IMG/VR virus record: IMGVR_UViG_3300031673_000346
Location: 1-29,536 of that record
From: a virus
DNA: 29,536 bases
Strand: one strand, 5' to 3'
A program made the position numbers and the translations under genes. Each line of letters begins with the position of its first letter. Within the stretch, counting starts at the first letter, position 1. A model generated the notes under the pieces. That model searched no databases. It saw only the letters and a list, made by a program, of their open reading frames with translations, and had not been told where the DNA came from. Positions 1 through 29,536 of the stretch are shown here, one piece after another.

Positions 1-216
1 ACCCAGATTGGTACTCGATGATTTCGCCTTGATTTTGCCGTATTCATTGTACAGATCATCTTTGGGCCCGATGATTTTGATATTCGCCTGCGAAGTCGCC
101 TTGAGAATATCGTAAGGCGGGTTTTGCAGCCCGCCGCCATAATTCCCATACAACCCGGCCGCATTCGCCAGCCTGCACAACATCAAAACTAAAAATATCA
201 ACATCATTTTTCGCAT
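1..216 (-). CDS. Secreted protein, 3' end outside window (partial)
   Basis: The first 72 codons of a leftward gene; the frame is open to the window edge. The start is supported by an upstream ggagag ribosome site about 4 bases from the ATG. The N-terminus is a classical signal peptide: MRK, a hydrophobic run (MMLIFLVLMLC), then RLANA-AG, an A-x-A type signal-peptidase I site near residue 19-20. The mature part is Gly/Tyr/Asn-rich and then polar (ANIKIIGPKDDLYNEYG). It lies 37 bases past the end of the tail-fibre-like gene and is probably the next gene of the same leftward operon. I do not recognise the family. It could be a phage moron exported by the host or the first host gene next to the prophage. 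Confidence 0.7.
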   Translation of the reverse strand, partial: MRKMMLIFLVLMLCRLANAAGLYGNYGGGLQNPPYDILKATSQANIKIIGPKDDLYNEYGKIKAKSSSTNLG

Positions 217-253
217 TTTATCTCTCCGTTTTTTTTGACATTTTATAAAAATC

Positions 254-715
254 TTATACCGTCGGCACAAACCGCAGGAAGGTTTTTCCCCGCAGGTCGC
301 GTATCGCGGTAATTACGCCGTCGGCGTCAACATCTATCTCGGCCAGCTTGATATGGTCCGTCCCCGGCCAGCCGTCCCCATCAATGCCCGATCCGATGGT
401 GTTATCGTTGGCCATCCAGATGTAGGTTGTATCGTTGTCGGTTGGGTCAACCGGACTGCCGGATGTGTACTCTTTTTCGGTGGTATCCCAGCAGTAATGG
501 CCGCCGCGAACATTAAACGTCGTCGAGCTTGCGAAATAGACGCCCAGGGCCGCGAAGGCTTCAAAGGCGTTAAGCAATCCCCATATCATCTGGTAAAAAT
601 CGGCGACATGGTTTGTGTTGTTCTCGGACACCAGCTCAAGCCCTCGCTCTTCGAGCCAGGCCAGTATGTCGGCAAGTGTCGGGTATCCGCGACTCATCGG
701 GTCTGTAGTCAGCAT
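254..715 (-). CDS. Tail-fibre-like / virion-associated protein
   Basis: A 153-aa acidic protein. Its C-terminus (HIKLAEIDVDADGVITAI then RDLRGKTF) follows the pattern common at the ends of phage tail-fibre and host-recognition proteins, where a hydrophobic strand, a GVI turn and a D-R pair recur. The middle is Thr/Asp/Asn-rich (residues about 85-115), and residues 10-65 look helical. The start codon lies inside the end of the 89-aa gene upstream (ATGCTGA), so translation is probably coupled. It is odd that a virion-like protein sits in the early leftward operon rather than the late one. A tail function is inferred from the C-terminal pattern only. Confidence 0.6.
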   Translation of the reverse strand: MLTTDPMSRGYPTLADILAWLEERGLELVSENNTNHVADFYQMIWGLLNAFEAFAALGVYFASSTTFNVRGGHYCWDTTEKEYTSGSPVDPTDNDTTYIWMANDNTIGSGIDGDGWPGTDHIKLAEIDVDADGVITAIRDLRGKTFLRFVPTV

Positions 716-978
716 TTTATTTTCCTTAATTTAATGTTTTCAATATCGAGATTCATTCCGAGTTTTGCCGCTATAGCCGCGACCTCGTACAGTTCCGGCA
801 TTGGTATATCGACTGCGTCATCGTTGGTAATCACCATCGGCGGCGTCGTCAGAAATTTCGCCTCGCACGGCAGGTCGGAGAGCCGCACGCCAAGCTCTTT
901 CATCCGCCCTGATATATTCTGCCGCAGCCGCCGCAGTTTCGACGGCGCCAGCATCATTCGCACAACCTGCTTTTCCAT
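709..978 (-). CDS. Hypothetical protein, 89 aa
   Basis: A basic N-terminal half (MEKQVVRMMLAPSKLRRLRQ) is followed by an acidic, hydrophobic C-terminal half (PELYEVAAIAAKLGMNLDIE). The start is well supported by aaaggggag a few bases upstream. The stop codon overlaps the start of the next leftward gene. I do not recognise a family. A frame on the same strand at 818-1183 overlaps it, but that frame has repetitive Ala/Arg composition and no ribosome site, and is taken as a shadow. The position between a small helical protein and the tail-fibre-like protein suggests an assembly or accessory role, which is not shown. Confidence 0.65.
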   Translation of the reverse strand: MEKQVVRMMLAPSKLRRLRQNISGRMKELGVRLSDLPCEAKFLTTPPMVITNDDAVDIPMPELYEVAAIAAKLGMNLDIENIKLRKIKC

Positions 979-990
979 TTCTCTCCCCTT

Positions 991-1170
991 TCAAATTACT
1001 TGACAGTACTTGTTCCATATTTTTTCGATGCACGCCGCCTGCCGTTCGGTAAAATCTTCCCGCCATTCGTGCATATCGCTGATGAACCGATGTTCCCATT
1101 CGGTCAATTCTTTGACATGGTCCATATCGATAATTTCGTAAAGCTTTTCTCTTAGTTCTTCCTGACTCAT
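991..1170 (-). CDS. Small phage protein, 59 aa
   Basis: It starts MSQEELREKLYEIIDMDHVK and ends with a helical stretch (TERQAACIEKIWNKY). The ATG overlaps the stop of the upstream winged-helix gene by four bases (ATGA), strong evidence that it is translated. The pattern 'W-E-x-x-F-I ... F-T-x-R-Q-x-x-x-I-x-K-I-W-x-K' is a recurring one in small phage proteins of unknown function, often near DNA-replication or recombination genes. It is predicted to be all-helical and cytoplasmic. Its role is unknown. Confidence 0.75.
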   Translation of the reverse strand: MSQEELREKLYEIIDMDHVKELTEWEHRFISDMHEWREDFTERQAACIEKIWNKYCQVI

Positions 1171-1529
1171 ACCGCACCTGCATTTACCGGGGCGCCAAAC
1201 AACAGCCCCTGCCCGCCCGGTCCGGCGGCCTGTTTTCGCCGATACGCCTCGCCGATGATCCGCTTGGCGTCAATCTGCCTGCACTCGTTATAATCCTTCC
1301 ACATCGCTTCATCTTTTGTCAGCCAGTATCCGCCTGCCAGTGTTGCGACAATCCAGTGTCCTCTGTTTCGTAACTCCCGAACTATCGCCCGCACCCGCCG
1401 CCGCTGCGATTCGCGGCGGCCGGTCAGAGCCAGCTTCCCTGCCAGCTCCGCCGCCGTAGCGGGTCCATCCGCTGCCTCCAGGACTCCAAGGCACCTGGCC
1501 GCCAGATACGTGGTGATGACCTCACGCAT
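1167..1529 (-). CDS. Winged-helix DNA-binding protein
   Basis: A 120-aa protein when started at MREVITTYLA. A longer reading from 1586 would overlap the Gam-like gene by 65 bases. The chosen start overlaps the Gam stop by eight bases (ATGCGTGA), the usual spacing in this operon. Residues 1-75 look like a winged helix: helix (AARCLGVLEAA), a TAAELAGKLAL turn-helix, a recognition helix rich in Arg (RRRVRAIVRELRNRGHWI), then a wing (VATLAGGYWLT). The C-terminal tail is basic and Gly-rich and ends near a GGQGLLFG segment. It is probably a phage regulator or a replication accessory protein. The target is unknown. Confidence 0.7.
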   Translation of the reverse strand: MREVITTYLAARCLGVLEAADGPATAAELAGKLALTGRRESQRRRVRAIVRELRNRGHWIVATLAGGYWLTKDEAMWKDYNECRQIDAKRIIGEAYRRKQAAGPGGQGLLFGAPVNAGAV

Positions 1530-2058
1530 TCCTTGTCTCTGAATAATCCACAGCCGCCGGCAAATCCGGCTCGGCGAAAAACACATCCTTGCATTTCCGA
1601 TGGGCGCCTACGGAGGCAAGCTGCATATCCGTCAGTTTGCCGAGGGCGTCTTTATCCGGATCTTCCTTGGTCCGTATAAGGCCTTTTGAAGCGGACTTAA
1701 AAACCTCTTTAATCCGACTTAAAGTATCCTTTGCGGTGATTACCACAGAGCTTGCCCGCCAGCCGAGGACGCCGAACTGCAGTTTGCGGCTTTTGAATTT
1801 CCCGAAGTCGTCTTTGTGCGAAGCGGCGAATGCTTCGAGGCTTCTGATGTAGATGCCGACACGGATTGCCGGAATTGTGGTGGAGTTTTTTAGTTCGGCC
1901 TTTGCCTCATCTATTTTTGTCTTGGCCGTATCCTCAAAACCGCGTATTTCAAGTTGTGTATTTCCGATAAGACGAAGAAATTCGTCCGCATCTTCCCAGT
2001 CCTTTATCGGTATCAGGTTCTGGTCAGACTTTAAGCGTGTTTTCGACTTCCCTGCCAT
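1522..2058 (-). CDS. gam: Mu Gam-like host-nuclease inhibitor
   Basis: A 178-aa protein, close to the 174 aa of Mu Gam. Gam binds double-stranded DNA ends as a Ku-like dimer and protects phage DNA from RecBCD-type exonucleases during transposition. Matching signs: a long charged helix near residues 30-60 (IRGFEDTAKTKIDEAKAELK), the central FGVLGWR..S.VI block about residues 96-106, and the downstream IRTKEDPDKDAL about residues 127-138, which parallels IRTKQEINKEAI in Mu Gam. The start lies 35 bases inside the upstream gene, with agggac about 8 bases before it. The family is Phage_Mu_Gam by recall; no search was run. Confidence 0.88.
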   Translation of the reverse strand: MAGKSKTRLKSDQNLIPIKDWEDADEFLRLIGNTQLEIRGFEDTAKTKIDEAKAELKNSTTIPAIRVGIYIRSLEAFAASHKDDFGKFKSRKLQFGVLGWRASSVVITAKDTLSRIKEVFKSASKGLIRTKEDPDKDALGKLTDMQLASVGAHRKCKDVFFAEPDLPAAVDYSETRNA

Positions 2059-2557
2059 TTTTAACGTCCCTGTATTGTTCGGTTATATCCCCCAGTGATT
2101 TGTATTCGGCGCCGTCTTTGCGGCAAAGTATCGCCTTAAGCGCCTCGATTAAGTTGTACGCCTCTCGATTGCTCAGGCAGAACGGCTCGCCGGTCCTGTC
2201 TTTGGTCATTTTGTTTATAAAATTGCCGAGGTGTATTTTCGTCCAGCCCATATCTCCGCACAAGTAATCGATTGCCTGAATCTGTGCGTAGCTTACCGAA
2301 TCCTCATCGGCAGCGGCGGCCCTGTCGCGGAAGTGCGTCTCGCTGTGATCCGGATGCCGCCAGCCCATTGATTCGCATATAGCCAGAAAGTCGTCGAGCT
2401 GCCGGTTATTGAGTTGTTTGCAGGTATTGACCTGGCAGCCGTTGTATTGCCGGTAGTTTCGCAGCAGCAGACGGTATCTGCCATCCTGCTGCCCATCCCG
2501 CAGCCCGGCCGCCCGTGCGGCCGTCTGAACAAGTTTTATTTGTTCCTTATTAAGCAT
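2024..2557 (-). CDS. GemA-like regulatory protein (Mu gp16 family)
   Basis: A 177-aa protein resembling the GemA/DUF1018 family. Mu GemA modulates host gene expression and DNA gyrase activity. The family layout is visible: an N-terminal helix (KEQIKLVQTAARAAGL), a short YR-LL-R-Y segment, the conserved 'L-x-x-x-Q-L-D-D-F' type helix about residues 47-58, and a C-terminal half with SYAQIQAIDYLCGDMGW, LGNFINKMTK and EAYNLIEALKAIL. It precedes gam, as expected for a Mu-type early block. The start overlaps the stop of the previous gene by eight bases. Residues 76-86 are a charged insert between the two halves. Confidence 0.8.
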   Translation of the reverse strand: MLNKEQIKLVQTAARAAGLRDGQQDGRYRLLLRNYRQYNGCQVNTCKQLNNRQLDDFLAICESMGWRHPDHSETHFRDRAAAADEDSVSYAQIQAIDYLCGDMGWTKIHLGNFINKMTKDRTGEPFCLSNREAYNLIEALKAILCRKDGAEYKSLGDITEQYRDVKNGREVENTLKV

Positions 2558-2918
2558 TAATTACAACAACTTTATCTTTCCCGACCATATCCAGGAGTTC
2601 TTCAATTGGTCCCCTGTAATCATGGCCGTCGCGAGGAATCTGCTCACAATCTAAAACAGCACCATGTGCGGATTCAAGTTCAGATAATATCTGTTTCCAA
2701 TTATCTGTATTGACGTTCTCAAGTGAGATATTTTTCAGTTCCGGGTACTGTCTCAATAAATACGGCTTACATTCTCTGGCCGCACGGGGCAATTGATGTG
2801 TGTAAAGCGTGTCGTTTGTAAGAAAATTCAGGATTTTATAAACTTCACCAATATCACACATTAAATTTTCATGCGTTATTGATAATACTTGCCCCAAAGT
2901 AAATTTTCCTGTTTTCAT
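2550..2918 (-). CDS. Phage protein resembling DUF7736
   Basis: A 122-aa protein. The first 55 residues carry a recognisable phage pattern: FTLGQVLSIT, then IGEVYKILNFLT and the block TLYTHQLPRAARECKPYLL, which I recall from DUF7736-type phage proteins of unknown function. The C-terminal half (YRGPIEELLDMVGKDKVVVI) looks like an independent alpha/beta segment. The gene overlaps the GemA-like start by eight bases. No catalytic motif is visible. It is likely a cytoplasmic early-phase accessory protein. Confidence 0.75.
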   Translation of the reverse strand: MKTGKFTLGQVLSITHENLMCDIGEVYKILNFLTNDTLYTHQLPRAARECKPYLLRQYPELKNISLENVNTDNWKQILSELESAHGAVLDCEQIPRDGHDYRGPIEELLDMVGKDKVVVINA

Positions 2919-2939
2919 TTTTCAATCGTCAATCGAAAA

Positions 2940-3089
2940 TCATTCCAACGTCAGTTTCATTCGACGAAGTTTGCTTTGATCGTAATATCCTCTAACACGT
3001 CCTTTTCTGTCGCGAATAGCAATTCCCTCTTTCCATTCTCTGTCCTTCGCCACGACTAACATTTTTTTGACACGCCTCAAATTTCCCAT
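2940..3089 (-). CDS. Small basic protein, 49 aa
   Basis: MGNLRRVKKMLVVAKDREWK, then a Gly/Arg-rich middle and SKLRRMKLTLE. It is strongly basic. A gaaggga ribosome site lies about 6 bases before the ATG. It fills the gap between two clearly coding genes, and short copies of a caatcgtcaat repeat sit just outside both ends. The composition suggests nucleic-acid binding; the family is not recognised. Confidence 0.6.
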   Translation of the reverse strand: MGNLRRVKKMLVVAKDREWKEGIAIRDRKGRVRGYYDQSKLRRMKLTLE

Positions 3090-3118
3090 CGTTATCCCTT
3101 CAATCGTCAATCCTAAAT

Positions 3119-3439
3119 CTACTTTAGACGGTTAAGCACTTCAAAGTCTTTTTCTTCTAAATCCCACGTTCCAACTTTTGGCGGTTTAACGTGCGGCATC
3201 GGTGGGAAATCTTTTTTCCGCAGCCTGGGCAGTCCGTGGTATTTTTCGTAAAACTCGCAAGCCGACGTATCCTCTCTGTGCCGCCCGCTAATAAAAAGGC
3301 AATCTTCCGTCATATGGTCGAAAAACATACAATTATGGCACGTGCGATTTCGCCGTCTTAACCATCGATAATAGGCTTCGTGGGCGAAGTATCCCAAAAA
3401 GCAGCCTATTGCCATGTAAAAAAATACGCGTTCTATCAT
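3119..3439 (-). CDS. Membrane-anchored cysteine-rich protein
   Basis: A 106-aa protein with one N-terminal membrane segment (residues about 4-20, VFFYMAIGCFLGYFAHEA), a short basic stretch (RWLRRRNR), then a Cys cluster C-x2-C ... C ... C (CHNC at 34-37, then DC and AC near 47 and 60) that could bind zinc. The tail is Pro/Lys-rich. Its ATG overlaps the stop of the MuB-like gene by four bases (ATGA), so it belongs to the transposition operon. Function unknown; membrane topology and metal binding are inferred from sequence only. Confidence 0.7.
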   Translation of the reverse strand: MIERVFFYMAIGCFLGYFAHEAYYRWLRRRNRTCHNCMFFDHMTEDCLFISGRHREDTSACEFYEKYHGLPRLRKKDFPPMPHVKPPKVGTWDLEEKDFEVLNRLK

Positions 3440-4566
3440 GCCGTTTTCGCCTCCGCTTGTGCTTGCGATTCCGCATCCGCCGTTAAAGCCATCGGCATAT
3501 TGTCCCTGACTGGCAGGCCGAGCAGCTCTATCGCCGAAAGGATAATCGCCGAATCGATTGTATTGATTTTGCCCGTTTTGACTTCGACGCTGTTATGTAT
3601 GGCCGAGATTATTATGCTGCACGTCCGCAGCCTGCCGGTTTGCGGCGTCTTTGCGATCCGTTTAAGCAGCCCAGCGCCGTCGCCGGTAAGTTTTAGTCCG
3701 CCGTACTCGTACAATTTCCGTATATCATCGGCTGTATAAAGTCCGCCGTCCTTGCCGCCGGCTGCGGCTAATTTATCCAGGTCAAGTATTTTCAAAAGTC
3801 TGGACCTGAACTGGTCCATAGATTCGTATCCCCGCCGCGTCGCCGGCTGCCGGATGGTTTCAAGGATATGGTTATTGCCGGCCAGTATGAGCGGCGAGCC
3901 GTTCTCGGAGATTATCTGGCGGAGTTGGTTAAGACAGACCGCAGACAGACTCGATGCCTCATCTATCAATACCGTCATCTCTCTGGTCCGCAGGTAAGCA
4001 TCGATGTTTGTCGCTATGGTTTTAAGGCTGCCGTGCTTGTCAATCGCCATCGCCTCGGCTATCCGGGCAAACAGGGCCGCCGAGCTCATCGTATCGTTGA
4101 GCTTGGCATATACGCTGTTTTTGCTTTGCTCGGCGTATTGCTGCAGGCATTCTGATTTGCCGTGCCCGGCGTCGCCGACGATAAGACTGATGCGTCCTTC
4201 CTGCGGTTTGCTGAACGATTCGGTGTTTCGTATTACCGTCAGTATCGCGCGGGCGACGGTCGTTTCGATGTACCCCGATTCTTTTACGCGACGGTTGCGT
4301 CTTTCATACCGATTGATAAAATCGGTCAGCTTGGCGCACAGCCCTTTTACATCGCCGCTGTATTTACCGGCAAGAAAATTGCTGATTTGCGTATCGCTTA
4401 CGCCGTTTTTTTTCGCAAGCTGCGACTGTGATATATCGTATTTTGTCAGGAAGTCTTTAACATTCCCGCGAAACACGTTCATCTCTGTGCTGTTCATATT
4501 CGGTATCCGTACCTCAATTCGCCGAGCTTCCTGCTCCATTCCTTGCTGGAGCCAGTTATCAGTCAT
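3436..4566 (-). CDS. MuB-like transposition ATPase (target-DNA activator)
   Basis: A 376-aa AAA+ ATPase. In Mu, MuB coats target DNA, delivers it to the transposase and provides target immunity. Residues about 38-66 form a helix-turn-helix (YDISQSQLAKKNGVSDTQIS), as in the N-terminal domain of MuB. The Walker A motif is GDAGHGKS at 131-138, Walker B is TVLIDE at 198-203, and a sensor-like LAGN follows about residue 229. The C-terminal third (TGRLRTCSIIISAI onward) matches the position of the MuB C-terminal helical domain. The start overlaps the transposase stop by eight bases, the order A then B as in Mu. At 376 aa it is longer than the 312 aa of MuB because of N- and C-terminal extensions. 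Confidence 0.92.
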   Translation of the reverse strand: MTDNWLQQGMEQEARRIEVRIPNMNSTEMNVFRGNVKDFLTKYDISQSQLAKKNGVSDTQISNFLAGKYSGDVKGLCAKLTDFINRYERRNRRVKESGYIETTVARAILTVIRNTESFSKPQEGRISLIVGDAGHGKSECLQQYAEQSKNSVYAKLNDTMSSAALFARIAEAMAIDKHGSLKTIATNIDAYLRTREMTVLIDEASSLSAVCLNQLRQIISENGSPLILAGNNHILETIRQPATRRGYESMDQFRSRLLKILDLDKLAAAGGKDGGLYTADDIRKLYEYGGLKLTGDGAGLLKRIAKTPQTGRLRTCSIIISAIHNSVEVKTGKINTIDSAIILSAIELLGLPVRDNMPMALTADAESQAQAEAKTA

Positions 4567-6553
4567 CGCAAAGTCTCAACCTGGTCATCGTTCTTTCTTT
4601 TCCGCTAAAATCCAGATGCAGTGATGGCGCCTGTTCGCCCTCGGCGGCCATCCCGCCGTAGTCGATATTAAGTTGCGGCACTTGCGTCAAGCCTTCCGCC
4701 CCCGCCGCCCTGCGCACCGTCTTCATATTTACCTGCCTTTGGTGTTCTCTTACCTGCCCATCCATCGCCGTACCCACAGGCCGCAGCCTCTGTCCCGGCC
4801 GCGATTCGGCGGGCTGCTGCATCCTGTCGGCCATCGCCGCCAGCGTCAGGCTGGTCAGGTCGGTATTGGCCGTCTTCGACGCCGGGGCAAATTGTTTTAC
4901 TATTTTTCGCGCCCGGGTCTTTGCCGCCGTGGCCTCTCGCCTCGCTGTGTCATCCGCCCCCGCGCCGTAAGCGATCATTTGCATTTGTTCGGCGACGGCA
5001 ACAAGTTTGTAGGTGTTGGCGTCATAGACATAGACACGGGATATATCATCCGGGTCATACGCGACCCGCACATCCTTGCCCTGGTATGCCATTAAGGCAG
5101 TATCGAACTGGCCGTACCACAGGCCCGCAACCTTTACCCCGTTCTTACCGACCGTCTGTGCGCCGCTCCATACGCGGCAGAGCAAATCAAGCACACCGTC
5201 GGCCAGGACACGTCTGCTTTCCCTGCCTGCAAGTACATCAGCCGGGCAGCGCCCGTCCATCCCACGGCCGCTGTGGGCGGTGTGGTTGTAAATTTCGACG
5301 TACTGTCCAACGCCCTCGGCGAAATCCTCAATGCTCATCGCCTCGGCCACGGCTTTTTCCGTCAGCAGATAATCTTTAAGGTCTTCAGGCCGCCGGGCGG
5401 TATCCTTGCCGCAATAGGTCGGCATCGTCTTGACAAACTGCCCTTCGAGCGTATCGAACCATCGCTCGATAGCCTTTGATTGCGGATGATATGGAATGGC
5501 AAAAGAAACAGTGATATTCAAAAGCGCATACAGGCCCGCCGTCGTTTCCTCGTCAAGCTGCAGCGACTTTGTAATCCGCCGCCGCGCCTTTGTCGTTCCG
5601 GTGAACGCCTCACTGTCATAGTCTTTGCCGTTGTCTATTTTGACCGCATCCGGCGGGCCGTATTTCTCGGCGCCCCGTTTGAATGCCGCAAGTATGGTCG
5701 ATGAGTTCGGCTGCGGCGTAATCATCCAGCCGACAACATTCCGGCTTCGCATATCTTCCCAGGCCGTTATCCAGGGCCGAATCCACTTATTGCGGTATCT
5801 TACCCAGCAGTCAAACTGATGATGGTCGCCAATCCAGACGGCGCCGGGTTTGATTGAGTCCATATCGGTTTCGATATACGGGGCGCATCTGGCGTCGTAT
5901 GCAGCCCGCCCTTCGCGTTTTAGCACCCGCATCGGCAGGGGTATTTTTTTCTCCGCATATCGCTGCATCGTCCGCAGCGGCGGAATCGTCCAGTTTTTAT
6001 TTTGCGATTTATTTATATAGCGTATGTTCAGCCAGCACAATTTGACAGACAGCCTCTGCTCGGTAAGATACATACCCTTAAATTCTTCCCACGCATCGGG
6101 ACTGATAGTCGTCTCGCCGTATTCAATCCCGCCGCGTCCATCCAGCAGCCCAATAAATCCATCTCGTCGCCAATCAGACATCCACCGCTGCAGCGTCCGC
6201 ACCGGTACACCTTTTATGGCGGCAAATCCTTTCAGGGCGACCGTCCATTTTGTATCGTTTTTTGTATCATCCCGAACGGCCCGGGAGCAAAACTTTTCGC
6301 ATTCCCGAACTATCCCGACTTTTCGCAGGGCGGCGTCTCGTTTGGGAGCGGGCACGGCGGCAAGTTCCAGCCCGCCCAATTTTTCATTGCTGATATCCGC
6401 CACAAGCAAAGGGTGGGCGGTTGAGGGGATTTGCCACTGCGCGCTTTCCCGGAATGCGCCGGGCAGTTCGCCGGCTTTGCACTTTTGGCGCACTCGTGTT
6501 TGCGAGACACCGAGCCGTTCGGCGGCCTGTTGTACTGTAAAGCATTCGGTCAT
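4559..6553 (-). CDS. Mu-like DDE transposase (MuA family)
   Basis: A 664-aa protein, almost exactly the size of MuA (663 aa). It cuts the phage ends and joins them to target DNA. The start at MTECFTVQQA overlaps the upstream stop (ATGA); the open frame continues upstream to 6940 but lies over the zinc-ribbon gene. Residues 1-45 are a MerR/excisionase-type helix-turn-helix (AAERLGVSQTRVRQKCKAGE) and about 105-140 a second HTH (VRTLQRWMSDWRRDGF). The RNase H-like core follows with likely catalytic D243 (IGDHHQF), D307 (KIDNGKD) and E363 (KAIERWF). The D-D and D-E spacings of 64 and 56 are close to MuA (67 and 56). A beta-barrel Mu-type C domain spans about 435-525, and a basic tail follows (ARKIVKQF), the region used by MuA for MuB contact and nuclease activity. 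Confidence 0.95.
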   Translation of the reverse strand: MTECFTVQQAAERLGVSQTRVRQKCKAGELPGAFRESAQWQIPSTAHPLLVADISNEKLGGLELAAVPAPKRDAALRKVGIVRECEKFCSRAVRDDTKNDTKWTVALKGFAAIKGVPVRTLQRWMSDWRRDGFIGLLDGRGGIEYGETTISPDAWEEFKGMYLTEQRLSVKLCWLNIRYINKSQNKNWTIPPLRTMQRYAEKKIPLPMRVLKREGRAAYDARCAPYIETDMDSIKPGAVWIGDHHQFDCWVRYRNKWIRPWITAWEDMRSRNVVGWMITPQPNSSTILAAFKRGAEKYGPPDAVKIDNGKDYDSEAFTGTTKARRRITKSLQLDEETTAGLYALLNITVSFAIPYHPQSKAIERWFDTLEGQFVKTMPTYCGKDTARRPEDLKDYLLTEKAVAEAMSIEDFAEGVGQYVEIYNHTAHSGRGMDGRCPADVLAGRESRRVLADGVLDLLCRVWSGAQTVGKNGVKVAGLWYGQFDTALMAYQGKDVRVAYDPDDISRVYVYDANTYKLVAVAEQMQMIAYGAGADDTARREATAAKTRARKIVKQFAPASKTANTDLTSLTLAAMADRMQQPAESRPGQRLRPVGTAMDGQVREHQRQVNMKTVRRAAGAEGLTQVPQLNIDYGGMAAEGEQAPSLHLDFSGKERTMTRLRLCDD

Positions 6554-6987
6554 TTGATTGCCTTTGCCATTTCGATTGCCGCATCTTTCAGTTGGTCCAG
6601 CACAGCCGCCATGCCCACCAGGAGTTTCGGCATATCGGCCGATGGCGTGTATCCGTTTTGGAAATCCCCGCCCGGCCCGGTCATTACAGGCGGCGTTTCC
6701 GCCTGCGGCAGCGGCGGCGGTTCGATTACTGTCGCCCACTGCCCGTCGCAGAACGGTATATTGTTTTGCAGTGTGTATGGCAGGTACTTGTGCAGTATCC
6801 ACGCCCCGGAAAGTCCGGCGAACTGGACCGCGATAAACCCGCGTCTGCAAGCAAAGCAATATCCCTGATATGTCCTGTAGTCGCGGCCTTCGGCTCTGTA
6901 CTGCGGATACAGCAGCGGGTACGGCAGCGGCTTGCAGCACTGCGGGCAGATTACTCCGGCCTGTGTTTGTTTCGGCATAGATACCAT
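6550..6987 (-). CDS. Zinc-ribbon protein upstream of transposase
   Basis: A 145-aa protein. CPQC (residues 14-17, followed by an extra Cys) and CFAC (about 44-47) make a four-cysteine zinc ribbon. The middle is aromatic, then comes a Pro/Gly-rich linker (EPPPLPQAETPPVMTGPGG), and a C-terminal helix (LVGMAAVLDQLKDAAIEMAKA). The stop overlaps the transposase start by four bases, so the two are made together. The start at 6987 is preferred because cggaa lies about 8 bases upstream, while the ATG at 6978 has none. A possible role is a transposase cofactor or regulator, on context only. Confidence 0.7.
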   Translation of the reverse strand: MVSMPKQTQAGVICPQCCKPLPYPLLYPQYRAEGRDYRTYQGYCFACRRGFIAVQFAGLSGAWILHKYLPYTLQNNIPFCDGQWATVIEPPPLPQAETPPVMTGPGGDFQNGYTPSADMPKLLVGMAAVLDQLKDAAIEMAKAIK

Positions 6988-6998
6988 ATCTTTATTTC

Positions 6999-7066
6999 CG
7001 ATTTTCTATTTACTATTTTCGATTTTCAATTTTCAATTTTCTCTTCCTATACCCTCTTCCTATACC
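6999..7066. repeat. Composite tandem repeat (ATTTTC-type plus CTCTTCCTATACC-type)
   Basis: A gattttc/caattttc tandem tract is followed directly by ctcttcctataccctcttcctatacc. The second part recurs near 24862-24888. The repeat supplies the stop codon of the HTH gene (TAG at 7060-7062) and separates it from the zinc-ribbon gene. It belongs to the dispersed repeat set described in the findings. Confidence 0.75.
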
Positions 7067-7518
7067 TTGTTAACAATCATTGCGTAAATTCTGCCCTGCA
7101 GTCCCATCATCCGGGGAAATTCCTTTTTGAACCGTTCGATTGAGCGCCGGTCGGAATCATCGACCCTGCCGTCGGCGAAGATATCGAGTATTTCCTGCTC
7201 GACCCCGATTTGTGATCTGCGCATCTTTATCAGCGTCTCGAGCGAGCATTTAAGGTCCCCGCAGGTTTCAACCGGCACGCTGATTACCGATATATCGCCT
7301 GTTATAAGCTGTAGTATCCGCAGGTCGCGTGTCCGCCCGTACACCGTCCGCCAGATGACCGATGGTATTGTCGCCTCGCCGGACAGGTAGCGATAAATCT
7401 GCGACCCGCTTCGTCCGGTCAGGCTTGCCAGCTGCTTGACCGTCATCCCGGCGTCTTCCAGCGCCTGCGATAGTGTCAGGTTATCGTCCGACAATTCGTG
7501 ATCCTCTTGTTTGTGCAT
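7060..7518 (-). CDS. HTH regulator (XRE-like; Ner- or CII-like position)
   Basis: A 152-aa protein with an N-terminal helix-turn-helix (residues about 14-50: LSQALEDAGMTVKQLASLTG then SGSQIYRYLSGE). Next comes an IPSVIWRTVYGRTRDLRILQ block, which resembles the CII/CP76-type phage regulators. The C-terminal region is helical and charged (SLETLIKMRRSQIGVEQEIL). It sits upstream of the zinc-ribbon, transposase and MuB genes, where Mu-like phages carry a Ner-type control protein, so it probably regulates early transcription. The last two residues and the stop lie in a dispersed repeat. The start has ggaaa about 7 bases upstream. It could instead be the lysogeny repressor. Confidence 0.75.
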   Translation of the reverse strand: MHKQEDHELSDDNLTLSQALEDAGMTVKQLASLTGRSGSQIYRYLSGEATIPSVIWRTVYGRTRDLRILQLITGDISVISVPVETCGDLKCSLETLIKMRRSQIGVEQEILDIFADGRVDDSDRRSIERFKKEFPRMMGLQGRIYAMIVNKV

Positions 7519-7559
7519 CCCTGCGTTTCCTCAATCCGTTTCCTGTTTTCAATTTTTCC

Positions 7560-7643
7560 ACCACGAAGCTCACGAAGGCACACGAAGTTTTATATATACT
7601 TTATTATTTCTTTCTTCGTGTTTCTCTGTGCCCTTCGTGGTTA
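7560..7643. repeat. ACCACGAAG inverted-repeat element, copy 1
   Basis: Begins ACCACGAAGCTCACGAAGGC and ends with the near reverse complement cccttcgtggt, with an AT-rich centre (ttttatatatactttattat). A second copy at 8524-8607 is nearly identical over its first 45 bases. It could fold into a long imperfect hairpin. Here it lies between the HTH gene and a small zinc-ribbon gene. Confidence 0.85.
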
Positions 7644-7650
7644 ATTTTTT

Positions 7651-7848
7651 TCAAAACGGCGGATCAAAAATTTCCACTCTCGACCCGCACGGCAGTTTCC
7701 GGTACGGGTAATACTTTTTACTGGTCGGGTCTTCGCAGTATGTTCCCGCCGTCAGCCAGTGATTCTTATTGCAGTATGGACAGGCGACGACCCAGTAGTG
7801 CATCCCTTTTTTGCGTTTCAGAACAGCTTTAAGTAGTCTTAACGACAT
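7651..7848 (-). CDS. Small zinc-ribbon protein, 65 aa
   Basis: MSLRLLKAVLKRKKGMHYWV starts a small basic protein with a CPYC at residues 23-26 and two later single cysteines (YCEDP and PCGSR), a plausible four-cysteine metal site. It ends VEIFDPPF just before the ACCACGAAG repeat. No clear ribosome site is visible because an ATTTTC-type repeat lies directly upstream. It is one of several tiny Cys-rich proteins in this phage; the function is unknown. Confidence 0.6.
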   Translation of the reverse strand: MSLRLLKAVLKRKKGMHYWVVACPYCNKNHWLTAGTYCEDPTSKKYYPYRKLPCGSRVEIFDPPF

Positions 7849-7852
7849 AGTT

Positions 7853-8050
7853 TTATTTTCGATTGCCGATTTTCGATTTACGATTTATGACTTTCACCAG
7901 CAAATTCGCAATGCCCATCGCCATCTCGCTGATAATTTCATCTACGCATCGGCTGCATAATCCCGGGCTGAACCACCAGCATCCTCCAGGACACGGCTTA
8001 TCGTCTGTGCATCCGCAGATAATACATGTTTGTATTTTCTCTATTGCCAT
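7853..8050 (-). CDS. Small CxxC zinc-binding phage protein with repeat-derived tail
   Basis: A 65-aa protein. The first 37 residues carry a pattern found in many phages: TCIICGCTDDKPCPGGCWWF then LCSRC, with Cys pairs suited to a zinc site. The C-terminus VINRKSKIGNRK is encoded by an ATTTTCGATTT-type dispersed repeat that also supplies the end of the frame. This suggests that an original gene end was replaced by the repeat. ggat lies about 9 bases before the ATG. The family's function is unknown; the conserved Cys part argues for a real protein. Confidence 0.75.
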   Translation of the reverse strand: MAIEKIQTCIICGCTDDKPCPGGCWWFSPGLCSRCVDEIISEMAMGIANLLVKVINRKSKIGNRK

Positions 8051-8074
8051 TTTTAACTATCCGTCGTTAATCTT

Positions 8075-8275
8075 TTACAGTCCCAGCACGTCCATCAAGC
8101 CTTCGATGTTCACATTCAGCACGCGGCAGCATCTTTGCAGTGTTTCCCAGCTTGTGTGCTTCAGCAGCGACCTTTGCGCATCCTTGTACAGGGCAGGGCG
8201 TCCCTTCCATATCGGGCTTACCGGCGTCAGCATCCGGTCGATATCGCTTTTTGTTTTTATTCCGCCGCTCGTCAT
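8075..8275 (-). CDS. Hypothetical protein, 66 aa (possible degenerate HTH)
   Basis: The C-terminal half (SWETLQRCCRVLNVNIEGLM) resembles the last two helices of a small XRE-type domain (S-x-x-T-L-x-x-x-x-x-x-L-x-V), while the N-terminal half is polar and basic. The ATG lies one base after the upstream membrane-protein stop, which supports coupling. If it is an HTH protein it lacks a clear recognition helix. Function uncertain. Confidence 0.55.
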   Translation of the reverse strand: MTSGGIKTKSDIDRMLTPVSPIWKGRPALYKDAQRSLLKHTSWETLQRCCRVLNVNIEGLMDVLGL

Positions 8276-8276
8276 T

Positions 8277-8504
8277 TTAATCCGTGGTCTGTTTTTTTCT
8301 CCACATCCACAGCCCCTCTATCGCCAGGGCAAGAAATATCGCATCGCGAAGGCACAGGCTCAATATGCCGGCTTGCAGATGGATCCAGAATGACAGGGCG
8401 TTTGAAAACATCCAGACGATAAAACACGCCCGCAGCCTGCGATTATTAAGCAGAACGCCCGCTATTGCCAATATCATCGTAACTGTCCCGATTACCTCAA
8501 TCAT
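8277..8504 (-). CDS. Small membrane protein (PnuC-like or holin-like)
   Basis: A 75-aa protein with three hydrophobic segments (about 2-18 MIEVIGTVTMILAIAGVLL, 25-45 CFIVWMFSNALSFWI, 50-69 LCLRDAIFLALAIEGLW). It starts at MIEVIG, because ttggaaag sits about 5 bases upstream and the extra upstream codons come from the ACCACGAAG-repeat side. The pattern of 'LLNNRRLRACF-W-M-SN' and 'L-RDAIFL-L-I-GLW-W' resembles half of a PnuC-type transporter, a type also found as small phage membrane proteins. Lying next to the lysin-like gene, a holin-type role is possible. Confidence 0.65.
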   Translation of the reverse strand: MIEVIGTVTMILAIAGVLLNNRRLRACFIVWMFSNALSFWIHLQAGILSLCLRDAIFLALAIEGLWMWRKKQTTD

Positions 8505-8523
8505 TTTACTTTCCAATTTTTTC

Positions 8524-8607
8524 ACCACGAAGCTCACGAAGGCACACGAAGTTTTATATATGCTTTATTGTTTTTTCTTCGTGGCTCTCTGCTTTCTTCG
8601 TGGTAAA
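8524..8607. repeat. ACCACGAAG inverted-repeat element, copy 2
   Basis: The same element as at 7560-7643. It overlaps the 3' end of the lysin-like gene, so the last residues of that protein (about TFTTKKAESHEEKTI) are translated repeat sequence and the stop codon lies inside it. Confidence 0.85.
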
Positions 8608-9309
8608 TGTTTTTTTCCTTAATCCGCCACGGCGGATAAATTCTAAATTCTTAATTCCCCATCTGACCGCCTCATCGTGTCCGTCAAAGTACACATCGAG
8701 TCTGCCCGCTGTTATCGCCCCGCCCCGGTCGAGCACCGGCACAGGTTTGCCGTCGTTATATCCGGGGATTATTATCATTGTCCCGAATGGGATTGATTTA
8801 TCGGCAGCGCAAAACCTGTCGCCTTTTCGGATTCTATGTCCGCTGGCTGTAATGCCGTCGGCGAATCTGCCGCAGCACTTTGCGCACGGGCAGTATGCCG
8901 TTACCTTGTAAATAGAGACGGCGGCCCCGTGGGTGGGAGCCGCCGTTTCCCGGCTGCTGTCCGATCCGGCACTGGAAAGGAGGGGTTGGGCATTTTCGAT
9001 TTTCGATTTTCGATTTTCGATTTCATCCCGACTCTCGACTCTCGGCTCTCGACTTATTTCATCGGCGATTGCCGCAATTGTTAGTGGGGCGGCGACGTTG
9101 CATGCCTGTTGACCGCCGCCGCCCGCTCCGTATGGGGTTTTTATTTTGACATCAGCGGCCGCTGCCGCCGCGATTATCGACTGCCGGCTGGATGAGAAGC
9201 AGCCGGCAGCGTAGGAGAAAACAATGAAACCTATCATGGCCGCGATAAAGATTACCATCCTTTTCGCGTGCCGCGTCTTTGCTTTGCCCGTATAAGTTCG
9301 TTTGTTCAT
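8554..9309 (-). CDS. 3D-domain lysin-like lipoprotein
   Basis: A 251-aa protein. The N-terminus is basic, then hydrophobic (MVIFIAAMIGFIVFSYAAGC) with a possible lipobox at AAGC (Cys37), so it may be membrane-anchored. Residues about 133-220 are a 3D domain, the fold of MltA-type lytic transglycosylase cores: VTAYCPC, then ASGHRIRKGDRFCAADKSIP, VPVLDRGGAI and RLDVYFDGHDEA. The three aspartates are about D170, D194 and D205. It is probably a peptidoglycan-cleaving lysis protein. Residues about 85-107 (VESRDEIENRKSKIENAQ) and the tail from about 219 onward are repeat-derived. The four CxxC-spaced cysteines near 140-146 are unusual. Confidence 0.8.
   Translation of the reverse strand: MNKRTYTGKAKTRHAKRMVIFIAAMIGFIVFSYAAGCFSSSRQSIIAAAAAADVKIKTPYGAGGGGQQACNVAAPLTIAAIADEISREPRVESRDEIENRKSKIENAQPLLSSAGSDSSRETAAPTHGAAVSIYKVTAYCPCAKCCGRFADGITASGHRIRKGDRFCAADKSIPFGTMIIIPGYNDGKPVPVLDRGGAITAGRLDVYFDGHDEAVRWGIKNLEFIRRGGLRKKTFTTKKAESHEEKTIKHI
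8992..9056. repeat. In-frame tandem repeat inside the 3D-domain gene
   Basis: Four ATTTTCG units, then tttcatcccg and actctcgactctcggctctcgactt. The tract is read through in frame and encodes the peptide SRVESRDEIENRKSKIEN-like stretch on the minus strand. The 7-base unit is not a multiple of three, so unit-number changes would shift the frame. Confidence 0.85.
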
Positions 9310-9369
9310 TGTCCGTTCTTTGGAATCTCAAATTTCAGATTTTTTACTTTGTGGCAAAACAGGCGATCA

Positions 9370-9549
9370 TTATCCAAGAACTGCGAGTTGATTGGCAAAG
9401 AAGTAAAATTCATGCATACACCCGTCTTTGTCGGGGTATCTGACATTGTATTGCATTTGACCGCCAAGTGTTTGGTAGATGGCGACTACCTCGCCTTTTG
9501 CGCCGGTTGCATTGATTTTAACTTTGCAGCCAAGTGTTATGTTTTGCAT
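9370..9549 (-). CDS. Small SH3/KOW-like phage protein, 59 aa
   Basis: MQNITLGCKVKINATGAKGE starts a beta-rich small protein with the rhythm 'V-x-D/N-x-x-T-G-x-x-G-x-V' typical of small phage SH3-like proteins of unknown function. The rest is GGQMQYNVRYPDKDG then FYFFANQLAVLG. aaaggga sits about 6 bases before the ATG. It follows the minus-strand terminator at 9651-9683 and precedes the lysin gene. Confidence 0.65.
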   Translation of the reverse strand: MQNITLGCKVKINATGAKGEVVAIYQTLGGQMQYNVRYPDKDGCMHEFYFFANQLAVLG

Positions 9550-9571
9550 ATAATCCCTTTCGTTAATTCTT

Positions 9572-9609
9572 GCCGGGCAGACCTGGGTATCGCATCAGGC
9601 CCGCCCGGC
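9572..9609 (-). other. Stem-loop in the leader of the small SH3-like gene
   Basis: GCCGGGC (9572-9578) pairs with GCCCGGC (9603-9609) and an inner CCTG/CAGG pair extends it. It lies between the minus-strand terminator and the next gene. It may be an RNA-stability or attenuation structure. No known riboswitch motif is visible. Confidence 0.4.
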
Positions 9610-9650
9610 CTTGGTTAAAAGCCGTCCCTTGGCATCCACTCCAGGGCGGC

Positions 9651-9683
9651 AAAAAAAATCTCAGCCGGCGCACGCCGACTGAG
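9651..9683 (-). terminator. Rho-independent terminator after the first leftward gene
   Basis: On the minus strand CTCAGTCGGC-GTGC-GCCGGCTGAG (one G-U pair) is followed by A and eight T. It overlaps the stop of the 63-aa gene (TGA at 9661-9663). It is strong enough to separate that gene from the rest of the leftward block, unless it is antiterminated. Confidence 0.85.
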
Positions 9684-9852
9684 CGGTTGATCGTAAAGCC
9701 CGAATTCTCTCCCTGCACCCGTCAAGCAAAATCCGCCGAGCGGAATCGTGCGGATACCGCTCTTCGAGCCGAGCAAGCTCATTGATTGCATCGATCACGT
9801 CAGGGTAGCTTTTTCTGCTGAATGCAAGGTTTTTTATTGGCCGAATTCCCAT
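9661..9852 (-). CDS. First gene of the leftward block, 63 aa
   Basis: MGIRPIKNLAFSRKSYPDVI then a helical, charged stretch (DAINELARLEERYPHDSARR). It is basic and probably cytoplasmic. It is the first gene after the switch region and ends in a terminator, so it is likely expressed alone, and is a candidate early regulator or antirepressor. An agga lies about 12 bases upstream of the ATG, which is a weak site. No HTH is evident. Confidence 0.55.
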   Translation of the reverse strand: MGIRPIKNLAFSRKSYPDVIDAINELARLEERYPHDSARRILLDGCRERIRALRSTAQSACAG

Positions 9853-9862
9853 AGTTCTTTTG

Positions 9863-9939
9863 ATTTCCTAAAATTACCAATTAGTACCTTAACACTTTCG
9901 GCTTTTTTGTCAACAACAAATTACTAAAAATTTCCTAAA
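9863..9939 (-). promoter_or_regulatory. Switch region: leftward promoter and putative operators
   Basis: The minus strand has a perfect -35 (TTGACA, 9913-9908) but no strong -10 at normal spacing. A 10-base direct repeat ATTTCCTAAA occurs at 9863-9872 and 9930-9939, each close to an AAATTAC[CT] box, and the pair flanks the -35. The region is very AT-rich compared with its neighbours. This layout suits a repressor-controlled early promoter; the regulator is not identified. Confidence 0.4.
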
Positions 9940-9956
9940 GTTTCTCCTTATTACCC

Positions 9957-9986
9957 TTGAGTCCTGATAAGTCTTTGTGTGATAAT
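9957..9986 (+). promoter_or_regulatory. Rightward promoter for the two-gene operon
   Basis: TTGAGT (9957-9962), an 18-base spacer, and GATAAT (9981-9986), which is preceded by TGT. Transcription would start about 9993, almost at the ATG at 9994, so the mRNA may be leaderless. There is no ribosome site before that ATG, which fits. Confidence 0.55.
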
Positions 9987-9993
9987 GATTTAT

Positions 9994-10344
9994 ATGGAAG
10001 AAAAATTTATCAAACGAGGTTATAATTTCGGCGAAAATCTGCTTAAAGTCTGGGAAAATTTTCACAGGCCGAGCAAGGATTACAGTCCTTCGGCAGCCGG
10101 GGCCTTTCTTGTCTGGATGACCTTGCCGCCGGAAATCCGCGAACAGGCCCGGCAGGCAGCCTGTTGTCAGGATATTGACCATCAGATACGAAAAATCAAA
10201 GAAATACTCGAAAAATACTATCCACCCAAGGGTGAAAATGTTATCGTTAAGCTTTTGGATGAACAAACGAGCCAACTGCTTGCCGAATTTCGCAAGTCAG
10301 TAGGCCCGGAACAGACCGCCAAAAGGAAGGCAAAATCGGGATGA
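9994..10344 (+). CDS. Switch-region protein, 116 aa
   Basis: Starts MEEKFIKRGYNFGENLLKVW. Five codons could be added upstream, but the promoter's predicted start lies at this ATG. The protein is helical and charged, with a central AAGAFLVWMTLPPEIREQA and a coiled-coil-like DIDHQIRKIKEILEKYY. The tail is basic (AKRKAKSG). Its stop overlaps the next start (ATGA). It lies where a Mu-type repressor gene would be, divergent to the early block, but no helix-turn-helix is visible. The family is not recognised. It could be an atypical repressor, an exclusion protein or a host gene carried by the phage. Confidence 0.6.
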   Translation: MEEKFIKRGYNFGENLLKVWENFHRPSKDYSPSAAGAFLVWMTLPPEIREQARQAACCQDIDHQIRKIKEILEKYYPPKGENVIVKLLDEQTSQLLAEFRKSVGPEQTAKRKAKSG

Positions 10345-10802
10345 AAACCCAATGTCCGGCATGCCAAAAATTGCAGGATATCCCTGATGCCTACAAGGGC
10401 CGCAAAATTAAGTGTACGGCCTGCAAACAGCCATTTGAAGCGATTCCGTTCCTCGATATCATCGTCTCACAACTTCCGCCGGACCCGCCCGCTAAACCGC
10501 CATCGCCGCCAAAACTGGCAATTTATACACCGGGACTTTCGCGTTTCCTGCAGGTTATTGCTGTTATTTGGTTTATCGGGGCCATAATGACTATAATCTC
10601 GAATTCTTCGTATTGGAGCTACCCCAGCGTCTATGTATATAAAGATTCCCTCTGGCGTGATATGTACGAGCAAATAATAGAAATCCGAAAAGAAAACTAT
10701 TCTACCCAGTGCGCCATCCAGGCGTTGTTGTCTATTATAATTTTTTGCCTGGTTGAAATTTCCATTGCGATAAAATCCCAAAAAAACAAATTAAAATTTT
10801 AG
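10341..10802 (+). CDS. Zinc-ribbon membrane protein
   Basis: A 153-aa protein. Residues 1-36 form an MJ0042-type zinc ribbon (MKTQCPACQKLQDIPDAYKG ... CTACKQPF; Cys pairs at 5/8 and 28/31). A Pro-rich linker follows (LPPDPPAKPPSPPK), then two hydrophobic segments (about 72-88, FLQVIAVIWFIGAIMTII; about 128-146, LLSIIIFCLVEISIAI). The layout suggests a membrane-bound sensor or scaffold. It is coupled to the upstream gene by ATGA. It may be a lysogenic conversion or superinfection-exclusion protein, by position only. Confidence 0.65.
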   Translation: MKTQCPACQKLQDIPDAYKGRKIKCTACKQPFEAIPFLDIIVSQLPPDPPAKPPSPPKLAIYTPGLSRFLQVIAVIWFIGAIMTIISNSSYWSYPSVYVYKDSLWRDMYEQIIEIRKENYSTQCAIQALLSIIIFCLVEISIAIKSQKNKLKF

Positions 10803-10812
10803 AAAAAATGAC

Positions 10813-10841
10813 TTGACAGCCGGAAGGGGGGTTGTAGTCTA
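10813..10841 (+). promoter_or_regulatory. Possible promoter for an untranslated RNA or late leader
   Basis: A perfect -35 (TTGACA, 10813-10818) in an intergenic region; the -10 side (tagtct/agtcta near 10835-10841) is weak. A G-run lies in the spacer. It could need an activator. Confidence 0.35.
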
Positions 10842-10844
10842 ACA

Positions 10845-10949
10845 AATGACAATTAAATTTTGGTTCAGGCCATCCACAATAGCCTGAGCCAACGGGACGA
10901 TATTTTCGGCCCGCTGACTGAGCGGTTGAACTCGGACAGCGGGCTTTTT
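10845..10949 (+). ncRNA. Candidate small RNA with two hairpins
   Basis: Between the promoter-like site and the late lipoprotein gene there is a 9-bp stem (GGTTCAGGC 10862-10870 with GCCTGAGCC 10882-10890, one G-U pair), a short spacer, and then a terminator hairpin ending in five T. No coding frame fits the interval. It may be a regulatory RNA or simply the 3' end of the two-gene operon. Not recognised as a known family. Confidence 0.35.
10909..10949 (+). terminator. Rho-independent terminator
   Basis: GCCCGCTG (10909-10916) pairs with CAGCGGGC (10937-10944) with an inner GAG/CTC, followed by TTTTT. It ends the two-gene operon and insulates the late operon. Confidence 0.85.
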
Positions 10950-10974
10950 CTATTTATACCCGCCTCCGAAAAAT

Positions 10975-10994
10975 GGTTTAACGGACTTAAAACC
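10975..10994 (+). promoter_or_regulatory. Imperfect palindrome before the late operon
   Basis: GGTTTAACGGACTTAAAACC is an imperfect inverted repeat just upstream of the first late gene. A related sequence lies at 29262-29277 (13 of 16 positions agree). It may bind a late activator; there is no direct evidence. Confidence 0.3.
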
Positions 10995-11016
10995 TTTTTT
11001 ACGAACGGAGTCTAAA

Positions 11017-11364
11017 ATGAACACTCACAGAGGCTTTCCCGCGATTCTGCTTTTTGCCCTTTGTCTTTTGCCCTTTCTTTTCACCGGCTGCGCCATCCAG
11101 CAGGCGCCAAAGGCGCAGCTCCTTGCCTCGCAGAAGGCTTATTGCGCGGTCGTCGATTCTCTCACATCTCTCAAATTGCAGGGCCATTTCAGCGACAAAG
11201 ACACCGCCGCTGTCACAGTCGCCGTCAACGAAGGGGCTGATTTTCTGTCCCGGTGGAAGTCGGCGATAGATGCCGGCGCCGATTCGCCCGACCTGTATGC
11301 CGAGTTTCAGTTGATTCTCGACAGGCTCATCGCTTACCAAATCGCTAAGGAGTCAAAGTTATGA
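11017..11364 (+). CDS. Late lipoprotein, 115 aa
   Basis: The N-terminus has a lipoprotein signal (FAILLFALCLLPFLFTGC-type run, lipobox FTGC near residues 22-25). The rest is helical (LLASQKAYCAVVDSLTSLKL, then DLYAEFQLILDRLIAYQIA). It is the first late gene, next to a holin-like gene. This suggests a lysis-related lipoprotein, perhaps an outer-membrane spanin component, though it is longer and more helical than classic Rz1. The start is supported by a cggag site about 6 bases upstream. Confidence 0.7.
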   Translation: MNTHRGFPAILLFALCLLPFLFTGCAIQQAPKAQLLASQKAYCAVVDSLTSLKLQGHFSDKDTAAVTVAVNEGADFLSRWKSAIDAGADSPDLYAEFQLILDRLIAYQIAKESKL

Positions 11365-11552
11365 ACACGCTCAATGTCCTTTTATTGATCCAGCTTGTCG
11401 CAAAGGTGACCGGTTGCGGCAAAGAAATCTTCGACCTCATCGAGCAGGTCAAATCCGGTCAGGAAATCACACAGGCCCAGATTGACCAGGCGGCTCAAAA
11501 TGCCGAGCAGTCCCGGCAGGATTGGCTCAAAGCCGTAGAGGCAAAGGAGTAA
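11361..11552 (+). CDS. Small late protein, 63 aa
   Basis: MNTLNVLLLIQLVAKVTGCG is a hydrophobic N-terminus, followed by an acidic, Gln-rich helix (EQVKSGQEITQAQIDQAAQN). The start lies within the stop of the lipoprotein gene, with aaggag upstream, so the two are coupled. Probably part of the lysis cluster; the family is not recognised. Confidence 0.65.
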   Translation: MNTLNVLLLIQLVAKVTGCGKEIFDLIEQVKSGQEITQAQIDQAAQNAEQSRQDWLKAVEAKE

Positions 11553-11553
11553 A

Positions 11554-11880
11554 ATGGAAAATCTCTCGTTTAACTTTACCCCGGACCTGTTCCCGCTGAT
11601 TTTCTGCGTGGCCGCCCTGATACAGTTCGTCAAGAAAATCCCGCTTCTGTCGCGGTACTCGGATTGGCTGCCCCTGTTGTCCTGTCTGCTTGGCATAGGG
11701 GTTGCGTATTTGCAGCACATCGGCAATCCGCTCGTATCCGGCATCGTCATCGGCGTTATAGCATCCGGCTCGTACGAGCTGCTCAAGGGCATCCCATCAA
11801 TCCCGCTGCCGTCCCCTGACAAAAACCCGCCCGATGATGCAAAGACCGCCCCGCCGTCCAATCAGCCGAGTATGAATTAG
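11554..11880 (+). CDS. Holin-like membrane protein
   Basis: A 108-aa protein with two or three hydrophobic stretches (about 10-25 LFPLIFCVAALIQF, 40-55 LPLLSCLLGIGVAYL, 60-80 PLVSGIVIGVIASGSYELL) and a polar Pro-rich tail (PLPSPDKNPPDDAKTAPPS). The size, topology and place after the lysis-type lipoprotein fit a holin, which would permeabilise the cytoplasmic membrane. No specific holin family can be named. Confidence 0.65.
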   Translation: MENLSFNFTPDLFPLIFCVAALIQFVKKIPLLSRYSDWLPLLSCLLGIGVAYLQHIGNPLVSGIVIGVIASGSYELLKGIPSIPLPSPDKNPPDDAKTAPPSNQPSMN

Positions 11881-11895
11881 CCGCAAAGGGAATAT

Positions 11896-12231
11896 ATGAA
11901 CGTGCTATCTGTGGTACTGACCATCATCTCCGCCGCCGCCGGCATAATCAGCGGCCTTGTGCTTTACAACCTTACCGGCATCCGCGAGGCCATTAACCGG
12001 CACACCGCCGACATCTCCGGCATCAAAGACCGCCTGTCGAATTTTCGCGGGGAATGCGACGACCAATATGCAAGCAAGGACGATTACATTCGCGAGGCCG
12101 GATACGCCCGGCGGTTCCAGGAAAGACAGATAGCCGATATGGCTGAAATCAAAACGCTGGTGAACAAGATGCCTGAAATGACCGGACAGATAGTCCGTTC
12201 CATAATGGCCGAAGTCAGACGAGGTGACTAA
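11896..12231 (+). CDS. Spanin-like membrane coiled-coil protein
   Basis: A 111-aa protein with one N-terminal membrane segment (VLSVVLTIISAAAGIISGLVL-like run, residues 3-24), then a long charged helix (REAINRHTADISGIKDRLSN and RRFQERQIADMAEIKTLVNK) typical of inner-membrane spanins or small membrane tethers. An aaaggga site precedes the ATG. The position after the holin-like gene supports a lysis role; the identification is by shape only. Confidence 0.6.
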   Translation: MNVLSVVLTIISAAAGIISGLVLYNLTGIREAINRHTADISGIKDRLSNFRGECDDQYASKDDYIREAGYARRFQERQIADMAEIKTLVNKMPEMTGQIVRSIMAEVRRGD

Positions 12232-12551
12232 TGAATAATCATCCAAACGAATCCGCCGAATCGCTTGCCATCCGGACGCAGCGGCGCATCCTGATGCAGT
12301 CCCTCAATTCATCCTTCCCGGCAAAGACCTTTATCAAGTCCCTGTTCAGGAATGCCATTTATGTCGAGCCGACGTATGAAAAATCTATGTTCATCAAGGA
12401 CGTTTTTTACCTGGAGAAAAAAGGCTACGTCGAAATCAGCGAAAATTGTCTGACCGAAGGCGGACCCTTGTTCGACAGGTTTATACTGCTTACCGCATCC
12501 GGCAAGGAAATCGCCGAGCAGACGATGATAGATCCTGCGATGAAAATATAA
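12231..12551 (+). CDS. Winged-helix protein before small terminase
   Basis: A 106-aa protein. LMQSLNSSFPAKTFIKSL and FYLEKKGYVEISENCLTE, then FILLTASGKEIAEQT, make an ArsR/MarR-like pattern: helix, recognition area, wing ('kGYVEI'), and a final helix. Mu-like phages carry a small DNA-binding protein just before the small terminase, and this one matches in place. The start overlaps the previous stop by one base (taATG) with gaggtga upstream. Likely packaging or regulatory. Confidence 0.65.
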   Translation: MNNHPNESAESLAIRTQRRILMQSLNSSFPAKTFIKSLFRNAIYVEPTYEKSMFIKDVFYLEKKGYVEISENCLTEGGPLFDRFILLTASGKEIAEQTMIDPAMKI

Positions 12552-12557
12552 TTGATA

Positions 12558-12615
12558 TTTGGTAGTTTTGATTTGGTAGTTGAAACTTAGAACTCAAAAC
12601 TTAGAACTCAAAACT
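12558..12615. repeat. Tandem repeat before small terminase (TTTGGTAGTT and AACTTAGAACTCAA)
   Basis: Two ttggtagttttga/tttggtagtt units, then AACTTAGAACTCAA twice with a 14-base period (12584-12612). It stands directly before the ATG of the small terminase and displaces any ribosome site. A TTG at 12580 opens a longer in-frame reading that would translate the repeat (KLRTQNLELK). Confidence 0.8.
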
Positions 12616-13173
12616 ATGAGAAGAACTCACAGTACAATAGATTCTTTACCCGCCGATATCCGGGCGGTCATCACCGCTATGGTCGTCGATGCCGTGTGGC
12701 CTGAAGGTTGCAACCCGGTTGATTCCGGCGGTAAGCCGACTTATGAAGATATCGTCCTGTATCTTGCGTCAAAGGAGCTATCCGTCAGCCGTTCTGCGAT
12801 CGGCCGCTGGGCCAAGGGTCTGCGTGTCTTTGAGCGGATGCGGACGGCGGCGGGGCTGGCCAAGCAGATTATGGCCGATGTCAGGGATGAGGACGCCTCG
12901 GCGGCGCAGAAAGCGGCGGCCGAGATAATCACCGCCCAGATTATCGACATGGCCTCGTCGGAGGATTTAAAGCCCAAGGATATTTCGATGATTGCCGGGG
13001 CCGTGCGGGATTGCAGCAACGTCGCGATGGCCGCCGATAAATACCGCCGCCAGCAGATAAAGAGCAAGGCCGAGGCGGCGGATAAAACCATCACTGAAAT
13101 CGCAAAGAAGAAAAAACTTGATCCCGAAACGCTCAAGATAATCCGCGAGCAGGTCTATGGAATCGTAGCATGA
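12616..13173 (+). CDS. Small terminase subunit (Mu gp27 / DUF3486 family)
   Basis: A 185-aa protein that starts MRRTHSTIDSLPADIRAVI. The family pattern is clear: 'R-x-S-x-I-D-x-L-P-x-x-I', then PTYEDIVLYLASKE and LSVSRSAIGRWAKGLR, a HTH with the S-R-S-A-x-x-R signature. A long helix-rich tail follows (AAEIITAQIIDMASSEDLK, KKLDPETLKIIREQV). It recognises phage DNA for packaging with the large terminase. The stop overlaps the large-terminase start (ATGA). A longer start from the TTG at 12580 would add repeat-encoded residues and is rejected. Confidence 0.85.
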   Translation: MRRTHSTIDSLPADIRAVITAMVVDAVWPEGCNPVDSGGKPTYEDIVLYLASKELSVSRSAIGRWAKGLRVFERMRTAAGLAKQIMADVRDEDASAAQKAAAEIITAQIIDMASSEDLKPKDISMIAGAVRDCSNVAMAADKYRRQQIKSKAEAADKTITEIAKKKKLDPETLKIIREQVYGIVA

Positions 13174-14429
13174 TAGCGGCCGTACCATTATATCCGCATC
13201 AGACCCGATGGGTCACAGACCACAGCAGGTTCAAGATGGGCCTGCAGGCACGTCAGACCGGCAAAAGCTTCGAGGTCGCTCTTGAAGCCGCCGATGACGC
13301 CGCCGCAACCGCACAGACATGGGTAATGCTCTCTCGTGGCGAGCGGCAGAGCCGGGAGCTAATGGAAAAGGCCGCGATGCACTGCAAGGCCTATCAGGTC
13401 GCAGCATCGGCAATCGATGAAGACCGTTATAAAATCGATGATAACGAATACAAACAGCTCACTATCGTACTCAATAATGGCGCACGGCTTATCGGCCTGC
13501 CCGCCAACCCTGATACTGCCAGGGGTTTTACCGCTAATGTCATACTTGATGAGTTCGCAATTCACAAGGATAGCCAGAAGATTTGGACCGCCCTTTACGG
13601 CACGATTACCAGAGGTTTCAAGCTCCGCGTTGTTTCCACTCCGATGGGCAGGCAGAACAAATTCTATCAGCTATGGAGTGGTCAGAATAACTACGCCAAG
13701 CACTTTACCGACATTTACAAGGCCGTCGAGGAAGGGCTGCCGGTTGACATTGAAGAGCTTCGCAGAGGCCTCGATGATGAAGAGGCCTGGGCGCAGGAAT
13801 ATGAGTGTAAATTCCTCGATGAGGCGACCGCGTTTTTGACTTACGAGCTTATCGCATCCTGTGAATCCGAACAGGCATCCGCAGATTTACCCGACAGGCT
13901 CGAAGGCCGCACATTTGTCGGCGTCGATATCGGCAGAAAGCGAGACCTGACGGTCGTCTGGGTCATCGAGCAGCTCGGCGATGTTTACTGGACACGGGCG
14001 GTAATCGAGATGGAAAAGACTCCCTTCCCTGTTCAGCGGCAGTTGATAGAGCAGACATTGCGCAGTATCCGGGCGTCGCGCACCTGTGTCGATTATACCG
14101 GAATGGGCGGCCCGATTACCGAAGACCTGCAAAAGTCGTTCGGGTCGGCGGCGGTAGAGTCGGTTACATTCACCAATCAAGTCAAGGGAGATTTAGCCAA
14201 CCGCACCCGCAAGCTGTTCGAGGATCACCGCGTAAGGATTCCGGTCGATAACAAAATCCGAAACGACCTGCACAGCGTCAAAAAAACCGTAACATCGGCA
14301 GGTAATATCCGCTTCGACGCCGAGCGTACCAAAGATGGTCACGCCGACAGGTTTTGGGCGTTAAGCCTTGCCCTTATGGCCTCCGACGCCGGAGTCGTCA
14401 AACCGGAGCTAATTTGTTTAACGGCATAA
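13170..14429 (+). CDS. Large terminase subunit (Mu gp28-like)
   Basis: A 419-aa DNA-packaging motor. The ATPase part has a Walker A-like ARQTGKS at 27-33, Walker B VILDE at 124-128, and a coupling-type VVSTPMG about 154-160. The nuclease (RNase H-like) has acidic residues at D253 (GVDIGRKRD), D308 (CVDYTG) and D393 (GHADRFWAL). Its length is near the shorter end for the family. ATG overlaps the small-terminase stop; the portal follows after one base. It cuts and translocates phage DNA into the capsid. Confidence 0.92.
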   Translation: MIAAVPLYPHQTRWVTDHSRFKMGLQARQTGKSFEVALEAADDAAATAQTWVMLSRGERQSRELMEKAAMHCKAYQVAASAIDEDRYKIDDNEYKQLTIVLNNGARLIGLPANPDTARGFTANVILDEFAIHKDSQKIWTALYGTITRGFKLRVVSTPMGRQNKFYQLWSGQNNYAKHFTDIYKAVEEGLPVDIEELRRGLDDEEAWAQEYECKFLDEATAFLTYELIASCESEQASADLPDRLEGRTFVGVDIGRKRDLTVVWVIEQLGDVYWTRAVIEMEKTPFPVQRQLIEQTLRSIRASRTCVDYTGMGGPITEDLQKSFGSAAVESVTFTNQVKGDLANRTRKLFEDHRVRIPVDNKIRNDLHSVKKTVTSAGNIRFDAERTKDGHADRFWALSLALMASDAGVVKPELICLTA

Positions 14430-14430
14430 T

Positions 14431-16803
14431 ATGATAAAGCAGATTTCCAACATAATCAGAAACCTCGGCAGGCTAAAGGATATCACACTGCCGCTCTCAA
14501 AGTTCGGTCAGGCCTTTGATATGGGTATTGACACAACATCCGGCGCATCCGGCAGGCCGTCCATGCCCTACAACCAGGTTGACTGGGTGTGGCGATGCGT
14601 CAACCTGATTCTCGATGTCTGTCAGGATATCCAGCCGATAATTTCCGCAGCGGATGACAATATTATCGAGTCCGGTCCGGCCTTTGATTTCTTCTTTAGT
14701 AACCCCGACACTTCCTTCGCATCTTTCCTTCGCGATACGTCCGGTTTCCTGCTTTTGCATCGCGAGGCATATTGGATATTTACCGAGACCGACAAGATTG
14801 TCCCTACAAAGATTACTGTCGTCGGCCGCGACCAGATTACTCCGGAGGTCAAAAACGGAATTCTTCTCGGCTATAAATTCCAGGATGGGGCGGGCAGGGA
14901 AATCCCTCTATTTATCGAAGATGTTTGGCCGCTGATAAATTTCAACCCTGACAATCGCTTTCGCGGGGCAGGTCCGCTGGATGCGGGCAAGCTTGCGATA
15001 TCCAGCGCATACCAGGCCACACAATACAACGAGGCCACGATGGCCAACGGCGCACGCATCGGCACTATCCTTACCGTGCCCGCCGGCGTCAAGCTCGATG
15101 ACAACGAAATAAAGGCGATGCGGGCGCAGTTCGAAGCCCAGCAGGCCGGGGCAAGAAACGCCGGCAAGACATTTATCGCCACCGGCGGCATTGATGTAAA
15201 AACCGTCAGCCAGACGATGGCTGAATTGCAGATGATAGACCTGCGCAAATTCGACGCCGCTGCGATATGTGCGATGTTCGGCGTCCCGGCCGAGATGGTC
15301 GGCTTAAATCCCGAAGCCCAGTATGCCCACGGCCCGGCGTCGCTGCGGTTTTTCCTTTATACGATTTCGCCTCTGCTCTCTTTTATCGCATCGGGCATCA
15401 CCGCAGGCATCCTGCGCCGGTTCAGGTTCCGTATCGACAAGCACAAATCCGCTCCGCAGCAGGTCTCTAAAATTTACTGCGGCGCAGCGCAAAAGGTGAC
15501 TGCAAAGCAGGCCTATCGCCTGCAAAAGCACAAGGCGATTTCCGCCGGCGCCTTGCTGTTTTTCTGGTTTGATACCGATTCGCACCCGGCGCTGCAGGAT
15601 ATGCTTCGCGATCGCGCGGCCAAGATGCTTGAATTCAACAAGGCCGGAATTCCTATCAACCCGATTATCGACGCCGGCGACCTGCCGTTCGAGCACGTCC
15701 CGTGGGGCGACGACTGGTTTATCCCGATGGGTCAGGTCCCGGCAAGGTGGATATTGGAAGGCGGTCCTGAGCAGCTCATCCCGCCTCCGCTGCCCGAAGG
15801 CGGCGAAGAGGAAGAGCCACAGCCGAAGGCTGTCGATGATTCAATCGTCCATCGTCAATCGTCAATCGTCAATGAGAAGGATGACAGCAGGCGCAGCCGT
15901 ATATGGCTTAAGTACATCGCATCATTTCAGGCGATAGAATTGCAGTATGCCTCGGCGGTACGGCGGTTGTTCCTTGACCAGCGAAGAGAGCTTATTGCCA
16001 AGCTCGAAGCCGCATTAAAAGATTCCGGCTACCAGCCTAAAATAATCGACAATCGTCAATCATCAATCGTCAATAAGGCGGATACATCCGCCATAGTTGC
16101 CCGCGTCGTTTTCGACATCAAAAAAGAAAATGGCAAACTGAAAGTATTTCATCGGGTCTTTTATGAGCGGTCCGCAAAACTCGGCGCCGCTCAGGCCGCG
16201 TTCGAGGCCGGCCAGTCTGTTCAGCAGGCGGCGGCATCCGCAGCGCAGCAGTTAAACAGCCGGACAGTCCGCAGCGCACTTTCCGTATCAGCGCACAAAA
16301 TCAGCAAGGTCAACTCCACCACAGCCGATCGCATAGCCAATACGCTGCGGCGGGGTCTGGATAGCGGCGAAAACCTATCTCAACTTACCGGCAGGATAAA
16401 AGACACGCTCGATACCACGCGTCCCCGGGCGCAGATGATTGCCCGCACGCAGGTTTCCGGCGCGGTATCGGCGGGCCGGCAGGCCGGTATGCAGGCTGCC
16501 GGCATCGAAATGAAGGGCTGGCTCTCGGCCCGCGACAAAAACGTTCGTCCTGAACACAGAAAAGCCGAGGCCGACTATGCTTCGGGAATTCCCATCAATC
16601 AGTCCTTTGTTGTCGGCGGCGAGGCTCTTATGTATCCCGGCGACCCATCCGGTTCGGCGGCGATGATAATCAACTGCCGGTGTATGCAGATCGCTTTGGC
16701 GGCCGCCGGCAAGTCTTTCGATTTGGATTATCATGACAGAGCAAAAATCCTGTCTGAAACCGATATTAAACCGCATTTAACGGAGGTTCAAAATGCCACC
16801 TGA
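14431..16803 (+). CDS. Portal protein fused to MuF head-morphogenesis domain
   Basis: A 790-aa protein. Residues about 1-450 form an HK97-type portal (NQVDWVWRCVNLILDVCQDI, later DVWPLINFNPDN, PLDAGKLAISSAYQATQYNE, VPAEMVGLNPE). A Pro/Glu linker follows (PEGGEEEEPQPK). The C-terminal part is MuF/SPP1 gp7-like: RAQMIARTQVSGAVSAGRQA about 665-683, then GWLSARDKNVRPEHRKAE and the closing INCRCM about 746-751. In Mu and most relatives these are two genes; here one frame carries both. Two repeat-derived peptides (SIVHRQSSIVN about 471-481; IIDNRQSSIVN about 537-547) flank the start of the second part. The tail overlaps the protease start by 11 bases. Confidence 0.9.
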   Translation: MIKQISNIIRNLGRLKDITLPLSKFGQAFDMGIDTTSGASGRPSMPYNQVDWVWRCVNLILDVCQDIQPIISAADDNIIESGPAFDFFFSNPDTSFASFLRDTSGFLLLHREAYWIFTETDKIVPTKITVVGRDQITPEVKNGILLGYKFQDGAGREIPLFIEDVWPLINFNPDNRFRGAGPLDAGKLAISSAYQATQYNEATMANGARIGTILTVPAGVKLDDNEIKAMRAQFEAQQAGARNAGKTFIATGGIDVKTVSQTMAELQMIDLRKFDAAAICAMFGVPAEMVGLNPEAQYAHGPASLRFFLYTISPLLSFIASGITAGILRRFRFRIDKHKSAPQQVSKIYCGAAQKVTAKQAYRLQKHKAISAGALLFFWFDTDSHPALQDMLRDRAAKMLEFNKAGIPINPIIDAGDLPFEHVPWGDDWFIPMGQVPARWILEGGPEQLIPPPLPEGGEEEEPQPKAVDDSIVHRQSSIVNEKDDSRRSRIWLKYIASFQAIELQYASAVRRLFLDQRRELIAKLEAALKDSGYQPKIIDNRQSSIVNKADTSAIVARVVFDIKKENGKLKVFHRVFYERSAKLGAAQAAFEAGQSVQQAAASAAQQLNSRTVRSALSVSAHKISKVNSTTADRIANTLRRGLDSGENLSQLTGRIKDTLDTTRPRAQMIARTQVSGAVSAGRQAGMQAAGIEMKGWLSARDKNVRPEHRKAEADYASGIPINQSFVVGGEALMYPGDPSGSAAMIINCRCMQIALAAAGKSFDLDYHDRAKILSETDIKPHLTEVQNAT
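15841..15873. repeat. CAATCGTCAAT-type repeat at portal/MuF joint, copy 1
   Basis: Tcaatcgtccatcgtcaatc then gtcaatcgtcaat: four near-identical 8-10 base units, read in frame as SIVHRQSSIVN. Same unit as near 2930 and 3100. Confidence 0.8.
16044..16074. repeat. CAATCGTCAAT-type repeat in portal-MuF gene, copy 2
   Basis: Aatcgacaatcgtcaatcat then caatcgtcaat, read in frame as IDNRQSSIVN. It lies about 200 bases after copy 1. Confidence 0.8.
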
Positions 16804-17608
16804 AATACGCGAAAAACATTTTCTCGGATATGCCGTCAGTGAAAAGACCGCCGTCGATGAAGAGCGGCGTTCGATACGTTTTGTTGTCTCGACCGAAGAG
16901 GTTGACCGCGACCGCGAGGTCGTCAAATCCGATGCGATGGCCGCCGCGATAAAAGGTTTTGCCGACAATCCTGTCTGCCTTGCCGGTCATCAGCACTGGT
17001 TAAACGACGGTATGCCGCCGGTGGTTGGAAGCTGGGACACAGAATCTTTTAAGGTAGTGGGCAAGCGAAGCGAGATGGACCTGATTTTCGCCAAGACAGC
17101 CCTTGCCGAGGCGCACTGGCAGCTTTACAGGGAGCGGCACATGCGGGCCGTATCCATCGGCTTCCGGATTCTCGATGCCTACGAAGAGGTCAAAGCCGGC
17201 GTCCGCATTTTCATAATTACCAAAATCGAGCTCTACGAGATTTCCTGCGTCCCCGTTCCGGCCAACTCTTCGGCCCTGTCAAAAAAAGAGATTGAGACAT
17301 TAAAAGCGTTTGGCCTGCTCGACGATGACCCGGCCAAGTCATCAGATGCATTCGCCATAAAGAGTCTTTTTGACGAACTATTCGGCAAGCTCAAAGCCGA
17401 GCTTCTTGACGAGATAAAAATCCTGCTCGAAGACAACTTAGAGCAGGTCAAAGATTTGATTATCCCCGATCCTGATGGTCTGGCGAAGGCGCTGCTGCCC
17501 GGCAGCGCTTCCGAACCGGCCGACAGCGCGGCAGATGATACAGGGCGACTGTTAAATGCAATCGCAACCACACTTCAGAATAAGGAAAATTCCAATGCTC
17601 CCAGTTAA
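16793..17608 (+). CDS. HK97-type prohead protease (S78) with scaffold-like tail
   Basis: A 271-aa protein. The protease part (about 1-165) has a likely catalytic His66 in AGHQH and Ser121 in RAVSIGF, with KIELYEISCVPVPANSSAL after it, all family features. It processes capsid and scaffold during head maturation. The last 90 residues (SLFDELFGKLKAELLDEIKI and LEDNLEQVKDLI) are acidic and helical, like a built-in scaffold. An aacggagg site is about 7 bases upstream. The C-terminal 14 bases overlap the capsid start. Confidence 0.9.
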   Translation: MPPEIREKHFLGYAVSEKTAVDEERRSIRFVVSTEEVDRDREVVKSDAMAAAIKGFADNPVCLAGHQHWLNDGMPPVVGSWDTESFKVVGKRSEMDLIFAKTALAEAHWQLYRERHMRAVSIGFRILDAYEEVKAGVRIFIITKIELYEISCVPVPANSSALSKKEIETLKAFGLLDDDPAKSSDAFAIKSLFDELFGKLKAELLDEIKILLEDNLEQVKDLIIPDPDGLAKALLPGSASEPADSAADDTGRLLNAIATTLQNKENSNAPS

Positions 17609-19031
17609 AAATGATATTCTAATCCCGCAGGATGGTCTCAGTGAACACGAGCGCAAGACCGTCACGGCGATTGAACAGGCGCTCAATCAACTCCGGCAAA
17701 ACCCCGGTATCGGCACCAGGGATGAGTTGAAGACATTCATCGACGAGTCCGTGAAAGGCGACAAGGACGCATTGACTGCCGCGCTGGCGGATATCAAGGC
17801 CGCCAAAAGCGAGGCCGAAGAAATGAAAGTCCTCAGCGATCAACTCCAGGCCCAGCTTCGCCGGATGCAGGCCAACGGCTATTCGTCCCTGAAGGACAGT
17901 TCCGGCAACTATCGAGGTAAATTCAGTTGCCCCGAAGAGGCCAAACTATTCGGACTTCTGTTGATGAACCACGCGATGTCGAATTGCACGCAGCGGGCCG
18001 AACTGTCACCGGTGCGGGAGCGAGTTACAAAGGCCATCGAAAAAGCCGGCCACGAAATGATTTATGTCAGCGAGGCGAATGGCAAGCGAATCGAAAAGAC
18101 CCAGACCACCGGTTCTCAGGCCGCCGGTTCGATGCTTGTAACCACAGAGATGACGCCCAGTATGATAAAATTGTTCGAGGAATACGGCATTTTTGAAGCC
18201 GATGCCGCCCACGTCCCGATGGGCGCTGGCGCAACCATCCAGCCCAAAATGGATACGCTGATGACGCTGTACGTCCCCGGCGAGGGCGTCGCCGCAACCA
18301 TCACTGACCCGACCATCGGAGGCATCACGCTGATTCCCAAAACAATTATGGGCCTGGTTGCTTATTCGATGGAACTGGATGAGGATTCCGCCATTGCCCT
18401 CGGCGAACTCTATGGCGACTGGATAGCCCGGTCGTATGGGTACTATGGCGACCTGTGCGGCTTCCTCGGCGACGGGTCATCGACCTATTTCGGTTATCGC
18501 GGTCTTGCAGGCGCAATACGTGCCGTCGATGCAACCATAGCCAATATCAAATCCGTCGTCGTAGGCAGCGGCAACGCCTACAGCGAGCTTGTCTATGGCG
18601 ATTTTACGGCAATGGCGGGCAAGCTCCCGCAATTTGCCGACAACGATCGCACCCGGGCGTACATGCACAAATACTTCTATTACACCGTGTTCGTGCGAGC
18701 AGCGCTTGCCGCCGGCACCGGCCACGCCCAGGAAGTCATCCTCGGCTCGTCAATGCGTCAAAAACTGGCGATGGGTTACCCGGTCCGCTTTGCCCAGGTA
18801 ATGCCCAAGGCCGAGGCCAACAGCCAGCACTGTGCGACGCTAGCCGACCTGTCAATGGCGGCGCAGTTCGGCACGCGAGGCGCTTTGGAACTGGCCCAAT
18901 CCGACCAGCGGTACTTCGACCAGGGCCTTATTGCGGTGCGAACGCGAAGGCGCGTTGCGATTAACGCCCACGGCGTCGGCGATACGACCAAGGAAGGTCC
19001 GGCCATCGCCCTTTACACGGCAGCCAGTTAA
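17595..19031 (+). CDS. Major capsid protein (HK97 fold)
   Basis: A 478-aa protein that starts MLPVKNDILIPQ; an upstream ATG at 17556 lies in the protease gene and has no ribosome site. The first 100 residues are helical and coiled-coil-like (LADIKAAKSEAEEMKVLSDQ), as in the HK97 delta domain that acts as scaffold. The later part has the usual pattern of HK97-type shells: MTPSMIKLFEEYGIFE, then GGITLIPKTIMGLVAYSMEL, and an FFLGDGSST-like GFLGDGSSTYFGYRGL around 300. It ends with QRYFDQGLIAVRTRRRVAIN. A terminator follows, as expected for a highly expressed gene. Confidence 0.88.
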   Translation: MLPVKNDILIPQDGLSEHERKTVTAIEQALNQLRQNPGIGTRDELKTFIDESVKGDKDALTAALADIKAAKSEAEEMKVLSDQLQAQLRRMQANGYSSLKDSSGNYRGKFSCPEEAKLFGLLLMNHAMSNCTQRAELSPVRERVTKAIEKAGHEMIYVSEANGKRIEKTQTTGSQAAGSMLVTTEMTPSMIKLFEEYGIFEADAAHVPMGAGATIQPKMDTLMTLYVPGEGVAATITDPTIGGITLIPKTIMGLVAYSMELDEDSAIALGELYGDWIARSYGYYGDLCGFLGDGSSTYFGYRGLAGAIRAVDATIANIKSVVVGSGNAYSELVYGDFTAMAGKLPQFADNDRTRAYMHKYFYYTVFVRAALAAGTGHAQEVILGSSMRQKLAMGYPVRFAQVMPKAEANSQHCATLADLSMAAQFGTRGALELAQSDQRYFDQGLIAVRTRRRVAINAHGVGDTTKEGPAIALYTAAS

Positions 19032-19053
19032 TATTCGGCCGTTATGGATTTAC

Positions 19054-19080
19054 GGGGCGGGCGTCCGCCCGCCCCTTTTT
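19054..19080 (+). terminator. Terminator after capsid gene
   Basis: GGGGCGGGC-GTCC-GCCCGCCCC followed by TTTTT. A nearly perfect hairpin between the capsid and decoration-like genes; it may set the relative level of downstream late genes. Confidence 0.88.
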
Positions 19081-19138
19081 AAGGAAAAAGAAAAAACTCG
19101 ATATTGAAAACTAAAACCCAAAAGAGAGGATAATTGAA

Positions 19139-19597
19139 ATGGACATGAAATCGTTATTGAAACACATCAAGGTCGGCGAGCTTGTCCCCCCGCAGCTCAA
19201 AGACAACGGCGCATTTGCCGGCAACGCGTATTTCGATTGCCAGGGACTTTCAGGTGTGCTGGTACTGATGCACGTCGGCGCAACTGATATCGCGATGGGT
19301 TCGACTGATTCGGCGACCCCGCCGTACCTCGAAGAGTGCGACACATACGACGGCAGTTACACCAAGATCACAGGCTCGGACCTGGCGGCCGTTATCGGCG
19401 CAGGCGATGATAACAAGTTCTACGGCATCTTCGTTGACCGCACCAAGACCCGTAAGCGCTTTCTGCGTATCAACGCCCCGACCGCCGGCGACGGCACAGC
19501 GGGTGTTAATTTGGAAGCTAAGGCCATCGGCTTCCCGTCTGAGACGGTGCCTATCACAGCGGCGCAGCAGGGTCTGGCCGAGCTGGTAAGCGTCTAA
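19139..19597 (+). CDS. Decoration-like / head protein
   Basis: A 152-aa protein between two terminators. FDCQGLSGVLVLMHVGATD and LEECDTYDGSYTKITG, then FLRINAPTAGDGTAG, are beta-rich. Position directly after the capsid gene and size suggest a head decoration or stabilising protein. Family not certain. An agagagg site lies about 9 bases before the ATG; a second ATG two codons later is also possible. Confidence 0.65.
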   Translation: MDMKSLLKHIKVGELVPPQLKDNGAFAGNAYFDCQGLSGVLVLMHVGATDIAMGSTDSATPPYLEECDTYDGSYTKITGSDLAAVIGAGDDNKFYGIFVDRTKTRKRFLRINAPTAGDGTAGVNLEAKAIGFPSETVPITAAQQGLAELVSV

Positions 19598-19617
19598 GTC
19601 GAATTGAAAATGTGCGT

Positions 19618-19648
19618 AATCCGCCCGTCTCTGGGCGGGCGGATTTTT
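19618..19648 (+). terminator. Terminator after decoration-like gene
   Basis: AATCCGCCCG (19618-19627) pairs with CGGGCGGATT (19636-19645), with the T run extending to 19648. It forms a second hairpin of the same G/C-rich type as the previous one. Confidence 0.8.
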
Positions 19649-19688
19649 GAAATCCCAATTTAACCCACTTTTTGAAAGGACAAAAACT

Positions 19689-20057
19689 ATGTTAGTTGTA
19701 CTGGAAAAAACCTATCGAGGTCTGCACGGACTGCTCATTGCGGGCCACCCCTATGACCTGACCGAAAAACAACTCGCCGATATTGCGGACGAGTTGGCCA
19801 GGACAAAGCAGGAATTTAAATTCCGCCAGGTCAAAAACCCCAATCGGGTCAATCGCCCGACAAAGACGCTGACCATTAAGCCTCGGCAGGATTATCGCGG
19901 CAAAGAAGGCGTGTTCGAAAAGGACAAAACCTATACGCTGCCGGTTCGCAAAGTTGACGCCATCGAAGCCGACTGCAAGTCGCAAAAAGGGAAATTTGAA
20001 TATGACGTTGTCGAACCGTCGGATAAACAGCAGGATACGGAGGCTGACAAACAATAA
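19689..20057 (+). CDS. Small head/connector-region protein
   Basis: A 122-aa protein that starts MLVVLEKTYRGLHGLLIAGH; aaagga lies about 8 bases upstream, while an earlier ATG at 19647 lies in the terminator-adjacent spacer. LTEKQLADIADELARTKQEF is a helix, then a Lys/Arg-rich stretch (FRQVKNPNRVNRPTKTLTIK) and an acidic tail. No family recognised. Position between capsid-associated and connector genes suggests a head-completion accessory protein. Confidence 0.6.
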   Translation: MLVVLEKTYRGLHGLLIAGHPYDLTEKQLADIADELARTKQEFKFRQVKNPNRVNRPTKTLTIKPRQDYRGKEGVFEKDKTYTLPVRKVDAIEADCKSQKGKFEYDVVEPSDKQQDTEADKQ

Positions 20058-20668
20058 TGCTCTGTACTCTGACAGACTTAAAGACCCGTATCGGCATTGA
20101 CTCCGCCGACACAGCGCAGGATGACCTGCTTACCGCGCTTATCGCAGGCTTTACGGCCGCTGCCGAGGGATATTGCGGCCGTGCCCTTGTCCTTACCGCC
20201 GAGGATGTCACCGAGTACTATTCCGGCGTCGCCGAGTTTCTTTGTCTGCGGCGATATCCGGTTGTGGAAATCACATCGGTCAAGGAAGCTATAGACTGGG
20301 ACTTTGATAGCGCCACCGCCCTTGTCGCCGACAGCGACTACCGGCTGGTTGGAAGCGGCGAAAAAGGAATCCTTTACCGCTGCTATGGCAAGTGGTCACC
20401 AGTTCCTGATTCTATTCAGGTCGTCTATCGCGGCGGTTTCCTGTCCGCCGAACCCGGCGAGGGAGAACCGGTCGAGGGCGAGATAGCGATGCCCGCCGAT
20501 TTGCAGACAGAGGCGATAAATCAGTGCAGCTTTCTCTATAAGCGCAAGGATGATCTGGGTTTGTCGGGCGTTTCGTTTCAGGGCGGTTCGTTCAATAAGT
20601 TTGCCGACCTTGACCTGCTGCCGACAGTCCGGCAGACCCTCGACCGGTACCGGAGACTGGTCTTATGA
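20057..20668 (+). CDS. Head-tail connector (gp6-like)
   Basis: A 203-aa protein. MLCTLTDLKTRIGIDSADTA, then LLTALIAGFTAAAEGYCGRA is the classic gp6/connector N-terminal pattern ('D-x-L-x-x-x-I-x-x-A-x-x-x-x-x-x-x-x-R'). The middle has LRRYPVVEITSVKE, and the end has a helical IAMPADLQTEAINQCSFLYK and YRRLVL. Connectors dock the tail to the portal. The start overlaps the previous stop by one base. Confidence 0.85.
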   Translation: MLCTLTDLKTRIGIDSADTAQDDLLTALIAGFTAAAEGYCGRALVLTAEDVTEYYSGVAEFLCLRRYPVVEITSVKEAIDWDFDSATALVADSDYRLVGSGEKGILYRCYGKWSPVPDSIQVVYRGGFLSAEPGEGEPVEGEIAMPADLQTEAINQCSFLYKRKDDLGLSGVSFQGGSFNKFADLDLLPTVRQTLDRYRRLVL

Positions 20669-21252
20669 TGATCACCCTTGAAATGGGGACGGAGTTTCCC
20701 GCTGTGCTTGCCAGGTTGAGCTCTATGGGCCGCAATGTCTTCGCGGCGGTATCTGCCGGCCTTGAAAAAGGAGTCAAGGTCGTCGCAGGCAGGGTGTCCA
20801 GTGATTACCTGACCGGTCAGGCGCTGAAGGCTCGCAGCGGCATGCTGCGTAAATCGATTGATGGCTGGCTCGATTCACCCACAGGCGCTGTCGTCGGCAT
20901 CCCTGAAGGCTCGCCGGTGGAGCATTACAAATGGCTGCTCGGCGATGAGTCAAAGACTATTACGCCGAAAAAGGGAATGTTCCTGTCAATTCCGATCGGT
21001 GAAAACCTGACCGGCTCCGGCGTGCCGAAATATACATCGCCGCGACAGGTGGAAGGCGGCTTTTTTATCAGGACAAAAGGCCGTCTTTTGTTCGGCTACA
21101 AAAAAGGCAAGAAGGGAAAGTTCCGACCGCTCTTTACGCTGGTTAAGAGTGTTCTGGTTCAGGGCAGCGGCGCCTTATATGACGGCGTCATGGAAAATCT
21201 GGACTCTGTTACCGGCTCGATACAAACCGAAATTAACAAGGCGATTGAATAA
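20665..21252 (+). CDS. Tail-completion / neck protein (HK97 gp10-like)
   Basis: A 195-aa protein. The signature of this group is visible: a helical N-terminus (AAVSAGLEKGVKVVAGRVSS), then LTGQALKARSGMLRKSI, followed by GIPEGSPVEHYKWLLGDESK and a basic GYKKGKKGKFRPLF. It joins the head to the tail terminator. ATG overlaps the connector stop. Confidence 0.8.
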   Translation: MMITLEMGTEFPAVLARLSSMGRNVFAAVSAGLEKGVKVVAGRVSSDYLTGQALKARSGMLRKSIDGWLDSPTGAVVGIPEGSPVEHYKWLLGDESKTITPKKGMFLSIPIGENLTGSGVPKYTSPRQVEGGFFIRTKGRLLFGYKKGKKGKFRPLFTLVKSVLVQGSGALYDGVMENLDSVTGSIQTEINKAIE

Positions 21253-22352
21253 TGGACGCTCCTGTAATCACACATGCATCCGTTGCCGACGGTATTGTTA
21301 CACTGACACTCACCGGCGAAGGCGTTGTCTCTATTTACAGCCGTCTATCGGGAGTCCCCGCCTGGACTCTTTCCGCGACCGCCGAATCGACCGATGATCC
21401 TATCGAGATTTCCGGCCTGACCCCCGGCCGAATGTATGAATTTTACGCCGTCGCGAAAATAGAAGAATTAGGTAACGAAAAAGTTATAAATGGTGAGTTT
21501 GGCACTGACCTGACGGGCTGGATAGCGAACGGTTGGATTTGGGCGTCAGGATTTGGGCCCGATTTAGGCGTTGCCAAGTTTAATTATCAGGAAGACGAAG
21601 GGACTATATATCAGGAAATAGCAACCGAGGCGGGGAAAACATATCGCATTTCGCGAAGCAGTATGCTCGGCACTCCCATTTATATTATCGGCGGGCAGGA
21701 GATATTGATAACCGAATATCCTTTCTTTTACACTGCGGACTCGTCGATGGTCGCCATTCAGGCCAAAGCGGATAGTTGGGGGGATGCTTATATTGATAAT
21801 GTTTCCTTCAAAGAAGCGATTACCTTTTATTCCCCGCCGTCGGGCGTCGTCAGCGTTTTTGTTTGCGCCGACCAGCTTGCCACCGACGCCGGTATGCTTG
21901 CCCGGCTTGAGGCCTGGGCGGTCGGCATCCTTTCGGCGCTTCAAAATGGCGGCGCGAACCTGTTTCGCTATGTCGAACCGTGGCGGTATCAGATAGGCTT
22001 CGGCAATTCCGGCGTCGAATCGTTCGAGCGATTTGCGCCTTTTGCTTATGTTAAGGCCGAGTTCGCCCGCGCCGAACGCGAGGGCGGCTATGACCTTAAT
22101 ATGCGCGTAAGGCTCACTGTCTCTGTCGGCCAGAAAAGTCCAAAGCCTGATGGCTCCGCCCGTATCGGCGATGGGACACGGATTGGCGTCTCGCGAATGA
22201 CCGACCTCGTCCGGGCGGCCTTTGAAGGCGTCCATCCGGGGACGGGATTCAACTGTGATGATTTTTATTTCTCCGACTGGTTCGAGACAGTGGCTATGAC
22301 GGATAAGTACGCCGCCGAGCTTGCCTTCGAGGCAAACTGGATGACTCAGTGA
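21252..22352 (+). CDS. Tail terminator with Fn3 and carbohydrate-binding-like insert
   Basis: A 366-aa protein. Residues about 1-75 read as a fibronectin type III domain (VADGIVTLTLTGEGVVSIY, EISGLTPGRMYEFYAVAKIE). About 78-190 resemble a CBM domain (VINGEFGTDLTGWIANGWIW, IYQEIATEAGKTYRISRSS, AYIDNVSFKE). The C-terminal half (LARLEAWAVGILSALQNGGA to the FYFSDWFETV end) is a tail-terminator-like alpha/beta domain. Ordinary terminators are about 130-180 aa, so the first half is an add-on that would decorate the tail neck. Junction at about residue 200. Confidence 0.7.
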   Translation: MDAPVITHASVADGIVTLTLTGEGVVSIYSRLSGVPAWTLSATAESTDDPIEISGLTPGRMYEFYAVAKIEELGNEKVINGEFGTDLTGWIANGWIWASGFGPDLGVAKFNYQEDEGTIYQEIATEAGKTYRISRSSMLGTPIYIIGGQEILITEYPFFYTADSSMVAIQAKADSWGDAYIDNVSFKEAITFYSPPSGVVSVFVCADQLATDAGMLARLEAWAVGILSALQNGGANLFRYVEPWRYQIGFGNSGVESFERFAPFAYVKAEFARAEREGGYDLNMRVRLTVSVGQKSPKPDGSARIGDGTRIGVSRMTDLVRAAFEGVHPGTGFNCDDFYFSDWFETVAMTDKYAAELAFEANWMTQ

Positions 22353-22420
22353 ATTAAGAATTAAGAATTAAGAAATTAAAAATAAACCCGTGTAAATCTG
22401 TGTCTGAAAATTGAAAATGG
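22353..22420. repeat. Composite repeat A+B before tail-tube gene
   Basis: Aattaagaattaagaattaa (A block), then aaataaacccgtgtaaatctgtg (B block), then a gaaaattgaaaatg part. It lies directly before the ribosome site (ggag) of the tail-tube gene. The same A then B order recurs at 25287 and 28033. Confidence 0.8.
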
Positions 22421-22428
22421 AGTAACCT

Positions 22429-23340
22429 ATGGCAACGGTAAATAACAGAGTCTTTATGCCGCAGGCGACCGTGATAAACGGCGTCTCTGTCGGCGGCGCC
22501 ACAACCGTCCGCATCTCGGCCGGTTTTGAAAACATCATCCGCTCAAGCCCGGACGGCCTGCAGCTTCCCACTGTTGACCGGGACTGTCAGTACGTTCGCG
22601 GCACAGTCGTTATCGAGGACTGGCCGGATGCTGTCGGTCTGATTACCGGCACGGTCGGAACGATGGTTTTTTACGAGCGAAAATCCGGCGTCGTCGCCGC
22701 GACCGGTTACACCAAGCATACCATCACCGCCCCCGTCATCCACAACATCCGGCTGGCCCTTACCAAGGGCGGCAACGCAATATTGACCTTTGACTTCGAA
22801 TGCAGGTTCGCCTCCGAGACGGCCACGATAAACGATGTCTGGGTTCCTACCGATTCGCAGGCCGCCCCGACATATCTGCCCGCCGCTCGCGGCGGCTGGC
22901 GGATTGTCTCCGCCCTTTTCAACAGCGCCACTTCTATCTATCACCTGATGAGCTTCAGCTTTAATCTGACGATTCCGGTAATAAAGGAATGCAACGATAG
23001 CGACGTCGGTTATACGGCTGTTGACGCCTTACCTGAGGTCGGGATGTCGGCGACCGGCTCTCTCGGTTTTCAGGATGCCGCTATTGCAGCAGATCAGCTT
23101 CTTGTAAATACGCTTCTGGTCGCATCCAGGGCCTCTTTAGTAATTACCGCGAGGCAATCCGGCGGCGCTGCCGATAAGGTTATCACCCTTGCCAATGTTC
23201 AGTTCGGCGCCGGTGACGTGAGCGGAGCCGGAAGAACGCCTGACGCCTTTACGTTGAATTTCGAGATTGCCAACGACCCATCAGTCCCGCTTACACTGGC
23301 CGGGGACAACAAGATAATCACCATCGCCGACGCGGCGTAA
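22429..23340 (+). CDS. Major tail (tube) protein
   Basis: A 303-aa protein with beta-rich composition. It has MPQATVINGVSVGGATTVRI, GTVGTMVFYERKSGVVAATG and SFSFNLTIPVIKECNDSD, then ALPEVGMSATGSLGFQDAAI. It sits between the terminator and tape-measure genes, where the tail-tube protein is expected, and it is the only candidate in the tail module. A ggag lies about 6 bases before the ATG. No contractile-sheath gene is seen, so the phage probably has a siphovirus-type tail. Family assigned from position and shape, not motif. Confidence 0.75.
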   Translation: MATVNNRVFMPQATVINGVSVGGATTVRISAGFENIIRSSPDGLQLPTVDRDCQYVRGTVVIEDWPDAVGLITGTVGTMVFYERKSGVVAATGYTKHTITAPVIHNIRLALTKGGNAILTFDFECRFASETATINDVWVPTDSQAAPTYLPAARGGWRIVSALFNSATSIYHLMSFSFNLTIPVIKECNDSDVGYTAVDALPEVGMSATGSLGFQDAAIAADQLLVNTLLVASRASLVITARQSGGAADKVITLANVQFGAGDVSGAGRTPDAFTLNFEIANDPSVPLTLAGDNKIITIADAA

Positions 23341-23367
23341 TAGCCGCTGGCCGCTGAAAGCTAAATT

Positions 23368-24786
23368 ATGTCCAAAGAAGATGTAAATATATATGTAGGC
23401 ACGCCCGGCGCCGATCAGTCCAAGCAGAATTTGGACTCTGTCGGTCAGTCCGCCCGCAAAATGGGCCAGGATGTATCCGGGTCCGGCAAAGGCGCCGCCG
23501 ATGCCACAAAAGAACACGAGTCCTCGCTGCAAAAACTGGCGCTGCGGTATATCGGTATTCAAAAAGTCATTCAGCTCGCAACCCAGGCTATTCGTGAACA
23601 GATAGAGGCGATGAAGGAGCACGCCGAGATTGCCCAGAGACAGCAGCAGGCCCTGCTGCGTCTGCAGTTCCTGGGTGATTTTTTTACCGAGCAGCCGCAG
23701 GCTCGCAAAGAAGTCGCTGCGATGGCCGAATTTGGCCGCAGGCCGTTCGAGGAAGTCGCTGGGGCCTGGTACAACCTAAAGAGTAAGGCCGGCGCTATGA
23801 CGCCCCAGCAGCGTCAGGCTATCCTGAAAGAGGCCCTTGAGACAGGCCGCACCGATCCATCAATGCCGCTCGATACGCTTGTCGATATGTTCAGCCTGTT
23901 CGCCAAGCAGACCGGGGAAACCGACGCCAACCGGATTCAGAATATCTTACAGCAGACAATTACCGAGGCCGGCGGCGGCGGGGCTGATGTGGCAAAGTAT
24001 ATGCCGCAGTTCCTGCCTGTCGGTATGGCCGGAGGCCTCTCCGGCGCCGAGTCGGCAGGCCTGTGGGCTTATGTTACCACCCAACTGTCAGAGCCATCTA
24101 TCGCCACAACAGGCCTGAAGGCGACGTTTATGGGCCTCCAGGGCAAGGGCAGCCCGGAATCACAAAAAGTGCTCGCAAAGTTCGGCATCACGCCTCAGAT
24201 GTCGTTCTCTGAAAAGATACAGCGGCTTTCCGCCGCTCGCGCATCCGGCGGTCTGGGCCTTGGCGAAGCCGAGCAACTGGCCGGCCGCGAAGGGGCGGCG
24301 GTATTGCTCTCTATGCTCAAGGCTCCCGGAGAGATGCAGCGGACGATGGGTCTTGTCGTCGGCGCCGATCGCGGCGATATCGATATCACCCGGCAAAAAA
24401 TAGAGCAGATTTTCGGCGCCGACGAAATTGCAAAAACCGAAGAGGATATCCGCCTGCTTGATGTCACAATAGAAAACCAAAAAGCTGCAAGCGGCCGGCC
24501 GATGAAGGGCGAACAGGTAGTCAAAGAAACAGAGATGATAAACCGAAGCAAGGGCACGCCAGAGGCTGCTATAAAGTTTGCATCCTATGCACAACGGCTT
24601 CTGATGTCGCTGGGTTTGTCGTCCGAAGCGCTGATGCCTCAAGAAGGAAGAGAACGTTTCATCAAAGAAGGCGTGCTGCCTGCGGATGTCGGCGGTATGA
24701 CCACGACAGTCGTTAACGACAACAGCAATAATATCAATTACCAGCGTCCGCAGCAGCTTGGTTCTTCGCCGCGTTCGCTGCCTTAA
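23368..24786 (+). CDS. Tape measure protein (short)
   Basis: A 472-aa protein. The N-terminus is polar, and the middle is helical with Gln and Ala runs (HAEIAQRQQQALLRLQFLGD). It has the TP901-type block (TTGLKATFMGLQGKGSPESQ, then AREGAAVLL-like AGREGAAVLLSML). The tape measure sets tail length; at about 1.5 angstrom per residue it implies a tail near 70 nm. That is short for a siphovirus. No chaperone pair with a frameshift precedes it. The C-terminus is Ser/Asn/Gln-rich and disordered. Confidence 0.85.
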   Translation: MSKEDVNIYVGTPGADQSKQNLDSVGQSARKMGQDVSGSGKGAADATKEHESSLQKLALRYIGIQKVIQLATQAIREQIEAMKEHAEIAQRQQQALLRLQFLGDFFTEQPQARKEVAAMAEFGRRPFEEVAGAWYNLKSKAGAMTPQQRQAILKEALETGRTDPSMPLDTLVDMFSLFAKQTGETDANRIQNILQQTITEAGGGGADVAKYMPQFLPVGMAGGLSGAESAGLWAYVTTQLSEPSIATTGLKATFMGLQGKGSPESQKVLAKFGITPQMSFSEKIQRLSAARASGGLGLGEAEQLAGREGAAVLLSMLKAPGEMQRTMGLVVGADRGDIDITRQKIEQIFGADEIAKTEEDIRLLDVTIENQKAASGRPMKGEQVVKETEMINRSKGTPEAAIKFASYAQRLLMSLGLSSEALMPQEGRERFIKEGVLPADVGGMTTTVVNDNSNNINYQRPQQLGSSPRSLP

Positions 24787-24799
24787 AAAACAGGAAGAG

Positions 24800-24890
24800 A
24801 ATGAGGAAGAGTGATAGAAAATTAAAAATGAAAAATAGAAAATGGAAAACCAAAACACCCTCTTCCTATACCCTATTCCTATACCCTATT
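24800..24890. repeat. Repeat tract before distal-tail gene
   Basis: An AT-rich gaaaat/aaaaatg tract followed by ccctcttcctataccctattcctataccct. The ctcttcctatacc unit also occurs at 7041-7066. An aggaagag copy at its left end is the reverse complement of ctcttcct, so a hairpin is possible. The distal-tail gene starts just after it without a clear ribosome site. Confidence 0.75.
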
Positions 24891-24896
24891 TAAAAA

Positions 24897-25286
24897 ATGG
24901 CAACACAAATTACTACATTATTAGGTAACGAGCTTAAAACGACCGAAGCGCCTCGCGTTATGGATCGCCAGTTTGCCTCTTTTCCCGGCGCCCACGGCAT
25001 TACATCTATAACGATGGGTTCTCGCGGCTGGCAGCTCGTCTTTACCGGTAAGGTCCGCCTCGGCGGAGCAAACTACGCCGCCGCCCGCGCTGCTGCCCAG
25101 ACCGCAATCTGGAACATCGCGGCGATGACGGCATGGGATGCCGGTGATTATACATACCAGAACGTAACTTATTACAACTGCGTCTGGACTAATTTTCGCG
25201 TGCTTGGCGGTGAGAAAACTTACGTTTACACGTCCAACGGATATATCACCGTCGAATTCACAATCACTCTGCAGGGACTTTTATAA
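24897..25286 (+). CDS. Distal-tail-like protein
   Basis: A 129-aa protein that starts MATQITTLLGNELKTTEAPR. SITMGSRGWQLVFTGKVRLG and DAGDYTYQNVTYYNCVWTNF, then TVEFTITLQGLL form a beta-rich body. It lies between the tape measure and the large hub-like protein, the usual place of the distal tail or baseplate protein. No ribosome site is seen because the repeat tract sits at the start. Assigned from position and size. Confidence 0.65.
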   Translation: MATQITTLLGNELKTTEAPRVMDRQFASFPGAHGITSITMGSRGWQLVFTGKVRLGGANYAAARAAAQTAIWNIAAMTAWDAGDYTYQNVTYYNCVWTNFRVLGGEKTYVYTSNGYITVEFTITLQGLL

Positions 25287-25352
25287 ATCAAGAATGAAGA
25301 ATGAAGAATTAAGAAATAAAAAAATCCGTGTTAATCCGTGTTAATCCGTGGT
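25287..25352. repeat. Composite repeat A+B before tail hub gene
   Basis: Agaatgaagaatgaagaatt then aagaaataaaaaaatccgtgttaatccgtgttaatccgtg: A block followed by three B units. The last B unit gives a GTG that opens a slightly longer reading of the hub gene. Confidence 0.85.
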
Positions 25353-25356
25353 TGAA

Positions 25357-27561
25357 ATGGTTTCTGATTCGCAAAAACTTAGCCGAACCGCCCAGCCGCT
25401 TGTAGTCGAGTACAAGCAGGGCTTCGGCACGCCGCCCGCATACCCGGCATACTGGACGCCGCTGTTTGGCGCCGCTGTCGAGCGTATTATAATCAATCAC
25501 GGCACAACCCCCAACTCGGCTATCATCCGGTTTAATGACCTTTACTGGCAGCAGGCCCGTTCTGTCCGCTGGGGCGATATGATACGCATCCGTACCGACC
25601 AGCCCGCTCGCGGCGACGGCACGCCGTCTCCGGGGCAGGCCCGCACAGTGGTCTTTATCGGCTTTGTAACCGCGTGGCAATCATCGTACTGCGGCGGCGA
25701 TGAAAAACGCCAGGCATGGGAAAAGAACAGCTTTGTTTGCGGCGACTTCCGCTGGCTGATTTCCGCCACAAGTCCTGTTTACGGCCAGTGCGCCAGAAGC
25801 CCGGATGATTACTGGAATTTCGGTTACTCGAATCAGACCACAAAGCCGACCGCCACATTTATGTCGGGCCTGCGATGTATTTTTAACCCGGATGGCAGGC
25901 CGAATAAAGACCGTACAGATGCGACCGCCACAATAAACAATATCGAGTTTGATTATCCCGTCTTTGCCAACCCCGACCGCCGCGCAACCGGCGCTGTCGC
26001 CGAGTATTGGACCTGCCGACAAATGGTCCGTTATCTGCTCGGCCCGAACTTTAACGCCGCGTTCGCGTACCTGCCTATTACCAACCCGGCAATCCTGCCA
26101 GGCATGGAGCACAAAGACTGGGACAGGGTAATCAACTCGGTCAATGTTGATGGTCTGGATGTCATCTCGGCGATAGGGCTTATCTGTAAACATATCGGTT
26201 GGTCGCTGCGTGAGGAATATTTTGACAGTTGGTCTGCGCCTGTGGGTCTTGTCTTTTATAAACCCGGCGCCGCCGCCGGCTATATCCGAGATGCAAACAA
26301 CCGAACCATCCTTCATCGCCCGCACGCCCCAGCCGTCGGCGATTATATCAACCCAGCCGTCGCCGCAGGCGTCAAGCTGCTCTGGTCGATGGACATCGAC
26401 GAGGATATTACCGGCGTCGTCAACAATCCCTGGGGCCTTGGCGCCCCGGATAAGTTCGAGGCGACGTTTAACTTAGTTCCGGGCTGGCAGGATTCCGACC
26501 TCGTCCCCGATTCAGCATCCAGCTACGCCAACCTGTTCAAGACTGAAGCTGAGATTCAGGCCGAAGCTAATCCCAATCAGTGGAGTTTCTTTAACAAATA
26601 CCACGCGCGGGGAGCGGCGTTTCTCCGCGATGTCGGCCGCAAATGGGTTCTTAATGAATCCGGCAAATACTCCGCGACCGCCTACGATCGCGGCGTCCCC
26701 TTTGACTTTGCGGCGGTCCTGCCGCCCCAGTATATTCTTTATAACGGCAAGCGAATTTACGCCCCGTTTAACCGTTCCTTTTTGAATTGTCTGACATTCG
26801 ATAAAGACTCGCTGAATTCAGTCGGACTTCGCGTCGAGTTCTCTTTTGATAGCGGCGCTACATGGCAGATTATCTCCGCGATGATAGAAAACCTGCCCGG
26901 CGAATGCGGCATTCGCATCACCGAGCCGAATCTGTGCGAGATGCTCGATATCGCAAAGGGCAGCATCGCATCCGGTCCGCTTGCCGGTAAGGAGCTTGAT
27001 TACTGGACCAGCCTTGCCGATGACAAGGTTAATTCCCGCGTCTTCAAAGACGGACAATGGAAAACCCGTGTCCGCGTCACGGCAACTGTCCAGATGGACC
27101 AGCGTCTGCGTCGTCAGTCCCCGCCGGCGGATGGTTGCGGCTCGCCGTTTTATCAGCGGCGGATTCTGGATTTCTCCGATAAATATGGCATCCAGCAGCG
27201 CACAACCGCCAGCGTCTTTACGGCATCGGGCCTGCCCGCATGGAACACTGACTATACATTGCAGCTCGAAGCCCACGTCGATGCCCTGCGTAAGGCCAAT
27301 CAGGATATGAGTATCAACGGGCGCTTTACATTCGAGCGTCTCTGGCTCGGCGATGGGTCCGGCTGTCCCGACTTTGCCTGCGGCGATTGTATCGAGTGTA
27401 TTACCGGCAGGGATTACAGTCTGGCCGCTACCATTGATAAAAACAAGGTGGTCTTTCCTGAAATAATCCAGATTACCTTTTTTCCCGAAGCCCAAAAGAT
27501 GAATCTTGTCACCCGCGACCTGCGTCTGGCCGAGTTCGTCCAATGGAGCGGCGATAAATGA
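25357..27561 (+). CDS. Tail hub / baseplate protein
   Basis: A 734-aa protein from the ATG; a GTG three codons earlier lies in the repeat and is less likely. It has a mixed beta fold with RIIINHGTTPNSAIIRFNDL and WGDMIRIRTDQPARGDGTPS, a Trp/Tyr-rich middle, and VDGLDVISAIGLICKHIGWS. It ends VFPEIIQITFFPEAQ, then LRLAEFVQWSGD. Size and place after the distal-tail-like gene fit a hub or tail-associated baseplate protein. The first 230 residues look like a conserved head. Exact class is unsure. Confidence 0.7.
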   Translation: MVSDSQKLSRTAQPLVVEYKQGFGTPPAYPAYWTPLFGAAVERIIINHGTTPNSAIIRFNDLYWQQARSVRWGDMIRIRTDQPARGDGTPSPGQARTVVFIGFVTAWQSSYCGGDEKRQAWEKNSFVCGDFRWLISATSPVYGQCARSPDDYWNFGYSNQTTKPTATFMSGLRCIFNPDGRPNKDRTDATATINNIEFDYPVFANPDRRATGAVAEYWTCRQMVRYLLGPNFNAAFAYLPITNPAILPGMEHKDWDRVINSVNVDGLDVISAIGLICKHIGWSLREEYFDSWSAPVGLVFYKPGAAAGYIRDANNRTILHRPHAPAVGDYINPAVAAGVKLLWSMDIDEDITGVVNNPWGLGAPDKFEATFNLVPGWQDSDLVPDSASSYANLFKTEAEIQAEANPNQWSFFNKYHARGAAFLRDVGRKWVLNESGKYSATAYDRGVPFDFAAVLPPQYILYNGKRIYAPFNRSFLNCLTFDKDSLNSVGLRVEFSFDSGATWQIISAMIENLPGECGIRITEPNLCEMLDIAKGSIASGPLAGKELDYWTSLADDKVNSRVFKDGQWKTRVRVTATVQMDQRLRRQSPPADGCGSPFYQRRILDFSDKYGIQQRTTASVFTASGLPAWNTDYTLQLEAHVDALRKANQDMSINGRFTFERLWLGDGSGCPDFACGDCIECITGRDYSLAATIDKNKVVFPEIIQITFFPEAQKMNLVTRDLRLAEFVQWSGDK

Positions 27562-28031
27562 GCAAAATCGTAAAAATTCAGTTCGCCGTACCCGCCGGTT
27601 ATGTCCCCGGCGACTGGGCGAACCTGCATACAAACGGCGGGGCCGGTGATATCGACTGGGATACGCCCGCGACCAATGAGCGGTTCGAGTTATTTCCCGG
27701 CGGCGGCGGTATGTACGGCTTCGGCCACACCCCGTTCGGCCATTCGCCTTTCGGCCACGGTCTATCGGTCAGATGTCCGGGTTTCGGCCATTTGCCATTC
27801 GGCCATTATCCATTCGGTCACGGCACGGCGGTAATTCTCGCCCGGTATCCGGTGAGCGACTGTGGCGACTGGAAATTCGGGTTTAAGGTCTATGACGCCC
27901 TTGGCAATCCGCATACCGGCTCGCCGGGACTGGCCGAGCTTACCGTCCACGTAGCGCCCGCATCGCCTGCGGGCCTGAAAAAGAACTCTTATAACAGCGA
28001 AACCAATGTGCTGACTTTGGATGTGGCATAG
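27558..28031 (+). CDS. PFGH-repeat His-rich tail protein
   Basis: A 157-aa protein. Residues about 52-90 hold a Gly-Phe-His repeat: GFGHTPFGHSPFGHG, then GFGHLPFGHYPFGHG, with 6 PFGH or FGH units. Flanking parts are beta-like: FAVPAGYVPGDWANLHTNGG before and WKFGFKVYDALGNPHTG after. Repeated His at even spacing suggests metal binding, such as the iron site of a tail-tip spike, but this is inference. The ATG overlaps the hub stop (ATGA), so it is part of the tail module. The rest resembles Fn3-like or tip domains. Confidence 0.75.
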   Translation: MSKIVKIQFAVPAGYVPGDWANLHTNGGAGDIDWDTPATNERFELFPGGGGMYGFGHTPFGHSPFGHGLSVRCPGFGHLPFGHYPFGHGTAVILARYPVSDCGDWKFGFKVYDALGNPHTGSPGLAELTVHVAPASPAGLKKNSYNSETNVLTLDVA

Positions 28032-28032
28032 A

Positions 28033-28092
28033 GAATTAAGAATGAAGAATTTAGAAATAAAAAAATCCGTGTTAATCAGTGTTAATCTGTGT
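28033..28092. repeat. Composite repeat A+B before zinc-ribbon gene
   Basis: Gaattaagaatgaagaattt then agaaataaaaaaatccgtgttaatcagtgttaatctgtg. Same A and B order and orientation as at 22353 and 25287. The start GTG of the next gene is its last B unit. Confidence 0.85.
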
Positions 28093-28256
28093 CTAAGAAA
28101 ATAAAAACAGAATACCCGAACAAGCAGATTACAGCTTCGGCGAACAAGGCCGCAGACCGTAAATACGTCTGCATCAACCATCCCGCCCGCGACGCCTTTG
28201 TCGATATTGGCGGCGTTTATTACTGTAAAGACTGTTATCTGAATTTAAGAAAATGA
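28089..28256 (+). CDS. Small zinc-ribbon protein, 55 aa
   Basis: GTG start; reads MSKKIKTEYPNKQITASANK, then VCINH, and YYCKDCYLNLRK at the end, giving three cysteines, two as CxxC, and a His. Its stop overlaps the next start (ATGA), which is strong support for translation. The start codon falls in the repeat. Function unknown. Confidence 0.65.
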   Translation: MSKKIKTEYPNKQITASANKAADRKYVCINHPARDAFVDIGGVYYCKDCYLNLRK

Positions 28257-28459
28257 AAAACACGAAGCAGTTACAAAGAGACCTCGCTTTAGAGCGGCTT
28301 AATATGGCGATTAAAGACCATTTGAAGGACGTTTTACTTAACATGGATTTTCCTGATTTCGACCCTGCCCGTGCCGAGCGGTCGGAGCTGCTTGCCATCG
28401 GCTCCGGCCTTTTGGGCGTCGAAACCAACCCCGCAAACTTTGGCCGGATACATTTTTAA
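28253..28459 (+). CDS. Small helical protein, 68 aa
   Basis: MKNTKQLQRDLALERLNMAI, then HLKDVLLNMDFPDFDPARAE. It is charged and helical, and coupled to the previous gene by ATGA. No family is recognised. It lies at the end of the late operon between the tail genes and the lipoprotein, where accessory or tail-fibre-assembly genes often lie. Confidence 0.6.
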   Translation: MKNTKQLQRDLALERLNMAIKDHLKDVLLNMDFPDFDPARAERSELLAIGSGLLGVETNPANFGRIHF

Positions 28460-28460
28460 T

Positions 28461-28907
28461 ATGAATAACAGGCTAATCATTTTACTTGTTGTTATCTTGC
28501 TGGCCGGCTGCAAAATAGCCGGCACTAAAACTCCGCCCGCCAGGCTGACCGAAGAAACTGTCTCTGCCGAAGTTTCACCGCCTCCAAAAACCTGTTTGAC
28601 TGAAATGCCGCCGGCGGGATCGTTGTTTATCATATCTCGCAGGGTCTATGACCCAAACGACAGGCGGACCTGCCGCCAGTGGCTGGCCGCCAACCCTCCG
28701 GATTATTCCGGCCATCCTTTATACGGTCAGATTGATGTTGTGTTGCTCAAGAGAACGATTGAGCAAACAACCGGCAAGCCCTGGATTATCACATTCGCAA
28801 AGTTCTGGTGCGACTGTCATCCACCCGGCGATCCAATAGCGGCGCTGGATGTTGATTGGGATGGATTAACAGATATGCGGGATTTCGCAATATTGGCGGC
28901 CCAATAA
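28461..28907 (+). CDS. Dockerin-like lipoprotein
   Basis: A 148-aa protein starting MNNRLIILLVVILLAGC; the lipobox is LLAGC with Cys17. The first 40 mature residues are polar and Pro-rich. The body has YSGHPLYGQIDVVLLKRTIE and WIITFAKFWCDC, then the C-terminus GDPIAALDVDWDGLTDMRDF and AILAAQ. That end matches the dockerin/EF-hand-like pattern (D-x-D-x-D-G-x-x-x-x-x-D-F) frequent in Planctomycetes exported proteins, with one full repeat only. An earlier start at 28371 overlaps the previous gene and is rejected. The role may be surface attachment or host lipoprotein mimicry. Confidence 0.75.
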   Translation: MNNRLIILLVVILLAGCKIAGTKTPPARLTEETVSAEVSPPPKTCLTEMPPAGSLFIISRRVYDPNDRRTCRQWLAANPPDYSGHPLYGQIDVVLLKRTIEQTTGKPWIITFAKFWCDCHPPGDPIAALDVDWDGLTDMRDFAILAAQ

Positions 28908-28938
28908 CTCCGTGACGCGATTTATTAAATTGAAAACT

Positions 28939-28957
28939 TGTCCGCCGCAGGCGGACA
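28939..28957. repeat. REP-like palindrome, copy 1
   Basis: TGTCCGCCGCAGGCGGACA is a perfect hairpin with a three-base loop, preceded by AACTT. A second copy (AACTTA then GTCCGCCGCAGGCGGA) is at 29032-29052, and a shorter relative is at 8623-8636 in the lysin gene tail. Confidence 0.8.
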
Positions 28958-29031
28958 GACAATTGAAAATAGAAAATTGTCGAGGTAGGCACAAACAGAC
29001 CGGCAAGAGCCGACTGTTTGATGGCCGAAAA

Positions 29032-29052
29032 ACTTAGTCCGCCGCAGGCGGA
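29032..29052. repeat. REP-like palindrome, copy 2
   Basis: Second copy of the 28939 hairpin, followed by TGCCCCGTTTTAGCGGG, another short stem-loop (CCCG/CGGG). Together these look like dispersed palindromes rather than a riboswitch; no conserved riboswitch core was seen. Confidence 0.75.
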
Positions 29053-29536
29053 TGCCCCGTTTTAGCGGGTGAATCACCGAACAAGAGAGGTCTAAAACCC
29101 AAAAATAAGGCCTTTTTTGAGCGGAGTTTTTTTGCGCACACCTCAATAGATGGACAAAATTCCTCTTTAATGTGCTTCCGTTTGCGCTTCCGCGCTTCCG
29201 CTCAAAACTTCCGCGCAGTTTTCTATTTAAAGGTCTGTTTTCAACGCGCAAGTACCTGTATTAAACGGAGTTTAAACGCTCTTGAAAGGCGGGGTCATTC
29301 TGTGCCATCTTGCTGGCGCAAAAAGTGCAAAAGGCCTGTTTTGTGCCACATTTAAAAAAGTCAAAAACAGTTTTTATTTACCCCCGCCACCTCTCCATAA
29401 GTCCCGTTTAACGCGGCCCTTATCCCGCCTTTTCCCGTCCAATCCCCCCCATTCCCGCTCAACGGTCCTTTATGCCATTTCCCTTGACGCTTTACAACTG
29501 TATGAACATCACCAGCAACAGACCTGCCGTGAGCAT

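Follow-up and report, generated by a model that had tools for sequence, protein, structure and literature searches.

Short tandem repeats, mostly of seven bases, lie in frame inside genes of a Mu-like phage, and a relative on a separate branch of the portal tree carries different seven-base repeats at the same two linkers of the same protein. The window analyzed here, a stretch of 29,536 bases, is the whole virus record. The 7-nt period at the level of the DNA, the dispersed copies, the absence of the repeats from relatives, and the reuse of tolerant sites are all observed, and the intact reading frames suggest that the repeats are translated in phage proteins. We consider it probable that these are DNA-level repeats (heptamer arrays together with a hairpin that has short-repeat arms) that spread regardless of genes and are filtered by selection for reading frame and for tolerant sites.

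The phage and its relatives

The window encodes a MuA-type transposase (PF02914 and PF09299), a MuB/TniB AAA ATPase, a terminase, a portal-MuF fusion, and a capsid protein, which identifies the phage as Mu-like. Two prophages of a Planctomycetota genome (G172) have terminase relatives with 66% and 56% identity, and Chloroflexota were rejected as hosts because none of 201 genomes has a terminase match; together, these terminase comparisons make a planctomycete host likely. A high repeat load of the host was considered as the cause of the arrays and rejected, because just 3 of the 39 genomes from the family of the prophage host contain the strict pattern. Comparisons were made with records that share the gene order of the window (G172 C26, G172 C9, G581, G705, the L012 record, and G807), with L012 being the closest relative by terminase (71%). 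Portal relatives were found through the terminase scan and a prophage search; a direct portal scan gave one contig only and none from cellular genomes.

Repeat arrays in the window

Tandem Repeats Finder reports 22 rows for the window, 13 of which have a period of 7, 14, or 21, and none of which is a TAACTGA array. Exact lag-7 runs of at least 14 matches occur three times in the window versus 0.0 per genome in dinucleotide-style shuffles, and pooling lags 4-30 gives 0.01 runs of this length per shuffled genome. With the threshold lowered to 11 matches, there are 5 lag-7 runs in the window, 5 in L012, 16 in G807, and none in the four other prophage relatives, while runs at lags 4-6, 8, 9, 11, and 12 are absent from all of these records. 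The repeats are mostly 7-bp arrays, with 10- and 13-bp arrays and a hairpin of ~85 nt (CACGAAG) in addition, and the same units appear at several sites (a composite 60-bp spacer three times, the hairpin twice, and a 13-mer twice). Repeats lie within four genes, at six places, all other arrays being intergenic, and three proteins are clearly altered: the 3D-domain protein (linker and tail), a small zinc protein (tail), and portal-MuF (two linkers). The sequence-only reading had placed translated repeats in at least five genes between positions 8554 and 16074. In-frame repeats are indeed found there, but five is a count of places, the fifth candidate gene (p737) may start at a later ATG, and the range omits two of the genes that it named (those for the zinc and HTH proteins). 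Its statements that short repeats are read in frame in the 3D-domain, zinc, and portal-MuF proteins, that a repeat supplies the stop of the HTH gene, and that units need not be multiples of three are borne out by Tandem Repeats Finder and the reading frames, the coding arrays having a 7-bp period.

Portal-MuF linkers

The portal-MuF fusion (14431..16803, + strand; PF04860 and PF04233) contains arrays at residues ~471-481 and ~538-548, with the in-frame repeat peptides SIVHRQSSIVN and IIDNRQSSIVN. Linker 1 holds TCAATCG x4.7 (15841..15873, + strand), read as DSIVHRQSSIVN, and linker 2 holds AATCGTC x4.4 (16044..16074, + strand), read as the second of these peptides. Neither linker is a repeat in 13 of 14 aligned relatives. 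Clean boundaries had been expected where relatives do without the repeat peptides, and array 2 conforms, since its 12-residue segment is missing in all 13 array-free relatives and aligned sequence resumes on both sides; array 1 does not, because it lies within an acidic linker of variable length in every relative. The remaining relative, G807, whose portal is 39% identical, has 7-bp arrays of its own in these two linkers, with other units (SQIANRVSSIENQVSSIENRASKIEHRESSIE and NPESRTLNPEPRTDE); more heptamer arrays lie at the two portal ends and within MuA (SQIDNRKSRIENQ). In the portal tree, the window and G807 are on separate, well-supported branches. The tree requires two changes, and 0% of bootstraps are compatible with one, so that the linkers were hit independently.

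In G807 MuA and portal linker 2, the array replaces linker sequence with little or no net change in length, and this suggests that conversion is involved in addition to insertion. The claim that repeat insertion had rewritten gene ends and linkers therefore stands as to rewriting, insertion not being the route in every case. These two arrays also count against the explanation that we favor, being unexplained by pure insertion.

The 3D-domain protein and the CACGAAG hairpin

The gene for a 3D-domain (peptidoglycan hydrolase-like) protein (8554..9309, - strand; PF06725 at residues 167-219) was aligned with those of 10 relatives. Repeats encode residues ~86-106 (RVESRDEIENRKSKIEN) and ~219-251. 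The linker is built from ATTTTCG x4.6 (8992..9023, read IENRKSKIEN) and CGACTCT x3.7 (9029..9054, read RVESR) and is unalignable in the 10 relatives; at the same linker, L012 has other repeats, CCAATCGTCAATCGTCAATCC (PIVNRQSL) and three copies of CCCTCTGTG. Together with the portal comparison, this supports the interpretation given in the sequence-only reading. The tail is encoded in part by a GAATTAA array; its final ~19 residues and the stop codon come from the left arm of copy 2 of the CACGAAG hairpin (8520..8612), the stop falling within the hairpin loop. Copy 2 matches 7546-7612 in direct orientation at 93% and folds with z -5.3 to -7.2, and copy 1 (7556..7648) is intergenic. Both are flanked by similar T-rich sequence, and the hairpin has the form of an inverted-repeat element in dispersed copies, as in the MITE/REP type. 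Palindromes of ATCCGCC lie near 8632 and 16079; they were weighed as candidates for another element but may be due to chance.

AlphaFold2 models of the 3D-domain and portal proteins are of medium quality only (mean pLDDT 67). Both portal arrays fall in low-confidence segments (448-486 and 540-546) and the 3D tail has pLDDT <50 at residues 228-251, in line with the proposal that the repeat peptides share no fold with their hosts; the array-coded 3D linker departs from it, being predicted as a short helix with moderate confidence.

Gene ends and junctions

The small zinc-type protein (CICGCTD...CSRC; 7853..8050, - strand) has ~11 repeat-coded residues at its end, which is VINRKSKIGNRK followed directly by the stop. 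That stop adjoins the array ATTTTCG x4.6 (7855..7886), read INRKSKIGNRK, and phage homologues match residues 8-42 only. In the HTH (CII-like) gene (7060..7518, - strand), the last residue and the TAG stop lie inside the 13-bp repeat CTCTTCCTATACC x2 (7041..7066), which has a second site at 24857-24890, and the sole homologue, in G581, is 7 residues longer at this end. Homologues of these two proteins are few or distant, which limits how their tails can be read. An intergenic 7-bp array (TATTTTC) occupies 6993..7042.

Other arrays fill junctions, which are tight in the prophage relatives and hold 60-110 nt of repeats in the window. Directly before the likely TerS start (ATG 12616) is AAACTTAGAACTCA x2.4 (12583..12615). 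The p366/p303 gap, with a repeat spacer at 22351..22402, measures 76 nt in the window versus 19, 11, and 18 nt in relatives that have no array there, and another repeat spacer (24814..24890) sits in the 110-nt gap between genes ending at 24786 and starting at 24897. Between p129 and p737, a composite of 7-bp and 10-bp arrays (25287..25350) occupies a 61-nt gap; these genes overlap in both G172 prophages and are separated by 83 nt with a CACAGATTAA hairpin in L012. The GTG start of p737 at 25348 lies inside the 10-bp array, with a later ATG being possible. Two of the three copies of this composite spacer are 93% alike and directly 3' of stop codons, one of them (28032..28092) after that of p157.

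Coding properties of heptamers

Since 7 and 3 have no common factor, 21 nt of a heptamer array cover every reading frame, and each of the three frames of a strand yields the same heptapeptide. A stop-free unit therefore needs only a net length that is a multiple of three. CGAAAAT, for example, reads RKSKIEN and IFDFRFS, whereas CGTCAAT (RQSSIVN) and CGTAAAT (IYDLRFT) are open on one strand and give a stop on the other. On a given strand, 69% of all heptamers are stop-free.

Cellular genomes and the CopA loop

Listed matches to the pattern CGWMAATCGWMAATCGWMAATCG cover about a dozen phyla (cellular records, assigned by record title) and at least 73 viral-contig stretches, and the reversed-pattern control is almost always zero. 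Loci with the pattern contain other period-7 arrays far more often than hexamers (176 versus 5). Using the same simple gene caller, 64 of 122 cellular arrays are intergenic compared to 130 of 1170 random points, so that genes are avoided yet not spared. By Pfam and PDB alignment, arrays fall inside CopA (10 residues relative to 3j09) and AroE (12 residues relative to 1nvt), and also in LytB, a radical-SAM protein, a TsaB-like protein, the starts of MurD and UvrA, and a prepilin-like leader.

The copper pump CopA was followed in 29 orthologues, which have a median identity of 80% and all come from one family of Anaerolineales. The loop before AMVGDG has its ordinary short form in 6 of these and 3-22 extra residues, always in frame, in the other 23. 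DNA of the expanded loops has a lag-7 identity of 0.52 and a lag-14 identity of 0.45, versus 0.26 in shuffles (maximum 0.29), although the period is nearer 8 in a few loops and hardly any repeat is seen in two or three of the 23. The units vary (CGWMAAT, GGTCAAC, AACGTTC, and others), and sister genes differ: L327 has an array and L329 none (branch support 100/100), while L340 and L343 have different repeats (100/99). Additional CGWMAAT arrays are found elsewhere in 6/6 genomes with a CGWMAAT-type loop versus 1/6 with a short loop, albeit in a small sample. Exact searches for the other CopA units across the whole family gave few copies, and hence no sign of genome-wide homogenization to one unit. 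In some orthologues, the loop is a hairpin whose arms are tandem repeats, an architecture like that of the CACGAAG element, and the alternation of such hairpins with plain arrays among sisters suggests that both come from one process.

Discussion

The spread of DNA-level repeats would involve several steps, which we infer from their end states. Arrays would change length by slippage in steps of 7 nt and be dispersed by copying between arrays, through template switching or gene conversion. Purifying selection would then remove gene-breaking copies, leaving those at intergenic junctions, beside stops, where they create new tails or stops, and in linkers that tolerate extra residues. The repeat peptides would thus be by-products without a proven job, and hairpins of the CACGAAG type may be mobile elements in their own right.

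This last possibility can be extended to the whole set of repeats, as a family of small MITE/REP-like elements moved in trans by a transposase, the heptamer arrays being decayed or arm-only hairpin copies. This seems to us possible though doubtful. The CACGAAG hairpin has dispersed copies of 93% identity and a strong fold (z -7.9 for copy 1), and its ends, ACCAC...GTGGT, are shared by the CACAGATTAA hairpins at three L012 junctions; some CopA orthologues, moreover, have loop hairpins with arms made of tandem repeats (z -3.8 to -6.2) where sisters have plain heptamer arrays. The plain heptamer arrays that were tested, however, do not fold, a target-site duplication could not be demonstrated, and only the period is constant among units as diverse as AATATTG, ATCGAGT, CGAACCA, and GAACCCC in one phage. 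A role of the DNA or RNA of the kind proposed for TAACTGA repeats, with arrays acting as terminators, as spacing before starts, or in regulator binding and with the coding cases as spill-over, is unlikely. Arrays do adjoin stop and start codons, and the CACGAAG hairpin looks like a terminator, but prophages of the same gene order manage without arrays, heptamer arrays are foldless, and units are not conserved by position. Less likely still is selection for the peptides themselves, as polar linkers used by phage and host in the way proposed for Borg repeat proteins: in its favor, arrays occupy linkers and tails, and both G807, at the same linkers, and a single CopA loop show them again; against it, most are intergenic, a DNA period of 7 is not divisible by 3, sisters have different peptides, and most portal relatives do without them. 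Low complexity arising by chance or in assembly is scarcely credible, for even though the viral records are metagenomic and most cellular cases are MAGs, shuffles contain almost no such runs, which excludes chance, and in-frame arrays recur in homologous genes of many independent assemblies and two isolate genomes also carry arrays, that of Aequorivita viscosa, with one where a MurD gene begins, and that of Kordia periserrulae.

If DNA-level repeats filtered by selection are the correct explanation, repeats that spread can alter proteins yet leave them intact, both in phages and in housekeeping genes of unrelated bacteria. A stop-free heptamer array gives new protein sequence, suited to linkers, without gene duplication or codon-sized repeats, and annotators should be aware that repeat DNA of recent origin accounts for some tails and linkers. 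Since the CopA loop provides about thirty natural replicates in one bacterial family, including sister genes with and without an array, the origin, turnover, and cost of arrays can be measured directly. The presence of the same heptamers in distant phyla calls for an explanation. Tentatively, there may be a cross-phylum DNA that spreads in 7-nt steps, with changing units and a constant period, and that lodges again and again in the same phage and bacterial protein linkers as a frame-neutral, often stop-free generator of linkers and tails, carried between lineages by transposable phages.

Comparison with known repeat systems

Heptameric STRR of cyanobacteria and long simple sequence repeats of 5-11 nt form the background to these arrays. 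A text search of the literature, with subscription journals mostly outside its reach, gave no match for six strings taken from the units found here or their peptides. TAACTGA heptamers, whose forward reading is LITDN-stop, occur patchily across phyla, and both their suspected horizontal spread and their translation have been discussed; heptamers are cited there as the commonest class of long repeats, with triplet units commonest within genes (PMC4679880). G-rich heptamers (GGGAATC and GGGGA(C/T)T) are found in Xanthomonas and Nostoc (PMC4692102). The arrays in the window resemble bacterial heptameric repeats in having a tandem 7-nt unit in at least three copies, beyond chance, and one unit at several, mainly intergenic sites of a genome, the known repeats having few to tens of dispersed copies and a patchy distribution across phyla. 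They differ in using other units (CGAAAAT, CGTCAAT, CGTAAAT, and more) that are stop-free on at least one strand, and are therefore read in frame inside structural and housekeeping genes.

Rickettsia palindromic elements (RPEs) likewise place repeat DNA in frame at tolerated positions of many unrelated genes (reviewed in PMC10969869), as do the repeats described here. RPEs, however, are palindromes of ~150 bp that belong to fixed families in Rickettsia, whereas the repeats here are for the most part 7-bp arrays whose units change and which occur in phages and in many phyla; palindromes of ~100-150 bp were not found, the plain heptamer arrays being foldless and the CACGAAG element alone palindromic. 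Borgs are also mobile genomes with many tandem repeats, about half of them in genes, where they give rise to disordered protein regions, but their in-gene units are always divisible by three and almost never shared (PMC9879509), in contrast to the unit of 7 common to several sites in the window. PARCEL repeats, too, are translated across distant microbes, but as amphipathic units of 25 residues in ORFs of their own, many of them membrane-targeted (PMC2996958). Heptameric repeats and in-frame selfish DNA are thus already known; what is new is that stop-free 7-mers repeatedly fill the same linkers.

Repeat arrays in the window and in related phage

A composite spacer of ~60 bp, made up of a 7-bp GAATTAA array and a 10-bp AATCCGTGTT array, is present in three copies in the window (22343-22402, 25291-25350 and 28032-28091), all of them directly preceded by stop codons, and two of the three are 93% identical. 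Two near-identical heptamer stretches, TTCAATCGTCAATC (window 2921-2941 and 3099-3119), enclose an intergenic segment of ~160 nt. In contrast to the heptamers, the codon-sized 15-bp repeats at window 27720-27817, within the gene at 27558-28031, are a true protein-level repeat, read as FGHxPFGHxPFGHG in a single protein. Among the cases examined, array density is highest in the related phage record G807 (31.6 kb; L321-L323), where arrays occupy many gene junctions, lie within MuA and, in the portal, are present in the two linkers as well as at either end.

Heptamer arrays are also seen in cellular genes. A Chloroflexota AroE gene (L162 2981-3913, minus strand) carries two different arrays, the second of which is translated as FDLRPSTFDLQPSTFN, and in a prepilin-like protein (N_methyl/DUF1559; L245 725-1690) the leader consists of a heptamer array that ends at the G|FTLIELL site.

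In the phage record L012, the closest relative by terminase, three junctions between genes hold CACAGATTAA hairpins with ends ACCAC...GTGGT (L012 17913; L319 2676 and 4778). Near the right end of the window, the palindrome TCCGCCGCAGGCGGA occurs twice (28933-28955 and 29030-29052), and this pair is REP-like.

Follow-up and report, generated by a model that had tools for sequence, protein, structure and literature searches.

Three intergenic spacers of a phage genome carry the same two-part repeat, in the same order and close to the start of the next gene. Are such repeats maintained for the phage, for example as homology tracts that aid the exchange of tail modules, or are they mobile sequences lodged at gene junctions? 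Both possibilities had been raised in a preliminary description of this DNA.

The phage and its relatives

The window, i.e. the whole 29,536-nt stretch that was analysed, is a Mu-like phage of a planctomycete lineage. The best genome matches of its terminase are Phycisphaerales MAGs (66%), and its nearest relative reaches 71% in the terminase. The identity of that relative changes near 19.6-20.1 kb, from G001 across the head region to L085, L086 and L096 across the tail region. The genes around the repeat-bearing spacers had been called real tail genes, which overstates the case: PHROG searches with proteins 21252, 22429, 23368 and 25357 and Pfam searches with proteins 24897, 25357 and 27558 gave no match, and position is the sole basis of the label. 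For protein 25357, peptide patterns retrieved no relatives from viral contigs, and tblastn found relatives in L086 and G001.

The A+B composite

One composite, 84-93% identical, is common to the three spacers at 22353-22428, 25287-25356 and 28032-28092. It opens with A heptamers (GAATTAA/GAATGAA) and continues with B decamers (AATCCGTGTT), with order and orientation equal throughout (Table 1), as initially described, except that the B block of copy 1 is degenerate (CCCGTGTAAATCTGTGTCT). In a self-BLAST, 25291-25350 matched 28032-28091 at 93% over 60 bp (E 8e-19), while 22348-22403 matched 28030-28082 at 84% and 22351-22403 matched 25292-25341 at 85% (both E 4e-7). In each of the three copies, the A block starts right at the stop codon of the preceding gene (TGA/ATTAAG, TAA/ATCAAG and TAG/AGAATTAAG; the slash follows the stop), and the elements are thus flush with both gene ends. 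Their position at or near a start codon holds overall; in copy 1, a Shine-Dalgarno (SD)-bearing leader with GGAG lies between the B block and ATG 22429. Copy 3, contrary to what had been assumed, does not precede a recognisable tail gene; it runs into an ORF at 28089 that encodes 55 aa including cysteine, and it provides the GTG with which this ORF starts.

The A block of the window is made of tandem 7-nt units and has no inverted partner. The A+B copies fold no better than shuffled sequences (z 0.8, -0.2 and -0.1), and the composite is not a short palindromic doublet of the REP/REPIN type. No intrinsic terminator (stem plus T-tract) was listed on either strand of the three spacers, and Rfam models had zero matches in the window and in G001. 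A promoter scan returned 11 sites against 7.5 expected; the sole site at an A+B spacer lies on the minus strand (28048-28075).

Table 1. Repeat-bearing features of the window.
Feature	Position	Strand	Content
A+B copy 1	22351..22428	+	GAATTAA x3-4 from stop of 21252-22352, degenerate B block, leader
A+B copy 2	25284..25356	+	GAATGAA/GAATTAA heptamers, GAAATAAAAAA, three AATCCGTGTT units, GTGGTTGAA, then ATG 25357
A+B copy 3	28029..28092	+	93% identical to copy 2 over 60 bp
Fourth repeat spacer	24787..24896	+	GAAAATx heptamers, inverted pair GGAAGAG..CTCTTCC, 13-mers CTCTTCCTATACC
Hairpin spacer before gp27	12552..12615	+	TAGTTTTGATTTGGTAGTT / AACTTAGAACTCAAAACTA
Complete palindromic CACGAAG-family element	7526..7651	-	Arms 28 nt, -32 kcal/mol, z -7.1
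Second CACGAAG element copy	8492..8615	-	85% identical to first
Heptamers GAAAATT/GAAAATC and two GGTATAGGAAGAG 13-mers	6988..7066	-	Fill spacer between 7060-7518 and 6550-6987
Heptamer arrays ATTTTCG, CGACTCT	8992..9054	-	In frame, linker of 3D-domain protein
Two TCAATCG heptamer arrays	15841..16086	+	In frame, linker between portal and MuF domains

Further arrays in the phage

The repeats had been noted directly before tail-gene starts, but they are specific neither to tail genes nor to starts. Arrays of the same class, with 7- and 10-base units, also lie upstream of gp27, in two linkers within coding sequence and in the early region (6993-7066, 7526-7651, 7855-7886, 8492-8615, 8992-9054 and 12563-12616, and in frame within the portal/MuF gene at 15841-15873 and 16044-16074). 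In the same region of the portal gene, L094 holds GAAAATG/GAAAATC heptamers and G001 CCAGAGA heptamers. In the second of the two CACGAAG palindromes, one arm codes for the C-terminal end of the 3D-domain protein 8554-9309. The repeat noted earlier in a fourth spacer, at 24800-24890, is genuine: its CTCTTCCTATACC block (24860-24885) matches 7041-7066 at 96%, and the spacer folds better than shuffles (z -2.9). The gp27 spacer has a 3' arm of AACTTAG/AACTCAA heptamers flush with the ATG; its arms (19 nt, 79% complementary) fold weakly (z -1.1).

Orthologous junctions

The preliminary description had suggested comparing orthologous borders with and without the repeat. At these junctions, relatives have either abutting genes without a repeat or an element of another family. 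For 21252/22429, 22429/23368, 23368/24897, 24897/25357 and 12231/12616, they show spacers of 0-20 nt, overlapping genes or other elements, the latter being B-type palindromes and AGACTAT heptamers in G001, other spacers in L085 and GAAGTTA-type repeats in L017. The copy 1 junction is free of repeats and measures 2 nt in L086, 11 in L093, 19 in L096 and 18 in G001. At the copy 2 junction, the genes overlap in L086, and G001 holds a B-type fold-back element; the junction of the fourth spacer is empty in L086 (2 nt), and in G001 the genes overlap. Before gp27, AGACTAT heptamers are found in G001, GAAGTTA-type repeats in L017 and none in L093, L096 or L086. The phage comparison offers clear junctions with and without repeats and demonstrates that a compact gene order can by itself bring repeats next to a start codon.

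Repeat families in planctomycete chromosomes

A search for the A+B unit in the host chromosome had been proposed earlier; in chromosomes of the host order, such a search succeeded for the B family and failed for the exact composite. A B 18-mer is chromosomal in 46 of 148 host-order genomes, with zero hits for the reversed-pattern control; A is present in 9 of the 148, where the reversed control is uninformative, GAATTAA backwards being a rotation of itself. A arrays begin 0-2 nt after a stop codon in several host-order genomes. The exact composite was absent from 85,000 genomes and IMG/VR, and a relaxed form from 161 host-order genomes; among 50,697 phage records, BLAST matched neither A+B nor the CACGAAG element, and among plasmids it gave one partial match to A+B (30 bases, E. 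coli plasmid, E 4e-3). Copying from host to phage is therefore not seen directly.

Complete elements, as found in G001 (AACCACAGATTAACACAG..ATCTGTGGTT) and in the chromosome G353, have inverted arms and do form a short palindromic doublet of the REP/REPIN type; folding z values of -6.5 and -9.7 were obtained for fold-back elements. In G353, a planctomycete chromosome rich in A that is of the same phylum and not demonstrably of the host order, 90 of 94 pairs of neighbouring heptamer arrays are inverted (shuffled mean 48, maximum 57), and the purine arm comes first in 81 spacers versus 2 reversed. Its arms (CAATTAA, GAATTAA, AGAGTTT, GTAGTTGG) surround GTGGAGTTTGA..TTCGCGAAGCGAA..TCAAACTCCAC-like cores. 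The 7-mer arrays are mainly intergenic (324 versus 61 coding), though coding DNA makes up 83%. The fold-back form is not universal, since neighbouring arrays in the host-order chromosome G060 are mostly not inverted (1 of 25). G060 carries heptamer-decamer composites of fixed relative orientation at about ten sites, and its decamers favour gene 3' ends and one orientation (37:10), a bias that could reflect a function there. The G001 elements show CCAC..GTGG ends, reminiscent of REP tags, but a connection to a transposase was not seen.

Probable origin and spread of the repeats

Taken together, A+B probably represents host-derived mobile or recombining intergenic repeats, hybrid arms of which were copied to three junctions. 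The earlier suggestion of mobile sequences gains from the empty or differently filled junctions in relatives, from the three copies in one phage and from the chromosomal B family in the host order. The A and B blocks would be pieces of short host-type repeat elements from the intergenic DNA of host-related planctomycetes. Many such elements, when complete, are fold-back palindromes in which tandem heptamers or decamers form the 5' arm and their reverse complement the other arm, with a short core in between. The phage may have taken up such elements from host DNA, and they would survive, without function for the phage, at harmless places such as gene junctions and inter-domain linkers. The A+B spacers may be hybrids of a 5' arm of family A and a 3' arm of family B, a two-arm reading that is inferential, as A+B itself does not fold; the phage genome would then have gained additional copies of the hybrid at other junctions, most likely by recombination or template switching between repeats, possibly with a hairpin-recognising enzyme acting in trans. 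Order and sense orientation would be fixed by the arm geometry, with the 5' arm after the stop and the 3' arm before the next start, and closeness to start codons would follow from original junctions of 0-20 nt. On a broader and more tentative level, planctomycetes may harbour a so far undescribed superfamily of mobile fold-back elements with tandem 7- or 10-base arms. The arms would change family in concert on either side of a shared core; the elements would insert directly at stop codons and pass into temperate phages, and recombination there between arms of different families would yield hybrids like A+B.

Alternatively, the repeats may be translational leaders that replace the SD sites of downstream genes. 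This was proposed for the TAACTGA repeats of Beggiatoaceae, which lie just upstream of starts where canonical ribosome-binding sites are rare (MacGregor 2015, PMC4679880), and would suit the fact that all three A+B copies end at or close to a start; among starts compiled by hand, an SD-like motif is found at about 14 of 25 correctly placed ones and at 1 of the 6 that follow repeats (12616, 22429, 24897, 25357, 28089, 6987). However, six genes are too few, and a missing SD would also be expected if the genes had been translationally coupled prior to insertion. Relatives have the same genes without repeats, and in G353 the association is with stop rather than start codons: 55% of arrays lie within 10 nt of the upstream stop (random 26%) and 12% within 10 nt of a start (random 26%), at median distances of 7 and 37 nt, respectively. 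Arrays there are also nearly as dense in convergent spacers (2.2 per kb) as in tandem (3.1) or divergent ones (2.9). We consider a leader role unlikely.

Proximity to stop codons, in turn, would fit a role at gene 3' ends, as terminators, mRNA-stabilising hairpins or DNA structures. Complete elements are strong predicted hairpins, and B units in G060 are densest in convergent spacers (0.94/kb versus 0.26 divergent). Yet in G353 the arrays are just as dense in divergent spacers, which contain no 3' end; the A+B of the window does not fold, and its spacers lack a listed terminator-like site, unlike the conserved MCP/19139 spacer with its GC hairpin and T-tract. Orthologous junctions, moreover, hold different families, and such a role is improbable as well.

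Selection as homology tracts for tail-module exchange, between phages or with host copies, is a very improbable explanation. The several copies, one orientation and module-like borders speak for it, and recombination of copies 2 and 3 would be expected to remove or swap 25357-28031. But A+B occurs in no relative, and relatives without it keep the same tail gene order on both sides of its borders; the switch of the nearest relative at 19.6-20.1 kb is devoid of A+B. Similar repeats lie in the early region and in coding linkers, two of 80 related viral contigs hold nearly all such spacer arrays, and no exchange partner is known, since none of the other phages, plasmids and genomes searched contained the exact composite. 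Chance emergence of weak tandem repeats, conceivable in AT-rich spacers with short single heptamer arrays, is refuted by the identity of copies 2 and 3, by the empty reversed control for B and by inverted pairing far beyond shuffles.

With host-derived mobile repeats as the favoured explanation, a temperate-type phage carrying host-type elements implies that phages could spread them. How heptamer arrays arise and move has been a question since an excess of heptamers was first noticed, and a planctomycete chromosome in which the arms covary around a shared core provides a testable case.

Relation to known repeats

Several earlier reports describe heptamer repeats near gene ends and interpret them as regulatory; a literature search for the literal repeat sequences returned no relevant paper. 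Heptameric intergenic repeats of Xanthomonas (GGGAATC) and Nostoc (GGGGA(C/T)T) lie 28 nt from the upstream versus 160 nt from the downstream ORF, frequently form inverted pairs, differ in length between close relatives and are absent from Xanthomonas plasmids (Rehm et al. 2015, PMC4692102). The present repeats share the mostly intergenic tandem 7-nt units (window A block, G353) and, in G353, the proximity to the upstream gene end and the common inverted pairs, but they are AT-rich, comprise many families, lack the G-rich quadruplex motif and are phage-borne. They thus fall outside this G-rich family and inside the wider class of intergenic heptamers. The Beggiatoaceae TAACTGA direct repeats, scattered over unrelated bacteria (MacGregor 2015), likewise are heptamers in short spacers adjoining start codons, a position that in the window follows from short-spacer geometry; they differ in the unit, in the stronger stop-codon association seen in G353 and in that phage relatives lack repeats at the same junctions.

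REPINs, i.e. REP doublets with RAYT transposases (Bertels and Rainey 2011, PMC3116915; for GTAG/CGTC REPs see PMC3733652), are also short mobile intergenic palindromes built from inverted repeats, whereas the arms here are tandem 7- or 10-mers of many families instead of one conserved REP, and Y1 transposase genes are not consistently flanked. Mobilisation by RAYT/IS200 enzymes found no support at 13 inspected Y1 loci, some with repeats nearby and none with a common flanking element. As for MITEs, the complete elements have inverted arms, and the nearest relative, at 71% in the terminase, is too distant to reveal target duplications. The tandem heptanucleotides of the cyanobacterium Calothrix and long simple sequence repeats (Mrazek et al. 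2007), both known here through PMC4679880 and PMC4692102, share the excess of 7-nt units in intergenic DNA; they differ from the present case, in which a whole composite was copied to several junctions of one phage.

Repeats in the phage genome

The window is a complete virus record of 29,536 bases and encodes Gp27, a terminase, a portal-MuF fusion and a capsid protein in addition to the transposition proteins listed in the table; the phage is Mu-like and transposable. The best genome matches of the terminase are Phycisphaerales MAGs (66% identity), which points to a probable planctomycete host.

Three spacers combine an A block (GAATTAA/GAATGAA heptamers) with a B block of decamer units. The repeats are real, as these A+B spacers are mutually related (pairwise identities of 93%, 85% and 84%; E 8e-19 to 4e-7). 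In all three, the A block sets in at the stop codon of the preceding gene. The B block, degenerate in copy 1, ends at or near the next start codon, as the preliminary description had it, but it does not always lead a tail gene: a small ORF takes its GTG from copy 3, which precedes no known tail gene. Nor are the repeats confined to tail genes: same-class arrays also lie upstream of gp27, within the early region and, in frame, inside linkers of the 3D-domain and portal-MuF proteins, and the window holds a complete CACGAAG palindrome and a second, 85% identical copy; the pattern is therefore general across the phage.

Repeat-related and other features of the window
Feature	Position	Strand
MuB-like ATPase	3436-4566	minus
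Mu-type transposase	4559-6562	minus
CACGAAG palindrome, complete	7526-7651	minus
CACGAAG palindrome, second copy	8492-8615	minus
3D-domain (lytic-type) protein	8554-9309	
A+B copy 1	22351-22428	
A+B copy 2	25284-25356	
A+B copy 3	28029-28092	
Protein with FGHxPFGH repeat	27558-28031	
15-base in-frame repeat (TTCGGCCAC...)	27720-27817	
Palindrome TCCGCCGCAGGCGGA	28939-28957	
Palindrome TCCGCCGCAGGCGGA	29038-29052	

Orthologous junctions in related phages

Tail gene order is unchanged in G001, the nearest relative (terminase 71%). Its junction of genes 24897 and 25357 lacks A+B and carries a palindromic element, AACCACAGATTAACACAG..loop..TCAGTGTAAATCAGTGAAAATCTGTGGTT, instead; such elements also lie at 22429|23368 and 20057|20665, two junctions without one in the window, and at 21252|22429 A+B is present in the window and no element in G001. 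In L086, L093 and L096 most of these junctions have abutting or overlapping genes (TAATTATG, with a stop-to-start gap of 2 nt, is one example). The spacer upstream of gp27 contains AACTTAG/AACTCAA heptamers in the window, AGACTAT in G001, GAAGTTA-type heptamers in L017 and none in several other relatives; the portal genes of L094 and G001 hold other heptamers in the region of the window's TCAATCG arrays, and the portal-MuF linker region is a tolerant insertion site. Relatives thus carry other elements or none at orthologous sites, which is best explained by different elements having been gained independently at the same tolerant sites. Unlike these variable junctions, the capsid|19139 spacer, which holds a GC-rich terminator-like hairpin in the window, is retained in all nine relatives compared there (much shorter in L096).

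A minor rival is that the repeats serve as translational leaders; an SD-like motif precedes one of six repeat-preceded starts versus ~13 of 19 others (hand-made start list, four misplaced coordinates left out), but this low rate is equally expected if the genes were translationally coupled before insertion. The idea that the repeats aid tail-module exchange fares worse: G001 is the nearest relative in the head region (capsid 73%, 19647 62%) and L085/L086/L096 take its place in the tail region (20665 64%, 22429 58%, 25357 49%); the switch lies near 19.6-20.1 kb, where there is no A+B, and comparison with relatives revealed no such change at A+B borders. A+B occurs in no other phage searched, and selection for exchange is therefore without support. 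Intergenic 7/10/14-base arrays number nine in 80 related viral contigs (1.02 Mb); eight of them fall in L002 and L004, both among the contigs closest to this phage, which suggests that repeat carriage tracks host lineage rather than tail modules.

Repeats in bacterial genomes

Within the order to which the nearest prophage host belongs, 46 of 148 genomes contain the B 18-mer (at most 14 per genome; reversed control pattern, 0 of 148) and nine the A pattern; the A+B composite was absent from the genomes of this order. In G060, a chromosome from the order, heptamers are joined to B decamers at ~10 sites, in constant relative orientation wherever the AACTCAA family takes part. Its decamers are mostly unpaired and predominantly antisense (37:10), and they lie at a median of 62 nt from stops against 285 nt from starts (start distances in G060 and G353 are approximate, gene calls being simple ATG-to-stop ORFs). 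Recurrent chains in G060 spacers (L195-L254) link decamers (AATCCGTG) with nonamers (CTCTGTG), GGCC and CCCGCGAAAGCGGGAAT-type hairpins, and AACTCAA heptamers; the relative orientation of these parts is fixed, and the chains are mostly antisense and close to gene 3' ends.

G353, a planctomycete genome rich in A, contains 324 intergenic heptamer arrays in 783 kb. Neighbouring pairs are inverted in 90 of 94 cases versus 48 (maximum 57) with partners shuffled, and the purine arm leads in 81 spacers and follows in two. Similar palindromic cores are flanked by arms of differing families; thus both arms of one copy agree, yet differ from those of other copies. Two spacers folded with z of -6.5 and -9.7. 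Arrays lie within 10 nt of the upstream stop in 55% of cases (random 26%) and avoid starts (12% versus 26%); their density per kb is 3.1 in tandem, 2.9 in divergent and 2.2 in convergent spacers, which speaks against a role specific to starts or to ends. Heptamer-armed fold-back elements occupy a large share of G353 intergenic DNA, with covarying arms around a shared palindromic core, GTGGAGTTTGA..TTCGCGAAGCGAA..TCAAACTCCAC (L293-L332; e.g. L303:395-570, L298:15435-15605); they possibly represent an element superfamily not yet described.

Origin of the A+B spacers

A complete element has heptamer or decamer arms on both the 5' and the 3' side of a core. In the A+B spacers of the window the 5' arm is of type A and the 3' arm of type B; both are unpartnered, and the spacers did not fold in the folding test. 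The simplest reading is that A+B arose as a hybrid of two elements and was afterwards copied to other junctions; the fixed A-then-B order and orientation would reflect arm geometry, and the closeness to start codons the compact gene order. Y1/RAYT genes, considered as the copying agent, are not consistently associated with the repeats.

Heptamers of Xanthomonas are placed alike and also form inverted pairs (Rehm et al. 2015, PMC4692102); TAACTGA repeats adjoin starts (MacGregor 2015, PMC4679880), and the nearest mobile palindromes are REPINs (PMC3116915) and REP elements (PMC3733652). The phage elements are a variant among these known repeats, not a new category.

Further repeats

The portal-MuF fusion genes of three related phages contain different in-frame heptamer arrays in their linker region (window 14431-16803; L094:2725-2751; G001 reverse complement 20737-20757), and two L085 spacers (11994-12111 and 12992-13162) hold a further repeat type with CTGCCTTTAAGGTAG / GTGCCTATAAGGCAC palindromes. 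In the window, the gene of the 3D-domain protein takes its final codons from one arm of the second CACGAAG copy and is lengthened by the repeat; both TCCGCCGCAGGCGGA palindromes lie downstream of the last genes.
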